Shown piece by piece: positions 1-64,000 of a stretch of DNA of 64,000 nt. The first letter of the stretch is position 1; every line of letters begins with the position of its first letter. Under the pieces are notes generated by a model that was not told where the DNA came from, made no database searches, and was given only the letters and a program-made list of their open reading frames with translations. This stretch comes from an uncultured Planctomycetaceae bacterium (GTDB lineage Bacteria; Planctomycetota; Planctomycetia; Planctomycetales; Planctomycetaceae), in assembly GCA_937916515.1 (NCBI GenBank), contig CALFSX010000063.1:1-64000 (forward strand). Reading direction: 5' to 3'. The translations under genes were made by a program, and so were the position numbers.

Positions 1-151
1 TCTCACCGCCATTCCAACCCCGCCAAGCGCCACACTTTTCCGCCGCCGTTTACATACGGGTGCCGAATCACGGTATTTCGGTAAGCGCACGACGAAATGC
101 ATGTTGACGCGGGAGCTATGCTTCAGGTTTTGATTTGCTTGGAGATTGGGA

Positions 152-538
152 ATGAAGCGTCGGCGATTTTCTCGGCTCGAGCCGCTGCCCATCCAAGTGT
201 CGTTCGTGAGGGATGGTGACCAGGTTCAGCTTTCCTGGACCTCGACTTCTTCTACACCGGCCGCTGGAACAGCCATCTATCCTCGCTGCGAAGTTCAGGC
301 GAGCGGCGATCTCCTGAATTAGGTCAACTTTGGAGATGTCATTGCCCAACGCATCGACGGCGAATCGCAGCAGCATGTTTTCAGTTATGCGACGGACTTG
401 GCTGCTGGCGTCTATTTCCGAGTCGTCAGCACGATCAATTTGCGCGGCGCAGATCTTACTAACATCGACCTGCGAGGAGCTGATCTTTATGGCCTGGCTC
501 GCTTAAGGCCATATTCTTTTAAGCTCGTGGACGGTTAG
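152..538 (+). pseudogene. Broken pentapeptide-repeat protein gene (in-frame TAG, 3' truncated)
   Basis: An ATG at 152 follows a good ribosome site (GGAG, 7-nt spacer). Its frame runs to a TAG at 536-538 but is interrupted by one in-frame TAG at 320-322. The first part reads VSFVRDGDQVQLSWTS, a beta-sandwich-like stretch. The part after the stop reads VNFGDVIAQRIDGE and then VYFRVVSTINLRGADL, followed by TNIDLRGADLYG, which has the A(D/N)LxG-type pentapeptide-repeat pattern. The context LLN*VNFGD suggests TGG (Trp) became TAG; that is inference. Pentapeptide repeats usually run on much longer, but here they stop near 492, right where the antisense 3' end of the GH32 gene begins. The gene therefore looks both nonsense-mutated and cut by a rearrangement. 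It is one of few plus-strand frames in the window. Confidence 0.6.
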
Positions 539-2221
539 CTTCTGTATGTGCGCCGAGCCGCCCTTGGCATAGACCTTCAGTGACTTATTGTTCAGGTTGC
601 GGACGGCCTGCATGGGCATGTAGACGAGGCCATCGTTGGCGTAGATTTCTACTGAAGGTCGGTCCACGAGCATGCGCAGGCGAATCTTACCGTCGATGGG
701 TTTGAGCGTTGCGACCGTTTCTCCTGCGCTAAACTCGTTTCCTTCCTTACCTTCGCCGCCGATAAGAAGATTCTCCTTAACCTTATAGGTTACAGGAAAT
801 CCATTGATTTCGAACCCCACCTCATTGGCATCGCCCAGATCGATTTCGGCATCGATGTCGAAGAGATTTCCCTTCACGTCTTTCAATGGGTTCTTGTCGG
901 GCGCGAGATCCTCGTCCTCCCACTTGTACTCCTTGGCGTGAAGCTTGCTAATTTCCTCGACAGGATACGCACACATTCGCAGGCCATCATCGGTTGATCG
1001 CAGAGTCAGCGACACCGGAAAAGTCATCATCTGATTAAAGGGCATGTCCGGCAACTCGACGTTACCCCAGGCGATCTGAATGCTCCGGCCGTCTTCCTTG
1101 GGAATATCGTTGAAGATTTGGGACGCATAGAAGCAATTGCCGTAGTTAAAACGGATGGGTTCCGTTTCCTTGGTGAATGCTCTACCGTCGAAATCGCCGA
1201 TAAAGTAATCACCATGGGCGGAATAGTGGACCCATTTCGTGTTATTCTTGTCGCCGTCCACCGTCAACTCGACTAATTCCGGGCACTCGTCGCGGTCGGT
1301 TTCCATAACACTGTGCAATTCCCAGCGCTTGAGGTTCGGCGACGTGAAGAAGGCTACCCGGCCCTCTCGCAAGAACATCACGATGGCCCATTCTTGCGTT
1401 TCCTCGCGCCAGAAAACTTTGGGATCGCGATTGGCCTTCCTCAAGCGTCCCTGCACGGGATTGCCTGCATATTTGGTCCAGGTGCGGCCCCGGTCGTTGC
1501 TGTAGGCAAGGCCCTGCGTGAAGGGCTCGCCTTCGGACCAACGGCTGTTGTTGCCGGCCATCGTGTAGATGACCACCATGGGCGGTTCCTCGCCCGTCTG
1601 GAATCCTGTCGTGTTATTCCAATCCACCACGCCTGAACCGGAGAACATGGTGCCAAACTTGTCTGCATGCAGCTTGTCGCCCTGCTCTTCCCAATGGACG
1701 AGGTCCTTGCTGATGGCGTGGCCCCACGTCATATTTCCCCAAGCCCAGCCGAAGGGGTTGTGTTGGTAGAACAAATGGTATTCGCCTTTGTAGTACATCA
1801 ACCCATTGGGATCGTTGTTCCAGCCCCGCTTGGATGAGAAGTGGAATTGAGGGCGAAGTTCCTCTTTGTAGAGATCGGCTTCACCTGGGAAGGTGTTAGC
1901 GCTGTAAACGGACTCGAAGCTTTTGATCTGTTTTTCCGAGATTTCCCAGGCGACCAGCTCTCCCGGCTTTCCGATAAAATCCTGCACTTCAAGATAGACC
2001 CAGTAATCAGGTTCGGCAGGCGCCAGTTTGATCACGAACTCACGAACTTTCTCACCATGGATTTTGAGGCTTATGAGGCATTTGTCCGCGTCCTCCGAAA
2101 CAGGAAAGTTCAGATACTTCCCCGTGATTTCAATTTCGCGATCGGCGGCAAATGAATGTGTCGTGCACATGCAGATGACGGCTGAAAGAAGAATCGTTGT
2201 AATCGTTCTAGATAGGCTCAT
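503..2221 (-). CDS. Exported GH32 glycoside hydrolase (levanase/invertase-like)
   Basis: This is a 572-residue secreted fructan-hydrolase-type enzyme. Residues 1-25 form a Sec signal peptide ending in SFA. An N-terminal extension of about 100 residues precedes the five-bladed GH32 propeller. The family's three catalytic motifs are intact: WNNDPNG at 134-140 (nucleophile D137), RDP at 265-267 (transition-state stabiliser) and EC at 312-313 (acid/base E312). A C-terminal beta-sandwich follows and ends in HELKRIWP. GH32 enzymes cleave beta-fructosyl bonds in levan, inulin or sucrose; the exact substrate cannot be read here. It is the last gene of a minus-strand group, 45 bp after an alpha/beta hydrolase, and closely resembles the GH32 at 3961-5706, suggesting duplication. 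The upstream ribosome site is weak. Its 3' end overlaps the broken pentapeptide gene on the other strand. Confidence 0.93.
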   Translation of the reverse strand: MSLSRTITTILLSAVICMCTTHSFAADREIEITGKYLNFPVSEDADKCLISLKIHGEKVREFVIKLAPAEPDYWVYLEVQDFIGKPGELVAWEISEKQIKSFESVYSANTFPGEADLYKEELRPQFHFSSKRGWNNDPNGLMYYKGEYHLFYQHNPFGWAWGNMTWGHAISKDLVHWEEQGDKLHADKFGTMFSGSGVVDWNNTTGFQTGEEPPMVVIYTMAGNNSRWSEGEPFTQGLAYSNDRGRTWTKYAGNPVQGRLRKANRDPKVFWREETQEWAIVMFLREGRVAFFTSPNLKRWELHSVMETDRDECPELVELTVDGDKNNTKWVHYSAHGDYFIGDFDGRAFTKETEPIRFNYGNCFYASQIFNDIPKEDGRSIQIAWGNVELPDMPFNQMMTFPVSLTLRSTDDGLRMCAYPVEEISKLHAKEYKWEDEDLAPDKNPLKDVKGNLFDIDAEIDLGDANEVGFEINGFPVTYKVKENLLIGGEGKEGNEFSAGETVATLKPIDGKIRLRMLVDRPSVEIYANDGLVYMPMQAVRNLNNKSLKVYAKGGSAHIQKLTVHELKRIWP

Positions 2222-2266
2222 AGGTCTTTTAGTGATTGTGTCAGCTGAGATGAAGCTCCAGCTTCG

Positions 2267-3850
2267 TCATTTCCAGATGGATTCAAGCTCCCGGATCTTG
2301 ACGAGATCAACCCGAGTGTATGGGCTGGAAAGACAAGTTTTGAAACTTCGTGATTTGTTTCTCACTACCCTTCCGTGATTGCTGAAGAAATCTATATGGG
2401 ATGCAGCGTTTTCATCGATCTTAATCTCCGCTGTCCATGCTTCTTTCTCTGCATCGAACTTCATGTCACTCCAGTCATCTTTTCCGATTCTTTGCCATAG
2501 AAATGCTGCACTTGCTTCGGGGCCCCGGTCGTAGATCCACCATATTCTGCCGCTCTCCGCTTTTGGACCGTCCTCGAAACGCACGGTTACTAGAAGTTTG
2601 TCGTCGGAAATCTCATGGCTTATTGAAGGTGGTTCCAACATGGGTTCTAAGTCTTCGAAGAAATGCCCGAGTATGAATGCCGGTAAATTATCATTCTCTT
2701 GAGCTGCATGATGTAGTTCCTGCCCGTGTCCGCCGTTTGGCTGATAATACGTGGGGATTCTTGGGAAGTTTTGCGCCGCCTGCAGAATGCTGTATGAATT
2801 GAAATCGTGGGTTGTAGGATCAAAAAGCATCTCCACGCCTCTTTCCCTTAGCTGATCCATGTTTCTTGTTACGAAGATATAGTCTGCCATTTCCAGTGCG
2901 AGTTTACGGATGTCATCCCAACTGTGCCCGGCTTCCAGGGCCTCGTAGTTGTAATTGGGCCCAAAGGTTCCACCAATGAATCCCGTGTAGAATTCTTTTT
3001 CGCGCTCGAGACGAATCTCGCCCTTGTCCACCTTTTCAAAGAAGCGTTTATTTTCCGCTTCCAAGGCGTCCCATGCCTTTCTATCGCATAAGCGTATTGG
3101 TGAATCAGAGATTGTTCCGACCTCTGAGTAAAGTGCTGTGATTCGTTCATCACTGATGAGTGAGACCGTTGGCGAGGAGCCATGCTTGGATCCGCCAGAT
3201 GCGGCAACCTTGCCCTTTTCGAAATGGTCGTTCTCAGCATAGGCCGCAGTAACTGCACGCATGATAGTTGCGGGCCATCCCCAGTATTGGACGGCATAAT
3301 GAGGATTGAGTGTCTCAATAAAACGTCTGGATAATCCTTCACGAAAGTCCCGCGGTTCACCGCCGATGGTTGTCTGGACCAAGCCAACGCCGCCGGCAAT
3401 AAGAGCAGCGTCTAAACTGCTGATGCGAGCATCGTTTTTCAATACCTCAGGTTCTTCATAGTCGGTAGTCAGATGGAATCCCTTCGCTTTGCGATCTACT
3501 GGCACAATCATACGAAGAGGCACACGGTATTCCTGCCCCTCCCAGGCTTCACCGACACGAATAGTGACACATTTCTGGCGTGTCGGCGGATTGCCTTCAA
3601 CGACATGCCAGTCTTTAATGACCTCGACTGCGAGTGTGCTCACGTCGTGGATTTCATCCATATCGAAAAGTTTGGTCTCCGCAAAAGATGGTATGCACGA
3701 TGCGCCCACAAAGAACACAACTATTGACCTCAGCGCAGCCAATGGGCCTAGGGCGCCCAGCGGAAGCCCAGTATTTAGCGAGTAAAACGCTAGCAACGAG
3801 TTCTTTCGCTGCGCAGTCATCAATAAAAAATACATAAAGCTGAATTTCAT
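2267..3850 (-). CDS. Exported alpha/beta hydrolase, PhoPQ-activated-like, with GH32-like C-terminal tail
   Basis: A 527-residue protein with a hydrophobic N-terminal segment (about 36-57, ending SFAET) that should direct export. GGSKHG at 219-224 fits a nucleophile elbow with S221 and recalls the GxSKRG motif of PhoPQ-activated pathogenicity-related hydrolases. NGGHGQ further on could hold the catalytic histidine. The substrate is unknown; an ester is most likely. The ATG at 3850 is supported by AGGAG seven bases upstream, although Met6 and Met11 also exist. The body seems to end at CLSSPYTRV, a plausible natural terminus. It is followed by VKIRELESIWK, which matches the last residues of the neighbouring GH32 enzymes (LRELKSIWK) and keeps DNA similarity. 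The gene lies between two GH32 genes with gaps of 110 and 45 bp, so it probably acts with them. Family assignment is moderate. Confidence 0.75.
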   Translation of the reverse strand: MKFSFMYFLLMTAQRKNSLLAFYSLNTGLPLGALGPLAALRSIVVFFVGASCIPSFAETKLFDMDEIHDVSTLAVEVIKDWHVVEGNPPTRQKCVTIRVGEAWEGQEYRVPLRMIVPVDRKAKGFHLTTDYEEPEVLKNDARISSLDAALIAGGVGLVQTTIGGEPRDFREGLSRRFIETLNPHYAVQYWGWPATIMRAVTAAYAENDHFEKGKVAASGGSKHGSSPTVSLISDERITALYSEVGTISDSPIRLCDRKAWDALEAENKRFFEKVDKGEIRLEREKEFYTGFIGGTFGPNYNYEALEAGHSWDDIRKLALEMADYIFVTRNMDQLRERGVEMLFDPTTHDFNSYSILQAAQNFPRIPTYYQPNGGHGQELHHAAQENDNLPAFILGHFFEDLEPMLEPPSISHEISDDKLLVTVRFEDGPKAESGRIWWIYDRGPEASAAFLWQRIGKDDWSDMKFDAEKEAWTAEIKIDENAASHIDFFSNHGRVVRNKSRSFKTCLSSPYTRVDLVKIRELESIWK

Positions 3851-3960
3851 GAAACTTCTCCTATTTCGGAACCGCCTGGCCCTGCAACCCGCCTACTACG
3901 GCCTGCGTTTCCGAAACCGCGGGATAGTTGCAGGGAAGCGAAGGCTAGGTTTCAGGTTCT

Positions 3961-5706
3961 TTATTTCCATATGGACTTAAGTTCGCGGAGCTTGATGGAT
4001 CTGATTTCTGCTGCACCATCTCGTGCGAAAGCTGCTATCGTCTTGTTGTCATCATCAGCGCGTAATTTACATGGCATGTAGATCTGTCCGCCGTTCGCAA
4101 AAATCTCTACAGATGTGCGATCCACGATACACCGCAGGCGAATGCTGCCATCTTTTGCCTTGAGGGGTGCAGTTTGCTCACCGAAAACCAGTTGCTCTTC
4201 TTTGGGGTGATAGACGATTTCTTCACCACGGATACTCAACCCAAGTTCTCCCGCATCACCGACATCGAAAACCGCTTCGATGTCGAAGAGTTCACCTTCG
4301 ACGCCAGGTGCGGGAACGCTATCATCTGCAGGGATCGCGACCTCTGTCCACGCATGCTCTTTAGCATACAGCTTTTCGATTTCTTCCACGGGATTCGCGA
4401 ACATACGAAGACCTTCTTCGGTGGTATGTAGCGTCAGTACCACGGGGAAAGTCATCATCTGATCAAAAGGCATGCCCTTGACATGATTTAGACCCCATCC
4501 CATTTGGATACGGCGGCCATCTTCCTTCGGGACATCACTGAAGGTCTGGGAGGCATAGAAGCAGTTCCCATAAGAGTATCGTGTTAGTTCGCCTTCTGGC
4601 GTGTAGCGACTTCCATCAAAATCACCGATGAAGTAGTCGCCGCTTCCACCGTAAAAAATCCATTTCTTATTGTTCTCGTCGCCGTCCACGGCCAACTGAA
4701 ATAGTTCCGCACACTCGTTCGCGGTACCGGTCTCCAGAATGCTTTGCAGGTCCCAGGTTTTTAGGTCTGCTGATCGGAAGAAAGCCATCTGACCTTCATC
4801 GAGCCACAATATAATGACCCATTCCTTTGTTTCTTCCCACCAAATGACCTTTGGGTCGCGGTTGTGCCCTCTCACACGGCCCTGTACTGGATTGCCTTCG
4901 TACTTGGTAAAGGTGCGGCCCCGGTCATTGCTATAGGCAATCGCTTGAGTAAACGGCTGCCCCTCTGACCATGGGCCTGCGTCAACTTCGCCGGAATAGC
5001 TGTAGATGGTAATCAAAGGAGCTTCGTCACCCGTCTGGAAACCGGTGGTATTATTCCAGTCAACCACACCAGAACCCGAGAATATGGTTCCGTATTCATC
5101 CAGGTGGATCGCTTCACCCAATTCCTCCCAATGAACCAGGTCTCTGCTAACCGCGTGGCCCCACCCAATATTTCCTCCGAGCGCGCTATAGGGGTTGTGC
5201 TGATAGAACAAATGATACTCCCCTTTGTAATACATCATCCCGTTCGGATCATTGTTCCAACCCCGCTTTGAAGAGAAGTGCAATTGGGGACGCAATTTTT
5301 CAGTATAGACCTCATCCTCGCCTGGAAACGTACTAGCAACACGAATGGCAAAAAAGCTGTCCAACTGGTCATCGGCAAGTCGCAAAGCTCTGAGCGTGGC
5401 CCTCTTCCCAGTGAATTCCTTCGTCTCCATGAAGAACCAATAAGCTGGCTCACCGTGAGCGAGTCGAATCTTAAACTCGCGCACTTTTTCGCCATCCACC
5501 TCAAGCTCAAGTACCTGAACTTCGCTATCTTCCTCATTAATTTCGCTAGCTACAGGAAAAATGATGTACTTCTTATCAAGTACGAGTTCCCGCGCGACAC
5601 CCTCGAGGGGATTCTCCTGTGCGAAGACCTGCAGTGTTGCCAAAACAATGCCGGTCAAGATGAATGCTACGAATCTCAAACTCGATACCTTGTATTTCCT
5701 CTTCAT
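3961..5706 (-). CDS. Exported GH32 glycoside hydrolase (levanase/invertase-like)
   Basis: A 581-residue secreted beta-fructosidase-type enzyme. The signal peptide (residues 1-30) ends FAQ. The catalytic motifs are all present: WNNDPNG at 150-156 (D153), RDP at 283-285 and EC at 331-332 (E331). The C-terminal beta-sandwich ends in LRELKSIWK. It aligns over its whole length with the GH32 at 503-2221, including the N-terminal extension before the propeller, so the two are paralogues, probably from local duplication. AGGAAG lies about seven bases before the ATG. It sits 81 bp after the two-propeller GH32-like lipoprotein and 110 bp before the alpha/beta hydrolase, consistent with one transcription unit for a fructose-containing glycan. 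Endo- versus exo-action and linkage preference cannot be decided from sequence. Confidence 0.93.
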   Translation of the reverse strand: MKRKYKVSSLRFVAFILTGIVLATLQVFAQENPLEGVARELVLDKKYIIFPVASEINEEDSEVQVLELEVDGEKVREFKIRLAHGEPAYWFFMETKEFTGKRATLRALRLADDQLDSFFAIRVASTFPGEDEVYTEKLRPQLHFSSKRGWNNDPNGMMYYKGEYHLFYQHNPYSALGGNIGWGHAVSRDLVHWEELGEAIHLDEYGTIFSGSGVVDWNNTTGFQTGDEAPLITIYSYSGEVDAGPWSEGQPFTQAIAYSNDRGRTFTKYEGNPVQGRVRGHNRDPKVIWWEETKEWVIILWLDEGQMAFFRSADLKTWDLQSILETGTANECAELFQLAVDGDENNKKWIFYGGSGDYFIGDFDGSRYTPEGELTRYSYGNCFYASQTFSDVPKEDGRRIQMGWGLNHVKGMPFDQMMTFPVVLTLHTTEEGLRMFANPVEEIEKLYAKEHAWTEVAIPADDSVPAPGVEGELFDIEAVFDVGDAGELGLSIRGEEIVYHPKEEQLVFGEQTAPLKAKDGSIRLRCIVDRTSVEIFANGGQIYMPCKLRADDDNKTIAAFARDGAAEIRSIKLRELKSIWK

Positions 5707-5787
5707 GCTATTCTTCCTCTCTCAATCGCCAGTTGGCACACTATTCTGTTAGTGATGCTCAGGGTTTCCAGAGACGAATGAGATCCA

Positions 5788-8700
5788 TCAGTAGATGGAT
5801 TTCATTGACCAACAGGTTACTTTACGAACCTTGACCTCAGCTCCGTTGGCATACAGGGCAATATGCTGATTTTCGGGCTCGTAATCATGCCAGGCAACGG
5901 CGGCCTGGCGGTCGTTGGCGAACACTTCAATCATCCCTTTGTCGATGAATATGCGTAACGTGAGGTCTTCGCCTTCTTTCAGGCTAAAGGGTGGTTCAAC
6001 ATAATCCAGCGTGATGGTGTCGCGATCCGTACCCGACGCGATCTTGAACCCGTTTTCGCCCTTTGCGTTGGCGAGAATGCGTAGCCCAAATTCGCTGGCC
6101 TTGGGTGCATCGAAGACAACTTCCAGTTCAATTGTGTCGCCCTCCATATCCTTCAGCACCTGGGTGTCCCCCGACTTAATGGTGATGTCCTTTAGCTCTT
6201 TTTGATGGGTGCGAAGTTTGCTCAATTCTCTCAGCGGCCTGATCTCTAACATGCCGTCATCGTCAAGACTGAGTTCTCGGGGCAGCGATTGAATGCCGGA
6301 CTGAAGTTCTTTCACCAATCGGTCAAAACTCTTCGTCCGCTCAACACGCTGGTCGACGAATACCCCGGGTGTCGACCAGGCCCACATTACCCGGCGCCCA
6401 TCAGGGGTAAGCAGCGATTCCGGCGCAAATAGATCCCACGCGGCCCAGTTCAGGAGGGAGTGATGATCAGGCTGGAATTTTCCGTCTTTGAAATCGCCCA
6501 AGTAATACCGGGCGCCCAGTCCATGGCTAATGCACAGCATCATCCATTTGTCGCCGAGCTTAAACATGTTGGCGCAGGAGACGTCTTCTTCCCTTGCTAC
6601 GCCCAGGTCTTCAGGGAAATCCTGGTGAAACAGTTTGCCCTGGAAGAGCCAGTTCTTGAGGTCTTTCGAGGTGGCTATGGTCGGATCCTCTCCGCCACTG
6701 AGGGCGTAATAGGTGTCGCCCATGAGCCAGCAGTCGGGATCCCAGTGCCGCATTTCGGCGGGTTTACCGTCGGCAGTTGTAGGTTCTACGGCCATGGGCT
6801 TCGTCCATTGGCTTAAGGCATCATTTTCCGCGAATGCAATATAGTTTCTATCGGCACCTGCGCCATGATATATGATGGTCGCTTTGCCTTCTTTGGTGAG
6901 GAACGCAGTACCGCTGAACATTCCGTGTCCTATCAATGGTTCCGTCAATACCGTCTCCTGCCATTTCCAATTCACCATATCATCACTGGTCACGTGTGCG
7001 AAGGAAGCGCCGTGACTATCATAGATATAGTGCATGTGGTATTTTCCTTTGTAGTAGATGGCGCAATTCGGATCGCCGGGAACCGCCTTGGTTGGACCGG
7101 GGTGCGCTAGATGATAGGTCAACCAGGTATCGGGAATCGGGTCCGGCATGGCAGGCGTCTCGATTTCGAAGGGCCCGCTGGCCACTCCGCCGTCTTCCTC
7201 CCGCTTGGGCAAATCCGCGGCGAGTATCTTTCCCACCGTGTCCGTTGGCCCCGTATATCCAGGTCCGCCGGCACCCACGTAGCCGTGGCTAGCACCAGAT
7301 GCGTCAGGACTGACCCAGAAGGCGTAGAGCGAACCGTTCGTCAGATGAAAGCGGAACCGAACGGGCTTACCTGCAAGGGCCGCGAGATCTTTGTCTTGTT
7401 CCCAATTCACTTGCACTAACGTTTTGTCCGTTGCGATCGGCTTCGCATTCTCAATGGAGAATCCGTCGATTACTTGGCTGTCTTCGTCTAGCACTTCGAC
7501 TTTCAGTTCGCCATCAGGGCAATCCACGTTGACGAACAGATGCTTTCCTTTGAAGGCCACGGGTCTCGTCGTCAATGTGCCTCTTCTTCCGCCCGCATCC
7601 AAAGAAGCAAAGCCGTCACGGCGCAGGATCGCCAGGCCGGTAGTCGCATCCGTATCCCACCGCTCACTTTTCGGCGCAGGATGGGCACTGAAATAGAAGT
7701 AGAGTTTGTCGCCGACGACCAGAGGGCCTGCAGCACAGGACTGCACGTTGCCATACCGCCAACTTCTTCTGTCCCATGTGCCTTCTATGAATCGTTTACG
7801 ATTTGGCCGGTCCCAGTGGAAACCGTCACGGCTGAAACCTAACAGAATATCATTCTGCTTCTGGATGTTGAATTCGCCGCAAAGGTCGTTTTCTGGCCCC
7901 TGCCATATCGAGAATTGCCCGAGCATGATGCTCTCATACGGCGAAGCATCAAGGGTGTACAATTGCGGCTCTATGTGGGCGAACCTGGCGTCCGTGTGAT
8001 GAGGATCAAGCTCATCGGCGCCGGCCCAATGCACCGATTTCCCTTCAACCGTATCCAACTCGTTGTATCTGACCTCTGCCAGCATCTCTTCGGCTGTCGG
8101 TCCTTCGACGTAGGATCTTGCTCTCCACCCATTCTCGTCCTCCGTCCGCTGGCTGAACACCCATACCTTGCGAAAGGGATTATAGAAGGCCGTCGACCGG
8201 TCACCCCATATCTTGGGTCTGGCCCCCTTAAGCTCGGACCAGTGAATCCCATCGGCACTGGTCCGATGCCCTGCGAACCATCCTTCGATCCCCTCGGTCC
8301 TTTCGCTGGCGAAGTATTTGAATCGTTCATTCGGATCCTTGGCCCACTGATCCAACATGATCGCCGAGCTGTTGAATCCGTCTGGATTTAAAACAATATT
8401 GGTACCGGCTTCGACATCCAGTTCCGGCTTCTCCCAATGGATGCCATCTTTACTGGTTGCGTAACAGGTGGCGTGGGGTTCCACGCGGGTATACCACATC
8501 TTGAAGAGTTTGTCGGCCGGGTCGTAGCACGCCCCCCCACTAAAGGGTGCGGCGTACATTCCGGGTCTATCTTCCTCAGGCGCAATCACCGGTTCCTGAT
8601 AAATTTCAGGTTGGTGAAAAGTGCGACTTAGGGTGGTTTCCTCGACGAGGAAATCGTCGACAAAGAGCTGGCGCCCCACATCGATTGGGATGCTCGCAGG

Positions 8701-8952
8701 CACATTATCGAGATATGGAACCGGCATCGGGTCCCGCGTTATTTTAGGGTACCTCGGTGGCCATTCGTCCGGCAGCACGATGCCGTTGTAGAGACGTCTA
8801 TCGACGCCCACAGGACGATCAAGTTGCGCCGAGGTTGTGTTCGATACCTCCCTTGATGGTCCTCGCTCATCGATGGTGTTTTGGGAACAGCCGCACGTTA
8901 GTAAGCTGAGCCCAATCATCAGTGTTTTGAAAATGCTTCGCACCTCATCCAT
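5788..8952 (-). CDS. Two-propeller GH32-like lipoprotein
   Basis: A 1054-residue envelope protein. Its N-terminus LLTCGC resembles a lipoprotein signal, with C20 or C22 as the lipidated residue. Residues about 85-450 carry repeated SKDGIHW-, SADGIHW- and SRDGFHW-type blades of a first GH32/GH43-like five-bladed propeller. A linker beta-sandwich (about 455-550) follows. Residues about 610-1054 form a second, clearer GH32 domain with YYKGKYHMHY, SGTAF and a C-terminal beta-sandwich ending MKSIY. The catalytic motifs are altered: NDPNG is GDPNC (626-630), RDP is WDPD (737-740), and the EC region is REEDVSC (787-793). The aspartate and an acidic residue remain but the arginine of RDP is replaced by tryptophan, so it may have shifted specificity or be a binding protein. 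It leads the GH32 group. Confidence 0.8.
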   Translation of the reverse strand: MDEVRSIFKTLMIGLSLLTCGCSQNTIDERGPSREVSNTTSAQLDRPVGVDRRLYNGIVLPDEWPPRYPKITRDPMPVPYLDNVPASIPIDVGRQLFVDDFLVEETTLSRTFHQPEIYQEPVIAPEEDRPGMYAAPFSGGACYDPADKLFKMWYTRVEPHATCYATSKDGIHWEKPELDVEAGTNIVLNPDGFNSSAIMLDQWAKDPNERFKYFASERTEGIEGWFAGHRTSADGIHWSELKGARPKIWGDRSTAFYNPFRKVWVFSQRTEDENGWRARSYVEGPTAEEMLAEVRYNELDTVEGKSVHWAGADELDPHHTDARFAHIEPQLYTLDASPYESIMLGQFSIWQGPENDLCGEFNIQKQNDILLGFSRDGFHWDRPNRKRFIEGTWDRRSWRYGNVQSCAAGPLVVGDKLYFYFSAHPAPKSERWDTDATTGLAILRRDGFASLDAGGRRGTLTTRPVAFKGKHLFVNVDCPDGELKVEVLDEDSQVIDGFSIENAKPIATDKTLVQVNWEQDKDLAALAGKPVRFRFHLTNGSLYAFWVSPDASGASHGYVGAGGPGYTGPTDTVGKILAADLPKREEDGGVASGPFEIETPAMPDPIPDTWLTYHLAHPGPTKAVPGDPNCAIYYKGKYHMHYIYDSHGASFAHVTSDDMVNWKWQETVLTEPLIGHGMFSGTAFLTKEGKATIIYHGAGADRNYIAFAENDALSQWTKPMAVEPTTADGKPAEMRHWDPDCWLMGDTYYALSGGEDPTIATSKDLKNWLFQGKLFHQDFPEDLGVAREEDVSCANMFKLGDKWMMLCISHGLGARYYLGDFKDGKFQPDHHSLLNWAAWDLFAPESLLTPDGRRVMWAWSTPGVFVDQRVERTKSFDRLVKELQSGIQSLPRELSLDDDGMLEIRPLRELSKLRTHQKELKDITIKSGDTQVLKDMEGDTIELEVVFDAPKASEFGLRILANAKGENGFKIASGTDRDTITLDYVEPPFSLKEGEDLTLRIFIDKGMIEVFANDRQAAVAWHDYEPENQHIALYANGAEVKVRKVTCWSMKSIY

Positions 8953-9117
8953 TACACTTCATCCTTGTCGTTGCGAGTCACATCGGCGTGCTCGTTGAAC
9001 AGATTGCGCGCATCGGAACCAACCGATTGCGCCAGTGAATTGATTGCATCATGGCATAGCAGACGATCTCTGCGAAGTGATGGGTCTGGCAGGGTGGCAT
9101 TCGCGTTCCGATGATCG

Positions 9118-9327
9118 TCAGAGGCCCCGGCGATCCGGCGCTACGATCGGGTGGATGTAGGGACGAAAGTCCGGCCGCACGTTTTGCGTCAAGATCGGTT
9201 CGTTAAAACCCACTTGGAAGACCGATATCGTGTCGCGAGCGGTATCGTGCCGAACATACAACTGTTCCGCCAGGGCGGACGGCGCGACGAGAAATGTGAG
9301 TATACAAATAAGGATAGTCCGCTGCAT
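9118..9327 (-). pseudogene. N-terminal fragment of a DUF6807 (PmoA-like) protein
   Basis: A 69-codon frame begins with a good signal peptide (ILICILTFLVAPSALAEQ). It continues through [20 protein letters not shown] and [15 protein letters not shown] before a stop. The EPILTQN...[16 protein letters not shown] pattern is what I recall at the start of exported planctomycete DUF6807 (PmoA family) proteins, which normally run on for some 250 or more further residues. None of the three frames downstream (towards 8953) continues the family, so the rest appears deleted. The fragment lies in the gene-poor, palindrome-rich region next to the GH32 group. Family recognition rests on a short stretch and is moderate; a small secreted peptide gene is the alternative. 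Confidence 0.45.
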
Positions 9328-9410
9328 TATTTACCCTCGGATTTGTGTTGCAGGGTGGTAAATCAATACGGGAGATATAACCCAAAGTTGTTGATTGGAG
9401 GTTGCAAAAG

Positions 9411-9469
9411 GCAGCGTACTTTGAGTGAATTGTTTTGCTTTTAAACCATCAACTCAAGGAGTACGCTAC
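9411..9469. repeat. Imperfect inverted repeat (hairpin)
   Basis: Arm 9411-9426 (GCAGCGTACTTTGAGT) pairs with 9452-9469 (ACTCAAGGAGTACGCTAC) with a two-base bulge and one mismatch. The A/T-rich loop is 25 bases. It lies in the scar between the GH32 group and the next gene. It could be a terminator-like structure or the end of a lost mobile element. Confidence 0.6.
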
Positions 9470-9682
9470 CAGGCACGAAGTTAGCATGAGAACGGTTGAG
9501 TTTCCATCCATCGAGTCGTAAGACGTCTTGACGGAGATCCTTCGAGACGGAGCTCAAACGCTGCTGGTGCGCTAGTCCACCGATTCTTGCGCGAACATTC
9601 GCGCCTTGGAACCTACGCACAGTTCTGTACATCGATCACGTTCAGAAGCTAATACCTCGCGTATTTCCGCGAACTTTTTCGG

Positions 9683-9707
9683 GATGGCGGTGTGAACAAC
9701 CGCCATC
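9683..9707. repeat. Short perfect hairpin, 9-bp stem
   Basis: GATGGCGGT (9683-9691) and ACCGCCATC (9699-9707) are perfect reverse complements around a 7-base loop. The stem is GC-rich enough to fold in RNA or single-stranded DNA. No T-run follows on either strand, so it is not a standard intrinsic terminator. It sits 13 bases before the longer palindrome at 9721-9768. Confidence 0.7.
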
Positions 9708-9720
9708 ATTGAAGAAAAGT

Positions 9721-9768
9721 CGAATCTGCGTCGGTTGGACAATCGTTGGACAATCCGACGCAGATTCG
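9721..9768. repeat. Perfect 14-bp inverted repeat with duplicated loop sequence
   Basis: CGAATCTGCGTCGG (9721-9734) and CCGACGCAGATTCG (9755-9768) are exact reverse complements. The 20-base loop contains TTGGACAAT twice, separated by CG. Such an ordered structure in otherwise featureless DNA suggests a folded site, for example a transposon end, a protein-binding site or a REP-like element. No matching copy was found elsewhere in the window. Confidence 0.75.
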
Positions 9769-10306
9769 CGTTTCGCGCAATTGCAGGAGGTGTCCACGAC
9801 CGACGCAGCGAATCCGGGCAGCGTTTCGAAGAGGGTTGCGACCGTCGCGGAACCACCGAAAGGGACTCGAACTCGCCAAGCTCCTTTGCAGCAACGGCTT
9901 ACGTCATTTCAAAAAGAGAGTATTGTAACGAAGAGGGTTCCTTTCGGGGAGGCTACGAGTTCGAATACTGCCATCAGATTGACTGCACCAGCGATTTGCG
10001 GCGTAGTTCTGAGTTGCGCAAGGTGGGCGCAACCGTGGTTAGTTTCATGTTGAGGCGTTCGACGGTGGATTCTATGGCTCTGGAAAACCGGTGTTCGTGA
10101 TTTAGGCAGTCAGATGGTGGTATCCGGAGGCATCGAATTGAATATGAGTCCCGCCAACTAATCCCTCCACTAATTGGTGAAATCTACATTTGAGCAACGC
10201 GTACTGGTGACGAAAGAGACAGAGCTCGACGCGAATGAGCTGTTTTGGTTTCACGTCGGGGCGACGCGCTGCGCGTGAACTCTTGTACTACCGATCTCGC
10301 CCAGTC

Positions 10307-10999
10307 TTAACGTGGCTTTTCAGAGATTTCGCATTTCCACAGCCGGACGGAGTCAAACATGATTTGGCAATCTGGGCCTCCTTTGAAGCTGAACCGGGGC
10401 CCGAGTTTGTCCTTTCCGTTGATGATGGTTACCGCCTCGTGTTTGTAGGTGTTCCTGTAACCGTTGACGTCGATTCTGATCTCACCCTTTTTGTATTCGA
10501 TGACCAAGTCGATCCATTCGTTGAGTTTCATCCCTGATTCGGGTTCGGTGAATTCCGGGCCATCTGGCAGCTTGATTCGATGCCCTCCCCCTTCAACGTA
10601 GCCCAGGCCGATCATGTGGTGGCCGATTTGCAAACTGGGTCTGCCGGGTGTGAGTTTGTCCGTCTCGAACCTGTAGCGCAGGTGACAAACAAACGCTTCC
10701 GGGATGCGATTGAGGTGAACGACCGGTTCCAGCCCGAGGTGATGGTCGCGTTTGAGTGCCTTCATTGCCTCTTCCCGTGATGTGAACTGAGCAGTCACGA
10801 CCAGCTTGCCATCCTTGATTTGCTTGTTCTTCTTCGGGGCTCCCCATCGTTCTCTGTTGTACTCCTGATCGAAATCATCCGAATAGACCAGCGTTCCTTT
10901 CTCAAAGAGCTGAGACTTGAAGGGAGGCGGATCGGTGGCGTTTGTGGAAGGACATATCGAAGTGAAAAGAACGGCTGCGAATGTGATCGCGTATTTCAT
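10307..10999 (-). CDS. Exported beta-sandwich protein (DUF1080/LamG-like)
   Basis: A 230-residue secreted protein with signal peptide residues 1-21 (ending TNA). The body begins KGTLVYSDDFDQEYNRERWG, the usual opening of planctomycete jelly-roll proteins related to DUF1080 or concanavalin-like domains, where a damaged-looking D-F-D/W-G start is typical. Later strands include LNEWIDLVIEYKKGEIRIDV and FSFKGGPDCQIMFDSVRLW, the usual last two strands of that fold. The likely role is carbohydrate binding or hydrolysis in the envelope, but no catalytic residue can be assigned. It is the last gene after the DUF1552/DUF1592 pair of block 4, separated from it by 180 bp holding repeat half-copies, so co-transcription is uncertain. 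Confidence 0.7.
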   Translation of the reverse strand: MKYAITFAAVLFTSICPSTNATDPPPFKSQLFEKGTLVYSDDFDQEYNRERWGAPKKNKQIKDGKLVVTAQFTSREEAMKALKRDHHLGLEPVVHLNRIPEAFVCHLRYRFETDKLTPGRPSLQIGHHMIGLGYVEGGGHRIKLPDGPEFTEPESGMKLNEWIDLVIEYKKGEIRIDVNGYRNTYKHEAVTIINGKDKLGPRFSFKGGPDCQIMFDSVRLWKCEISEKPR

Positions 11000-11120
11000 G
11001 GTTTTGGTATCCTGGTTATCTAACGGTTAACCCTCGCGAGTGTCTTCGATTCGCAAACAGACCTGAATTGAGATTGCACTCAAATGCACGAAGTGGTCAT
11101 GAGGACGAAATGTGTCGTCA

Positions 11121-11173
11121 AATTGTCTTTGTGTCTTCGTGCGAGCCTGGTCCCTCGCTTACGCGTCGAGTTA
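11121..11173. repeat. Half-copies of two palindromic repeat families (B then A)
   Basis: TTTGTGTCTTCGTGC within 11121-11142 matches one arm of the family B palindrome at 19551-19626 and 36940-37006. TCCCTCGCTTACGCGTCGAG at 11151-11170 matches one arm of family A (full copies at 15339-15406 and 26067-26118). The two half-copies lie tail to head just 3' of the DUF1592 gene ending at 11180. Confidence 0.7.
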
Positions 11174-11179
11174 CCTTTG

Positions 11180-14100
11180 TCACTTCGTCCGGAACACCTT
11201 GCTTTGAACGAGCGCGTGAATGAACTCGCTGACGGCGAACTGTTTGCTCTTTGCGGAGCTGACAACGTCGTTTGCCAGGTCCTCATCAGTGAAACCGAAG
11301 GGGCGGCCTAAAGCGTATTCGATCAGGTGCTCGGTGAGGCCGCGGGCGAAGTGGTCTTCTCGCTCGGCGATGATGACTCGTAGCTCTTGGTAGTCGCCGA
11401 AGGCTGGGCCATTGTGGAATGCTCCCGAGGCGTCGATCTTCCAGGTCTTCTTTTGTCTGCCGGATCCGTCGCTGTCTTCAGTCCGCCATTTTCCGGCGGC
11501 GTTGAAGTTCTCCAGTCCGAAGCCGATTGGGTCGATTTTGCGGTGGCAGCTTGCGCATTGGGCTTCTTCCTGGTGTGCCAGAAGTCGCTCGCGTGTGGTC
11601 AGAACCTGATCCTTCAAACGTGAGATTTGCGGGACGTTGGGCGGCGCTGGCGGCGGTGGATCGTTCAACAGATGGCGCAAGACCCAGGCTCCGCGTTCGA
11701 CCGGGCTGCTTTCGATGCCGTCGCTGCCCATGGCGTGGATGGCGGCCATGCCGAGTAGTCCGCCGCGAGGGGAATCTTCTGGCAGGGAGACCTGCTGAAA
11801 CTGATCGCCCGTGACTCCGTCGATGCCGTAGTAGTTGGCCAGCAGGCCATTGACGAAAACATGGTCGCTTTTCAGGAGTTTTCCGAGGTGGCCTTCCTCC
11901 GGAATGCGCAACAGGTAGGCGAAGGAGTGGTAGACCTCCTGTCGGGCGGCCGAGCGGGTGCTTTCGTCAAATTCGCGGTGCAGCGTCGTATCGAACTGAA
12001 AGAAATCGAGGCGCTCCATGTCGAGCCATTGGTGCACGAAGCCGGAAACGAACTCGTCGGAGCGGGAGTCGGTGATCAGTCGATCGACCTGCTGGCGCAG
12101 GATCTCCGGTTGGGTCAGTTTCTGTTGCTTCGCCAGGTCGAGTAGCTTCTGATCGGGCGGGGCACTCCAGAGGAAGTAAGCCATGCGCACGGCGAGTTCG
12201 CGATCACTGAGCTGGCGGCGCTCATCCGCATCGTTGGGTTCATTGAGGTAGAGGAAGCCCGGTGAGGCGAGGATGATGCTGAGCGGCAGGCGGATGGAGG
12301 CATCGAAGGAGTCGCCGGCCTTGCGGCGCGAGGCAAAGATTTTGGCAAGCCGGTCGATAAATTCGTCCTCCGCCTGGACGCCCCGGAAGGCCTCGTACGA
12401 AAATTGCTCAAGAATCCTGCGTGCCCGCGACGACTCATCAGGATCAGTGTCGCTGCTGACCATCCAGTCGAGGCTGGTCGATTCACCATTGGAAGAACCC
12501 AGCGGTCCTTCCCATTCAACCCAGTCGATCCACATCGCAGGTTTTGGGCCAACACCAGTTTTTTTCCGAGCAGCTCGGTAGCGGGCCAGATCACCCTTTG
12601 GGTCACGCTTCTCGCGAAGCGCAAACTTGCGAGGCCCGGTCTGAGTGAGCGATACCGTCGCTTCGATGATTTCAGGCGTTTTCGTCGAACCGGTGATCTG
12701 AAAGGTAGCCAGATGCTTGAACTGATCCTTTTCCGGAACGGCACCGAGATCGACGAAGTGTCGCTCGGCCAGCGTGCCTTCGACGGCGCCGATGCGGAAT
12801 CGCAGTTTATAATCACCGGCCGGCAACTTCTCCACGACGTGTTTCGTTTCCCGCCAGCCCGAAGGTTGCTCCGGAGGCAAGGCGATGAACTCTTCCTTGT
12901 TCAGGTTGTGGATCGTCAAATATGAGCCGGTCTTCGTGAGTGGATCTTCGAGATAGCGGCGAAACGTCGGACCGTTCTCTTCAAACGAACGAATGCGAAA
13001 CTTCGCTTCCTGTTCATCGACGATACCTTTCTGCGGCTTGCCGGTTTCCAGAAACGCCTGAGCCTTATCATGGCCGCGTTTGAAGTAGCCGTTATACGTG
13101 CCACCAACTTTTGCGTTGGCATGTTCCTCGACCTCGCGGCGTTGTTTCCAGCTCCTGGGGCTGGATGGGTTGTGTGGACCTTCAAGTTCCACCCAGTCGA
13201 TCCAGATCGCTGGCGGGTGGCCGTAACCGTTTTCCTTTTTGAGGGCGTTGTGAGCATTCCAAAGCGCTTTGAGGTTGCCGTTGTTGGGCTGTTTCTCCTG
13301 CACCGCGAACTCGCGAATCGTATTGGAGGTGACCTCAAGAGGGATTTCGATCGTTTCGGGGTTCTCGATGGTTCCGGTGACTTGATGCGTGCTGATGGCC
13401 GGTCCCTCGAGTCCCCAGTTTCTGCTCTCGATTAGGCGCTGAGGATGCCCCACCTGGATGAAACGTCGCGAGGCTGGCGTCCCTTTTGCTGCACCGACAC
13501 GGACGCGCATGACATAGCTGCCGGGTGGCAATTCCTTTTTCTTCGGGGGAACAATGATGCGACCGGTACCGTGGGCGACCTTCAAGTAAGTGCCGCGATC
13601 TCGATGTGGCAGGGCTGCGTAGTGTTTGTGATAGGCCAGGTTGGCGCGATCATTCTCTGGATGGCTGGCGGCGGCTTTTTGCGAGTCGCGGAAGCCGAAG
13701 TCTTTGGGATCGGGAGTCCCCTCCAGCCGGTCGGCAAAGCTATAAGACCAGACCGGGTGCGCGGCCTTAGGTTCCGTTTTGCGAAATCTCGCCATCCTCG
13801 CCTGGTTCTCGGGAGTCGCTGCCGCCTTGTCGACGCCCTTCTGCCAGCGGGTGAAGCGAGCGTAGGCATCTTCGATCTGCGCGATCTCTTTTTCGTTCGC
13901 GGGATTGATCGTCTGCTCCGGTTCGATGCGGACGATGCTGGATTCTGTCGCCGCAGCCTCAGTGATGGGACCTTCCAGTTCGATCCAATCGACCCAGATG
14001 GCGGGCGGAGTGCCGTAACCGTTCTTCTGCTTGTGGCGGTCGAACTCCTCTCTGAGAAGTTTTCCCGACTTGGGCTGGCGTTCCTGGATGCCGACTTCGC

Positions 14101-15313
14101 GCGGAGTGCTTGGACCGATTTCGACATTGACCTCAATGATCTCCGGGTTCTCAATGGTGCCGGATATCGGTTGCGTGCTGAGCAGTTTGGCGAAACCGGG
14201 TGACGTTCCGTTGAGTTTTTGGGGATGACCGATCTCGATGAAATGGCGGGAAGGATCGGAGCCTTTCACCGCGCCGACCCGGATCCTGAGCTTGTAGGTG
14301 CCCGGCGGGACGTCTTTCGGATCGGGGCGAACGTCAAAGCGTTGAATTCCCCGTGAAAGTTTCAGGTAGGCGCCCCGATCGTTGTGAGGAAGCTCAGCGT
14401 AGTGCTTCATGTAGCTATGATATCGTCGATATGGGCTGTATAAGGCGGCAACGGCATTGATTGGATCGCTGCCGCCATAGTCGCGAGGATCGGGTGCTCC
14501 TTTCAGAAGCCCGGCCTTTTGATACTTGAGAACAGGATTGGAATCATAATCCGCGTGCTTCTTACGAAGGGCGGCCACAATTTCCTGGTTCTCAGCAGCT
14601 TCGGCTGCCTTGTCGACCCCTTCTTTCCAAGGGAGCCATTTCTTCTTATAGGTGTCTTCCAATCTCTTGATAATTTCCACGTTCTTTACGTTGACCGTCT
14701 TTTCCGGTTCGACGCGGAAGACCCGGGACGGTTGCGTCTGAGCCGCCTGCCGCTCGAATGCTTCATCGATCGCCTGGCGTCCCAGCTTGAGATACTGCTC
14801 GATCTGATCGCTGGAGATGAACTGCGAGGCACCCACGGTATCAAAGGTGCCCGATCCGCCGTCGGCAGGTAGTGAAGCGACATCGACCTTGATGCCGAGG
14901 AGATGTTCGATGGTGTTGTGATATTCTCGACGGTTGAGCCGTCGCATCGTGATCTTCCCGCCCGAGTCCGACATAGCCCGGCGCGCGGTGACCATGGTTT
15001 GAGCGAGGTCATCAAGGAAGTCTGCCTTCTCTGTGTTGCCAGGCTGCTCGGAATCCTCCGGCGGCATTTCGCCCGAGTTCAGCGCGTTGAGAACCTTCTG
15101 CCAGAGTTCCGCCTGCTCGAGCGTGGTGATGCGGAATGACAGCTTCTCCAGATCCACTTGGCCTTCCTGCGTCTCGGAATCGTGACAGTCGAAGCAGTGG
15201 GCTTTGAAGAATGCTCGGTGTTCCTCTGGAAGACGCGCTTCGGGAGGGGCTGCTTGCGCGAGAGAGCAAAGCGAGAAAGCTACGATGTAGATTGTGTATA
15301 GGATTCGTGTCAT
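11180..15313 (-). CDS. DUF1592/DUF1588/DUF1585 cytochrome-type protein with three repeated modules
   Basis: A 1377-residue exported protein of the planctomycete DUF1587/DUF1592 cytochrome group. The chosen ATG at 15313 gives a clean signal peptide (MTRILYTIYIVAFSLCSLAQA); the open frame runs further up only through repeat DNA. CFDCH at 40-44 is a c-type heme site. DUF1587 (MRRLNRREYHNTIEHLLG) follows near residue 120. Between about 190 and 960 lie three related modules, each ending in an A(I/M)W(I/V)DW(I/V)E(L/W)EGP motif and containing a (R/F)R(I/V)GAxxG core. Then come DUF1592 (ILEQFSYEAFRG onward), DUF1588 (GGLLGMAAIHAMGS) and DUF1585 with CASCH. Such proteins are predicted envelope redox/carbohydrate proteins of unproven function. 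It pairs with the DUF1552 gene upstream; one module copy is usual, three is unusual. Confidence 0.9.
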   Translation of the reverse strand: MTRILYTIYIVAFSLCSLAQAAPPEARLPEEHRAFFKAHCFDCHDSETQEGQVDLEKLSFRITTLEQAELWQKVLNALNSGEMPPEDSEQPGNTEKADFLDDLAQTMVTARRAMSDSGGKITMRRLNRREYHNTIEHLLGIKVDVASLPADGGSGTFDTVGASQFISSDQIEQYLKLGRQAIDEAFERQAAQTQPSRVFRVEPEKTVNVKNVEIIKRLEDTYKKKWLPWKEGVDKAAEAAENQEIVAALRKKHADYDSNPVLKYQKAGLLKGAPDPRDYGGSDPINAVAALYSPYRRYHSYMKHYAELPHNDRGAYLKLSRGIQRFDVRPDPKDVPPGTYKLRIRVGAVKGSDPSRHFIEIGHPQKLNGTSPGFAKLLSTQPISGTIENPEIIEVNVEIGPSTPREVGIQERQPKSGKLLREEFDRHKQKNGYGTPPAIWVDWIELEGPITEAAATESSIVRIEPEQTINPANEKEIAQIEDAYARFTRWQKGVDKAAATPENQARMARFRKTEPKAAHPVWSYSFADRLEGTPDPKDFGFRDSQKAAASHPENDRANLAYHKHYAALPHRDRGTYLKVAHGTGRIIVPPKKKELPPGSYVMRVRVGAAKGTPASRRFIQVGHPQRLIESRNWGLEGPAISTHQVTGTIENPETIEIPLEVTSNTIREFAVQEKQPNNGNLKALWNAHNALKKENGYGHPPAIWIDWVELEGPHNPSSPRSWKQRREVEEHANAKVGGTYNGYFKRGHDKAQAFLETGKPQKGIVDEQEAKFRIRSFEENGPTFRRYLEDPLTKTGSYLTIHNLNKEEFIALPPEQPSGWRETKHVVEKLPAGDYKLRFRIGAVEGTLAERHFVDLGAVPEKDQFKHLATFQITGSTKTPEIIEATVSLTQTGPRKFALREKRDPKGDLARYRAARKKTGVGPKPAMWIDWVEWEGPLGSSNGESTSLDWMVSSDTDPDESSRARRILEQFSYEAFRGVQAEDEFIDRLAKIFASRRKAGDSFDASIRLPLSIILASPGFLYLNEPNDADERRQLSDRELAVRMAYFLWSAPPDQKLLDLAKQQKLTQPEILRQQVDRLITDSRSDEFVSGFVHQWLDMERLDFFQFDTTLHREFDESTRSAARQEVYHSFAYLLRIPEEGHLGKLLKSDHVFVNGLLANYYGIDGVTGDQFQQVSLPEDSPRGGLLGMAAIHAMGSDGIESSPVERGAWVLRHLLNDPPPPAPPNVPQISRLKDQVLTTRERLLAHQEEAQCASCHRKIDPIGFGLENFNAAGKWRTEDSDGSGRQKKTWKIDASGAFHNGPAFGDYQELRVIIAEREDHFARGLTEHLIEYALGRPFGFTDEDLANDVVSSAKSKQFAVSEFIHALVQSKVFRTK

Positions 15314-15338
15314 GGTTTGTTCTGTGGCTCTTGGTGGT

Positions 15339-15406
15339 AACCCGACGCGTAAGCGAGGGATTGCCTGCATTGGGTGCGCTGTGATCCCTCGATTACGCGT
15401 CGGGTT
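15339..15406. repeat. Family A palindromic repeat (NPTRKRG type)
   Basis: Arms 15339-15360 (starting AACCCGACGCGTAAGCGAGG) and 15385-15406 are near-perfect inverted copies around 24 bases. The element fills most of the gap between the DUF1552 stop (15430) and the DUF1592 start (15313). Read on one strand it encodes NPTRKRG, a peptide commonly seen in spurious planctomycete ORFs. Confidence 0.88.
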
Positions 15407-15429
15407 ACAAGGTGCTCTGCAATGGACTA

Positions 15430-16716
15430 CTACGCCTGCAGTTCCTTCACGACGCCAGTGCTGTCGCCGTGTCGTTCGGCGTCGATGCCGAGTCCCTGCA
15501 ACATGGTCAGCCACACATTGCACAGCGGTGTGTCCTTCGGCAGGACGAGATGCTGGCCTAGCTTCAGGCTGGCACCGCCTCCGGTGAGGATGGTCGGGCA
15601 ATTGGTCAGGTAGTGGATGGAGCTGATGTTCGATCCGAAGGCGACGGCGGTGTGGTCGAAGAGGCTCGATCTGTCGGCTTCCTTCGTTGCCTTGAGTTTG
15701 TCGATCAGGCGGGCCAGCAACTCGCTGTGGGCCTTGTCGCGAATCTTGGAAGCCTCCATGCGATCGCCGGGAGAGTAATGGCTCACATTGTGGGAGCTGG
15801 GTTTCAGATCGAGACTCTGCAGGAGGCTCTGACCGGGCATGCGATAGCTCAGCGAACGGGTGCTGTCCGTCTGCAACGCGGCAACGATCAGATCCTGCAT
15901 GATCTCGATCTCGGCCTTCCCCTTCAGTCCGGGTTCCGGTTCGTCGAGGGGAGGCTTGGCCTTGGGGACGTCGAGCCAGGCTTCGCCCTTGTTAAGACGG
16001 GCCTCGATATCGCGGATGCCCTGAAAGTATTCATCAAGCTTGTCGGTGTCGGTTTTGGAGAGACCGCGCTGCACCCGCCGGGCTTCGCTGAGTACAGCAT
16101 CGAGGACGCTGCGGTTTTCGGCGATGGCCGCCTGACGTTGTTCCAGCGGCAAATCGTCGGCGGAGAAGAGCTTGTGGAAAACCTGAACCGGGTCGTCCTG
16201 GCCAGCGACCGGTTTGCCCCGTTGATCCCAGCCCAGAGAAAGCCCGGGGCCGTGACCCTCAAGGCTGGCGGCGTTGAGCTGGATCGACGAGAAGCGGGTG
16301 TCCTGCCCCAGATGTTGCGCGACGATCTGGTCGGCCGAGATGCTGTTGGCCATGTTCTGGCCGGGCACGGAATAGCGATTGGCTCCGGTGAGCCAGAAGG
16401 TGCTGCCCCAATGAGCTTCGTTGGTGAACTGGTTGGCGCATCCCTGCACCACCGTGATGTCCGACTTGTGGCGCGCCAAAGGAGCGAGGCCTTCGGAAAG
16501 CTCGTAGTTGGCTCCCGTTTGATTGATGTCGGGATACCAGGTCTCTTTGGTCACACCGAAGCCGATGCCGAGAAAAACGCAGCGTTTGGAGGGGGCGGCG
16601 GGAGCTGTTGAGGCCGCCGAGGCAAAGCGGCGAAAGCCGATGGATTCCAATGCAGGCAGCGCGATGAGTGCTCCCGTTCCGCGGAGAAAGTGGCGACGGT
16701 TGAGTTGTGTTTTCAT
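15430..16716 (-). CDS. DUF1552 twin-arginine exported protein
   Basis: A 428-residue DUF1552 protein. Its N-terminus LNRRHFLRGTGALIALPALE is a twin-arginine signal, implying export in folded form, perhaps with a cofactor. Family landmarks include VFLGIGFGVTKETWYP, TVVQGCANQFTNEAHWGSTF, SADQIVAQHLG and the C-terminal ILTGGGASLKLGQHLVLPK and LQGLGIDAERHGDSTGVVKE segments. DUF1552 proteins are nearly always encoded beside DUF1592/DUF1588 cytochrome-type proteins in planctomycetes, and here the partner starts 117 bp downstream across a family A repeat. Function is unproven; a role with the cytochrome-type partner in envelope redox chemistry is inferred. It follows an ECF sigma/membrane-partner pair, separated from it by a palindrome at 16729-16792. 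Confidence 0.93.
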   Translation of the reverse strand: MKTQLNRRHFLRGTGALIALPALESIGFRRFASAASTAPAAPSKRCVFLGIGFGVTKETWYPDINQTGANYELSEGLAPLARHKSDITVVQGCANQFTNEAHWGSTFWLTGANRYSVPGQNMANSISADQIVAQHLGQDTRFSSIQLNAASLEGHGPGLSLGWDQRGKPVAGQDDPVQVFHKLFSADDLPLEQRQAAIAENRSVLDAVLSEARRVQRGLSKTDTDKLDEYFQGIRDIEARLNKGEAWLDVPKAKPPLDEPEPGLKGKAEIEIMQDLIVAALQTDSTRSLSYRMPGQSLLQSLDLKPSSHNVSHYSPGDRMEASKIRDKAHSELLARLIDKLKATKEADRSSLFDHTAVAFGSNISSIHYLTNCPTILTGGGASLKLGQHLVLPKDTPLCNVWLTMLQGLGIDAERHGDSTGVVKELQA

Positions 16717-16728
16717 CGTGAATTCTCC

Positions 16729-16792
16729 GTAGCCTGACTCTCTGAGTCGGGCGTATTGGTTCTCGAATACCCGACTCAGAGAACCAGGCTAC
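16729..16792. repeat. Family E palindrome, 23-bp arms
   Basis: GTAGCCTGACTCTCTGAGTC... (arm 16729-16751) and ...GACTCAGAGAACCAGGCTAC (arm 16770-16792) are inverted copies with two mismatches around an 18-base loop. It fills the 88-bp gap between the DUF1552 start and the stop of the sigma-partner gene. It could act as an attenuator in the transcript or simply be a repetitive element. Confidence 0.85.
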
Positions 16793-16804
16793 AAACTTTT
16801 GTTT

Positions 16805-17788
16805 CTACGGCACAAAGTTGACTGGAAGAGTCGGTTGCCTGGTCACGGTAAGCCTGACGTCGTCCACGAAGTAGCCGCCAAGTGGGATTGGGGTCTTGGT
16901 CGGTGTTTTCGTATTAGCGCTAAGGGAGATGAGAGCAATGGTTGCTTCCGGGGCCAGGATACAGGAGGCGGAAATCGTCGCTGGTTCATCGCTGGGTTCG
17001 AGTTTGATGATTTTTTTTCCAACCGCGATCGCATCACGGATCACAAGCGGCCACGCCTTGCCGATCGACTCGGGCTCGGCTCGATACAGATGGATCGCCA
17101 GTCCTCCTCGAAGCCTGGGCAGTTCGGCATCGTTGGGAGCCGCCTGTCGACGAAATTTACCAGACAGCTCCAGGGTAATTTGAGCTTCTGAATTTTCCGT
17201 ATCCCACTGTTGCTGAAGCGAAGACAAGTCAATGATCTGAAAGACATTGCAAGCCACGGCCCCGCCGTTCGGATCGCCAGTCACGTTGGCTGTTTGCAGA
17301 AAACGAAGTGTTCGGTTTCCGTCGGGCTCCACGATCACCTCTGCAGGATCCCCACTCCAACCGCCGAAGCCGGATGGAAAACCGATATCGATGGGCCCCA
17401 CCGAATCCTCAAAGGCACCATTGGAGACAGGAACCAATCGAGCCTGCGACTTTGGCGAGCCAACGGCCCACACCATTCCAACACCCAGCAGGCCAACCAA
17501 CGCACCTGCGATGAGACCGGCCGCAATCTGCTGCGGCCAAGCGAACAACCGCAAGGCAGGCCGACTTGCCGGCGACGTGGCTGCACCGTCCCGCTCTGGA
17601 TCCAGGATCGACACGATACTTTCATCACGCAAATGGCTGACGAGAGCTTGTTCATCGACCAGCATCGTTGCCATTATCGCGCGAGCTTCGGGATCATGGC
17701 GAAGCAGTTCGTTCAGCTGCGTTCGCGCGGCTTCGTCGCCGTCATCGCGGACCTTCTGAAGCAAAGTGAGTAGTTGTTCTTCGATCAC
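16805..17788 (-). CDS. Membrane-anchored ECF partner with beta-sandwich sensor-like domain
   Basis: A 327-residue protein starting at GTG (17786-17788), which overlaps the sigma-factor TGA. A longer frame exists, but this coupled start (VIEEQLLTLLQKV) matches the usual layout of sigma-partner genes. Residues 1-60 are a cytoplasmic helical region with LNELLRHDPEARA, as in planctomycete anti-sigma-like proteins. One membrane segment follows (IAAGLIAGALVGLLGVGMVW). The outer part has a jelly-roll-like pattern, with a conserved-looking beginning SNGAFED and end GGYFVDDVRLTVT, as in CBM-like or DUF-type carbohydrate-binding domains; no FecR domain is visible. It probably holds or releases the sigma factor in response to an external ligand. 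Its downstream neighbours are the DUF1552/DUF1592 pair. Confidence 0.75.
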   Translation of the reverse strand: MIEEQLLTLLQKVRDDGDEAARTQLNELLRHDPEARAIMATMLVDEQALVSHLRDESIVSILDPERDGAATSPASRPALRLFAWPQQIAAGLIAGALVGLLGVGMVWAVGSPKSQARLVPVSNGAFEDSVGPIDIGFPSGFGGWSGDPAEVIVEPDGNRTLRFLQTANVTGDPNGGAVACNVFQIIDLSSLQQQWDTENSEAQITLELSGKFRRQAAPNDAELPRLRGGLAIHLYRAEPESIGKAWPLVIRDAIAVGKKIIKLEPSDEPATISASCILAPEATIALISLSANTKTPTKTPIPLGGYFVDDVRLTVTRQPTLPVNFVP

Positions 17789-18306
17789 GGATTGGTCCCC
17801 ATCTGGCGGTCGATACACGCACTTAGTTGCTGGCGAATTCGCAGCAACGTCATTTTCACCGCACTCAGGCCTCGCCCCGATGCCTCGGCAATTTCCCGCA
17901 GGCTTTGATTGGCTGTGTAGTGGTCGTGCAGCAGAGCCGCCTGTTTCTGATCGAGTTTCTTCATGCACCGGGCAAGCGCCTCACGGCGCTGATCAAACGT
18001 GGTTGCAACCTCTTCCGTATTCTCAGACATCGCCTGAATCACATCTTCATCAAATACCAAACGATCGCGATTTTGATCGCGGTAACGCGAGAGGATCGTG
18101 AATCGCGCGATCGTGAACGCCCAAGGCAAAAACTCGGTCTCTGGATCCCAATCGGACGCCTTCTGCCACAACTTCACACAAGTCGCCTGCAACACCTCAC
18201 GCGCGTCCTCGCGGTTGGCGAGATTCGCGTGGCAATACGCTTCCAGAGCGGGTTGATGTCGAGTCAACGCTTCAATGAATCGGGTTTCGTCCAGTGGGTT
18301 CGGCAT
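17785..18306 (-). CDS. ECF RNA polymerase sigma factor
   Basis: A 173-residue sigma-70 family ECF factor of the Rhodopirellula/Verrucomicrobium type. Region 2 includes NREDAREVLQATCVKLWQKA and WAFTIARFTILSRYRD. Region 4 includes LREIAEASGRGLSAVKMTLL and RIRQQLSACIDRQM, the DNA-binding helix-turn-helix. It directs RNA polymerase to a small set of promoters, here probably its own block. The TGA overlaps the GTG start of the downstream membrane partner, showing translational coupling. It is the first gene of block 4, with 280 bp of gene-free DNA before it that should hold its promoter. No clear copy of the promoter-like motif found at 52567-52599 was seen there. Confidence 0.95.
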   Translation of the reverse strand: MPNPLDETRFIEALTRHQPALEAYCHANLANREDAREVLQATCVKLWQKASDWDPETEFLPWAFTIARFTILSRYRDQNRDRLVFDEDVIQAMSENTEEVATTFDQRREALARCMKKLDQKQAALLHDHYTANQSLREIAEASGRGLSAVKMTLLRIRQQLSACIDRQMGTNP

Positions 18307-18586
18307 GGACCAGAATGCGGACTTGCTAGGGTAAATGGTGGAGCAATTGAATTTTCGGGTGCCCCACTCAACGGCCCCAAGCCTCCGCTCTACCGTATTA
18401 TTCCGCGAGAACGCCGACGGTCACACTCGTTTTGTGAATCAGGGGGAATTTTCAATGATTCCCTTTCTTAATTAGCGTTCCACTGGTATCCCGATGCGTA
18501 ACAACATTTTACAGGAACCGATGTCAATCGTTGCAGCGCAACTGGTAACCCAAAGCTTGGAATCAAAAATGAGAGCATAATTGTCC

Positions 18587-19528
18587 TCAGTTCCGATCAA
18601 TTGTCAGCAAGGCACTATCGATCAGCGCAAGCGCGGAGCCGAATCGCTCGTCCACGAAGTAGAGCGCCCATACTTCTTTTCCGTCTTCGTCGTTCTCTTC
18701 CTGCTGCGGATATCCGATCAGGTCGAGTAATTGAAACGCGCGGGGTTCAGCGTTGTCGATTTCCACCGAGTACACCAGCGATGTTTGATCGTCATCAGGC
18801 TGGTCGATCTCGATGAGCAAGCGGTAGGGCATTGGATTGTCTGGATCGGCGGGCAGCATGTAGTCGGCCGGATCGAATGAACTATTCTGCGTCGCGCCGG
18901 AAACGCCGTCGACTTCCTGCTGCTCTTTCAGATCCTTCCCGGATTCTGTCGCTTTAAGTTTCGCCTTTTCCCAGCCGCGAACTTTGAAGTCCCAGTACGG
19001 CAGAGCGGCTCGGCCAGCTTTCAGGTCGTCCGGTTCGTGAAGAGTTTTGATGTGGTAGAAGGATGCGTTTTCGAGCCAGATGGCAACGTGTGGTGGCGTC
19101 GTCGCGTCGAAGGTCTTTCCGGCGCGGATGGTCAGGGCCATCTTGTAGTGCGCGGCCGGGCTATAGTGGTAAACGAGGCCATCTTCCTTCATCTCGAACT
19201 GGTCGATGGCCGGGCCCAGGTTCTGGCTTAATTCCAGAATGCTGCGGACCGGACCTGGCTGCCAGAGGAAGAGTCCTGTCAGGCCCACCGTGGTGGCCAG
19301 CGTTAGCCACAGGACTTTACTTCGCACATATTGTGACAGGTGGTTGAGATTGTTTGCCACATGCAAAGCGATCAGCCCGACGAAGACGAACCCCATCAGC
19401 GCGTGCAGACCGACGATTCCGATCGAAAATGGACGAACGAAGGCCAGGATTCCCGTCACTGCAAGAACGACAAAGCTCAATGCCGTCAGGAGCGAGACAA
19501 AGCTGCGTTGGTGTTTCTTCATGAGCAC
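18587..19528 (-). CDS. DUF4405-type membrane cytochrome fused to an outer domain
   Basis: A 313-residue protein. Residues 1-90 contain three membrane helices (about 11-31, 38-58 and 72-90) with H42, H56 and H63, as in DUF4405 flavinylation-associated cytochromes that carry b-type heme. Residues 110-313 form an outer domain with HYKMALTIRAGKTFDATTPP and a PYRLLIEIDQPDDDQTSLVY segment that resembles a DUF2271-like fold. The likely role is electron transfer between the quinone pool and an exported redox protein. The Tat-exported FAD oxidoreductase immediately upstream (134 bp, with a family B palindrome between) is the obvious partner. Met1 and Met3 are both possible starts. It is the last gene of block 3. 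Confidence 0.72.
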   Translation of the reverse strand: MLMKKHQRSFVSLLTALSFVVLAVTGILAFVRPFSIGIVGLHALMGFVFVGLIALHVANNLNHLSQYVRSKVLWLTLATTVGLTGLFLWQPGPVRSILELSQNLGPAIDQFEMKEDGLVYHYSPAAHYKMALTIRAGKTFDATTPPHVAIWLENASFYHIKTLHEPDDLKAGRAALPYWDFKVRGWEKAKLKATESGKDLKEQQEVDGVSGATQNSSFDPADYMLPADPDNPMPYRLLIEIDQPDDDQTSLVYSVEIDNAEPRAFQLLDLIGYPQQEENDEDGKEVWALYFVDERFGSALALIDSALLTIDRN

Positions 19529-19550
19529 TTCACTGCGCGCTTTTCAATCT

Positions 19551-19626
19551 CTCACAAAGGCACGAAGACACAAAGAACAAGCCCAGGTCGTGTGGCCGCT
19601 TCGTGTCTTTGTGACTTTGTGTGAGT
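19551..19626. repeat. Family B palindromic repeat
   Basis: TCTCACAAAGGCACGAAGAC... (19551-19576) is matched in inverse by 19600-19626. A similar element lies at 36940-37006 and a half-copy near 11121. It sits in the 134-bp gap between the FAD oxidoreductase and the DUF4405 gene. Confidence 0.85.
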
Positions 19627-19661
19627 CTCCTTGTTTGCGTTGCGGCTGTACGCATCACGAA

Positions 19662-20942
19662 CTACGCCTTCCCTGGAATGATCTGTCCGTGTTCACGAAG
19701 TAACGAATGAATCTCCGCCAGCGGAACTTCCAACGGTGTTGATCCCGCTTTCGCCGCCAGTGTTGCCGCGACGCCGGCGGCCTGTCCCATACCCATGCAT
19801 GACGCCTGAACTCGCAGCCCGGAGTTCGCCAGTCGATCACTGCTGACGCATCGGCCAGCCACGATGATATTGCGGCTGCCCTTCGGGATCAGTGCGCTCA
19901 GCGGGATCGTTGGCACTTTGCCTGGCTTCAGCGGCTTTGGCCTCACTCCCGTCTTTGTGTGAAGATCGACAGGGTAGAACGCATTGCTGATGGCGTCGTC
20001 AAATACGCGACCGGACGTGTAGTCGTTCACCGTAATCAGCGTCTCGCCCTGGATACGATAGCTTTCGCGGAATCCGGTTTCCGGCTGCAGGTGCATCAGC
20101 CGCTTCTTCTCGTTGCGAACGCGGGCGAGAATCGACTTTCGTCCCGTCATGTTCGCTTCCGTTGCGGTGCGTGAGTTCGTTGAATCGGCGCCATGAACGT
20201 AGAGCCGATGAAGCCGCTGATTCAGGTCTCTTCCCGGTTGGTGTTCCTTGCCCAACATGAACAAGAACGACCCCGGCTGCCGCTCCTCTTCCCGTAAACG
20301 CGGAAAACCCAGCATCCCGACGACTTCTGCACCGCCAGTGCAATCGATGATCTGCTTGCAGCGGACTCGTCGCTTCGTCCCGAATCCCACGCAATCGACC
20401 TGCCAGCCTCCGTCTGTCTTCGAGACTGTCTGTGGGAATTCGTAGAATGCAATCTCGACTCCCGCCTGGGCACACTTTTCTTCGGCGAGGATCGCGTAAA
20501 GAAACTGATTGGTATAAACCTGATTCTGCCAGTGGCGCTGGGGAACCCTGGAGAAGTTCGGAAGTTCTCCTCCGTCCAGTTCCACGCTCTCCTTGACCAG
20601 TTCCCAGCCGATTCCTGCGATGACCTGTTTGCCCCACGCATCAAACAGTCCAGGAAAAGACACGCCGCCTGTGGTCGTCGTGCCACCAAGCTGACTGTTT
20701 CGTTCCACAATGAGCGTCTTCGCTCCGGCCCGACCGGCCTGAATCGCCGCGACATGCCCTGCGGTTCCGCCACCGACCACAAGCACATCCACTTCGTTAG
20801 TCACTTCCGGCTCGGCAGCATCCGGAACTGTTTGAGCCGTGACATGTGATGTCGAAGTGATGGCGAGGCCTGCCGCCGCAGTTCCCAGCAATCCGCTTTG
20901 CAGGAAATCCCGGCGATCTGTTCCATCTTCTTTTTTGTTCAT
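19662..20942 (-). CDS. Tat-exported FAD-dependent oxidoreductase
   Basis: A 426-residue flavoprotein of the FAD_oxidored/FAD-dependent oxidoreductase type. The N-terminus DRRDFLQSGLLGTAAAGLAI is a twin-arginine signal, in keeping with export of a folded flavin enzyme. VLVVGGGTAGHVAAIQAGRA (from residue 53) is the dinucleotide-binding Rossmann motif, followed by the acidic strand end TLIVERN and the GGTTTTGGVSFPGLF loop. Near the C-terminus NIIVAGRCVSSDRLA and GMGQAAGVAATLAAK are typical of the family. The substrate is unknown; sugar oxidation or dehydrogenation is plausible given the neighbours. The ATG overlaps the sulfatase stop by four bases (ATGA), so the two are translationally coupled. 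The downstream DUF4405 cytochrome is a likely electron acceptor. Confidence 0.85.
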   Translation of the reverse strand: MNKKEDGTDRRDFLQSGLLGTAAAGLAITSTSHVTAQTVPDAAEPEVTNEVDVLVVGGGTAGHVAAIQAGRAGAKTLIVERNSQLGGTTTTGGVSFPGLFDAWGKQVIAGIGWELVKESVELDGGELPNFSRVPQRHWQNQVYTNQFLYAILAEEKCAQAGVEIAFYEFPQTVSKTDGGWQVDCVGFGTKRRVRCKQIIDCTGGAEVVGMLGFPRLREEERQPGSFLFMLGKEHQPGRDLNQRLHRLYVHGADSTNSRTATEANMTGRKSILARVRNEKKRLMHLQPETGFRESYRIQGETLITVNDYTSGRVFDDAISNAFYPVDLHTKTGVRPKPLKPGKVPTIPLSALIPKGSRNIIVAGRCVSSDRLANSGLRVQASCMGMGQAAGVAATLAAKAGSTPLEVPLAEIHSLLREHGQIIPGKA

Positions 20943-22849
20943 GACGATTTCTTTCGAAGTTGAATTCGGTCGATCTGTAGTTGCTGTTTCCGAACATTGG
21001 ATTGGATTCGGACCAACTTGAGCCCGGGCCGATCAAATGAAACGGTCCCGATGTGTATGTCTTCGAGCTTATTGTTGCCGGCTGAAATCGTGCCAACACT
21101 GATCATTGAATAGCCGGTGTCTGCCTGGGCAGCCTTGTCCTCGACATCGTCGACGAGGACCGAACACGAGTCTCCCACCGAGAGCGTCGCACCCAGTGAG
21201 TAAGTCCCGGGTGTTGACACCTCCACCACAAGATCCAGATAGCTGCCTTTTCCAGCATTGAGATCGGCGCAGATGATCTTGCCGCCAGAGGCTCCTGGAA
21301 ACGGTTGAGGGAAGTGGCAATTGCCGCGGAGTCGATAGTCGGACGAGGTTTGGCACGGCGTGGCCTCGGCCTCAATCCAGCCGTCCTCAGGGATCTCCGG
21401 ATAGCTGAATGTCAGGTGCCTGGAGAGGCGTTTGATGACCGACGCATACTCGGGGGCCATCGCGAGATTGTTGAATTCGTGTGGATCGTCGGTGAGTTGG
21501 TAGAGTTCGGTCTCACCGGTGATCAGCCTGGTCATGCGATAGTCGTTGTCCAGAACCACGTCCCAGCGGATGCCGTCCGACTCGCTCGACATGACAACGG
21601 GCTTATCCCAATCGGCATCCGGTTTCTTGAGCAAAGGCGTGAGACTGTTGCCATCGATTGGTTGAGGCGGCGGCGGGACCTTCAGCAAGTCGACCAAAGT
21701 CGGGTAGAGATCCTGAAGCGAAACCGCCTTATCGCATACTTCGCTGGTCGGGATTCCCGGGCCGGCGATGATCAGGTTGCAGTGGGCGGAATCGTACCAC
21801 GGCTTCATCTTCGACCAGGCCTCCTTTTCGCCCAGGTTGTATCCGTGATCGCTCCACAGCACGACGTAGCCGTTCCTGGAGTGTGGGCTGGCATCCCATG
21901 CATCTAGAATCCGTCCCACCTGCTCGTCGGCGAAGGTCACGCACGCCAGGTAGGCTCGAACAAACTGTTTGTCATAGCCCTTTTCCGCCAGCATTCGGTT
22001 GTAGCCCTTGCCGAATTTCGCCTCCAGGTGCGCCAGCAATCTGAACCGCTCCGGCAGGTCACCGAGATCATCGGTCCGGCGCTCCGGAAACTGGACTTCA
22101 TCGAGCGGGTAGAGATCGAAATACTCCTGCGGCACTACCCAGGGCACATGTGGGCGATAGATTCCCAGCGAAAGAAACAGTGGGTCGTTGACAGTGGTGA
22201 GCTTCTCGATGCCGTGGCTGACCGCGATGTGGTCCGGCATCTGCGCGGTCGGCACAGCGGCTACTCCCCAGCGGCCTGACGGATTCAAATTGATCCCGCT
22301 CCCAGGCTTCTGTCTAAGGGGCTTGTTCCTGCTGATGTATTCATCGAACTCGCCGCGATCGCCGTTGTGAAAGTTCTTCCCAATGCCGACGCTCTTCCAG
22401 CCATGGCTGGAAAGAAGCCTGGGCAGGGTGATGGCCTTTTGAGCGTAGAAACGCCAGGGGTGAATTGCGTTGTCGTTGACGATGTTGCCGGAGCGTGCCG
22501 GATGAATCCCGGTGAAGATGGCACTGCGTGAAGGAAAGCACGTCGGCGAGGAACAGATCGCATTGGAAAAGACGACCCCGCGTTCAGCGAGTCGCTTGAT
22601 ATTCGGCGTGACCGCCTGCGGGTGCCCCTTGAGCACACTGTTCCAGTCGTTCCAGTCGTCGATGTTCAGAAACAACACGCTGGGGCGTTCTGTCTGTTTG
22701 GCGCCCTGAGCCCGAACGGCGGAAATGCACGAACCCGCGGCCAGGCAAAGTGCCAGGAGCTTGAGAAGAGTAGTCGTTGAATGAGATGAAACTTCTGGCA
22801 CTCTTCCCGTTCCGCAAAGTACATGACGTCGAGTGAGTTGTGTGGTCAT
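20939..22849 (-). CDS. Exported sulfatase with C-terminal carbohydrate-binding-like module
   Basis: A 636-residue iduronate-2-sulfatase-like enzyme of sulfatase family S1. The chosen ATG (22849) gives a signal region LLKLLALCLAAGSCISAVRA; an upstream ATG would add 20 residues. The metal-binding pair is D64-D65 in LNIDDWNDW. C104 in CFPSR is the residue converted to formylglycine. Further landmarks are WSDHGYNLGEKEAW and GPGIPTSE. The sulfatase domain ends near 480. Residues about 485-636 (WIEAEATPCQTSSDYRLRGN onward, with VSTPGTYSLGATLSVGDSCS) form an extra beta-sandwich like CBM6/35 modules. It should remove sulfate esters from a polysaccharide to which the module binds. It overlaps the FAD gene start by four bases. 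Confidence 0.9.
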   Translation of the reverse strand: MTTQLTRRHVLCGTGRVPEVSSHSTTTLLKLLALCLAAGSCISAVRAQGAKQTERPSVLFLNIDDWNDWNSVLKGHPQAVTPNIKRLAERGVVFSNAICSSPTCFPSRSAIFTGIHPARSGNIVNDNAIHPWRFYAQKAITLPRLLSSHGWKSVGIGKNFHNGDRGEFDEYISRNKPLRQKPGSGINLNPSGRWGVAAVPTAQMPDHIAVSHGIEKLTTVNDPLFLSLGIYRPHVPWVVPQEYFDLYPLDEVQFPERRTDDLGDLPERFRLLAHLEAKFGKGYNRMLAEKGYDKQFVRAYLACVTFADEQVGRILDAWDASPHSRNGYVVLWSDHGYNLGEKEAWSKMKPWYDSAHCNLIIAGPGIPTSEVCDKAVSLQDLYPTLVDLLKVPPPPQPIDGNSLTPLLKKPDADWDKPVVMSSESDGIRWDVVLDNDYRMTRLITGETELYQLTDDPHEFNNLAMAPEYASVIKRLSRHLTFSYPEIPEDGWIEAEATPCQTSSDYRLRGNCHFPQPFPGASGGKIICADLNAGKGSYLDLVVEVSTPGTYSLGATLSVGDSCSVLVDDVEDKAAQADTGYSMISVGTISAGNNKLEDIHIGTVSFDRPGLKLVRIQSNVRKQQLQIDRIQLRKKSS

Positions 22850-22910
22850 AGAGGGTTTTCGGATCGCCAAAGTCGGTGGAGCGCTTCGTTTCAAATGCGA
22901 TTGAGTCAAC

Positions 22911-24164
22911 TCACACCAGCCCCGTCAGTTTTCCGGTGCTGCTTGCGAAGCGGTCGGTCTCGAGGCCCATGTTGTGGAGCATGCTCAGGTAGAGATTGGC
23001 CAGCGGCCTGTTGTTTAGCTGGTTGAACGCGAGGTGCTGGCCGTGGCGGAAGCCGCCGCCCGCGAGGATGACCGGGAGGTTTGTGTTGTTGTGGATGTTG
23101 GCATCCCCCATATGACAGCCATAGAGCACCATGGTGTTGTCCAGCAGGCTACCGTCGGCCTCGTCGACTTCCTGCAGATCCCGAAGCAGCTCGCCGAACA
23201 ATTCCATCTGCGCCACTTCGATTTCTCCCAGCTGCTTCAACTTCGCCTCGTCTTTGCCGTGATGGGAGAGGTTGTGGTAACCACCGAGCGACCGGCCGTC
23301 GTCAAATTTCACGCCCGGAGTGCGCACGCTTCCGAGGAACAGCGTAATGACCCGGGTCGAATCCGTCTGGAAGGCGAGGCGGGACATGTCATTCATCATG
23401 CGTACCATTTCAAAGAATTCCTTCTTGTCGCCTGGGTATTCCGGCATGGCTTCGTCCACCTTGGGCCTGGGCCGGGTTTCCCAGGCCTGCGCCTCGGTGA
23501 GTCGCTGCTCGAGGTTGCGGACCGCGGTTTGAAACTGGTCGATCCGCTCACGGTCTGAAGCACTTACGCGTTTACTCAGATCCGAGCTCTGCCCCATCAC
23601 GACGTCGAGAATGCTCCCTTTTCTACGCAGCCGCACCAGTTGCGCTTCCACCGCCTTGCGATCGCCTTGAAGGAACATCTTCTTGTACAGCTCCGCGGCG
23701 CTTTGAATGGTGGGGATCTCGACCCCGGCCTGGGTGTAGGACAGGCTCCGCGCATCGTTAATCCCAAGAGAAAGCGATCGAAAACGGGTCTCATGCCCCA
23801 CTTCATTGGCCATCACCTGGTCGAGGGAAATACTGTTGCGAAAGCTCGCCCGCCCGGGATGCGGCGCCGCGGTCAGAAACGTCTTGTCCGCCCGGTGCCC
23901 TCCATCGACGCCGGGATGGGAGAGCCCGCTGAACACGGTGAACTGCTCCCGATTCGCAGCGATTTTTTCGAGGTAAGGGGACAACGCATAATCTCTTCCC
24001 GATGTCTCCGGAAAGAAGCGCTTGGGAATGAAGCCGAGATCCTGGTTGATGGCGATCATGCGCTTCGGAGAGGCCTTCGAAGGAGCGGCCCCGAAGGATT
24101 CGAGTACGGGCAGACTTAGACCTACGCCAGCGGCGCGCAGGCAGGTTCGACGGGATGTTTTCAT
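22911..24164 (-). CDS. DUF1552 exported protein
   Basis: A 417-residue DUF1552 protein. The chosen start (24164) lies four bases after the DUF1592 stop and gives a compact twin-arginine-like signal (KTSRRTCLRAAGVGLSLPVL); an upstream extension of the frame lies inside the neighbouring gene. Landmarks are FSGLSHPGVDGGHRADKTFL, SLDQVMANEVG, NNTNLPVILAGGGFRHGQHL and NLYLSMLHNMGLETDRFASS. DUF1552 proteins accompany DUF1592 cytochrome-type proteins in planctomycetes, and here the partner is directly upstream. Its biochemical role is unknown. It precedes the CBM-bearing sulfatase, so the redox pair and the sulfatase appear to share one transcript. Confidence 0.93.
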   Translation of the reverse strand: MKTSRRTCLRAAGVGLSLPVLESFGAAPSKASPKRMIAINQDLGFIPKRFFPETSGRDYALSPYLEKIAANREQFTVFSGLSHPGVDGGHRADKTFLTAAPHPGRASFRNSISLDQVMANEVGHETRFRSLSLGINDARSLSYTQAGVEIPTIQSAAELYKKMFLQGDRKAVEAQLVRLRRKGSILDVVMGQSSDLSKRVSASDRERIDQFQTAVRNLEQRLTEAQAWETRPRPKVDEAMPEYPGDKKEFFEMVRMMNDMSRLAFQTDSTRVITLFLGSVRTPGVKFDDGRSLGGYHNLSHHGKDEAKLKQLGEIEVAQMELFGELLRDLQEVDEADGSLLDNTMVLYGCHMGDANIHNNTNLPVILAGGGFRHGQHLAFNQLNNRPLANLYLSMLHNMGLETDRFASSTGKLTGLV

Positions 24165-24168
24165 CAGC

Positions 24169-27100
24169 TTATTTCCGCAGGAACAATGGACTTTGAATAA
24201 TTTCATGAATGATCGTCCGAACGCCAAACGCCGACGCCCGACTCTTTTCGAGAATCGCCGAAACGTGATCGCGATCCGCGAAACCCATTGGGGCTCCCGT
24301 TGCAAACACCAAAAGCTGCTCGGTCAAATTGCGTGCAATGGCCTCCTCATCCTGGAGCAGGAGTTTCTTGAATTGGAGTATGTCGTCGAAGTGTTCGCCC
24401 CTGGGCGTCACACCGGACGCATCGACTTCCTTACCGATGTAATGCACAAACTCGTTACCGCTCCGACCCACTCCTTCGACACGCTCCGATCCCTGTGCGA
24501 GCGAGCGGTAGTTCTCCCTCCAGCGACCCATGACGTCGAAGCTCTCCAGCGCGAACCCCGGAGGATCGATCTTCTTATGACAACTGGCACACGATGCATC
24601 CGCCCGATGCTTCTTCAGTAACTCTCGAATTGTTGCCGCACCTCGGATATCCGGTTCCACGTCGGGAACGGACGGTGGCGGCGGAGAAGGAGGATCACCC
24701 AGGAGTCGCTCCATCACGTACACGCCGCGCAGGACCGGAGACGTAACGGTTCCGTTTGCTGTCACCTTGAGCACGGCTGCCTGGGTGAGAATCCCCCCGT
24801 AAGGACTCTTCTCCGGAAGAGACTTGCGCCGGAACGAAGGGCCGAAGACTCCGGGAACGCCGTAATGCCGGGCAAGACGTTCGTCGACGAAAGTATAATC
24901 GGCATCGATGACGTTCCGAGCCGGCCGATTGCCGGCAATAAGATCGGCGAAATAGAGACGCGACTCCTGGACCATCGAGTTCACGAGCCACCAGTCTCCA
25001 GCGTACTCCGGATAGAGCTCCCGGTCGGGATCGGTGTCGTTGATCTCGTCGAGTTTGAGCCAGGAATTGAGGAACTCCTTCACAAAACGTTTCGCTTCAG
25101 GCTTGTCGAGCATGCGATCAACTTCCGCTCGAAGCATTTTGGCCTCGCGAAGCTTTCCTTGTCGAGCCAGGGCGCGAAGTTGCTCGTCCGGCATCGATTC
25201 GCCCAGGAAAAATGAGAGGCGCTCGGCCAGGGCGAAGTCATCCAGTTCGCCCGGTTGCCCGCAGTGGAAGAGGAACTCAGGCGAATCCAGCACCGCCGAA
25301 TATGTCGCGATCATCGCCTCCGTAAACGACTCCTCCTTCAGCAGCTGCTGCGCATATTGGTAGAATCGGTCGGACTCCGCTTTCGCAACCGGACGCCGAT
25401 ACGTCCGATCCATAAACGCCGCCAACAACGTGCCCGCATCCTTCATCGGTTGTTCCGAGACCGCCTCGACATGGCGGCCCGCCTGCTTGAAAGGAACGTC
25501 GCCAAACAGCGCCCGATAGGACGCGGGCGGCCATTCCTTGACGATCGGGCCTTCGACCTCGAGCCAATGAAAAGCGACCCCGGGATATCCGCCATCCGTT
25601 TTCTGGATGGTATGCGGCATTGCCGGAACCATCGGGCTGGGCAGACGCATGCAATCGAGCTTCACCATGGCCCCTTTCTCCAGGAAGGCTTCCAGCTCAG
25701 AAACCTCCGGCGTTTCCGGCGTCGCTTCGAAGACTCCGATCGGCAGCATGCTCTGGGTGTTCGGTTCGTACAGAGTGGACGAATACACCTTGACCGGCTC
25801 GCTGCGTTTGCCGGGAAAGATGCGATCATTCACCGGAGTCGGATAACGCCGCGTCGCATCGAGCACCAGGTTCGGATAGTGGCGCGGTTTCTTTTCCCCC
25901 TCCCAATCGACGTAGTCGGTTTTGCGAAGGACGGATCGCGCCTTCAGGCGCAGTCGGAAGTCGCCCCGAACAGGTGCTTTGAATTTTTCAAAGCCGTAAT
26001 AAAACGGGGTGTAGGCTCCACGAAAAATGGCAGTGGACGCGTCCTCGAGGTATGACGTCGTTTGGTAACCCGAAGTGTTAGCGAGGGATTCCGGCGTCCC
26101 TCGCTTACGCGTCGGGTTTCCATCCTTGTTCTCGTTCAATTCATCCAGGTGCACGAACTGGACCGCATCCGCGATCACCCAACCCTTGGCGTCTTTGTTA
26201 CTCAGCGATACCTCGGCCACCACCGGCTCGGTTTTCGGATCGTCGCCGCTTGAACCGAAGGTGAAACGCCCAAGGGGATACCAGAGGCCTTGTATGGTCG
26301 GCTCCTGACTTTGATCGATGGCCAGGCGGGTTTCGCCCTCGGCGTGGCGAACCAGATACGGGGCGGTCCTGGCCAGCCCCTCTCCCCCGCCAAAGCTGAC
26401 GCGCACTTCGTAGATCCCGGGTTTCGGTAACGTGGCCTTCCACGTGATCGCGTAGGCCCCCGTGTTCTTGTTGTCGTCAGCCAAGTAGTGGGCACCGACG
26501 TGGTTGGAGCGACGGGTGGACTTGCGCCAGGGCCCGGTGCGTTCCGCCTCGGTATTGTCGACGGTGGTCCCCACAGACTGGACCTTCCCGACCTTCCTGG
26601 CTGGATCAAAGCCTCTTTTGTTGAAGGAGTATTCCTCATTGATATCGAGCCCCTCCAGCGCGAGGGAAAATCGCGCCCAGCCGCCATTCCCCCCACCATT
26701 CCACATCCGACCTTCCTCGCGAGCGTAGTAACGATTCGTAGTGGGCTGGGGTTTTTCCGCGGGGAACTCAAGCGCGCGACGAAGGGCAAACTCGGCCACA
26801 TCCAGGTAGGCATCGACCTGCACATGGGACACATCGAGGGCGGTCCCCACTTTCGCAAATCCATGGACCTCCCCATCCAAGGGTAGCTGGTCCGCGACCT
26901 TGAGGGCGGGATCGTGCAGGAGATCGCGAAGGATGTTCTCGTACTCAAAACGATTCACCCGTCGCGAAACGGCGCGTCCGTGTTGAGCGTACCTCTTCTC
27001 CTGAAACCGGGCGATTCGACTCGCCAGATCCTTCACCGCCGCGCCGCGTTCGACGTCGTCTAAACGGCTTTCCTCCTTCGGCGGCATTTCCCCAGACGCA

Positions 27101-27348
27101 AGTCGATCGTGAATCTTTACCCAGATACCGGCGATGTGAGGATCCTCAAGATCCCATTCAAGCGACAGAAGATCCAATCCACCCTCGGCCTCCTCGCCGT
27201 CGTGACAATCCACGCAGTGGTCGTCGAAGAGCGTGGTCATTGTCTCCGGCAGATCCGATCCCTCGCAAATGGGCTCAAACAGGCCCAGGCCCACCATGAT
27301 GATCGCGGCAAATCGCACTGAAATATACGTTCGGGCCGTTTCTTTCAT
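24169..27348 (-). CDS. DUF1592/DUF1587 cytochrome-type protein with in-frame palindromic repeat
   Basis: A 1059-residue exported protein. CVDCH at 45-49 is a c-type heme motif right after the signal region. DUF1587 (VNRFEYENILRDLLHDPALK) is near 130. A carbohydrate-binding-like middle (about 200-620) follows, then DUF1595 (VDRML-/MDRTYRRPVAKAESDRFYQY region), DUF1592 (LAERLSFFLGESMPDEQLRA), DUF1588 (SPYGGILTQAAVLKVTANGT) and DUF1585 with CASCH and GRSGNE-type ends. Residues 411-427 (NPTRKRGTPESLANTSG) are encoded by a complete family A palindrome at 26067-26118, inserted without breaking the frame. The likely role is envelope electron transfer linked to a carbohydrate substrate. It follows the FecR-type partner gene and leads the structural genes of block 3. 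Confidence 0.92.
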   Translation of the reverse strand: MKETARTYISVRFAAIIMVGLGLFEPICEGSDLPETMTTLFDDHCVDCHDGEEAEGGLDLLSLEWDLEDPHIAGIWVKIHDRLASGEMPPKEESRLDDVERGAAVKDLASRIARFQEKRYAQHGRAVSRRVNRFEYENILRDLLHDPALKVADQLPLDGEVHGFAKVGTALDVSHVQVDAYLDVAEFALRRALEFPAEKPQPTTNRYYAREEGRMWNGGGNGGWARFSLALEGLDINEEYSFNKRGFDPARKVGKVQSVGTTVDNTEAERTGPWRKSTRRSNHVGAHYLADDNKNTGAYAITWKATLPKPGIYEVRVSFGGGEGLARTAPYLVRHAEGETRLAIDQSQEPTIQGLWYPLGRFTFGSSGDDPKTEPVVAEVSLSNKDAKGWVIADAVQFVHLDELNENKDGNPTRKRGTPESLANTSGYQTTSYLEDASTAIFRGAYTPFYYGFEKFKAPVRGDFRLRLKARSVLRKTDYVDWEGEKKPRHYPNLVLDATRRYPTPVNDRIFPGKRSEPVKVYSSTLYEPNTQSMLPIGVFEATPETPEVSELEAFLEKGAMVKLDCMRLPSPMVPAMPHTIQKTDGGYPGVAFHWLEVEGPIVKEWPPASYRALFGDVPFKQAGRHVEAVSEQPMKDAGTLLAAFMDRTYRRPVAKAESDRFYQYAQQLLKEESFTEAMIATYSAVLDSPEFLFHCGQPGELDDFALAERLSFFLGESMPDEQLRALARQGKLREAKMLRAEVDRMLDKPEAKRFVKEFLNSWLKLDEINDTDPDRELYPEYAGDWWLVNSMVQESRLYFADLIAGNRPARNVIDADYTFVDERLARHYGVPGVFGPSFRRKSLPEKSPYGGILTQAAVLKVTANGTVTSPVLRGVYVMERLLGDPPSPPPPSVPDVEPDIRGAATIRELLKKHRADASCASCHKKIDPPGFALESFDVMGRWRENYRSLAQGSERVEGVGRSGNEFVHYIGKEVDASGVTPRGEHFDDILQFKKLLLQDEEAIARNLTEQLLVFATGAPMGFADRDHVSAILEKSRASAFGVRTIIHEIIQSPLFLRK
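26067..26118. repeat. Family A palindromic repeat inside a coding sequence
   Basis: Arms 26067-26088 and 26097-26118 are imperfect inverted copies of the family A arm (AACCCGACGCGTAAGCGAGG) around 8 bases. The element lies wholly within the DUF1592 gene and is translated as NPTRKRGTPESLANTSG in the loop before a beta-strand. Confidence 0.9.
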
Positions 27349-27451
27349 TCCTTCTCACCTTTGTTTTTCGCCGAAGCGATCGCCCAACCGTGACCGCTGG
27401 GGATCACGGACAAAACGAAGATTGAATCCAGGGGCATGATGTTCATGGGGT

Positions 27452-28831
27452 TCATCTTAATTCACCGTCAGTTCGGATTGCCAAAGTCGGTGGAGGCAAC
27501 ACGGGATGACGGCGGCTGGCGAATCCGTGAACCAAGGTGCCGTTGTCGCGAGCTACTGTGTCGCGGACGACCTTAAGCGAGATCTCTGATGTGGGGTGCT
27601 TGCGAAGAAATTCGGATAACACTTCGGTGCGAACGTGAAAGCGGCCTTTCTGCACGCCTTGCGGAATCGTGAATGATCCCAGATGGACAACCTCGGGGGT
27701 TCCGAGGGCTGCGGGAAATCGATCTTTGTGCAGGATCGATTCGTCCCAATCGGTGACATCGCCGATCATGCCGTAAACGCTGAATGTCGCGTCAGGCATA
27801 TGAGAGGCCAGGCCCCAACCAGTCGGAGCAAAATAGAGCAACAGCTCGGCTTCCTCGATGCGCTGCTGATTGATGTCTTTCAGATCGAATCCGATGTACG
27901 CGATCCGGTTCACACGACCACCCCGGATATCCTTCTTGACCAGGAGCAGCACATTAGAGTTGTGATCTTTCACGTTGCCAGTGTAGGCATCTTTCACCGG
28001 CTCAAGCAGCGTCCAGTCCGGGCCGTGGTCGACAGGTTTCACCGCAATCGTCTGGTGCTCATGTTCCGCGTCATCAGTCGCCGCACCGAGCGTTTCGCCG
28101 ATCACGGTATTCCGTTGGCCGGTCGTCAACTCGACCACTTCATCAGACTGCGCGTACTCAACCTGCACACGTCCCTCGATGACCTGCGTATGAGTTTCTC
28201 CGGTTTCTTCGTACACACTCACGGCGAAACGCGTGCCATAGTCGACGACATCTGCAGAAGGTGTTGTGATTCGAAACCCCACTGCCGACTCGGGAATGTC
28301 CGAAACGGTCGTCCCGCGGGTCAGTTCGCAGTTCATTGCATCCAACAGAATCAAGGTGGCTGGAGCTTCCAGAACGACCTCAGCTCCTGAATCGAATTTC
28401 AGTGTGGCCAGCCCCTCGGCGAGCCGCAGCGTTCCCTGTTCCAGCCGACTTCCATCTGCCGTCGGTAAATCGCCGCTTTCCCACAACGCAGCTCGTGTCT
28501 GCTCCAGAGTTGCGAAAGTCCTGTCAGCAGGATGTTGCGGCCAGAAAACCAGAGCCAGAATGACAACCAAGGCCGCCGCGAAGACTGCGAACGACCGGCG
28601 GCTGAACTCACGCCGCGGCGCACCACCAACAGATGCGTTGAAGCTCGCGGCAGCAGTCTGTTCTTCAACGGCGACGGTCGCTGATTGAATCTGCTGTTCG
28701 AACATCGCGGCATCGGTGAACCGTCGCATGTTCTCATCGTCGGTCTTCAGCCAATCATTCAGCTCAGCCTGTTCAGCTTCATTCAGCGAGCCGTCCAGCC
28801 AGGCGGCGATGAGTTTCTCCGGATCGGTCAT
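27452..28831 (-). CDS. FecR-domain membrane ECF partner with DNRLRE-like outer domain
   Basis: A 459-residue membrane protein. ATG at 28829-28831 overlaps the sigma-factor TGA (ATGA), which decides the start over a longer frame. Residues 1-50 (LIAAWLDGSLNEAEQAELND) are the cytoplasmic helical segment typical of planctomycete anti-sigma-like proteins. A membrane helix follows (FAVFAAALVVILALVFWP). The FecR domain (about 120-245) includes LKFDSGAEVVLEAPATLILL, the DYGTRFAVSV strand and EGRVQVEY. The C-terminal half (about 270-459) has IAYIGFDLKDINQQRIEEAE and LLLYFAP, as in DNRLRE/CBM96-like domains that bind or decorate polysaccharides. It should tie sigma activity to an extracytoplasmic cue. 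Next gene downstream is the DUF1592 protein, 103 bp away. Confidence 0.85.
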   Translation of the reverse strand: MTDPEKLIAAWLDGSLNEAEQAELNDWLKTDDENMRRFTDAAMFEQQIQSATVAVEEQTAAASFNASVGGAPRREFSRRSFAVFAAALVVILALVFWPQHPADRTFATLEQTRAALWESGDLPTADGSRLEQGTLRLAEGLATLKFDSGAEVVLEAPATLILLDAMNCELTRGTTVSDIPESAVGFRITTPSADVVDYGTRFAVSVYEETGETHTQVIEGRVQVEYAQSDEVVELTTGQRNTVIGETLGAATDDAEHEHQTIAVKPVDHGPDWTLLEPVKDAYTGNVKDHNSNVLLLVKKDIRGGRVNRIAYIGFDLKDINQQRIEEAELLLYFAPTGWGLASHMPDATFSVYGMIGDVTDWDESILHKDRFPAALGTPEVVHLGSFTIPQGVQKGRFHVRTEVLSEFLRKHPTSEISLKVVRDTVARDNGTLVHGFASRRHPVLPPPTLAIRTDGELR

Positions 28832-29358
28832 GGCGTTTCTCCTTCTGCACGAAGCTGCCGCTCCACACATTCGCGCAGTTGCTGGCGAATCCGCTGCAGA
28901 GCGACTCGCACAGCCGCTCCCGTTCCACCGAGCTGCCGCGCCATCTCTTCGGCCGTCAGCTCTTCGTAATAACGCAGCCGCACCATCTGCCTCGCCCGAG
29001 CCGCCAGTCGCTGAATGCAGTCCTGCAGAAAGAGCGAACGGTCAGACGCACCCGGCGCCAGCTCGCCCCATGTCTCGGTGAACCGCGCCAGCAGATTCGT
29101 ATCAAACGCGACACGACTGCGCGCTGCATCGCGGTTCAGGCTGAGCACCTGAAATCTGGCGATGCCCAGAGCCCACGCGACAAACGGCCGTTGCTCGTCG
29201 TACTCGTCAAACCGACGAAAAAGGACGAGCGACGTTTCCTGCAGAACTTCATCCGCCACCGCACGATCGCGCACCAGCGACCTCACATACCCCGACACCG
29301 CCGGCTGAGCGGCAGTCCAGAGTCGCATGAATCGCAATTGTTCCTGTTCGTTGAGCAT
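28828..29358 (-). CDS. ECF RNA polymerase sigma factor
   Basis: A 176-residue planctomycete-type ECF sigma factor. Region 2 shows DRAVADEVLQETSLVLFRRF and PFVAWALGIARFQVLSLNRD. Region 4 shows LTAEEMARQLGGTGAAVRVA followed by LQRIRQQLRECVERQL. The gene is coupled by ATGA to its FecR-type partner and heads block 3 (DUF1592, DUF1552, sulfatase, FAD oxidoreductase, DUF4405). A motif resembling that before the 52-kb sigma gene lies 16-52 bases upstream of the ATG (29374-29410), which would fit autoregulation. Confidence 0.95.
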   Translation of the reverse strand: MLNEQEQLRFMRLWTAAQPAVSGYVRSLVRDRAVADEVLQETSLVLFRRFDEYDEQRPFVAWALGIARFQVLSLNRDAARSRVAFDTNLLARFTETWGELAPGASDRSLFLQDCIQRLAARARQMVRLRYYEELTAEEMARQLGGTGAAVRVALQRIRQQLRECVERQLRAEGETP

Positions 29359-29373
29359 GGCTACGGGGTATTT

Positions 29374-29410
29374 CCACGAAATGCCGTCAACGTAACAGAA
29401 AAAACGAAAA
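29374..29410 (-). promoter_or_regulatory. Possible ECF-type promoter element
   Basis: On the minus strand this region reads TTCTGTTACGTTGACGGCAT followed by TTCGTGG. It shares TTCTG...CGTT...ATTTCGTGG with the stretch before the ECF gene at 52536 and, more loosely, with the duplicated cassettes at 40300 and 45607. Position just upstream of an ECF gene fits an autoregulated promoter. Only pattern similarity supports it. Confidence 0.25.
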
Positions 29411-29482
29411 TACGATGTCGGCCCTCATTTCTGGTTGGTTTTTCCATTCTGGGCCGGGCTCGTTGAGGGGAAAATGGAGCCT

Positions 29483-32173
29483 CTATTTAAAACCCTTCAC
29501 AATTGCCGGGATGATTCGTTCCGGCGCTGTGTTGAGCATTTTGCCCATGCCTTTGTTGTGAGATGTGATGGCGATGATCAAATTCAGTTCATCAATCATC
29601 ATGATGAACTGACCACTGGCCCCGCGGCCTGACTTCATGTCGTACGTCTTTCCGTTGACGTCGACGCTGTTGCGCCACCAAAAGAAGCCGTACGACGTTT
29701 CCTGTGGATTGGTGTGGATTCTGGAAGTCGCTTTTTGGATGAAATCGGCCGGGATCAATTGTTCGCCATCCCACTCGCCGCCGTTCTGAACCAGCATCCC
29801 CCACTTGATCATGTCGCGAGACCTCATGCTGCTGCCAGCGGCTGATTTCGGCAATCCGCTCACGTCATCCTGCCAACCGAAGTTGGAAATCCCCAACGGC
29901 TTGAGCAATTCCCTATTGATGAATTCACGAGACGTTCCCGGCACCGCGGTTTCGATCACCTGCATCACAATCGACGGGTCAGATGATTGGTACTTATATT
30001 GCCTGGACTCTGTTGTGATCGGCGCCGTATTTTCAAGGTACGCCTGAATCTGGCCTTGCCCTTTCAATCTGCTCGCTGACTTTCGGAGTTCAGCGACCGT
30101 TTCTTTGTCGACGCGAATCCCGGAGTGCATGTTCAACGCGTCGTTCAACGTGATCGTGTCACTGCCTGCGGCGAGTTTGCTCTGTTCGATGTCCGTCAGG
30201 AAGTCGAGCACAGGTCGATCCAGGTCGGACATCTTCAAATGGCCCAGTCGAATGGCGCGGCCCAATACCAATGCCGTGTAGGATTTGGTGATCGACATTT
30301 GGTAATGAGGATAGTTGGCTCGCCCACGTCGAAAGTACGACTCGAAAATCAGTCGTCCATCATGGTGAATCAACAGGCTGTCGACGTCTCCGTGCTGACC
30401 GGCGGCAATCTCTCGGGCCAATGCCAGGATCATCTTCTTATTGCCGCTATCGCTGCCAAGTTCACCGACTTCAATTCCGTCCGCCATGTCCTCAGGCGCA
30501 GTGTCAATAAACGGTCGCTCAAGATCGGAAAGATGCTGCTCTTTGGCGTATGAAATATCTTCGGACGACAAATCCGTGACTTCCGGTGCAAGCCCATCAG
30601 CTTCCGTCAGTAAGCCGGCGTCCTGTGTTGTCATTGCTTTGGCTGGCGACGTTTTACCCGACAGCTTCTGTTGTTCGGCGCCTTTGGCTCGTTTGGCGAT
30701 TCGATTTGCTTTGCGTTCTGCCAATTCAGCTTCGGTAAGTTCTCTCTTCGGCGCGTTCTGCGTGATTGGTTCTCGCGGCGGCTTGAATTCATCCGTCATG
30801 AAGCTCGATGCAGGCAGACCCGCTGAGTTGACAAGACTAATGGCGGGATCAGGTTCTGGCTTGCGAAACAGGTACCGCACGTATTTCGGGTCGCCGATCT
30901 GCAGACTGGTCACATGAACCTGGTCACCAACGATCTTTGCGTTAGCCGCAACGTACTTGCCGTCTTCGCCAGCGATTTCAAAGAAGTCGAGGCTCGAGTC
31001 ATTACCGGTGGGATTGCTGAGTCCATCTACAACATAGTCGAAGGAAAGTTGAGCAATGTTGCCGTGAAATTCAACGCTCTTTAGCAGTGGCCCTGAATAG
31101 GGCAACTCCGATCTGCCGTAGTCTTTCGCCAGTGCCCACAGAGCCAGACGCTGCCCCGCATGCTGTTTGTCATGTGGGTGTAAACTTGGGCCGTGGTCAT
31201 AGAAGACCGCCATCCCGGTGTTTTGCGTGTTTGCCAGCGTTCGTCTCATGGCGTCTCGCAGCCACGGCCACTCGCCCGTCGCATCCTGAGTGGGAACTTG
31301 AACGTAATAGAAGGGGAACTTTCGTTCCGGCACTCCCGCACGATGAGCAAACAGCGCGCGCCAATTGTCAATCATGAAGGGAAGCAACTGCCGATATTCG
31401 TAGCCCGTCTGTGCTTTGGCATTTCGCTCGCCCTGGTACCAGATCACACCTCGAAAACAAACGGGGACGATCGGATCAATTTTATCGGCGTACTGAACGC
31501 CTGGGTTTCGGTTTTCCTGCACGTCATTCCAGCCCTCGGGAATGCTGAGCCGTTTTCGAATAACCTCTGAATCGTGTTTCGGGATCCAGGCCTGGATGGG
31601 TGTCCCGGAGTTGTATCGCAGGATCAGACCGATCGGGACATTCAGTTCTCGGTACAGTTTTTCGCCAAAGTAGAACCCGACGCGAGAAACGCTCCGCTGT
31701 GTCTTCTCATCGATCCCCGTCCAACCGTGCCGAGTGGAGACGCGCATTCGGGCCAGGCCCTTCTCGAAATACTCCGGTTCGATAAATCGATTCTTGCTCG
31801 AGCTGAACGAATCCGCCATGTTCGACTGCCCGCTGCACAGCCAAACTTCGCCAACCAGTACACCAGAAAGTTCCAGCCTATTCGTTCCTTCAACAAGCAA
31901 CCTCTGTGCCTGGTTCGATGTGGCGAGCGGAGCTAGCCGGACCATCCACTTGCCATCCGAGTCTGCCTTTGTCTGTTTCGACTGGCCTGCGAATGTCACA
32001 GTGACTTCTTCGCCCGGGTCAGCTGTTCCCCAAATGGGTACGGCCAATTCCCGTTGAAGCACCATGTTGCTGGAGAAGATACTGGGAAGTGTCACGTCTG
32101 CCTGCGTCAACGACGGCGTCAACGCAATGATCGACACAAACAGGATGGTGGCGAGTCGGCTTGTTGGATTCAT
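29483..32173 (-). CDS. Sialate O-acetylesterase / beta-lactamase-like serine hydrolase fusion
   Basis: An 896-residue exported two-enzyme fusion. Signal peptide residues 1-25 end TQA. The N-terminal half is a sialate O-acetylesterase (SASA, SGNH-type) domain: VWLCSGQSNM at 110-119 with S117 as nucleophile, and VIWYQGERNA as block III. A linker near 480-560 is rich in Lys/Ala. The C-terminal half is a class C beta-lactamase/esterase-like domain: SITK at 627-630 (SxxK), YQS near 728 in place of YxN, and SGRGASGQ near the KTG position. Together they could remove acetyl groups and a second ester from a decorated glycan. The domains usually occur as separate proteins. It ends the sulfatase run of block 2, 72 bp after a sulfatase. 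Confidence 0.88.
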   Translation of the reverse strand: MNPTSRLATILFVSIIALTPSLTQADVTLPSIFSSNMVLQRELAVPIWGTADPGEEVTVTFAGQSKQTKADSDGKWMVRLAPLATSNQAQRLLVEGTNRLELSGVLVGEVWLCSGQSNMADSFSSSKNRFIEPEYFEKGLARMRVSTRHGWTGIDEKTQRSVSRVGFYFGEKLYRELNVPIGLILRYNSGTPIQAWIPKHDSEVIRKRLSIPEGWNDVQENRNPGVQYADKIDPIVPVCFRGVIWYQGERNAKAQTGYEYRQLLPFMIDNWRALFAHRAGVPERKFPFYYVQVPTQDATGEWPWLRDAMRRTLANTQNTGMAVFYDHGPSLHPHDKQHAGQRLALWALAKDYGRSELPYSGPLLKSVEFHGNIAQLSFDYVVDGLSNPTGNDSSLDFFEIAGEDGKYVAANAKIVGDQVHVTSLQIGDPKYVRYLFRKPEPDPAISLVNSAGLPASSFMTDEFKPPREPITQNAPKRELTEAELAERKANRIAKRAKGAEQQKLSGKTSPAKAMTTQDAGLLTEADGLAPEVTDLSSEDISYAKEQHLSDLERPFIDTAPEDMADGIEVGELGSDSGNKKMILALAREIAAGQHGDVDSLLIHHDGRLIFESYFRRGRANYPHYQMSITKSYTALVLGRAIRLGHLKMSDLDRPVLDFLTDIEQSKLAAGSDTITLNDALNMHSGIRVDKETVAELRKSASRLKGQGQIQAYLENTAPITTESRQYKYQSSDPSIVMQVIETAVPGTSREFINRELLKPLGISNFGWQDDVSGLPKSAAGSSMRSRDMIKWGMLVQNGGEWDGEQLIPADFIQKATSRIHTNPQETSYGFFWWRNSVDVNGKTYDMKSGRGASGQFIMMIDELNLIIAITSHNKGMGKMLNTAPERIIPAIVKGFK

Positions 32174-32245
32174 TCCGGTATAGCTCTGTTTGGGATTTTG
32201 GGGCTTAGTTGTGAACCTGCCGTCAACGGCACTTTCGTCGGCGAA

Positions 32246-33739
32246 TCACTGGTCCTTTTCCGTCGGTGGAAATCGCATACGTTTGTCGCTGTCGATTGGT
32301 TGACCGTTGCGAACACTCCACCACTCGGCGGCGCGGTCGGGATCGTAGCTTGGGTTGGGAATTGGCATGCGGGCCAGCGCATCCTGACGCCAGGCCTGTA
32401 ACTTCTTCTTCAGGTCAGCAACGCGACCGGGACGTTCGGAAGCAAGGTTCTTTGTTTCCCCGATGTCTTTGCCAATCTGGTAGAGCTCGATGTCCCCCGT
32501 GCCGTCGAGATACTCGATGAGTTTCCAGTCACGTTCACGAATGCTGCCGGCCGGTCGGTCGTGGTGATAGTGAGGATAGTGCCAGTGCAGTGCGTCGCGC
32601 TTGAGTTGCGCGAGTGGATCGGAAAGCAATGGCTTCAAACTGTGTCCATCGACGGTTTGGTTCTGCGGTAAGTTTCCACCAGCCAGTTCAACGACTGTCG
32701 GATAGAAGTCATAAGTGATCGTGGGCTCAGAACAGACTGTGCCGCCCTTGCTAAGCGGCGGGTACTTCACGATCAGCGGCACACGAACTCCGCCTTCGTG
32801 CAATGATCCTTTTTCACCCTTCAGAGGAGCAAGATCGGCAACCGTGTCATCCGCGTGTTCGCGGTAGTCGTAACGTCGATAGAGGCCACCGTTGTCTGAG
32901 GTAAAGATGATCATTGTGTTATCACTCAGTCCGTTGTCGTCAATCGCATCGATAACTCGCCCAACCATTTCGTCACAGTGTTCAATCATCGCGGCGTACA
33001 CGGGATGCGGGAGTTCGCGTTTCTGCTCCGCCGATTTCCGCCGGTACTTCTCGACCTTGTCCGACATCGCTCCCAACGGAATGTGAACGGCGTAGGGTGA
33101 CAACATCAGAAAGAATGGTCGCTTGTTGTTTTCCTTGATAAAGTCGACACACTGATCCGCTTCAAAGTCTGTCCGGTATTGATTCGTTCCGGGCTTTAGA
33201 TCGGGCCGTCCCTGAACGCGGTATTTACCCGGCAGATGCGGTCCGTTGATCACAGCCGAGAAGTCATACCCCTGCCGATCGGGTTGATACTGCGGTCCGG
33301 TACCGAGATGCCATTTCCCCACGTAGCCGGTCGTGTAACCCGCTGACTTGAGAGCTTCAGCGATAGTAACCGTATCAAGTGGCAACGCCATGGTGGGGCG
33401 CGGCGTAATCACTCGTTCAAACGGTCGCCAGTGACCAGGAATATGAGCCGTAATACCGATTCGGGCCTGATTCTGCCCCGACTGCAAAGCACATCGCGTC
33501 GGCGAACAAACGGCTCCGGCAGCGTAGAAATCGGTAAACCGAACTCCTTCGGCAGCCAGCCGATCAATCCGAGGAGTCTCCACGAAATCGTTGCCATAGC
33601 ACCCGACATCCTTCCAACCCAGGTCGTCAATAAAGATCAGCACGATGTTGGGCTGATCGGCAGCATTGGCAATGTGTGGCAAAAGGCCGCACAGCAGTGC
33701 AAGCGCCGCGCACAGGACGGTGTTTCTACAGTTCTTCAT
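32246..33739 (-). CDS. Exported sulfatase (arylsulfatase A-like)
   Basis: A 497-residue S1-family sulfatase. Signal peptide residues 1-26 end ANA. IVLIFIDDLGWKDVGCYGND holds the metal-binding aspartates. C78 in CSPTR is the formylglycine site, with ALQSGQNQ following. GYTTGYVGKWHLGTGPQYQP provides the conserved Lys/His of the active site, and TSDNGGLYRRYDYR the Asp-Asn metal ligands. A sulfate ester of a polysaccharide or small glycoside is the likely substrate. It lies 27 bp after another sulfatase (start 33739, upstream stop 33767) and 72 bp before the esterase fusion, so these are probably co-transcribed. Confidence 0.95.
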   Translation of the reverse strand: MKNCRNTVLCAALALLCGLLPHIANAADQPNIVLIFIDDLGWKDVGCYGNDFVETPRIDRLAAEGVRFTDFYAAGAVCSPTRCALQSGQNQARIGITAHIPGHWRPFERVITPRPTMALPLDTVTIAEALKSAGYTTGYVGKWHLGTGPQYQPDRQGYDFSAVINGPHLPGKYRVQGRPDLKPGTNQYRTDFEADQCVDFIKENNKRPFFLMLSPYAVHIPLGAMSDKVEKYRRKSAEQKRELPHPVYAAMIEHCDEMVGRVIDAIDDNGLSDNTMIIFTSDNGGLYRRYDYREHADDTVADLAPLKGEKGSLHEGGVRVPLIVKYPPLSKGGTVCSEPTITYDFYPTVVELAGGNLPQNQTVDGHSLKPLLSDPLAQLKRDALHWHYPHYHHDRPAGSIRERDWKLIEYLDGTGDIELYQIGKDIGETKNLASERPGRVADLKKKLQAWRQDALARMPIPNPSYDPDRAAEWWSVRNGQPIDSDKRMRFPPTEKDQ

Positions 33740-33766
33740 GGACTTGAATTCTCTTTGGGGTCTTGT

Positions 33767-35194
33767 TCACTTTTGAAACTTGTCGAACCAACTCTGCACT
33801 TTCAGGCCTGGATGCTGATTTGCCGGGATCATTCGGGCCAACGGCTTCTTCGTCTTCATGTGCTCCGGTTTGTTCGCGAGGTTTGTCCATTCGTTGGGAT
33901 CGACCCTGTGGTCATACAGTTCTTCGGAGCCGTCTTCGTAACGGATGTAGCGCCAGCGTTCGGTTCGAATCGATGTGTTGCCTTCTCCGTAAGATGAAAT
34001 CGCTGGCGGACGGGGAGAGGACGGCTCGGCCAGTTGGGGCTTGATGGATGTTCCGTCGAGCCACTCGGGAGTGTCGAGTCCTGCGAGATCGACCAAAGAG
34101 GGATAGACGTCGATCAGGCTGACGGGTTGAGTGCAGGTGGAACCGGTCTTGATTCCGGGGCCGTGGACGATGAAGGGAATGTGCGTGGTCTGTTCCCAGA
34201 TGGCTCCCTTGCACCAGTGTTTCTTCTCGCCCAGATGCCAGCCGTGGTCGCTCACCAGCATCACGAAGGTTTCACGCCCGCGCGGGTTCTGTTTCAGTTG
34301 CGTGACGAAGCGGCCAATTTGACGATCGACAAAAGCAATGGATGCGTGGTAGGCACGGATGGTCGCGTCCCACTCATTGTTGGCGACAATGTATTCGTGA
34401 TCGCTCAAGCCTTTGTGAAGCGGTTTGTGGGCGTGCGTTCGAGCAAGACGGCGAGCGAACTCCGGCATGTCGTCCCAGTCATCCACGCCGTCAGGTTCGG
34501 CGGGGCGTCGGATTGATTCGAGCGGAAATTGATCGAACCAGGGCTTCGGCACCTGCAAGGGACGATGCGGACGGTAGAAGCCGACCGACATGAAGAGCGG
34601 TTTGTCAGTGACGGTCTGCCATTGCTCGGTCGCCCACGTTGCGACCTTGTAATCTCCCATCTTCTCGTCAGCGACGTCGAGAGCATAGCCGTCGTTGGGT
34701 GCTTTCAAGGCATTGAACTTGTCCTCGCCCTTCGGAGGCTTGGGATCTCGTGGCCTGTTGAATAACGAATCGCCCACCTTTCCGGGATTCCCATGGAAGA
34801 CTTTGCCGCCGCTGGCAACGCGGTAACCGCTGTCCATGAAGAACTGTTGAAGCGTGGGCGTCGTGGTTTTCGTTTCGTTGCGATCTTTGGCGTTGAAATA
34901 GGTTCCTGTCTTGAAGGGATAGACGCCGGTCAGCAGGCTGGTGCGCGAGGGACGACATTGAGGCGAGTTGCAGTATGCGTGAGAGAAAAGCATGCCGCTG
35001 GCGGCGAGGGCGTCGATGTTGGGCGACTTGGCGTCGGGATGCCCACCAAGACATCCCACCCAGTCGTTCAGATCATCCACGATGATGAAGACAATGTCGG
35101 GGCGTGGTTTGTCGCTGGCCCAAACCGTGGCTGTTGTGGATGCGACGGCCACTACGACCAGGAGGCACCTGAAGATGAAAGTCGAGTGAGTCAT
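33767..35194 (-). CDS. Exported sulfatase (iduronate-2-sulfatase-like)
   Basis: A 475-residue sulfatase of the iduronate-2-sulfatase-like type. Signal peptide residues 1-26 end VWA. IVFIIVDDLNDWVGCLGGHP gives the metal-binding pair. C80 in CRPSR is the formylglycine site. VSDHGWHLGEKKHWCKGAIW and GPGIKTGSTCTQPVSLIDVY are hallmarks of this subgroup, as is the end with RTERWRYIRYEDGSEELYDH. It closely resembles the sulfatases at 47302 and 48907 in layout. 223 bp separate it from the sulfatase upstream, with a family F repeat in the gap. Confidence 0.95.
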   Translation of the reverse strand: MTHSTFIFRCLLVVVAVASTTATVWASDKPRPDIVFIIVDDLNDWVGCLGGHPDAKSPNIDALAASGMLFSHAYCNSPQCRPSRTSLLTGVYPFKTGTYFNAKDRNETKTTTPTLQQFFMDSGYRVASGGKVFHGNPGKVGDSLFNRPRDPKPPKGEDKFNALKAPNDGYALDVADEKMGDYKVATWATEQWQTVTDKPLFMSVGFYRPHRPLQVPKPWFDQFPLESIRRPAEPDGVDDWDDMPEFARRLARTHAHKPLHKGLSDHEYIVANNEWDATIRAYHASIAFVDRQIGRFVTQLKQNPRGRETFVMLVSDHGWHLGEKKHWCKGAIWEQTTHIPFIVHGPGIKTGSTCTQPVSLIDVYPSLVDLAGLDTPEWLDGTSIKPQLAEPSSPRPPAISSYGEGNTSIRTERWRYIRYEDGSEELYDHRVDPNEWTNLANKPEHMKTKKPLARMIPANQHPGLKVQSWFDKFQK

Positions 35195-35249
35195 GTGTGA
35201 TTACGTCCGGAAGGGGGTGTTCGTGAGCCAGGGGAAAAGCACGTGCCGT

Positions 35250-35277
35250 TCGTAGCGGAAGTCGTCGAGACTTTCGG
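35250..35277. repeat. Family F repeat (GTAGCGGAAGTC type)
   Basis: CGTAGCGGAAGTCGTCGAGA at 35251-35270 plus CTTTCGG matches, in inverse, the sequence at 38431-38456 inside the DUF1080 gene. It lies upstream of the sulfatase start at 35194. It has the look of a half-copy of a planctomycete dispersed repeat. Confidence 0.45.
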
Positions 35278-35417
35278 AAATTCACCGTGTTGACCGAAAC
35301 TCTTGACGAGTACCGCTACCGAAATCTCTTTAGGTGTCGATCGACTACATTTGCGGATCGTTACTCACATGTTTGATCAAAGTTTGGCGTACAACATGAC
35401 CGTTGGCCTGAATCTGT

Positions 35418-36830
35418 CTACTCTTTTCTTCTCGCACGTCGGCGCTTTGGCGGAGCCGGTTGTTTCTTACTGGAAACTCTGCCGGCCTGGCGTTCGGTTG
35501 GGTCATACCAATCTGTGAGAAGGCCGCTGAGTTCCAGCACGAGATCGGGCTTCTTTGAAGCGAGGTTGACCTTCTCGTCAGGATCACCCTTCAGATCATA
35601 CAGCTGGGGGGCCCCACCTTCGGGCGCATATTTCATTTTTCCCGGCGCTCCATCGTAGGTCAGCAGCAGCTTGTCGTGGCCGCGGATCACCCAGCGATAC
35701 AGAAGCGACGCCTGGGGATTTTCGATGTCGGCGATGTCGTGGGCAAACGATTCGCCGAACAACGTATTTCGCTCGATGGCCTTTGCAGACTTCAGTTCCG
35801 GAAGAAGATTAAGCCCAGGGAAATCGTGCGGACCGGTTGCTCCAGCGGCTGCCAGAACGGTCGGGACAAAATCAATCGACGAACAAAGTTCAGGGCGGTC
35901 GGCTGCAGGAATGGTTCCCGGCCAGCGGAACATGATCGGCGTACGCGTTCCAAATTCGTTGGGGCTGCGTTTGGATCGTGGTGCGTAACTGCCTTTCTCG
36001 GTCTGAATCCAGCCGTTGTCGCAGACGTAGACGAAAATCGTGTTTTCTTTGAGGCCCGAGTCGTCGATGTGATTGACCAAAGCGCCGCAGGTTTCATCGA
36101 ACCATTCACACATCGCGTAATATTTCGCGATCCGTTCGTGAACTCCCTTCGCCGTGTACTTCTCAAGCAGCCGTGCCGGAGGAGTGTGCGGTGTATGTGG
36201 CATGAACGGTGCGTACCAAACAAAGAACGGCTTTTTTGCTGCCACGCTACGATCGATAAAATCGGTGACCGGCCCCAAACCATCGCGTCCGATCCTGAGA
36301 CCCGCATCGCCGTGTCGTCCGCCCTTGTTGGGAAACCCCTTGGTCATGCCCTCAGTAAATCCGCCTCGTTGATAAGAACCTTCCCACCACTTACCGCTCT
36401 GGTGGCTGACATAGCCCTTCTTCGCCAGCCACTGAGGAAGGGCACCAGTCTGATCAATGTGCGAGATGAGGAGTTCTCTCGCATCCTTGCCCGCCTTCTC
36501 AGCGTGAGCCTTGTTGGCAGGCGTGTTCGCCGGATCGTTTCCGGTCGTTTTGTTCTGGTGCGAATACAGGCCAGTGATCAGCGTCATCAACGAAGGCCGG
36601 CATAACGCAGTCGGAACATAACCTCGCCGGAACAACGCGCTTTCCGATGCGAGTTTGTCGAGATGAGGCGTTTCGATTTCCGGATGCCCCATGAATCCGT
36701 AATCGGTATAGCCCTGGTCATCGGACAGAATCAAAACGATGTTAGGCGGCTTCGATTCAGCGGCGGTCGCGGTTGATACGATCAAACAGAGTGGCAGCAG
36801 GCTGCGAATCATATTCATATTCTTCTTCAT
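35418..36830 (-). CDS. Exported sulfatase with CRPSL active-site motif
   Basis: A 470-residue S1-type sulfatase. Signal peptide residues 1-24 end ATA/AE. NIVLILSDDQGYTDYGFMGH supplies the metal ligands. The formylglycine motif reads CRPSL (77-81, within YVPTALCRPSLMTLITG): the final arginine of C-x-P-S-R is leucine. GYVSHQSGKWWEGSYQRGGF holds the active-site Lys with Trp in place of the usual His, and YVCDNGWIQTEKG replaces SDNG. These changes together suggest a distinct subgroup or altered maturation rather than a random mutation. The C-terminus is very basic (KKQPAPPKRRRARRKE). It follows the DUF1080/cytochrome gene, with repeat families A and B between. Confidence 0.88.
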   Translation of the reverse strand: MKKNMNMIRSLLPLCLIVSTATAAESKPPNIVLILSDDQGYTDYGFMGHPEIETPHLDKLASESALFRRGYVPTALCRPSLMTLITGLYSHQNKTTGNDPANTPANKAHAEKAGKDARELLISHIDQTGALPQWLAKKGYVSHQSGKWWEGSYQRGGFTEGMTKGFPNKGGRHGDAGLRIGRDGLGPVTDFIDRSVAAKKPFFVWYAPFMPHTPHTPPARLLEKYTAKGVHERIAKYYAMCEWFDETCGALVNHIDDSGLKENTIFVYVCDNGWIQTEKGSYAPRSKRSPNEFGTRTPIMFRWPGTIPAADRPELCSSIDFVPTVLAAAGATGPHDFPGLNLLPELKSAKAIERNTLFGESFAHDIADIENPQASLLYRWVIRGHDKLLLTYDGAPGKMKYAPEGGAPQLYDLKGDPDEKVNLASKKPDLVLELSGLLTDWYDPTERQAGRVSSKKQPAPPKRRRARRKE

Positions 36831-36854
36831 AGAGCCGGTTTGAAAACTATTGGT

Positions 36855-36876
36855 AACCCGACGCGGCAGCGAGGGA
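36855..36876. repeat. Family A half-repeat
   Basis: AACCCGACGCGGCAGCGAGG (36855-36874) matches the family A arm except for a small internal change. No inverted partner arm was found next to it. It lies in the gap between the DUF1080 gene and the CRPSL sulfatase, close to a family B palindrome. Confidence 0.75.
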
Positions 36877-36939
36877 GAAATTGCGTGAGAAAGTCAGGCA
36901 GGATCTCAGAATGCGGTATAGCGTAATTAGACCGAGGTT

Positions 36940-37006
36940 CTCGCACAAAGGCACGAAGCCACGAAGAAATTGGTCCCGCCTTTGTGTCTTCGTGCCTTTG
37001 TGTGAG
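36940..37006. repeat. Family B palindromic repeat
   Basis: CTCGCACAAAGGCACGAAGC... (36940-36965) is matched in inverse by 36981-37006 around a 15-base spacer. It is a second copy of the element at 19551-19626, again lying between two minus-strand genes. Confidence 0.85.
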
Positions 37007-37052
37007 ATTTTTGGGATTTGGTTGCGAGTGCGCCGCATCGGCGATCACTAAA

Positions 37053-40000
37053 TCATTTCTGAAAGTACTCGTGCGCGGAATCACCGCTGCTGATGAGGTA
37101 CGCGATTAGATCAAGAATTTCGCCCTCCGTCATCCGATTGAACAGGCCCACTGGCATCGGTGATGTCTTCGACACGATCAGTTCGTCAATTGTATTTCGA
37201 TCGATTGTGACCTGCTTGTTGGGGTCTGTGAGGTCTGTGTTAAGCACCAGAATATCGCCATCTTTTCTGACACCCAGGTTGACGATGACACCGGTGTGAA
37301 CAAGGCCTTCGTCTGTGAGGATTGACACGGCCGAAAATTGGTCGTTGATAACCTTGCTGGGATTGATCACCTGATCCAACAGATCATGGGCCGAATAGCG
37401 TCGGCCGGCAGTTGTCAGATCCGGTCCGGTCATGCCTCCCTGATTGCTGAAGCGATGGCAGGCGTAACATCCGGCTGCGGCAAACATCGCGCGGCCGTTG
37501 GAAAAGTCTCGTTGCTTGAGTTCTGTTCGAGCTGCCTGTGACAATTCATCCAGCGTCCATTTGGTTTCTTTTCGACCCGTGAAGATGGCACCGAGGTTTT
37601 CCAGCACGGACTTCTTCACCGGTTTCTTCGCGAGGATTGCTTTAAGCGACTCTGTTTGAGTTTCGCTAAGCGATGCCACGGCGTCGGTGCGGATAAACTC
37701 AATGAATTTTGCGAAGCTTGCTCCACCTCGGTAGTTTGAGGCTTTGAGGAACCACTCAAAGTAAGCGGTATGCAATTCATCGGTCCAACCGGATTTCAGC
37801 ATTCGGATCGAGCGGGCGTATTGCACTTGTTCTTCCTGAGTCGGAGCGGACCCGATCAGCGCCATGGCCTTTGTGGCCACGGTTGGTGACTGAAGGTAGG
37901 CAAGTGTTTCGCACAACAGCCAGTTCAGGTCGGCTGATTCGGATGGGAACAGCGGATCGACGGCTGCGATCAGTTTCTGAACGGTCGCATCATCGGGTCG
38001 GCCGAAGCGATTGAGGATGATTTGCAGTGTCCGCTGCAATGTCAGCTGGCTGGTCGCGTCCAGTTTCGGCAAGTCAATCGCCAGAAGAGCGGTCAGCATT
38101 CTGTCACGCATTTCCGTGTTGACCGGTGCGGCGGTACGTGTTCGGTGCTGTGGGCATTCGCCGCTGACTCGCGCCAGAGCCAGCAGAGCGACCACCTGTT
38201 TCTGCGGATCGGATTCGATCAGCGCTTTATCTGCCCATGTCCCTACGGGCTGATGCTCGATGGCTGTTCGCGCGGCAAAGCGGATGAATCGATCTGAACT
38301 CGACAAATGTGGCCATGCGGCTTTGATGGCCTCGGTGTTCTGTCCGCCGTGGAATACTTCTAAGTCGTGGCGTGTCTTTCTCGCTGTAGCCGAACTCGTC
38401 AAGAGTTCCGAAGCGCCCTGATCGGAGTCTGAAGTCTTGGCGACTTCAGCTACGGGTTCTGTCGATTCATCGCCGACGTATGTGACGCGGTAGAGGCCGG
38501 ACTGCACTTTTCGGCCGCCAATCGTGAAGTACATCGCGCCATCGCCTGGGTGAATAATCGCATCTGTGATCGGCAGCGGAGCGCCGGTGACGAATTCTTC
38601 TTTGGTTGCCGTATACGTCGAACCGTCCGGCTTCAAATGAACGGCGTAGAGTTTTCCCCAACTCCAGTCGAGTGCATACAACGCGTTCTGATACTTCGCG
38701 GGAAACTTCGCTCCGTAGCCGAAGGTTGTGCCCGTCGGCGACCCCGGTCCAATGTCCAGAACCGGCGGCAGGTTGTCGGCGTAGAAGACCGGGCGTTTAC
38801 CGGCACCATTTCGCCAACCGTATTCGGCTCCGCTAGTGACGTGGCAAATTCGTGTCGGACGATACCACGGCATATTAAAGTCGTATTCCATGTCGGCATC
38901 GTAAGTGAACAGTTCTCCGTCGCGATTGAAGGCGGCATCGAAAATGTTGCGAAACCCGTTGGCGTACGCTTCAAACGATTTTCCATCCCAATCGACTTTG
39001 TAAATTATGCCTCCCGGTGCAAGAACACCTTTGTTGTGCCCGCGCCCGTCGGGGAAACTCGGCAGAAGATGATCTTCGCCCCAGACATGTGGGACTTGCG
39101 ACGTTTCCGCCAGCTCCGTTGGCTTGGTGCTGTTGCCAGTGATCAGGAACAACGACTGGCCATCCGGGCTGGGCACGATGGCGTGAACTCCATGATCGCC
39201 TCGCGCGTCAAGAGTTCGCAATGCCTCGACCTTGTCCAGCTGATCGTCTCCATCGCTGTCCGTGACCCGGTACAGGCCTGACGGAATCTTCTTTTCGTAG
39301 TCATTGACCCCGACATACAAGGCGTCATCTTTCCAGACCATTCCGTTGACGGCTCGAATGTCGGCCGGAACAGGCTGCACATCGGCGGCACTCAGTGTTT
39401 TTCCATTCGCAGGCGGCGTTATTCGATACAACCCGCCGAATTGATCGCTGACCAGCAGCCGACCTTTGTTGTCGGTGCAGAGATTGACCCATGAACCGTG
39501 CGTATCGCCGGGAACGGAATACAGCAGTTCTGCTTTGAATCCCCTGGCAACTTTGATGCGGTCGATGGGAGTCGCCGTGTTGCCGGGCTTCACAACAACG
39601 GCATCGATCGCCGCCTTTGCCTTCTTGCCCTTCACATGACGCAGCCCGATGTCTTTGAATTCGACCGTCATTGGTTTTCCGGCGTGGAGCTGCAGCGCAA
39701 GAATTCCCTTTCGTTTTGCTTCCGGATGATTGTCCGTCAAATCCATCGTGGTGACGCCGTTGACCTGATGAATCTGCCGGTTCCCGACCGCGATGATGGT
39801 CAGTTCGTTCCATTCGGTGTCAACTAGCTTCTGATTCTTGTCGCCAACTTCACCGACAACTTTCGGCTTGCCGTCAGTCCCAACAACGACCTTCTGAAAT
39901 CGTTTGGCCACAATTCCGCGCCACTTTTCTGCATACAACATCCCGAAGAACTCGGGCTTCGGATGCAAGTCGGCCTGATAGCCTTTGGCGACAAAATCTT

Positions 40001-40310
40001 CAGGCTTGCCGACCAATTCGCTGCGGTATTGCACGCCCGAGTTATTCCCTGAAAAGCGAACCTTCGTTTTAAACACAAAGTCGCCAACGTCACCGCCCTG
40101 CCAGACGAGGAATGTATTGCCTTTGGTTGGCTTGTCTTTTGTCGTCTGGCCAAAGATGGCCCCGTCCTTAACGGACCAGAACTCCGTCTTTCCAGCCCAG
40201 CCGGAAAGGTCTTTGCCATTGAAGAGTGACTGGAATTCCTGAGCGCTGGCGGCAGAACAGAGAACAGGAATCAGGATGAGTACGGAGAGGAGTTTCATCG
40301 ATCTCGTCAT
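37053..40310 (-). CDS. DUF1080 / beta-propeller / cytochrome c fusion protein
   Basis: A 1085-residue exported multidomain protein. The chosen ATG (40310) gives a clean signal peptide ending SAASAQ; an upstream ATG at 40352 lies inside the duplicated leader cassette, and Met5 is also possible. Residues about 25-205 are DUF1080 (3-keto-disaccharide hydrolase-like, FQSLFNGKDLSGWAGKTEFW). Residues about 225-600 form a glucose-dehydrogenase-like propeller of the planctomycete membrane-bound dehydrogenase type. A helical HEAT-like part follows (about 640-900), then a c-type heme domain with CYACH at 948-952 and the downstream GPDLTTAGRRYS segment. It probably oxidises or cleaves sugars and passes electrons to its heme. 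Residues about 619-627 (VAEVAKTS) come from a family F repeat. Confidence 0.9.
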   Translation of the reverse strand: MTRSMKLLSVLILIPVLCSAASAQEFQSLFNGKDLSGWAGKTEFWSVKDGAIFGQTTKDKPTKGNTFLVWQGGDVGDFVFKTKVRFSGNNSGVQYRSELVGKPEDFVAKGYQADLHPKPEFFGMLYAEKWRGIVAKRFQKVVVGTDGKPKVVGEVGDKNQKLVDTEWNELTIIAVGNRQIHQVNGVTTMDLTDNHPEAKRKGILALQLHAGKPMTVEFKDIGLRHVKGKKAKAAIDAVVVKPGNTATPIDRIKVARGFKAELLYSVPGDTHGSWVNLCTDNKGRLLVSDQFGGLYRITPPANGKTLSAADVQPVPADIRAVNGMVWKDDALYVGVNDYEKKIPSGLYRVTDSDGDDQLDKVEALRTLDARGDHGVHAIVPSPDGQSLFLITGNSTKPTELAETSQVPHVWGEDHLLPSFPDGRGHNKGVLAPGGIIYKVDWDGKSFEAYANGFRNIFDAAFNRDGELFTYDADMEYDFNMPWYRPTRICHVTSGAEYGWRNGAGKRPVFYADNLPPVLDIGPGSPTGTTFGYGAKFPAKYQNALYALDWSWGKLYAVHLKPDGSTYTATKEEFVTGAPLPITDAIIHPGDGAMYFTIGGRKVQSGLYRVTYVGDESTEPVAEVAKTSDSDQGASELLTSSATARKTRHDLEVFHGGQNTEAIKAAWPHLSSSDRFIRFAARTAIEHQPVGTWADKALIESDPQKQVVALLALARVSGECPQHRTRTAAPVNTEMRDRMLTALLAIDLPKLDATSQLTLQRTLQIILNRFGRPDDATVQKLIAAVDPLFPSESADLNWLLCETLAYLQSPTVATKAMALIGSAPTQEEQVQYARSIRMLKSGWTDELHTAYFEWFLKASNYRGGASFAKFIEFIRTDAVASLSETQTESLKAILAKKPVKKSVLENLGAIFTGRKETKWTLDELSQAARTELKQRDFSNGRAMFAAAGCYACHRFSNQGGMTGPDLTTAGRRYSAHDLLDQVINPSKVINDQFSAVSILTDEGLVHTGVIVNLGVRKDGDILVLNTDLTDPNKQVTIDRNTIDELIVSKTSPMPVGLFNRMTEGEILDLIAYLISSGDSAHEYFQK
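38431..38456. repeat. Family F repeat inside a coding sequence
   Basis: GAAGTCTTGGCGACTTCAGC at 38431-38450 plus TACGGG is the reverse complement of a GTAGCTGAAGTCGCCAAGAC-type repeat, related to 35250-35277. It is translated as PVAEVAKTS between the propeller and HEAT-like parts of the DUF1080 fusion protein. Confidence 0.5.
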
Positions 40311-40428
40311 TTTTTCTGGTTCAGTGAATGGAGTTGTTTCGTGGCGCGGCATGGGAGCAAGAGGAATGCGTACCTAAAGAGTCGCTACCGGCCCGGGACG
40401 AATTCAACGCGGAAATTCTGAGAATTTA
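40300..40428. repeat. Duplicated 129-bp leader cassette, copy 1
   Basis: This stretch is nearly the same as 45607-45735 in the same orientation, with equal length. It covers the start codon of the DUF1080 gene (40308-40310) and everything up to a promoter-like element at 40396-40428. On the minus strand both copies share the frame ETTPFTEP(E/D)KMTRS. It looks like a promoter-plus-leader segment copied between two genes. Confidence 0.85.
40396..40428 (-). promoter_or_regulatory. Possible ECF-type promoter element in cassette copy 1
   Basis: The minus strand reads CTCAGAATTTCCGCGTTGAA then TTCGTCC, close to CTCAGAAAATTCTGCGTTAA then ATTTCGTGG before the ECF gene at 52536. It lies 86-118 bases upstream of the DUF1080 start. 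This suggests the same sigma control for both; similarity is the only evidence. Confidence 0.3.
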
Positions 40429-40565
40429 CAGATCGCGATTCAGGAAGCCCAAGACCAAGAACTACCCGGCGAATTTGGTGAGGACGGATGCGTTGGTGTC
40501 TTTGGCCGAATGGCACTGACTCTAGATTTCATCCTCACTTTGGGCCTGTGAATCTTTGCATTGTG

Positions 40566-40643
40566 AGCGGCACGGCGCTAGCCGCCGGTTCTTACGCGTT
40601 CGGTTTTTCCTGTAAATTCACCTACGGCTAGCGCCTTGTCGCT
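40566..40643. repeat. Family D palindromic repeat (GGCGCTAGCCG type)
   Basis: AGCGGCACGGCGCTAGCCG (40566-40584) is matched in inverse by CGGCTAGCGCCTTGTCGCT (40625-40643) with one mismatch around 40 bases. It lies in the gap between the DUF1501 stop (40669) and the DUF1080 gene. A related half-copy is translated inside the gene at 50408-51991. Apart from this, the cassette and the bases 40429-40565, which show nothing, the gap is empty. Confidence 0.8.
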
Positions 40644-40668
40644 CGCAAGAACCGATAAGGACCTGCGA

Positions 40669-41910
40669 TCAGGCGAACAACTCTTTGCGAGCTTCGCCAT
40701 CATCGGCCAGTTTGAAGGGGCGGCCACTGGGACTCTTTTCCTCATGCGCGAGGTCAATGCCGAGTCTCCAGGCGATCGTCGCGTTGAAATCGGTCACGTC
40801 CAGCACATCGTCGGCGGCTGTTTGGCCATCTTTCGTTGTGGTGCCGTAGATCTGTCCCGCCTTGACGCCAGCGCCGGCCAGCAGGCAGGTGAAACCGTCC
40901 GGGTGATGATCTCGGCCCTTGTTCGGATTCACGCCCGGCTTCCTGCCGAACTCCGTTGAGACAACGACCAGTGTCGAATCCAATAAACTCTTTTCTGTCA
41001 GGTGCGTTAGCAGCGACGACAAGCCTTTGTCCAGCTTGCCGGCGTTGGATGGCAACTTGCCGTAAAGGTCATCGTGATAATCCCAGCCACCTAATTCCAC
41101 TTTGACGTAACGCACGCCACGTTCAACAAGTCGACCTGCCAACATACAACTGCGACTGAATTCCTGCTTGTCATACAGACCAGCAATGTACTTGTTTTCA
41201 TTCTCAAGATCGAAGGCATCAATATCCTTCGAGTTCATGAACTTCAGCGAGCCCTTGTAGGTGTCGACATAGGCCCGCGTATCCTTGGTGCCATGCTCCT
41301 GATCGAAATCTCCATTCAACGAATCCAGAATACTGAGTCGCTTCTTGAACTTAGCTTTTTTGACTGCAGCATTCCGGTTCACAAAATCGATCCCGGTGCT
41401 CGTATTCCTGACGGGCAATGCCGCCCACTGCCCCGGGAAAAATCCGGCCGTCCCAGCACTGCCTTTGCCGATGCTGACAAAGTTTGGCAGGCTGTCCTGA
41501 TTGGTGGTTAAGCGTTTGCTGATCCAGGCTCCAAGTTCAGGATGTGTGATCGACGATCGCGGGTCGTAGCTGGTCAACATCTTGTAAATCCCCGCTGGGT
41601 GGGCACCCTGGTTGGACTTCATGGAATTGATAACCAGCAGCTTGTCCATCTGCTGAGCCAGCGTGGGGAAGTAATGACTCACCCGGACGCCGTCGACATT
41701 GCTTTTGATGATCTTTGAATCCGCAATGACCGCTTTGTCAACATCCATGTTAAAGCTGTCATACTGACTCAAGCCACCAGACAGAAAGATGTTGATCACC
41801 GACCTGGCTTTGGGTGCTTGCCCTGCTGCGGCTGCTGCGGAATTGGCATTCAAGAAAGGCAGAGACATCCCTGTCATGCCGACGCTGTAGATAAATTTTC
41901 GACGTTTCAT
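40669..41910 (-). CDS. DUF1501 exported protein
   Basis: A 413-residue DUF1501 protein. Its start MKRRKFIYSVGMTGMSLPFL resembles a twin-arginine signal. Family landmarks include INIFLSGGLSQYDSFNMDVD, VINSMKSNQGAHPAGIYKML, GRLVERGVRYVKVELGGWDY and the C-terminal GRDHHPDGFTCLLAGAGVKA. DUF1501 proteins are related to sulfatase/alkaline phosphatase-like folds and are almost always encoded next to DUF1549/DUF1553 proteins; here that partner lies five bases upstream. Their reaction is not established. The order EF-hand sulfatase, DUF1549/DUF1553, DUF1501, with an ATGA overlap and a five-base gap, points to one operon. Confidence 0.94.
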   Translation of the reverse strand: MKRRKFIYSVGMTGMSLPFLNANSAAAAAGQAPKARSVINIFLSGGLSQYDSFNMDVDKAVIADSKIIKSNVDGVRVSHYFPTLAQQMDKLLVINSMKSNQGAHPAGIYKMLTSYDPRSSITHPELGAWISKRLTTNQDSLPNFVSIGKGSAGTAGFFPGQWAALPVRNTSTGIDFVNRNAAVKKAKFKKRLSILDSLNGDFDQEHGTKDTRAYVDTYKGSLKFMNSKDIDAFDLENENKYIAGLYDKQEFSRSCMLAGRLVERGVRYVKVELGGWDYHDDLYGKLPSNAGKLDKGLSSLLTHLTEKSLLDSTLVVVSTEFGRKPGVNPNKGRDHHPDGFTCLLAGAGVKAGQIYGTTTKDGQTAADDVLDVTDFNATIAWRLGIDLAHEEKSPSGRPFKLADDGEARKELFA

Positions 41911-41914
41911 ATGT

Positions 41915-43780
41915 CTATCTGATAAATCGGAATTCGTTGGAGTTGAGCAGTGCCCAGATCAGGTCATCCTGATCGTTGGAAAACAATGGCTTCTCTGACT
42001 CTTTTGGCAAGCGACCCAAAATCGCCTTCCAAATGATTTCCATTCGCTTGTCAGGCCTGATGGCCCCATCCAGCTTGCGATGCAGATAGGCCTTGGGGTG
42101 CGTGGTGATTTCGTGTTCCAAATCGCCGTTCATCAGATACAGGATCTGAGGAATGTTGGGTTCCGCGTTTGCGCCATCAATTAAATCGCGATCGGATTTC
42201 CCCAACAACATGGCGACATCGTGCCCGCGGTCGGCTTTGCCGTAGGAAGAGACCCTCCATAGATGCTTAGGACCCACAGCTCCATTGCGTTTTCTTGCTT
42301 GATTTTCAACGCGATTTTGAAATGCGCCGCGGCCAGGTCCGTTGGTCGAATACTTCACGAAGTCCTTCACGCCCATCTCTTGTGATTGATCGTAAAAATG
42401 TGTGAAGCCATCCCACCGGAATTCCGTCGCCACATATCGATCGGGCGTTTCGGTCTTGAGGCTCAGGAATGAGTCCACGATGACTTCGGCAGAGATCCTT
42501 CGCACGATGGGGCCATCCAGAAGATAATCGGGGGCGTCTGCATTGAGCGCCAACGACTTGCTTTGGTAGGTCTTGCTGTTGAAAAGGACGCTCAAGAAGT
42601 TTTTGAGGTCATAATCCGTTGCTTTCATGATCGCGATTAGTTGCTGCGTCAATTCCGGATGGTCGCCCATTGCGTCTTGCGTTAAACCGCCCAGTGGTCC
42701 AACCAGTTCTGTGCCCATGACCTGACGCCACAAGCGATTCACCACGGATTTGGTGAACATGGGGTTCTCGGCAGAGACCATCCAGTCGGCCAGAGATTCG
42801 CGAGAATTGATCTGCGGTCCAAAGTTGTTCTTCCTGAGAGCATCGATGTTGGCTTTGGTGAGTTTGTGATCCAGCTTGGGCATTTTGCCAAACAGAACAT
42901 CGGCTTCCATGGCGTCAAAAGGTTTGCCATCTTCGTACTGATAATCATGCGGCAGTCGCATGAACCCGGTGCCGTTTCCATAAATCGCGGCATGCTTTAC
43001 ACGCAGAGATTCACGGTAGACGATCCATTCGTCAAAACTTTTGTTCTTCAGGATCTTGCGATCCCTGGCATACTTCTTCTTTTCCAGATCAGGTGTAGGA
43101 TCGACTCTCAAGTGAGTCTTCGAACTGAAGGCCGCCAGTTTGTAAAAGTCCTTCTGTGTCCAATCATCGAAGGGGTGATCATGACACTGAGCACATTCGA
43201 TGCTTAGCCCCAGAAAGGTTTTCACCGAATTGGCCAGATGATCCAGTGGCATGGGTTCACGGGCGTAGAACCCGGTGGCTCCGTTGCCAGGCTTGTAAAG
43301 TGGACCGCTGGCGTTGATCAGTTCATGAGCCATTTGATCGTACGGCTTGTTGCTGCGGAGGGCTTCCTTGATCCACTCCGAATAATTTCCGGGGTGGTGC
43401 AATTTGTCCCCGACGTATTTCACTCGAAACAGATCAGCCCAGTAGTTGTACCAGTGACTCGAGTAGCCTTTGGAGCTGAGCAGCTTGCAGATCAATCGCG
43501 AACGTTTGTCAGCCTGCTGGTCCGCGATAAAGTTATCCAATTCGTCGATCGTGGGAATGCGACCGACGGCATCCAGATAAACCCGGCGACAAAATGTGTA
43601 GTCATCGATGCCGGGGCGGCGCTCTTGACCGACCTGCTTCAACTGCCGGGCGACCAGTTGATCAATCTGTTGCGCATGCTCCAGGATCGCCGCTGGTTGA
43701 GCAAACGCAGCGGACGTCAAGATTGGGCTAAGCGCAAGTGTCAATAGGCACGCAATGATGGTTCGTTTTCCGTCGTTCAT
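41915..43780 (-). CDS. DUF1549/DUF1553 cytochrome-type protein
   Basis: A 621-residue exported protein. Signal peptide residues 1-27 end AFA. DUF1549 spans about 35-225 with DAVGRIPTIDELDNFIADQQ and the c-type heme site CAQCH at 196-200 followed by DHPFDDW. DUF1553 (about 315-560) shows SRESLADWMVSAENPMFTKS and VNRLWRQVMGTELVGPLGGL. No extra N-terminal cytochrome domain is present, so it is a short version of the family. The role is unproven but linked to the DUF1501 partner. The ATG overlaps the sulfatase stop by four bases (43777-43780), so translation is coupled to the EF-hand sulfatase. Confidence 0.94.
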   Translation of the reverse strand: MNDGKRTIIACLLTLALSPILTSAAFAQPAAILEHAQQIDQLVARQLKQVGQERRPGIDDYTFCRRVYLDAVGRIPTIDELDNFIADQQADKRSRLICKLLSSKGYSSHWYNYWADLFRVKYVGDKLHHPGNYSEWIKEALRSNKPYDQMAHELINASGPLYKPGNGATGFYAREPMPLDHLANSVKTFLGLSIECAQCHDHPFDDWTQKDFYKLAAFSSKTHLRVDPTPDLEKKKYARDRKILKNKSFDEWIVYRESLRVKHAAIYGNGTGFMRLPHDYQYEDGKPFDAMEADVLFGKMPKLDHKLTKANIDALRKNNFGPQINSRESLADWMVSAENPMFTKSVVNRLWRQVMGTELVGPLGGLTQDAMGDHPELTQQLIAIMKATDYDLKNFLSVLFNSKTYQSKSLALNADAPDYLLDGPIVRRISAEVIVDSFLSLKTETPDRYVATEFRWDGFTHFYDQSQEMGVKDFVKYSTNGPGRGAFQNRVENQARKRNGAVGPKHLWRVSSYGKADRGHDVAMLLGKSDRDLIDGANAEPNIPQILYLMNGDLEHEITTHPKAYLHRKLDGAIRPDKRMEIIWKAILGRLPKESEKPLFSNDQDDLIWALLNSNEFRFIR

Positions 43781-45480
43781 TTCGTTTGCTCTTTCAATTC
43801 ATCGAGCTGCAGCTTGCCATCGCCATTGGAGTCGATCTGATTGAATCGCTTGGTCAATGCGGGAACGTTGCGACCTTTGGGGTTGCCGATGTATTCTTGC
43901 AGTGTGATCGATCCATCACCATTGCGATCTCGATTTTTGACGAACTGATCCGGCGACCGGCGTTTGGGAATGGGTGTGGGTGTCGTCTTCGTAGGTTTCG
44001 GCTTCTCTTTTTGCAGAACGCCGGCACTTCCACCGCCGGGATACTGTGTGTTGATATTGGAAAGATGATCGATCAGTTCTGTCTTGAGCGAGGTGTAAAC
44101 TTCAGGGAGCTTTGTCCGGAGATCATTCTTCTCGGCGACGTCTTTGCTGAGGTCGAAGAGGGAAAGATCGGTGCGTTTCAGTTCAGCAATCATCGCGGCC
44201 CAATCCGGCGAGTGCTCTCGGCCGATTTGGCTCCATAGTTTGTAGTCACCTTTTCGCAGGCCGATGTTTCCCCATAGCTCGAAGATCATCGTTCGCTTTG
44301 CGATGGTTGTCTTGCCGGCGGACAGCATGTGTGGGATCAAAGATATCCCGCGAACCGGGTTCTTGCCATTGATTTTCGGAACGGGAATCGCGGCTGAGTC
44401 GAGCAAGGTCGCAAACACATCGCAATGCATGACCTGCTGATTTGACACCATGCCTTGAGGCAGTTGGGCTTTCCAATTCATTAGGAATGGCACGTTCAGC
44501 CCGCCCTGATACGTTGTCGCCTTACCTCCTGTAAACGGTCCGTTGTTGCCGGGAAACCTGCCGCCCGCTGCGGCTTCTTCCATCTTGCAGCCTCCGTTGT
44601 CGCTGACGAAGACGACGAGTGTGTTATCGGCGATGTCCAATTCATCCAACAGGTCGACCAACTGGCCAATGTTGTAATCCATGTGTTCGAGAATGGCGAC
44701 ATAATCGCTGCGCAGAAAACTGACGCCTCGATCGAGTGCTTTCTTCACCCACGCTTCCGGCGCGGAGGCGGGTTTCGATTTGTCGACTCGAAGAGGACCG
44801 TGCACGGCGTTGTAGGCGAGGTAACAGAAGAACGGATCATCCCTGGCCGCGTTTTTACGAATGAATTTTTCAGCCCAGCCGGTAAACAACTCGGTCGCGT
44901 GTCCTTTGGAAGTCGTGTCCGGTTCGCGGTTGTGTATGAACTTCGACCGACCTTCCTTAATCCAATACGGGTGAGCTCCTCCCAGAAAACCGCGAAACTG
45001 ATCGAAGCCACGGTCGTTCGGAATTTCCCCTTCAAGCTCGCCCATATGCCATTTGCCGAACGCTCCCGTTTTGTAACCGGCTGCGGAGAGATGTTCCGAT
45101 AGCATTTTCACGTCACGCTTGATGCCGCGATATCCTGGCGATCCGAGTGGCTGTTTGCCGGGGCCTCGCCACATGCCGTTTTCCGTCGAATATTGACCGG
45201 TGAACATGCACGCTCGCGATGGTCCGCAAAGCGGGACGGTGTGGTAGTTCGTAAACCGTACGCCTTTCGCGGCCAGAGCTTCCAACGTCGGAAGTCGCAC
45301 TTCGGTCTTGTCCCAGTTCGACGGCAAGTCACCCCAGCCATGATCGTCGGAAACGATAAGCAGGATATTGGGCCGAGTGGACGAGGTTTGCGAACGCGCG
45401 GGCGAACGCTGTGGTTCGTCAGCGCGGACGATGCACGGGATCAGTAACAATGCTGCGACGACAGCTGTCGGAATTCTCAT
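43777..45480 (-). CDS. Exported sulfatase with C-terminal EF-hand pair
   Basis: A 567-residue sulfatase. The start at 45480 is preceded by AAGGAA at normal spacing and gives a signal peptide MRIPTAVVAALLLIPCIVRA; a longer frame begins at 45528. ILLIVSDDHGWGDLPSNWDK carries the metal ligands. C85 in CGPSR is the formylglycine site. GAFGKWHMGELEGEIPNDRG is the active-site Lys/His block. After a Lys/Pro/Thr-rich linker, two EF-hand loops follow: DRNGDGSITLQE and DSNGDGKLQLDE. Calcium binding by the tail may stabilise or anchor the enzyme. A damaged relative with the same tail lies at 63193-63562. The stop overlaps the DUF1549/DUF1553 start. Confidence 0.93.
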   Translation of the reverse strand: MRIPTAVVAALLLIPCIVRADEPQRSPARSQTSSTRPNILLIVSDDHGWGDLPSNWDKTEVRLPTLEALAAKGVRFTNYHTVPLCGPSRACMFTGQYSTENGMWRGPGKQPLGSPGYRGIKRDVKMLSEHLSAAGYKTGAFGKWHMGELEGEIPNDRGFDQFRGFLGGAHPYWIKEGRSKFIHNREPDTTSKGHATELFTGWAEKFIRKNAARDDPFFCYLAYNAVHGPLRVDKSKPASAPEAWVKKALDRGVSFLRSDYVAILEHMDYNIGQLVDLLDELDIADNTLVVFVSDNGGCKMEEAAAGGRFPGNNGPFTGGKATTYQGGLNVPFLMNWKAQLPQGMVSNQQVMHCDVFATLLDSAAIPVPKINGKNPVRGISLIPHMLSAGKTTIAKRTMIFELWGNIGLRKGDYKLWSQIGREHSPDWAAMIAELKRTDLSLFDLSKDVAEKNDLRTKLPEVYTSLKTELIDHLSNINTQYPGGGSAGVLQKEKPKPTKTTPTPIPKRRSPDQFVKNRDRNGDGSITLQEYIGNPKGRNVPALTKRFNQIDSNGDGKLQLDELKEQTK

Positions 45481-45524
45481 TGCAATTTCCTTCTTCTCTT
45501 CTCTTCTCTTGATCTTAATCCTAC

Positions 45525-45617
45525 TCATAATCCGTCATCCTCATCCTGAATCGAATCCGGCTCGATGATCCAACTCGTTTGTTCGAACGTCAGTTGACCG
45601 AACTGAGATCTCGTCAT
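45525..45617 (-). other. Possible 30-codon leader ORF from the duplicated cassette
   Basis: ATG at 45615-45617 opens a frame that starts MTRS, like the DUF1080 gene in cassette copy 1, then diverges (QFGQLTFEQTSW and on). It ends in a TGA at 45525-45527 that overlaps an in-frame ATG of the sulfatase (45526-45528) as ATGA. It may be a relic of a truncated gene or a coupled leader. No function can be given. Confidence 0.3.
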
Positions 45618-45735
45618 TTTGTCTGGTTCAGTGAATGGAGTTGTTTCGCGGTAAGCCACGAGAGCAAGAGGAACGCGTACCTAAAGAGTCGCTACCGGCG
45701 CGGGACGAATTCAACGCGGAATTCCTGAGAATTTC
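45607..45735. repeat. Duplicated 129-bp leader cassette, copy 2
   Basis: Near-identical to 40300-40428, same orientation and length. It lies between the stop of the sulfatase at 45776 and the EF-hand sulfatase. Its promoter-like half (45702-45735) carries CTCAGGAATTCCGCGTTGAA on the minus strand. It accounts for most of the 295-bp gap 45481-45775. Confidence 0.85.
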
Positions 45736-45775
45736 CGAATGACAATTCCCGCAGCGAAGGATTAAGCATTCCATA

Positions 45776-47233
45776 TCAGAACAGCGGTTCGCTCATTTCA
45801 CTGTTCATCTTTTCCCAGATCGTCAGTAATTCCGTGACGCGTTCCGGGTTGGTCTCGGCCAGATTTGATTCTTCGGAGATGTCCTTCGACAGGTTGTAGA
45901 GTTCCCAATTTGCTTTACCGGGATCGAACTTGCGGCCCATGCGTAGGAGTTTCCAGTCGCCGTGGCGCAGAGCGGTCTTTCCACCCTGACGCCAGAACAG
46001 TGTTTCGTGCGGTCGGCTTTTGTCTTTGCCGGTGAGATATGGAAGCAGATTCACGCCTTCGACCTGCTTCGGCATTTTCGCTCCCGCGACCGTGGACGCC
46101 GTGGCGAAGATATCCATCGAACTGACCGGCTTGTGATAGACTTTGCCCGCAGGCAGCTTGCCCTTCCACTGGACCATGAAGGGAATTCGGATCGCGCCTT
46201 CATACATCTGCCCTTTCTCACCACGTAACGGCAGGTTGGAAGACGTAAGTTCTCGGGTCGGGCCGCCGTTGTCACTCAGGAAAAACACAAGCGTGTTTTC
46301 TTCCAGGCCCGACATGCGCAGTTGCTCCATGACGGCGCCGACGCTGTCATCCATGTTCGCCAGCATCGCCGCGAAGATGCGGCGATGGATGTCTTCGATG
46401 TGAGCGAACTTCTTCATATAAGCGTCCGCACCCTGCAGCGGGCTGTGGACGGCGTTATAGGCGAGGTACAGAAAGAACGGCTTGTCATCGTGGCGGTTGA
46501 TGAAATCGACGGCTTCTCGGGTGAGTGCATCAGTGAGATATTCGGTTTCCACCACAGGCTGGCCGCCGCGCACGATCGGGTTGTTGGCGTCGTAGTCCGG
46601 TTCGTCGTTGCCCATATGCGTTCCGTAGATCAGACCCTTCTTCCCGGTCCAACGGCCTTTGCCACCGCCGGGCAGTGTTCTGCGACGCAGCATCGTCGTT
46701 ACGCCTTTGTAAGGCGGCGGCACAAAGTAATGGCCTTCGTGAGTGAAACCGAAAAACTCGTCAAAGCCGTGGCGGAAGGGGTGATACTTTGCGCCTCCGC
46801 CCTGATGCCACTTGCCAATCAGGCCGGTCGTATACCCGGCGTCATGCAGAGTCTCGCCAATCGTGATTTCCTCAGGCGGAAGACCGAATCCAGGTTCTTC
46901 ATTGCGAGCGCCGGTAGGATTGAACTCGTAGCCAAAGCGTGTCGGCGTACGTCCGGTAAGCAGACCCGCACGAGACGGGCTGCAATTCGGACCGGCAACG
47001 TAGCCGGAAGTAAACCGCACTCCATTGGCTGCAATCGAATCGATATGCGGTGTGGGAATTTCGGGATTCCCCTGGCAGCTGAGTTCTCCATAGCCGAGGT
47101 CATCTGCAAACAGCACAACGATGTTCGGTCGCTGAACGGCAGTATTGGAGGATCCAACTTCCTGTGCATTGGCGGTGGCAACAAGAACTGGGAGCAGCAG
47201 CAGTGTCGAGAGCGATTCTATGGATCTGGTCAT
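45776..47233 (-). CDS. Exported sulfatase (arylsulfatase A-like)
   Basis: A 485-residue S1 sulfatase. The chosen ATG (47233) starts MTRSIESLSTLLLLPVLVAT, a signal peptide that resembles that of the DUF1080 fusion protein in sequence; an upstream ATG would add 24 residues. IVVLFADDLGYGELSCQGNP gives the metal ligands. C84 in CSPSR is the formylglycine site. GLIGKWHQGGGAKYHPFRHG is the active-site Lys/His block, and FFLSDNGGPTRELTSSN the Asp-Asn block. The end SWKLLRMGRK- and SEESNLAETNPERVTEL region is normal. It lies 69 bp after the next sulfatase upstream and 295 bp before the EF-hand one. Confidence 0.94.
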   Translation of the reverse strand: MTRSIESLSTLLLLPVLVATANAQEVGSSNTAVQRPNIVVLFADDLGYGELSCQGNPEIPTPHIDSIAANGVRFTSGYVAGPNCSPSRAGLLTGRTPTRFGYEFNPTGARNEEPGFGLPPEEITIGETLHDAGYTTGLIGKWHQGGGAKYHPFRHGFDEFFGFTHEGHYFVPPPYKGVTTMLRRRTLPGGGKGRWTGKKGLIYGTHMGNDEPDYDANNPIVRGGQPVVETEYLTDALTREAVDFINRHDDKPFFLYLAYNAVHSPLQGADAYMKKFAHIEDIHRRIFAAMLANMDDSVGAVMEQLRMSGLEENTLVFFLSDNGGPTRELTSSNLPLRGEKGQMYEGAIRIPFMVQWKGKLPAGKVYHKPVSSMDIFATASTVAGAKMPKQVEGVNLLPYLTGKDKSRPHETLFWRQGGKTALRHGDWKLLRMGRKFDPGKANWELYNLSKDISEESNLAETNPERVTELLTIWEKMNSEMSEPLF

Positions 47234-47301
47234 GTTTGCCTTATTCAGCGTTGATGTGTTTTCAATGGTTGTGGGTAGTAAAAGCAGGACGGGCCACCCG
47301 A

Positions 47302-48804
47302 TCAATCCGGGATCGCTTTATTCGGATCAATGTCCTGTCCCTCCCAATTGGCGACCCCGTCTTTATAGATGAGTATCCTTTTGGCGCTGCCTGCCACCGG
47401 TTTCCTGTTGATTTTTGGTAGCTGCTTTCTCAATGCCAGTTTTTCGGCGGCGTAGCGGGAATCAGCAGCCAGGTTGGTGAACTCATTGGGATCTTTCACC
47501 ATGTCGTAAAGTTCCTCCGAGCCATCCGCATATCGAATATAGCGCCACCGCTCGGTTCGTAGACCGTGGTTGTCGTGATTGTCCGTCGTAATCGCGGGGC
47601 GAGTTCTTGGCGCTTTTGCATCCTGCAATTGAGGCACCAGGCTGAGGCCTTCGATGTGTTCAGGAATTTCCAGCCCACACAACTCACTCAGCGTGGGATA
47701 CATATCCAATAGCTCCGCCGGCCGATTGGACTTTTGTCCTTCCTTTACGCCCGGTCCAGCAAAGATCAAAGGCACTCGAGCCGAGCGATCCCAAAGCGTG
47801 TTCTTTCCTGTGATTTGCTTTTCTCCCAGGTGATAACCGTGGTCGGACCAAAGCACGATGATCGTGTCGTCAGACAATTGGTTTCGCTCCAACGCATCGA
47901 GTACCCGCCCTACCTGGCTATCGACAAAACTCACACTGGCGAGGTAGGCCTGCACAATTTTGATTTGCTCACCTTCCTGCAGCAAAAACTCTTGACGCGG
48001 CTCTGGCAACTTCCAGTGGAGGTACCAGCTAAATCGCGGCGTATCGTTGCGATCATCCAAAAGCATGCGAGGCAGAATGACCTCATCTTCGGGATACAGA
48101 TCAAACCACTTCTGAGTGGCAAGCAACGGCACGTGGGGCAGAGAAAAACCGACCGCTATGAAGAACGGGTCTTCTGGTTTTTGATCCAGCTGCTCGACAG
48201 CCCAACTCGCTGTTTTCCAGTCCTTGTGATCCGATTCCTTGTAGGGATAAACAGCCCAGTCCATTCCACGGCCACCACGTGGAGTCGCCACGCGTTTCTC
48301 TTTCGGACTCAATCCCGGTTCCGTCTCGCCGACCACATCGAACTCTTTCACGCCCATGCTATTCCAATTTCGACCATGGTAAATCTTTCCCACCGTATAA
48401 GTCGTGTACCCAACTTTCGAAAAATGCTGTGGCAGTGTCACAAGTCCCTTCAATTCATCCACCGTCCGAAACCACGGTGCCAGGGCATACACTCCGGTCG
48501 TCGAAGGTCGCAGCCCAGTCATCACACTGGTGCGAGATGGATTACAGATCGGTGCCTGACAATGAGCGTTGGTGAACAAGGTCCCACGCTGCGCCAACGC
48601 GTCGATATTCGGAGTCTTCACCTGCGGATGACGATCCAAACAGCCCACCCAGTCATTCAAATCATCGATCGCAATGAACAGGACGTTTGGGGAACGCGAC
48701 GTTCCATTCGAAAGCGGCCCCGCCGCGGATGTTGCGATTGGCGAGAAAAGCAAGGCAAGAACGGCAAGGAATAGACAGCGAAAATTCATGGGGTTGGACT
48801 TCAT
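47302..48804 (-). CDS. Exported sulfatase (iduronate-2-sulfatase-like)
   Basis: A 500-residue sulfatase. Met1 or Met6 could be the start; both give a signal peptide (FLAVLALLFSPIATSAAG). VLFIAIDDLNDWVGCLDRHP has the metal-binding pair. C88 in CNPSR is the formylglycine site. LWSDHGYHLGEKQITGKNTL and RTERWRYIRYADGSEELYDM are typical of this subgroup. It is the middle of three sulfatases in a row (45776, 47302, 48907) after the ECF/FecR pair, each separated by about 70-100 bp. A sulfated glycan is the likely target; similar layout with differing pockets suggests attack on different sulfate positions. Confidence 0.95.
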   Translation of the reverse strand: MKSNPMNFRCLFLAVLALLFSPIATSAAGPLSNGTSRSPNVLFIAIDDLNDWVGCLDRHPQVKTPNIDALAQRGTLFTNAHCQAPICNPSRTSVMTGLRPSTTGVYALAPWFRTVDELKGLVTLPQHFSKVGYTTYTVGKIYHGRNWNSMGVKEFDVVGETEPGLSPKEKRVATPRGGRGMDWAVYPYKESDHKDWKTASWAVEQLDQKPEDPFFIAVGFSLPHVPLLATQKWFDLYPEDEVILPRMLLDDRNDTPRFSWYLHWKLPEPRQEFLLQEGEQIKIVQAYLASVSFVDSQVGRVLDALERNQLSDDTIIVLWSDHGYHLGEKQITGKNTLWDRSARVPLIFAGPGVKEGQKSNRPAELLDMYPTLSELCGLEIPEHIEGLSLVPQLQDAKAPRTRPAITTDNHDNHGLRTERWRYIRYADGSEELYDMVKDPNEFTNLAADSRYAAEKLALRKQLPKINRKPVAGSAKRILIYKDGVANWEGQDIDPNKAIPD

Positions 48805-48906
48805 ATTTCCGCAAACTTGTTCAGCTTGAGTTAAGTTTTCTGAGCGACAACGGAGCGTTTCCGAGCGTTAGCTCGAATGGTCTGAGGCACTGCCTCGTTG
48901 GAGTCC

Positions 48907-50334
48907 TTACTTTGCACGCGCACGGGATCGTTCTGATTTGGTTTTGAATTCAGGCGCTGCATTTTCGGGCAGCCAGCGGGCGAGCTGATCCCGCTTTGCC
49001 TTGTGAGCCGGGTCGCTGGCGAGGTTGTGGAACTCGTCGGGGTCGTTTCGATGGTTGTACAGCTCTTCGGCTCCATCTTCATAAACCACCAATCGCCAGT
49101 CTCGACTGCGAATGGAGTGATTGCCGAAGTACGAAGATGTAATCGCCGGGCGTTCCCTGAGTGTTGTGGGATCGTTGAGTTGAGCAACCAGGGAAACTCC
49201 TTCGAGGTGCCGATTCGCAGGCAAGCCGCACAGTTCGACCAGCGTCGGGTAGATGTCGATCAGACTGGCCGGTTCGGCGCATGTCTTGCCCGGCTTGATA
49301 CCGGCTCCGGCAAAAAGGAGCGGAACTCGCGTCGACTCTTCCCACAGCGTGCGCTTGGCCCAGTGCTGTTTCTCACCAAGATGGAATCCGTGATCGCTCC
49401 ACAGAACGATTACCGTGTTGTCGGCATGCGGGCTGGACTTCAGAGCATCCACAACAATACCCACGCAATGGTCGACGAAGCTGATCGATGCCAGATAGGC
49501 ATGTGTCAGGCTCCTCTGTTTGCCGTCTCTGATGACCTCGGCATGAGTCGGAGCAACGGCATAGTCGTTGATGCTAAGAAAGTTCTTCGGAAGATCATCG
49601 AGGTCCGACTTCGGGTTCCGGGGCAGCATCAACGAATTCGCTTCGTAAAGACTGAACCACTTCGGGGGCACAAACAGAGGAACATGTGGTCGAAAGAAAC
49701 CAACTGTCATGAAGAACGGTTTGCCGGAATCCTGCCGCAGCGCTTTGGCCGCGTTCTGCGCCAATTCAAAGTCAGCCATCTCAGCGTCGGTCTCTGGATA
49801 CGCTCCCCAGTCCCACGCCCCACTCCACGAAGTGGGGCGGCTCATCGGTTTGCGAGGCCTGGGACTTTTCCTGCGACCAAGCGATTGGTCGACGTCACCG
49901 GCTAACCTTCCACCGAAACCGTGATGCAACACCTTTCCGCCGGACAGCGTGTAATAACCATTGTCTTTGAAGTAACGCTGCATCGTGGGAACGTCGGTCA
50001 GAGCAGGCAGCTCCTCGTACTTCGGCCCGATTTCATAACTGCCGTGCGTCGTTGCCGCGAGTCCGGACATCACGCTGACACGTGAGCAAGTACAGACTGG
50101 CACGGCACAATGGGCGTTGGTGAAAATTTGACCCCGCTTTGCCAACGCGTCCATGTGAGGTGTCAACGCTTGAGGGTGCCCTCCAAGAAACCCAACCCAG
50201 TCATTGAGATCGTCGATGCAGATCATCACGATGTTCGGACTGGGTGCCTCGGCATAGCATTCCCCGGTGAGGAGAATCGAAACTAAGGCAATCGTCGTTG
50301 CCGGCACGGATCTGATTGTTCGTCTATTCGCCAT
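48907..50334 (-). CDS. Exported sulfatase with CTCSR active-site motif
   Basis: A 475-residue iduronate-2-sulfatase-like protein. The signal peptide covers about residues 1-28 (ALVSILLTGECYA). NIVMICIDDLNDWVGFLGGH holds the metal ligands. The formylglycine site reads CTCSR (81-85, after NAHCAVPV), so the proline of C-x-P-S-R is cysteine; the codon at that place is TGC. LWSDHGFHLGEKQHWAKRTL and RDWRLVVYEDGAEELYNHRN are otherwise normal, so the rest of the active site looks intact. It is the first gene after the ECF/FecR pair (73 bp), suggesting direct control by that sigma system. Confidence 0.92.
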   Translation of the reverse strand: MANRRTIRSVPATTIALVSILLTGECYAEAPSPNIVMICIDDLNDWVGFLGGHPQALTPHMDALAKRGQIFTNAHCAVPVCTCSRVSVMSGLAATTHGSYEIGPKYEELPALTDVPTMQRYFKDNGYYTLSGGKVLHHGFGGRLAGDVDQSLGRRKSPRPRKPMSRPTSWSGAWDWGAYPETDAEMADFELAQNAAKALRQDSGKPFFMTVGFFRPHVPLFVPPKWFSLYEANSLMLPRNPKSDLDDLPKNFLSINDYAVAPTHAEVIRDGKQRSLTHAYLASISFVDHCVGIVVDALKSSPHADNTVIVLWSDHGFHLGEKQHWAKRTLWEESTRVPLLFAGAGIKPGKTCAEPASLIDIYPTLVELCGLPANRHLEGVSLVAQLNDPTTLRERPAITSSYFGNHSIRSRDWRLVVYEDGAEELYNHRNDPDEFHNLASDPAHKAKRDQLARWLPENAAPEFKTKSERSRARAK

Positions 50335-50407
50335 ATCATTTTCTATTCAAACTCAGCAGCGTCTCACGTCCAGCCCTGCGCGTTTTCCTCTGTCGTTTCG
50401 CTACGAA

Positions 50408-51991
50408 TCACTTTGCCACTTTCCACACAGCGTCTTCTGCCACCGAAAACGACCCCATCGTCTTTTCTTCCAAGTGACTGATCAGTCGCTCGAACTCGGC
50501 AACCTCGCCTGATCCTGGAGCTTCGGTCAGAAAGAGTGGCCACTTCGGCTGGCCCCAGAATGTTTCTTCGTAGGTGTCGCCTTCCCGCTCGACGAGCAGC
50601 AGACCCGATGTGATATTGCCACCGACGTCTCCGAAAAGGAGATCGAGCTCGACCGAGCCGCCGCTAAGTTCGATCCACTCACTGCAGGCGAAACCGGCTG
50701 GTGCAATCAAACACGGCAAAGCGGGATTGTCAGTTCGCGGGATGCCAAGTTTCTTAAATGAAGAATCACGCCGCGATCCTTCAAAGACAGGCTTTCCATC
50801 AATAGCAACCAGCAGATGATTGTCGGCGTAACCCCAGAATCGATAGCGTCCCGGCCGAGGCGGAAGAACCTGACCGTGATACCACGCCATCCAGCCGCCT
50901 TCGCGTGAGTAAGGTGTCAGACCCGTGCGGTCAGGGAATTCGTGAAAGGCTCCTGCGATGCCACAAAAACTGAGCGGCTCACCTTGCTGGAATGCTTCCA
51001 CGCAAGTTCGATCCCGAAAATCAGACTGGATCAGCGGCAATAGACCCTGCCCGATCACATCCTTATCCAGCCTTTCCTTAGCCAGCGTGGTTGAGGTACC
51101 GTAACCAAGAACCACTCCGCTGAAGGAACCGCCACCTGGATTCGTTGCCGAAAGCGATAACTCGGGTAATGCCAGGGAACGCCGTGAAGGCGAACGCTTC
51201 TTCAGTTTTCCGTTTCGACCGTACTTGGCGAATTCCCCTTCGTGCATCAGGCCTTCCGATGCGCCCTCGTGATCGTCGACAGAGATCAGCCCGTCAAGAA
51301 CAAGAACTTCCGAACCATCCGAGCTTGCCGTGACAACAAAGCTTGTTCCCAAGTCGACAAACTTTCGCTCTGCAGTATCCACAACGAACCCCACTCCCTG
51401 CGGTGGGACGACCAGCTTGACCTGCCCCTCATGCAGCAACACACGCTGGTTGCTGTTGAGCTTCAGCTTGAGCGGAGCTGTCGCAATGACATGCACGCCG
51501 GTTTCGCGAAACGCCAGTTCGATCAGGCCTTGTTGCATGACCAGATCTTCGTCGGCGAACAACTCGACCCCGTCGACGACAATTCGATCCTCGCCAGCCG
51601 TGCCGTCGCCCTCGATCCGAATCACTCTGGCAATGCCGCGATCAGCTTCAGTCGGCGTGCCTTCCGGAACTCGGAACCAGCCGAATGCACCAACGACCAT
51701 CGCAGTCGCGATTGCGGTCAGTGCCAGCCAGAGTGGCCGGGCTCCAATCGAGCTACCAACGCCAGGGGCGACCATGCTTTCACCCGCGGCTAGCGCCGTC
51801 GGCTCACTGACCTTACCGAACGCCTCGTCGGCAGCGATCTCCTGCCACTTCGCGTCGATCGTGGCGAGCGACCGGAGCGCAGCCCGAGCCTCCGCATTGC
51901 CGCGCAATAGTTCCTCCAGCGATTCAAGTTCCTCCGCAGTGATCGCGCCGTCCAGATATCGATGCAACAGGTTGAGTTCGTCTTCATTCAT
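50408..51991 (-). CDS. FecR-domain membrane ECF partner with PA14-like outer domain
   Basis: A 527-residue protein. ATG at 51989-51991 overlaps the sigma-factor TGA (ATGA); a longer upstream frame is rejected for this reason. Residues 1-50 (LLHRYLDGAITAEELESLEE) are the cytoplasmic helical region. A membrane helix follows (PLWLALTAIATAMVVGAFGW). FecR (about 150-245) includes IELAFRETGVHVIATAPLKL and the FVDLGTSFVV strand. The C-terminal half has a PA14-like carbohydrate-binding domain (PGRYRFWGYADNHLLVAIDG). Residues 63-70 (EPTALAAG) are encoded by a family D repeat half-copy. It should link an external polysaccharide cue to the sigma factor and so to the sulfatases downstream. Confidence 0.85.
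   Translation of the reverse strand: MNEDELNLLHRYLDGAITAEELESLEELLRGNAEARAALRSLATIDAKWQEIAADEAFGKVSEPTALAAGESMVAPGVGSSIGARPLWLALTAIATAMVVGAFGWFRVPEGTPTEADRGIARVIRIEGDGTAGEDRIVVDGVELFADEDLVMQQGLIELAFRETGVHVIATAPLKLKLNSNQRVLLHEGQVKLVVPPQGVGFVVDTAERKFVDLGTSFVVTASSDGSEVLVLDGLISVDDHEGASEGLMHEGEFAKYGRNGKLKKRSPSRRSLALPELSLSATNPGGGSFSGVVLGYGTSTTLAKERLDKDVIGQGLLPLIQSDFRDRTCVEAFQQGEPLSFCGIAGAFHEFPDRTGLTPYSREGGWMAWYHGQVLPPRPGRYRFWGYADNHLLVAIDGKPVFEGSRRDSSFKKLGIPRTDNPALPCLIAPAGFACSEWIELSGGSVELDLLFGDVGGNITSGLLLVEREGDTYEETFWGQPKWPLFLTEAPGSGEVAEFERLISHLEEKTMGSFSVAEDAVWKVAK
51782..51806. repeat. Family D half-repeat inside a coding sequence
   Basis: ACCCGCGGCTAGCGCCGTCG at 51782-51801 plus GCTCA contains the GGCTAGCGCC core of the family D palindrome at 40566-40643. 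It is translated on the minus strand as EPTALAAG within the FecR-type protein, just before its membrane helix. Confidence 0.5.
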
Positions 51992-52536
51992 GATTCTGCT
52001 CCCGCGAGCGTCTTTTCCATACAGCGATGCAACTCCTTCCGGGTCCGCGCGAGGAGCTGATACAGCGAGCCTTCCGTGCGTTTGAGCTGTGCAGCCATCT
52101 TGCGGATCGTTGTGTCCCGCGCATAAGCCGCCACCGCCAGTTCGCGTCGCTCCCGCGGCAGTTTTTCGATGCAGTGATCCAGCGCCTGAAGTTGTTGGTG
52201 ACGCAACGGCAACTCCTGAGCCCCCTCGTCGGCCAGTAATTCCACGATATCCTCCGCCAGCACCAGCCGATCCCGGGCATACCGACGACGAGCCGAAAGC
52301 AATTCGTAGCGGGCTATCAGACAGGCCCACGGCCCAAACGCCGAATGGTCATCAAGCGTCGAAAACTTCCGCAAAGCCGCGACGCTGACTTCCTGCATCA
52401 CGTCGTCCACTTCCTGAGCTTTCGGGCAGCAGGACCGGACATAGGCGCGCAGCTCCGGCTCATGATGGGTCCACAGCCGCAGAAAAGTTTCGTGCGGGTC
52501 AGGTGTGTTGTCTTCCTGATTGGAAATGCCTGCCAT
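51988..52536 (-). CDS. ECF RNA polymerase sigma factor
   Basis: A 182-residue planctomycete-type ECF factor. AGGAG lies five bases before the ATG. Region 2 shows KAQEVDDVMQEVSVAALRKF and PWACLIARYELLSARRRYAR. Region 4 shows DTTIRKMAAQLKRTEGSLYQ followed by LLARTRKELHRCMEKTL. The gene is coupled by ATGA to its FecR/PA14-type partner and heads the long sulfatase run of block 2. A possible promoter element lies at 52567-52599, 31-63 bases upstream of the ATG, fitting autoregulation. Confidence 0.95.
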   Translation of the reverse strand: MAGISNQEDNTPDPHETFLRLWTHHEPELRAYVRSCCPKAQEVDDVMQEVSVAALRKFSTLDDHSAFGPWACLIARYELLSARRRYARDRLVLAEDIVELLADEGAQELPLRHQQLQALDHCIEKLPRERRELAVAAYARDTTIRKMAAQLKRTEGSLYQLLARTRKELHRCMEKTLAGAES

Positions 52537-52566
52537 TGTTGCTCCTCACGTGTCCGCTTCCACTCC

Positions 52567-52599
52567 CCACGAAATTTAACGCAGAATTTTCTGAGTTTT
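52567..52599 (-). promoter_or_regulatory. Possible ECF-type promoter element
   Basis: The minus strand reads AAAACTCAGAAAATTCTGCG followed by TTAAATTTCGTGG. The CTCAGAAwTTCyGCGTTrAA core recurs in the duplicated cassettes at 40396-40428 and 45702-45735, and partly at 29374-29410. Recurrence upstream of ECF genes and a structural gene suggests a shared sigma target. No transcript data support it. Confidence 0.3.
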
Positions 52600-52649
52600 C
52601 CAGAGTCATTTGAGGTGCGGCGCCGGCGAGGAAAACGCTCGGCTTCCAG

Positions 52650-52673
52650 TCCCTCGCCCACGCGTCGAGTCAC
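52650..52673. repeat. Family A half-repeat
   Basis: TCCCTCGCCCACGCGTCGAG (52650-52669) matches one family A arm. It lies between the ECF gene and the sulfatase remnant, with no inverted partner. It is one more sign that this 353-bp gap is a rearrangement scar. Confidence 0.7.
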
Positions 52674-52712
52674 AAGGAACTGATGTAGCCAGGCAGGCCG
52701 CGCTCGAGTCCG

Positions 52713-52855
52713 TTACTTCTTGCCATTCTTCTCGGTCTTCATCGCCTTGGCCCGCACCTCTTTGCTGACGCTGGTTAGGCGAGTCGCGCCAATGTCGCCT
52801 CGAACTGTTCTTTGATGTTACGCTCCGGTTGCGAGAGAGCCGAGTCCTCGCAGAA
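52713..52855 (-). pseudogene. 3'-end remnant of a sulfatase gene
   Basis: About 140 bp is closely similar to the last part of the sulfatase gene at 58354-59754, including the stop codon and roughly 17 bases beyond it (GGCCGCGCTCGAGTC). On the minus strand it reads ALSQPER, then after some base changes VSKEVRAKAMKTEKNGKK before the stop. Nothing of the sulfatase domain remains. It is thus the tail of a deleted sulfatase copy or a product of ectopic recombination. It sits between the FG-GAP gene and the ECF gene. Confidence 0.8.
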
Positions 52856-52889
52856 TGTGTCGCCGGGCTATCTTTGTCATGGGCTTTGC

Positions 52890-54083
52890 CTATGGCCGAG
52901 TTGTTGAATAAGGATTCTGAAACCAAACAAGATTCCTGCTGGCATGACCGGCGATGAGAACGTCCAGATCGCCATCGCCGTCCATGTCAACGGTCGTCAG
53001 GTCATAGCTGCCCTGGTCGTTACGGATGATGTGTTTGGCGAATCCGCCCTTGCCATCATTCTCATACCACGCGGCCACGCCGTTGGCTTCCTTGCCACAA
53101 GTGACGGCGTCGGCATGTCCGTCGCCGTTGATGTCCGCCACCGCGAGGCTATGAGGAAACTCGATATCGGGATCGATCTCGATCTGTTTGAATTCGGGGC
53201 CGCGAAACCAAAGAACGCCTTTGCCGTGACCACGCGTCGCGAAGTAATCGGTGTGCCTGTCACCATCGAAGTCAGTGGGAACGATGTTTGTGGCGCCTAC
53301 TTCATTCTTCGCGAGCAGATGCTTCTTCCAGACGCCAGCCGGATCCCTGGGCTGTTCCCACCATGCAAACCACTGTCCGTTGGAGAAGCCGTCCGTACCC
53401 TTCGCTGCGCAGGAAATATCAGGACGTCCATCACCATTGGCGTCGCCGAAACCCATATAATGCGATCCGCCGGGAGCGTCTTTGTCGGCGAACACATGAC
53501 GCACCCAGTTCCCGGCTGAGTGCGGATCAGCAGGCGTTTCCAGCCAGGCGATCGAGTTGGGGAACTCCGTCGCTTTCTGATCGCGGCCTGAGTTGGCGAT
53601 GAGGTCGAGTTTGCCATCGCGATTGACGTCACCGGTGATCAGGCAATGCGTTCCGCTAATTTCGTCATCGACTGTGCGATAATTCCATGGCTGGCCGGAG
53701 TACGGTTCGGCCGGACATTCGAGCCAAAAGACTGTGTTGTTTGAACCGATGAAGTCCAGATCGCCATCGCCGTCTGCATCCATCAGACAACTGTGAATGC
53801 AAGCGGTGCGTGGCTTGTTGCGTGAAAGGCCGGGCATGAAGGTGTGAACCGTAAACGGAGTCCAAGCGGGGCCGCGGAACAGAACCGTCTTCCCATCGAA
53901 TGACGTGATGACATCCATGTGTCCGTCGCCATCGAAATCATTGGCTGTGGCACCGTTGATCATACCCTTCGCTGGCGGCTGGATGATGTGTTTTTCCCAA
54001 AGGACGGCAGTGTCATCGGCGGACATGCTGCCAACGGACAGCAAGGTAGCGAGAATAGAATTAAGAATGATTAGAGGCTTCAT
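52890..54083 (-). CDS. Exported FG-GAP/VCBS-repeat propeller protein
   Basis: A 397-residue secreted protein. The chosen ATG (54083) gives a signal peptide (PLIILNSILATLLSVGSMSA); an upstream ATG lies in the neighbouring gene region. At least seven calcium-binding-type repeats follow: DFDGDGHMD, DADGDGDLDF, DVNRDGKLD, DANGDGRPD, DFDGDRHTD, DINGDGHAD and DMDGDGDLD, spaced about 50 residues apart, as in FG-GAP/VCBS seven-bladed propellers. Such proteins bind surfaces or glycans, often with calcium; some have lyase activity, which cannot be judged here. It begins seven bases after the DUF1592 gene stop, so it belongs to the DUF1552-DUF1592 operon of block 1. Confidence 0.88.
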   Translation of the reverse strand: MKPLIILNSILATLLSVGSMSADDTAVLWEKHIIQPPAKGMINGATANDFDGDGHMDVITSFDGKTVLFRGPAWTPFTVHTFMPGLSRNKPRTACIHSCLMDADGDGDLDFIGSNNTVFWLECPAEPYSGQPWNYRTVDDEISGTHCLITGDVNRDGKLDLIANSGRDQKATEFPNSIAWLETPADPHSAGNWVRHVFADKDAPGGSHYMGFGDANGDGRPDISCAAKGTDGFSNGQWFAWWEQPRDPAGVWKKHLLAKNEVGATNIVPTDFDGDRHTDYFATRGHGKGVLWFRGPEFKQIEIDPDIEFPHSLAVADINGDGHADAVTCGKEANGVAAWYENDGKGGFAKHIIRNDQGSYDLTTVDMDGDGDLDVLIAGHASRNLVWFQNPYSTTRP

Positions 54084-54090
54084 AGTGGCA

Positions 54091-56802
54091 TCACCGTTTT
54101 TGAAATGTCTCGCTGGTAACGACACTGAAGATCAAGTCTCGCAGCCCGTATCCTCTTTTTGCGCACTCGGCTGCGATCTGTTTTACGTCGGGCTGATCTC
54201 GGAAAGTCATTGATCGACCGGTCGCGTAGGTTAACAGCTTTTCTGTCAGAGCTTCCGCGAAACGTTCTTTGCGATCAAGCAACAGTTTCTTGAGCCCACG
54301 TTCGTCCTGGAAAGTTTCTCCTGTGGCAAGCTGACCGGAACCGTCAACAGCCGGTCCGTTGCGGCGACCTGCGACGTAGTGAGTTCGATATCCGCCAATC
54401 GGATCATAGAATTCGAGGGCAAATCCGGCGGGATCGATCTGCGCATGGCAATCAGCACATGCGGCGACGTTACGGTGTTTGGCAAGTTGCTCGCGAATGG
54501 TGGTCGCTCCGCGCGTGTCGGGTTCAAGCGGCTCAACGTCAGGAGGTGGTGGAGAAGGCGGCGTACCGAAGATGTTCTCCAGCACCCACACACCGCGCAC
54601 CACGGGAGAGGTCTCAATGCCGTTGGCTGTCACGGTCAGTACGCTTCCCTGACCGAGCAGTCCGCCGCGGTGGTGTTGCGGCTTCAGACTGACCTTGCGG
54701 AAATGCTCGCCGTCGACGTCTTTGATGCCGTAGTGCGTCGCGAGCGAATCGTTAATGAACGTGTAGTCGCTATCTAACAGGTTCAGGATGGAGCCGTTAT
54801 TGTCGATGAGGTCCGCGAAGAAAAGACGCGTCTCCTTCTTGAAAAAGTCCTGAAGGCGATCGCGGTAGTACGATTCAAAGGCCTTCGAATCCGGCGGCAT
54901 CGATCCCAGCGTGTTGATCCGCAGCCAGCTGTCGGTGAAGTGTTCGACAAACGCGCTGGCCTTGTCGTCGCGGATCATGCGATCGATTTCCATTCTGAGC
55001 ACGGATGGGCTGTTGAGTTCGCCGGATGAGGCCATGGACAACAGTTTTGCATCGGGCATCGTACTCCATAGAAAGTACGACAGACGCGAAGCCAGTTCGT
55101 GTTGCGACAGTGTCGCATCGGCCTCTTCGTTTCCTTCGTCAAGGTACAGAAATCGTGGCGAAGTCAGGATCGCGGCCAATCCGAATTTGATCGCCGCCGC
55201 GTGAGCCTCGCCGCTGTGAATACGTTCGCGAATGAACGCGACATAGTGTGCGACCTGGTCGGGCTTAACGGGGTGCCGAAAGGCACGGGAAGCAAATCGC
55301 TGAACGACCTGCTCGATATCAACGTTCGCGGCGTCCATCTCATCACCAAACAGCATTCGATGGCTGTCGGGCGGCCAATGATCAAAAGTCGGCCCTTCGA
55401 TGTCCATGCCCCACACGCGAATTCGCGGCCCGTGATAAACTTCTGACAGTAGCTTATTGTCCTTGTTGTTCAGCAATTTCGCGACACGAGCCTTTTCTTT
55501 GGCGTTACCAAGATTCGCCGAATCCAGTTGCGTCTTCGTCGCGCGTATCACCTCAGGGTGATACTTCTCAGCGACTTTCCGGATGTTGCCTTTTGAGCTG
55601 ACTCCATTAGTCCAGCTGACAAACGGGATCGCGCCTTTGCCAAGCCACACTCGCTGAGTAAAGATCTCCGGCTGTCCGTCTGGCAGATCCCAAACTTTCA
55701 GCAGCCTTCGCTGGTCGGCAGCATTTTTTTCCAGAAGCCGGGCTTCAGGAGCAATCCAAAGTGCCATCTTGAGTGGGAACTTCTGGTACTTCTCAAATTC
55801 ACTGTGCGAATATCCATGGTTAAGTCGGTTTGCCGCCGCAGCGCGGACCTTAATCGTGTACCAACCGTCGGCAGGCACGCCATCGCGTTTCACAAACGCC
55901 GGGACAAAGTTGGCATGACGTTCCGATGGTTGGCCGTGTCCGATTTCCATGTACTCGTCGTTGACCATCAGCCGCCACGTGACAGGCGCGCGTTCGTAAG
56001 AAACGACGCCGTTAAAGTCCTTTCCGGTGTAGTGCCAGGCTTGCACCTTCGGCTGTGGCGTGTCGAAGAACATCGCTTCATCCAAAGCGGTTTCAGCCAC
56101 TTCCAGATATCGTTGAAGTTGATAGTCGGAAAGTGTCAGCGCTTCGCCGATGTTGTCGAATCCGTGCTCGGTGGCGTCGGCAGGAAAGTCGCCCGTGGGA
56201 TCGAGGAACTCGGTGTGCATGCCCAACAGATCTCGCAGCGTATTGACATACTCAAAGCGATTCAGCCGTCGCATCACCGTCGATGTCGGCGTTTTTGCTC
56301 GTGATGCTTTGTCCAGAAAACCGGTGACCTGTTCAATCACTCGGCGCGTTTGCTCGATTGGTGGCTGGACGACTCCTTTTTTCTTCGGCGGCATTTCGCC
56401 TCGGTTCATCGCGTCGAGGGCTTCTTCCAACAAATTGGTCGCGTCGTCATCGGCAGCAACGTCCGTTGGGAATTGATCCAGCCGACGATCTCCTTTTTGC
56501 GTGGTTTCTCCGTGGCAGCGGTAGCAGTATTGCTTGAAGTATGTCACGACCGAAGGATCAAGGCCTTGATCCTTCGGTTCTGCAGCAGTGACGTGTGTGG
56601 CGATGAGGAATGTGATGATCAGCAACGTAGGCCGGAACAAGACCGCCGCGGGTGCCGGAACGTCGCAAACCCGGACTTCGCGGGTTGTACTGTTTCTGTG
56701 TGACTTGTGTTCGACTGGCGGTTGCCGCTCCGGCATTGGCGTGGTTTGCTCGGCCCGGCCTACAAAACGAGCGCCGTGCGGCTCACGTGATTGATCACTC
56801 AT
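54091..56802 (-). CDS. DUF1592/DUF1587 cytochrome-type protein with repeat-derived N-terminus
   Basis: A 903-residue protein. The ATG at 56800-56802 overlaps the DUF1552 stop (ATGA), so it is the likely start. Residues about 14-59, before the membrane/signal segment (FRPTLLIITFLIATHVTAAE), are encoded by a family C-like palindromic element (56627-56763), giving an unusual long N-terminal lead. CYRCH near 93-97 is the heme motif. DUF1587 (MRRLNRFEYVNTLRDLLGMH), DUF1595 (FASRAFRHPVKPDQVAHYVA), DUF1592 (LASRLSFFLWSTMPDAKLLS), DUF1588 (RGGLLGQGSVLTVTANGIET) and DUF1585 with CADCH (GYRTHYVAGRR) follow. The role is the same as for the other cytochrome-type proteins here. The FG-GAP gene follows after seven bases. 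Confidence 0.92.
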   Translation of the reverse strand: MSDQSREPHGARFVGRAEQTTPMPERQPPVEHKSHRNSTTREVRVCDVPAPAAVLFRPTLLIITFLIATHVTAAEPKDQGLDPSVVTYFKQYCYRCHGETTQKGDRRLDQFPTDVAADDDATNLLEEALDAMNRGEMPPKKKGVVQPPIEQTRRVIEQVTGFLDKASRAKTPTSTVMRRLNRFEYVNTLRDLLGMHTEFLDPTGDFPADATEHGFDNIGEALTLSDYQLQRYLEVAETALDEAMFFDTPQPKVQAWHYTGKDFNGVVSYERAPVTWRLMVNDEYMEIGHGQPSERHANFVPAFVKRDGVPADGWYTIKVRAAAANRLNHGYSHSEFEKYQKFPLKMALWIAPEARLLEKNAADQRRLLKVWDLPDGQPEIFTQRVWLGKGAIPFVSWTNGVSSKGNIRKVAEKYHPEVIRATKTQLDSANLGNAKEKARVAKLLNNKDNKLLSEVYHGPRIRVWGMDIEGPTFDHWPPDSHRMLFGDEMDAANVDIEQVVQRFASRAFRHPVKPDQVAHYVAFIRERIHSGEAHAAAIKFGLAAILTSPRFLYLDEGNEEADATLSQHELASRLSYFLWSTMPDAKLLSMASSGELNSPSVLRMEIDRMIRDDKASAFVEHFTDSWLRINTLGSMPPDSKAFESYYRDRLQDFFKKETRLFFADLIDNNGSILNLLDSDYTFINDSLATHYGIKDVDGEHFRKVSLKPQHHRGGLLGQGSVLTVTANGIETSPVVRGVWVLENIFGTPPSPPPPDVEPLEPDTRGATTIREQLAKHRNVAACADCHAQIDPAGFALEFYDPIGGYRTHYVAGRRNGPAVDGSGQLATGETFQDERGLKKLLLDRKERFAEALTEKLLTYATGRSMTFRDQPDVKQIAAECAKRGYGLRDLIFSVVTSETFQKR
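56627..56763. repeat. Family C-like palindromic element inside a coding sequence
   Basis: GTAGGCCGGAACAAG... at 56627 and ...TCGGCCCGGCCTAC ending at 56763 form divergent inverted ends like those of the roughly 100-bp elements at 60026-60126 and 62326-62420. It lies at the 5' end of the DUF1592 gene and is translated as residues about 14-59 (starting VGRAEQTTPMPERQPP). Confidence 0.6.
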
Positions 56803-58094
56803 CCCTGCACCTCCAGACCAGTCAGCGTCGTCGTGGCAAGTCCGAATCGATCGGTTTCCAGACCGAAACGCTGCAGCATGGAAACGAACAGGTTACCCGC
56901 AGGCGTCGCCTTCTTTTTCGCTTCGTCTTTGAAGTAAGACTTGTGTTCGCCGTGCCTGAAGCCACCACCGGCGAGAATCAATGGCAGGTTCTTGTTCGAG
57001 TGTGAGCTTGCATTGCCCATCCCTGAGCCAAACAGAACCATGCTGTTATCAAGTAGCGTTTTGCCGTTGGGTTCCTGCACTTCCTTCAACTGCTCAAGGA
57101 AACGGGCCAGCTGAGTCATATGGAACTGTTCGATAATTGATAACTCAGTGATGTACTCAGGCACCTTGCCGTGGTGCGTGAGTTGGTGATATCCACGGCT
57201 GATCTTGAATCCACCGTAATTCGCACCAATATCGGCAAGTGCCAGCGTGATCACTCGTGTCGAATCAGTTTGCAGTGCCAGCGTCAACAGGTCGTAATAC
57301 AAAGGCACTCGGTCAACGAAGTCCTGATCGTCGGCACCGGCTGGTAACTGGTAATCGATGGTTGGCTTCGGGCGATCCAGCCACTGACTTGCCTGCGTCA
57401 GACGCTTTTCGACTTCGCGCACCGACGTGAAGTATCGCTCCAGCTTGTCCCGATCGCGCTGGCCGACTTTGCGCTTCAGGTATTCCGCGTCTGTTTTGAC
57501 AAGATCAAGGATGCTGGTCCGAGCGGCGAGACGTGCCTGCGTCGTGTTCCGCATTCGCGGATCTACCTTTTGGAACAACAGATTGTAAATCGTCTCAACC
57601 TGTGTCACCGGGGGTAGTGACACTCCCGAAGCACTCCATGAAATCATGTTGTTGGGGTCGTTGCCGCTGGCCAGTTGCAGCGAAGGGTATCGTGTTTGAG
57701 TCCCCACCAACTGTGCCGCTTTCTGATCGATGGAGATATTCGCTTCGGGCATGCCTTTCGAATTCCTCGAGAGAACCCCTGACAAATAGGCATGCACTCC
57801 ACCATGTCCGCCCTGCGCCTCCGTTCCGTGGTCCAGACCTGAGAAAACAGTGAAGTCCTCCCGCAGCTTCTCAAGCGGCTCGAGCCGTTCGGACAATTTG
57901 TAGTTCCGCCCTGTGTCTTCCGGGAAGAATAGCTGCGGTACGAATCCGAAATTCAAACCAGCGCACACCATACGAATCGGAACAGGGGCCGTAGTCGCGG
58001 CAACCGCCATCGCATCCAGGAATGGCAACGCCAGTGAGGCACCGCCGACTCCGCGCAGAAAAGTTCGTCGACCGATTGGTTGGAGTTTGGCCAT
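56799..58094 (-). CDS. DUF1552 twin-arginine exported protein
   Basis: A 431-residue DUF1552 protein. The N-terminus GRRTFLRGVGGASLALPFLD is a clear twin-arginine signal. Landmarks are FSGLDHGTEAQGGHGGVHAY, SIDQKAAQLVGTQTRYPSLQ, NKNLPLILAGGGFRHGEHKS and LFVSMLQRFGLETDRFGLAT. Its stop overlaps the start of the DUF1592 gene by four bases, showing coupling of this family pair. The function is unknown. Upstream, 259 bp of gene-free DNA separates it from the sulfatase at 58354; I see no promoter motif there that I trust. Confidence 0.94.
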   Translation of the reverse strand: MAKLQPIGRRTFLRGVGGASLALPFLDAMAVAATTAPVPIRMVCAGLNFGFVPQLFFPEDTGRNYKLSERLEPLEKLREDFTVFSGLDHGTEAQGGHGGVHAYLSGVLSRNSKGMPEANISIDQKAAQLVGTQTRYPSLQLASGNDPNNMISWSASGVSLPPVTQVETIYNLLFQKVDPRMRNTTQARLAARTSILDLVKTDAEYLKRKVGQRDRDKLERYFTSVREVEKRLTQASQWLDRPKPTIDYQLPAGADDQDFVDRVPLYYDLLTLALQTDSTRVITLALADIGANYGGFKISRGYHQLTHHGKVPEYITELSIIEQFHMTQLARFLEQLKEVQEPNGKTLLDNSMVLFGSGMGNASSHSNKNLPLILAGGGFRHGEHKSYFKDEAKKKATPAGNLFVSMLQRFGLETDRFGLATTTLTGLEVQG

Positions 58095-58353
58095 AACTGC
58101 TTCCGTCGTTCTTAATTCAGTTCATTAACGTCAACGCGAATCTGATCGACCGCCGTCCCCGCTGTCAAATCAAGTCACGAGCGATCCAGCATTCCGGCTA
58201 AACACGGATGAAGATTTTTTCGTCGCTACAGAAAGCCGATGAACAGCAGCACGAGCGATAAGGATACACCGGCGCTGTCTTGGAGCTAACCATGATTCCG
58301 CAGCTCACCGGCTTTTTCTATGCTGGAGCGGGATCGGGCCGCGCTCGAGTCAG

Positions 58354-59754
58354 TTACTTCTTGCCCTTCTTCTCGGTCTTCATCACTTTGGCCCGCACCT
58401 CCTTGCTCACGCTGGTTAGGCGGGTCGCGGCAAGTCGCTCCAAAGTCGACTCGAACTGTTGTTTGATGGTCCGCTCCGGTTGCGAGAGAGCCGAGTCCTC
58501 AAGGTTCTCGCCATCGAAAGGCCCTTTGTAGCGAGTCAGCGTGGCATTGCTGCCGTCGGTTTTGGCGACGAGCGAATACTGCTTGTTGCGAACCATCACT
58601 TTGCCTCGGTACCAGATGTAGATCCAGTCCTTTTTGCGGGCGTTCGCATTGTCCGTGAGTACCGGGACGATGCTGGAACCGTCACCGGGATAGTTTGCCG
58701 GTAGTTCGGCACCAGTGACTTCACACAGCGTTGGCATGACGTCACAGAATTCGACCAAGTCGTCGACGACTCGTCCGGGCTGCTTGATGCCTGCAGGCCA
58801 ACTGGCAATCATCGGCACGCGTGTCCCCTCGTCGGTCATGCTGCCTTTGCCACCGACGACCTTCGTCCCGTTCCATGGGATCACAATTGGTTTGTCGGTG
58901 CCGTTGTCTCCCGTGAAAATCAGCAGGGTATTGTCGCGGACGCCCGACTGCTCAAGCTGCGCCACAATTTTTCCGACTTCCTTGTCGGCATAGGCGACCA
59001 TATCTCGAAAGTGCCGCTGCGGATCGTTGCGATCGCCTTTGTAAGTGGTGGACCCGAGGCGCTTCGGATCCCAGTCAGTCGAATCAGGCGTCGGATCAAA
59101 CGGGCAGTGCGTGAGGATCATCGGGTAATAGACAAGAAAGGGCTTTGCTTTGTTTTCGTCGATGAAGTCGCAGACAAAGTCCGTGCAGACCTGCGGTCCG
59201 TATTCGCCGCCCGTGTAGTCCTTTTGCTTGCCGTTGAATTCGAGCAGCGGATTGACGAACCTCCGATCGTACTTTTTTCCCCCACTCTGTGACCGTCCGC
59301 TGCGAGTATGTTGCCAAAGGCAGGATTGTTTGAATCCGAAGTGTTGCGGGGAATCCGTCTGTTTGCCTAACTGCCACTTACCGGCAATGCAGGTTGAATA
59401 CCCGGCCCCCTTCAATTGATGGGCAAAGGTGGTTTGTCCGCGATCAAGCAGGCCGAATTTGACGTAATTCCGGACATTATATTGCCCGGTCATGATCTTC
59501 GCCCGTGACGGCGTACAGATCGGGTTCGAGAAACAGTTCGTGAACCGAATGCCCCCGGCGGCCAGTTTGTCCAGATTTGGTGACTTGCAGGATTCACTGC
59601 CGTTAACCGACAACGATTCATAACCCATGTCATCGGCCATGATCAGAACGATATTAGGCTTCTCAACCGCCTTCAGAGGAACCGGCTGTGAAACGTTCGC
59701 GACTGCCAGAACGACCAGGGCGATCCAAAATGAAGAGCGTGTTGGTTGTTTCAT
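58354..59754 (-). CDS. Exported sulfatase (arylsulfatase-like)
   Basis: A 466-residue S1 sulfatase. The signal peptide spans residues 1-30 (WIALVVLAVANVSQPVPLKA). IVLIMADDMGYESLSVNGSE holds the metal-binding pair. C80 in CTPSR is the formylglycine site. STCIAGKWQLGKQTDSPQHF carries the active-site Lys with Gln replacing the usual His. IFTGDNGTDKPIVIPWNGTK is the Asp-Asn block. The tail ends LTSVSKEVRAKVMKTEKKGK, which recurs in the remnant at 52713-52855. It is the first gene of the main minus-strand run; upstream is a repeat-filled 406-bp gap. Confidence 0.94.
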   Translation of the reverse strand: MKQPTRSSFWIALVVLAVANVSQPVPLKAVEKPNIVLIMADDMGYESLSVNGSESCKSPNLDKLAAGGIRFTNCFSNPICTPSRAKIMTGQYNVRNYVKFGLLDRGQTTFAHQLKGAGYSTCIAGKWQLGKQTDSPQHFGFKQSCLWQHTRSGRSQSGGKKYDRRFVNPLLEFNGKQKDYTGGEYGPQVCTDFVCDFIDENKAKPFLVYYPMILTHCPFDPTPDSTDWDPKRLGSTTYKGDRNDPQRHFRDMVAYADKEVGKIVAQLEQSGVRDNTLLIFTGDNGTDKPIVIPWNGTKVVGGKGSMTDEGTRVPMIASWPAGIKQPGRVVDDLVEFCDVMPTLCEVTGAELPANYPGDGSSIVPVLTDNANARKKDWIYIWYRGKVMVRNKQYSLVAKTDGSNATLTRYKGPFDGENLEDSALSQPERTIKQQFESTLERLAATRLTSVSKEVRAKVMKTEKKGKK

Positions 59755-59784
59755 CGTGTGTGTTTCTTAGGTCGAGGAATTGAA

Positions 59785-59862
59785 GTAGGCCGGATCAAGA
59801 AGCGAAGCGACGCAGCTCCGGCGACCGCGCGACGCATGCACATCGAAAAACTGCCGGAACCA
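59785..59862. repeat. Family C palindromic element, truncated copy
   Basis: It starts GTAGGCCGGATCAAGAAGCG and runs through GCTCCGGCGACC to CTGCCGGAACC, matching the first three-quarters of the copy at 60026, but the closing end (GGTCCGGCCTAC) is absent. It lies 30 bp upstream of the sulfatase start. Bases 59863-60025 between the copies show nothing recognisable. Confidence 0.8.
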
Positions 59863-60025
59863 AATTGTTTGACTTAGCTTACGGTGGGAATGCTACCGCG
59901 TCTGATAGATACTCCCGTCCGAGAACGATAGGTTGCAAGTATGATATCGGGAACTTGACTCCGATTCGACGGAACGAGGTTGCTCCGCAAGGCCACTCAG
60001 TAATTGACGAGAGGCGGTAGTGAAT

Positions 60026-60126
60026 GTAGGCCGGATCAAGGAGCGAAGCGACGCCGCTCCGGCAACCAGGACGTCGCATGCACATCGATAAACTGCCGGA
60101 ACTGCGCTTCGCCTGGTCCGGCCTAC
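60026..60126. repeat. Family C palindromic element, complete copy (101 bp)
   Basis: Ends GTAGGCCGG and CCGGCCTAC are inverted. Inside, GAGCGAAGCGACGCCGCTCC and GTTGCCGG-type blocks form nested stems (GCGAAGCG / CGCTTCGC). It could fold over its whole length, like MITE or REP-type elements. It lies 34 bp upstream of the broken SnoaL-like gene. Confidence 0.88.
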
Positions 60127-60160
60127 AATACTTTTTTTATCTCACGCTGAAGAGATCATC

Positions 60161-60523
60161 ATGTCAACCGAACAAACCGCAGCTGTGGTCCGCCGCCGCC
60201 TCGAAGTCATCCGCACCGGAGATGTCGCCGCCATCATGGAGGACTACACAGAAGAGAGTACGATCTATACCCCCGACGGCCCGGTCAAAGGGCTCGAAGC
60301 TATCCGGGCCGTTTTTTTTGATGGATTCTTCGCCGGTCCCTTTGCTGAAGTTCATAGCCTCGAAGTACTGCGCCAGGACTGCGATTGCTAGTTCGCCTAT
60401 CTTTTCTGGAAGGCCGAAACCGCTGCGGTGAAAATCCCCATCGCCACCGACACCTCCATCATTCGCGACGGCAAAATCGTCGACCAGAGCGTCGCTGCGC
60501 ACATCGTCCCCAAAGGTCAATAG
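60161..60523 (+). pseudogene. SnoaL-like (NTF2-fold) protein gene with in-frame TAG
   Basis: ATG at 60161 opens a frame of 120 codons, normal for a SnoaL/NTF2-like protein. VVRRRLEVIRTGDVAAIMED and the YTPDGPVKGLEAIRAVF stretch are typical of the first half. A single TAG at 60389-60391 follows VLRQDCDC. The frame then continues FAYLFWKAETAAVKIPIATD and ends TSIIRDGKIVDQSVAAHIVP plus KGQ, which is the usual end of the fold. A tyrosine codon changed to TAG is a natural guess, not shown. The frame is otherwise intact, so the change may be recent. Neighbours are the family C repeat and the OLD gene, also interrupted. Confidence 0.8.
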
Positions 60524-60576
60524 AGGGCACACTCCTTTTCGACTTCTTCGATTCTCCTCTTCGCGTACTCAACCCG

Positions 60577-60828
60577 TTAAGTCTCATGGCTTAAAACAGT
60601 GCTGACGAACTTTCGTGCCCCTTCCAATTCCGCATCGTTAAGCAAATCCTTCTGCAGGACTTCGTTCGTCCATTTTGGCCCATGCGCTCCAACGCTCCGA
60701 CACCATCCTTCAATCTCTCCTACCTCCACAATGAATGCACCAAGCTTCAAACAGGCCGAGAATAACCGATCGCACGCTTGTGTCGGGTCTCCGCTGGGAA
60801 CGAAGCTCTTGCCTACTGATTTTGCGAC
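60577..60828 (-). pseudogene. Severed C-terminal part of the OLD-type protein
   Basis: Directly after the TAA at 60829-60831 the same frame stays open for 83 codons to a stop at 60577-60579. It includes ACLKLGAFIVEVGEIEGWC and AHGPKWTNEVLQKDLLNDAE, then LEGARKFVSTVL. The V(G/P)VGELE-W...HGPKWxxEVLE pattern is what I know at the C-terminus of AAA/TOPRIM proteins of this type. This region thus belonged to the gene upstream. It is expressed only if the TAA is read through. Confidence 0.7.
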
Positions 60829-62286
60829 TTACCAGGGTGTTGAACGCTTTAGGATCGATCTGATCTGGCTAGCTGCCGACTTTGGGAAGTAAGTCTCCTG
60901 GGACGATTGAAGAACATCTTTTATTTCGCGAGACACCTCGTCGGTCTGTAATTCCGGCTTCTTCGATTCAATAGCGGACTTGACGCAGCGCCAGTCCGAT
61001 TTGAGTGAATCAAAACTACCACCCAATGCATCAACTACTCGGGAAAAAGTCTGTTCTGCGTTCAACACGTCGAAGTCACAAATAGCACAAACGGGCACGC
61101 TCAGGTTTCGCAACGATCTGATTACGAGTGGGATGCGATCTTTGCCGCCCGCATTCACAAACATGACGTCTCCCGACGTTGCAAGTTCCCCACCGTCCGC
61201 CATCGCGTCACGTACAGCCGCGTAGAAGCGACAATCGGCGTCGGACTCACATACAATGACTCGTGAGTGAAACACTCCGTCCAGCACGTTCGAGTAACGT
61301 AGAAGCGGGTCTGACCAAAGAGCCCGAATCCCCTCATTGTTCAGTTCTGCAATTGGGTTTACAGCTCCTTCTCGCTTCACCCGGACAATTCGGACGCGGT
61401 CGCTTGTTGCGTCCAGCAGTCCCCGCAAGAAATCGCCACTATGCGTCGCAATGATCAACTGTCGATCCGCTGGCGCATTCTCGACCAACATTTTACCAAG
61501 TAGGCGGGCTTGCGGCGGATGCAGAAATGCCTCGGGCTCATCGATCAAGACGGTAGAATGCTCGACTGCGAACGCGTGCAACAGCACTCCAACGAAAGCT
61601 CGCATTCCATCACCCTGTTTTTCCAACGTTGGGAGCGACTCCAGTCGTTTAATATACGCCATCGACACTCGATCTTCGCCCTGAGTTGGGATTGGCCGAG
61701 TTCCGACATGAAGCGGCACTTGATTGCCAGCGTTTCGATGGACGATCAAGTCTGCGTTAAACGCTTGCCGAAACAACGTACTCAGTTGCAATTCCAGTCG
61801 ATCGTCGACTTGCATGTAGTGAATGGGATGAGTGAGCGGCTGCGTGGATATTTGAATGTTGTTGGCGGGTTTGGCGGCCTCAAGCCTGGCGTCAGTCGTG
61901 AGGCGATAGATGAAGAGTTTGCCAAGTTCTCGCATCCCCGTCGTTGATGCGCTTTTCCACCAACTTCTCGCTTGGGATTTATTGACAGCGGTACCAAGAC
62001 GAGAATACGTCGGATTCCCGGGATTACTCTGCTGTGTCTGCTTGCGGCAGGTGGCGTCAAGCCATTTCTCAAGGTCATCTTCACTTCCGCTTTGCGAAAC
62101 TTCGACGCTCTTCACCACCTGCGTGGCGTTCTGCGGAGAGATGACTTGATCGTGAATATCGCGCAAGGCCACACTCTTGCCGACATTGTTCGGACCAACC
62201 ACGACGACAATGTCCGTGCTTGCGGTGGATACTGTGGTGTTATCGCTGAAAGTTATAGCGTTCAGATACGCGTGTGGCTTACTCAT
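60829..62286 (-). CDS. OLD-family AAA ATPase/TOPRIM nuclease, cut short by in-frame TAA
   Basis: A 485-residue product. The ATG at 62286 is chosen; the frame upstream is repeat DNA. GPNNVGKS at 31-38 is the Walker A motif (ATP binding), VLIDEPEAFLHP is Walker B with the D-loop region, and ATHSGDFL gives the H-loop. The C-terminal TOPRIM domain begins VIVCESDADCRFYAAV (metal-binding Glu) and includes ICDFDVLN (DxD). OLD proteins are ATP-linked nucleases, several of which defend against phages. No helicase partner (as in Gabija) lies nearby. The frame stops at a TAA (60829-60831) but family sequence goes on for 83 more codons, so the protein lacks its C-terminal segment. It is either a recent pseudogene or a truncated but working enzyme. 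Confidence 0.85.
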   Translation of the reverse strand: MSKPHAYLNAITFSDNTTVSTASTDIVVVVGPNNVGKSVALRDIHDQVISPQNATQVVKSVEVSQSGSEDDLEKWLDATCRKQTQQSNPGNPTYSRLGTAVNKSQARSWWKSASTTGMRELGKLFIYRLTTDARLEAAKPANNIQISTQPLTHPIHYMQVDDRLELQLSTLFRQAFNADLIVHRNAGNQVPLHVGTRPIPTQGEDRVSMAYIKRLESLPTLEKQGDGMRAFVGVLLHAFAVEHSTVLIDEPEAFLHPPQARLLGKMLVENAPADRQLIIATHSGDFLRGLLDATSDRVRIVRVKREGAVNPIAELNNEGIRALWSDPLLRYSNVLDGVFHSRVIVCESDADCRFYAAVRDAMADGGELATSGDVMFVNAGGKDRIPLVIRSLRNLSVPVCAICDFDVLNAEQTFSRVVDALGGSFDSLKSDWRCVKSAIESKKPELQTDEVSREIKDVLQSSQETYFPKSAASQIRSILKRSTPW

Positions 62287-62325
62287 GGGCCGAATGTGTT
62301 CACTCAAAGAAAGGCAATTAGTGAC

Positions 62326-62420
62326 GTAGGCCGGATCAAGGAGCGAAGCGATTCCGCTCCGGCAACCGCGCATCCACGTCGATCAGTTGCCGAAACTGCG
62401 CTTCGCTTGGTCCGGCCTGC
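62326..62420. repeat. Family C palindromic element, complete copy (95 bp)
   Basis: It opens GTAGGCCGGATCAAGGAGCG and closes CTTGGTCCGGCCTGC, with inner GAGCGAAGCG / CTGCGCTTCGC stems as in the copy at 60026. It lies 40 bp upstream of the OLD gene start. Translated on the minus strand it gives the CRSGIASLLDPAY peptide familiar from spurious planctomycete frames. Confidence 0.88.
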
Positions 62421-62615
62421 GTTATTTGGTTTGGGCTACGTAATGGTACGTCGGATCAACCCATTTGTCATCGTCGACGCCGCGCGGAGCCGTCCTGGTC
62501 AGACCGAGTCTTATGAACGGGTCAAAGAAGTGAAGTAGCGACTGTCTTGATTTTCAATCGGGACTGTGGTTTTGTACTCAGCTTGTTTCGTTCTTAACGT
62601 GTTGAAAGAAACTTC

Positions 62616-63161
62616 ATGAGAAAGCTTCGCAGAACGCCTGCGGGACTGATTGTCACTCCCGGTGCCAGTGCTGATCGCGAACACGGGACGCTTGTTGCCA
62701 TCGAAGACGGTCTTCCGGAAATTACCGTTGAACGATTGACGCTGGGCACGACCAGTGTGAAGAACGCCGTTGCAAAGATTCGGACGGCTGCCGAAGAACT
62801 TGCGGAAAAACTAAATTGCAAACCGAAGGACATTGCGTTCGGCGGGCGAAGCTTTGGTGGACGAGCTTGCTCAGTCGCGGTCGCGGAAGGATTGCCAGCA
62901 GCGGCTTTGGTCCTGTTAAGCTATCCGCTGCACCCGCCCGGTAAACCGGAAAAACTTCGTACCGAACATTTTCCGGATATCAGAGTCCCATCACTATTCG
63001 TCTCCGGCGACAAGGACCCGTTCGGAACATCCGACGAATTCACTAACCACGTCGAAGCGATTTCCGGACGAGTCGAATTCGAATGGGTTCCCGGCGGCCA
63101 TTCTCCGAAAGGTCAGGACGACAACATCGTCGCGCTGATACGTCGTTTCTTTGGCCTTTGA
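62616..63161 (+). CDS. Small alpha/beta hydrolase (KANL3/Tex30-like)
   Basis: A 181-residue cytoplasmic protein with no signal peptide. GRSFGGRAC holds the nucleophile elbow (G-x-S-x-G, within KDIAFGGRSFGGRACSVAVA), SGDKDPFG the acid position, and VPGGHSP the catalytic histidine. The opening LIVTPGASADREHGTLVAIE and short length fit the KANL3/Tex30 or dienelactone-hydrolase-like group. The substrate is unknown. It is an intact plus-strand gene of the window; the next gene remnant (63193 onward) is on the opposite strand, so the two converge. A weak GAAAG ribosome site precedes the ATG. Confidence 0.8.
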   Translation: MRKLRRTPAGLIVTPGASADREHGTLVAIEDGLPEITVERLTLGTTSVKNAVAKIRTAAEELAEKLNCKPKDIAFGGRSFGGRACSVAVAEGLPAAALVLLSYPLHPPGKPEKLRTEHFPDIRVPSLFVSGDKDPFGTSDEFTNHVEAISGRVEFEWVPGGHSPKGQDDNIVALIRRFFGL

Positions 63162-63192
63162 TGCGCAGATGATGATGGTCGTTTTTTGGGTT

Positions 63193-63562
63193 TCATTTTG
63201 TCTGCTTTTTCAATTCGTCCAGGCGTAGCTTGCCGTCGCCATTTGAATCGATCTTTTTGAAGCGATTCGTCAGGGCAGGGACATCGCGACCCTTGGGGTT
63301 GCCGATGAATTCTTCCAGCGTGATCACTCCGTCGCTATTGCGGTCGCGATTCCTGAAGAATTGATCCTGCGACCGGCGTTTCGGGTCCGGGGTAGGAGCA
63401 GTCTTTTGGGAATCGAGATTCTCTTTGTGCGAACCCTCGGACTTCTCAGCACCGGGGTATTCCGTGTTGATATTCGCGAAGTGGTCGATCAACTCCGTCT
63501 TGAGCGACGAGTATACTTCCGGGAGCTTCGTCCGTAGATCGTAGGAGTACGGCAATTCTCAT
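63193..63562 (-). pseudogene. Internally deleted EF-hand sulfatase gene
   Basis: Minus-strand 63193-63543 encodes LRTKLPEVYSSLKTELIDHF and an EF-hand pair (DRNSDGVITLEE, DSNGDGKLRLDE), matching the last 120 residues of the sulfatase at 43777-45480. Just upstream, ATG at 63560-63562 opens MRIAVLL, matching the start of that sulfatase (MRIP). Everything between, including the catalytic domain, is missing, and the join is out of frame. So a sulfatase gene lost about 430 codons by one deletion. It begins five bases after the hydrolase stop (63568), showing a former hydrolase-sulfatase operon. Confidence 0.85.
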
Positions 63563-63567
63563 GGTAA

Positions 63568-64000
63568 TCATTCAGTGTGTTTCGTGAAGAACTCGATGAC
63601 GCGTTGTGGGTACCTGGCGAACTCGGCCTTGTGTTTGCCGCCCTTCGATCCGTGGGGCGTGACCGGCCACTCGGTCTGGAAGCTGAATCCGGAAGTCTTG
63701 AGCGACGAAGCAAACTCTTTCGCGATACTCCAACGCGTGTCGAGCGTGCCGCACATGACGAGGAAAGGTATCTTCTCGGCACCCTTTGCAGCAGGACGCT
63801 CGGCGACTTTCGCCACGCGAGCATCAAACAGCCCACTCAATCGCGCAGGGATCTTCGTGACGTTCTTCCTCGAGGAGAGGAACGCCCTGGCATTCTCAAC
63901 TTCACCGTAGTCCTCGATCAGCAATCGTCCGCCCGGCGTCGTCCACGTTCCAGCGGCAAGCGGCGCGCAGGCGTGTACGAGATCAGGATTGCCTAGCGCG
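63568..64000 (-). CDS. Alpha/beta hydrolase, C-terminal part (runs off the window)
   Basis: The frame is open to the right edge, so the start and most of the protein are missing. The visible 143 codons read ALGNPDLVHACAPLAAGTWT, then KIPFLVMCGTLDTRWSIAKE (acid residue region after strand 7) and VTPHGSKGGKHKAEFARYPQ (with the likely catalytic histidine). This matches the C-terminus of secreted poly-hydroxybutyrate-depolymerase or dienelactone-hydrolase-like esterases. It was upstream of the deleted EF-hand sulfatase. The TTG at 63922-63924 is not a credible start because coding sequence continues before it. Confidence 0.75.
   Translation of the reverse strand, partial: ALGNPDLVHACAPLAAGTWTTPGGRLLIEDYGEVENARAFLSSRKNVTKIPARLSGLFDARVAKVAERPAAKGAEKIPFLVMCGTLDTRWSIAKEFASSLKTSGFSFQTEWPVTPHGSKGGKHKAEFARYPQRVIEFFTKHTE

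Follow-up and report, generated by a model that had tools for sequence, protein, structure and literature searches.

A putative promoter and leader occurring twice in a planctomycete sulfatase cluster and their likely link to a neighbouring ECF sigma factor

Sulfatases and ECF sigma factors are both numerous in planctomycetes and, to our knowledge, it is largely unknown which of these sigma factors controls which genes. The window analysed here, a stretch of 64,000 nucleotides, holds a sulfated-sugar gene cluster on its minus strand, including an ECF sigma factor gene and a FecR-domain gene (Table 1). Within this cluster a segment of 128 bp occurs twice in the same orientation, with 116 of 128 bases identical (BLAST: 90.6% identity, E 3e-47, 40427-40300 against 45734-45607). 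The two copies, A and B, lie 5.3 kb apart at one locus, A before the DUF1080/cytochrome fusion gene and B before the gene for an EF-hand sulfatase, SulfEF. A sequence-only reading had described such a cassette in front of these two genes, with a length of 129 bp, and both the repeat and its placement were borne out. No third copy was found in the whole genome (8.33 Mb, 343 contigs), which answers that reading's proposal to search for more.

Table 1. Features of the locus, with positions in the window
Feature	Position	Strand	Remarks
Sulfatase, next in conserved order	33767..35194	-	
Sulfatase after DUF1080	35418..36830	-	adjacency conserved
3-keto-disaccharide hydrolase (DUF1080)/PVC heme-binding fusion	37053..40310	-	
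Copy A: putative promoter, 5' leader and first 11 nt of DUF1080 gene	40300..40427	-	ancestral position (from synteny)
Core site in A, putative promoter	40383..40410	-	GCGTTGAAT-N14-TAGCG; exact match; matrix 26.7, window rank 2
DUF1501 protein, last gene of added block	40669..41910	-	
PSCyt2/PSD1 (DUF1549/DUF1553) protein	41915..43780	-	
SulfEF, EF-hand sulfatase, first gene of added block	43777..45480	-	Pfam
Copy B: before SulfEF-PSCyt2/PSD1-DUF1501 operon	45607..45734	-	derived (from synteny)
Core site in B, putative promoter	45690..45717	-	exact match; matrix 21.7, window rank 3
Sulf5, sulfatase, left neighbour of B	45776..47305	-	Pfam
Sulf6, sulfatase	47302..48804	-	Pfam
Sulf7, sulfatase	48907..50334	-	Pfam
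FecR-domain protein, probable membrane anti-sigma/sensor	50408..51991	-	FecR 2.5e-5; start overlaps ECF stop
ECF sigma factor, TIGR02989 (Rhodopirellula/Verrucomicrobium family)	51988..52536	-	160.7 bits, cut-off 124.55; Sigma70_r2
Core site of ECF gene, putative autoregulation	52555..52582	-	exact match; matrix 42.0, window rank 1

The copies had been said to match almost base for base. This holds for most of the repeat, but 7 of the 12 differences fall within one stretch of 20 bp (p 0.012, simulation); an upstream in-frame ATG of A (40352) lies in this patch and is GTG in B. The 3' edge is sharp (40300/45607), with identity at chance level immediately beyond it, and in A it falls 11 nt inside the likely DUF1080 start ATGACGAGATC. 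The 5' edge is gradual, identity decaying across about 30 nt. An orthologue at locus L009, with CTG at the position of the downstream ATG, suggests ATG 40310 as the start of the DUF1080 fusion. For SulfEF, we infer a start at 45480 from a signal-peptide-like beginning and a 5-bp indel upstream in the copy of genome G047. A possible leader ORF of 30 codons (45617-45528) begins in B at the copied DUF1080 start codon, and its stop overlaps an ATG in frame with SulfEF.

An RNA element at A or B was rejected, as neither has an Rfam match or an unusually stable fold (z-scores 0.26 and 0.93), and so was a sigma-70 promoter, none being present on the right strand. Elsewhere in the window, short inverted and direct repeats of REP type (CACAAAGGCACGAAGACACAAAG) lie at 19546-19577 and 36939-37009 and also follow DUF1080 in locus L059, a repeat of about 80 bp (GTAGGCCGGATCAAGGAGCGAAGCGACG) has three copies (59781-59860, 60022-60102 and 62322-62396), and a second EF-hand sulfatase gene has left a remnant of its 3' end at 63196-63540, with 72% protein identity to the SulfEF C-terminus.

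A site shared with the ECF gene

The key to the likely function of A and B lies in their likeness to the sequence that precedes the ECF gene. This likeness, pointed out in the sequence-only reading, is real: all three have the common site GCGTTRAAT-N11-YGGWAGCG. Searched genome-wide with fixed spacing, the exact pattern GCGTTRAAT-N14-WAGCG has three matches in 8.33 Mb, before the ECF gene, in B and in A, all on one strand. Matches with one mismatch are about as frequent as those of a reversed control pattern (17 in all versus 14) and are therefore not counted as targets. When two mismatches are allowed, one further site stands out by matrix score (26.5), on contig C42.

The matrix was trained solely on ECF promoters from elsewhere, eight orthologous ones in seven other genomes, and is thus not circular; its G047 sequence comes from a separate ECF locus, 91% identical. 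In the window it places the ECF promoter first, A second and B third, the score of B being modest. The fourth-best match in the window scores 16.2, the best of 20 random windows with the same dinucleotide make-up 15.3, and outside the window the contig yields no site above 10.

In 8 of 170 family genomes the ECF protein has a close orthologue (75-100% identity), and each of these eight carries a high-scoring site, either at the ECF gene itself or at a neighbouring gene. Across the 170 genomes, exact-pattern matches score 21.7 to 49.6 where the ECF gene is present and below 17 where it is not, a comparison of exact matches that weaker sites may escape. The sites precede ECF, DUF1080, cytochrome (PSCyt) and DUF1552 genes, and a SulfEF orthologue at L010 has its own version (score 27.0); those corresponding to A precede DUF1080 in L011, L166, L059, L012 and L016. 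The targets (ECF, DUF1080, PSCyt, DUF1552) are functionally coherent. Three short contigs (L111, L145 and G047:C452) of G047, a genome from a different genus, match parts of the window at 99-100% identity; they may reflect bin contamination or very recent transfer, and these copies are therefore not treated as independent evidence. That the window's whole contig is a misbinned piece of that other genus was rejected, its far end best matching the window's own genus.

Among 23 sites compared, CGT in the first block and GG.A in the second never vary. At 14-17 nt before CGTT there is a weaker GGAA-like element, of which 16 of the 23 sites have at least three of the four bases, against 4.8 expected from shuffles. 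GCGTT may be the -35 element and GGWAGCG the -10, as favoured by the constant spacing and information content; or the weaker GGAA may be the -35 and CGTT the -10, as favoured by resemblance to the textbook ECF promoter, with AAC in the -35 and CGT in the -10 (PMC8103513). No published motif for TIGR02989 sigma factors was found in the open literature, and literature searches returned no paper on promoters of this ECF-FecR family.

Ancestry of the two copies

The order P-ECF-FecR-P-DUF1080, P being the promoter, occurs in strain SV_7m_r (L011), which we take to be a Stieleria, and in a congener of the window (G019, L166); in L011 two sulfatases follow DUF1080, as in the window. In G049 (L059), P-DUF1080 comes immediately after the orthologue of Sulf5. 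The window has DUF1080 adjoining A and Sulf5 adjoining B, with SulfEF-PSCyt2/PSD1-DUF1501 between them. The left flank of B is homologous to the Sulf5-promoter-DUF1080 junction of L059, and where A and B differ, L059 agrees with A more often. Judged from the synteny in L011, L166 and L059 and from this greater agreement, the presumed promoter in its ancestral place before DUF1080 is A, and B is the derived copy. The SulfEF-PSCyt2-DUF1501 block would have come between Sulf5 and DUF1080, and B would have arisen with its arrival, by local duplication of A's promoter and leader. For the PSCyt2/PSD1 protein, no close relative was found among 170 genomes of the family or 392 of the phylum; this agrees with a newcomer without proving transfer.

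A second history, which we regard as quite possible though short of probable, involves no block inserted with a copied promoter. Tandem duplication of promoter-DUF1080, perhaps with SulfEF, would have been followed by deletion of the first DUF1080 gene, leaving B before SulfEF with the same promoter function. G049 carries promoter-DUF1080 twice and has DUF1080 next to SulfEF, and there are documented cases of promoter capture through tandem duplication or deletion (PMC11111574). However, the DNA between B and SulfEF showed no remnant of DUF1080, and the two promoter copies of G049 have diverged more from each other than A has from B. Insertion with duplication, and tandem duplication followed by deletion, are both compatible with the DNA.

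The same topology is seen again nearby. The 3'-terminal part of a sulfatase gene, at 58337-58500, has a direct repeat at 52696-52849 (154/164 bp, 92%), with 142 of 154 aligned bases identical and a 10-nt gap. Between these repeats lie DUF1552-PSCyt-FG-GAP genes, and the ECF promoter is next. Two blocks of the window (40.4-45.6 kb and 52.9-58.3 kb) are each enclosed by direct repeats of similar length and divergence (91-92%); no terminal sequences common to the two three-gene blocks were found. It seems unlikely that these planctomycete loci recurrently add three-gene cassettes while duplicating 130-160 bp of target at the joint, but if true, cassettes could arrive with the local ECF promoter already in front of them.

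The suggestion that a sigma gene's 5' end was the source of the cassette did not hold for A and B. Outside the core their leaders are unlike ECF 5' ends (p 0.66 for A and 0.68 for B against shuffled sequences), which, with A in the ancestral DUF1080 position, leaves such an origin unsupported. As a positive control, the cytochrome-gene leaders of G048 and G049 do resemble ECF 5' ends (p < 0.001), and their promoters were copied from the 5' end of the ECF gene, together with its first codons ATGGCTGACCA. On C42 of the window genome, a decayed ECF 5' half with a stop comes after such a promoter. The latter heads another sulfatase/PSCyt operon containing a second ECF-FecR pair (L168 = G000:C42:1-14000; L179), whose intact ECF gene lies downstream, near the far end of the operon, without a promoter of its own. 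Together, the G048 and G049 leaders and the decayed half on C42 indicate that capture of the sigma gene's own 5' end occurs in this group, though not at A and B.

Likely role of A and B

The preferred reading of A and B is as promoters controlled by a putatively autoregulated ECF-FecR pair. The ECF protein has 182 aa and only sigma2 and sigma4 domains, Sigma70_r2 being clear and r4_2 marginal (25.0 against a cut-off of 25.7). The same motif precedes the sigma gene and its presumed targets and co-occurs with the sigma gene across genomes, as in an autoregulated regulon. The claim of a copied, ready-made ECF-controlled promoter is well supported by this comparative evidence, namely pattern rarity, matrix and co-occurrence, and we consider it likely that both are copies of a promoter that this sigma factor recognises, A being ancestral and B the product of local duplication.

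We propose that the FecR-domain partner would act as anti-sigma factor and hold the sigma factor until an extracellular signal, probably a glycan, arrives; its PA14 match is weak (0.0085, below cut-off). The freed sigma factor would then bind its own promoter and start transcription of ECF-FecR-Sulf7-Sulf6-Sulf5. It would likewise act at promoter B, for SulfEF-PSCyt2-DUF1501, and at promoter A, for DUF1080-sulfatase-sulfatase. The duplication would in this way put the added block under the same sigma factor.

The site could instead be the operator of another regulator of the locus, with A and B a copied operator plus leader. Its length and tripartite build are unusual, GGWAGCG has a high G/C content for a -10 box, and a transcription-factor operator with the same distribution would look alike. 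Yet from genome to genome the site goes together with this particular ECF, whose own gene has it conserved in front, and no other regulator gene was identified in the same part of the cluster; we find an operator improbable. Far less plausible is a mobile promoter or dispersed repeat (REP/MITE-like) inserted twice. One short sequence does stand before two unrelated genes, but the near-identical copies number two in the genome, at one locus rather than at unrelated loci, and by comparison with L059 each is contiguous with its own ancestral flank. It is hardly credible that what is kept is a stretch of protein (ETTPFTEPEKMTRS), either a conserved leader peptide or an N-terminal coding part. Both copies do have the frame open, over about 41 nt with one change, but the upstream ATG is lost in B, where the frame soon ends, and the peptide is not kept in L059 or L009. 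The frame ETTPFTEP(E/D)KMTRS, correctly reported for both copies, is probably incidental, since the orthologue points to ATG 40310 and relatives' leaders lack the peptide.

Comparison with known systems

With A and B read as ECF promoters, the sequence points to one specific sigma factor, to the promoter sequence that it likely uses and to its likely targets, all of which are directly testable. The locus illustrates how degradation genes can enter a sigma regulon, either by copying a resident promoter or by taking the sigma gene's 5' end; here an added three-gene group has its own copy of its neighbour's apparent promoter. Matus-Garcia et al. 2012 reportedly described 'promoter propagation', in which a ready promoter likewise comes to stand before a newly arrived gene. 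The same outcome is known from promoter capture by local duplication or deletion (PMC11111574), whereas here the captured promoter would be that of a specific local sigma factor and would keep the newcomer within the regulon.

Autoregulated ECF regulons (PMC8103513) share with this locus a small sigma2/sigma4 protein adjoining a FecR-type partner, a target motif in the sigma gene's own promoter and few, local target operons. They differ in the motif, which here is GCGTTRAAT / YGGWAGCG at fixed spacing and not clearly AAC / CGT. Within the TIGR02989 Sig-70_gvs1 sigma factors, the ECF protein scores above the curated cut-off and differs in no tested feature. Among polysaccharide-sensing alternative sigma systems, sigma-I in cellulolytic clostridia (PMC6056542) is reported to be likewise tied to extracellular polysaccharide and to drive degradation genes; by comparison, our locus has another sigma family, a FecR partner with a weak PA14 match and a glycan signal that is presumed. 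The A/B locus is, for the most part, a new and well-delimited example of two things already known, the ECF regulon and promoter capture by local duplication.
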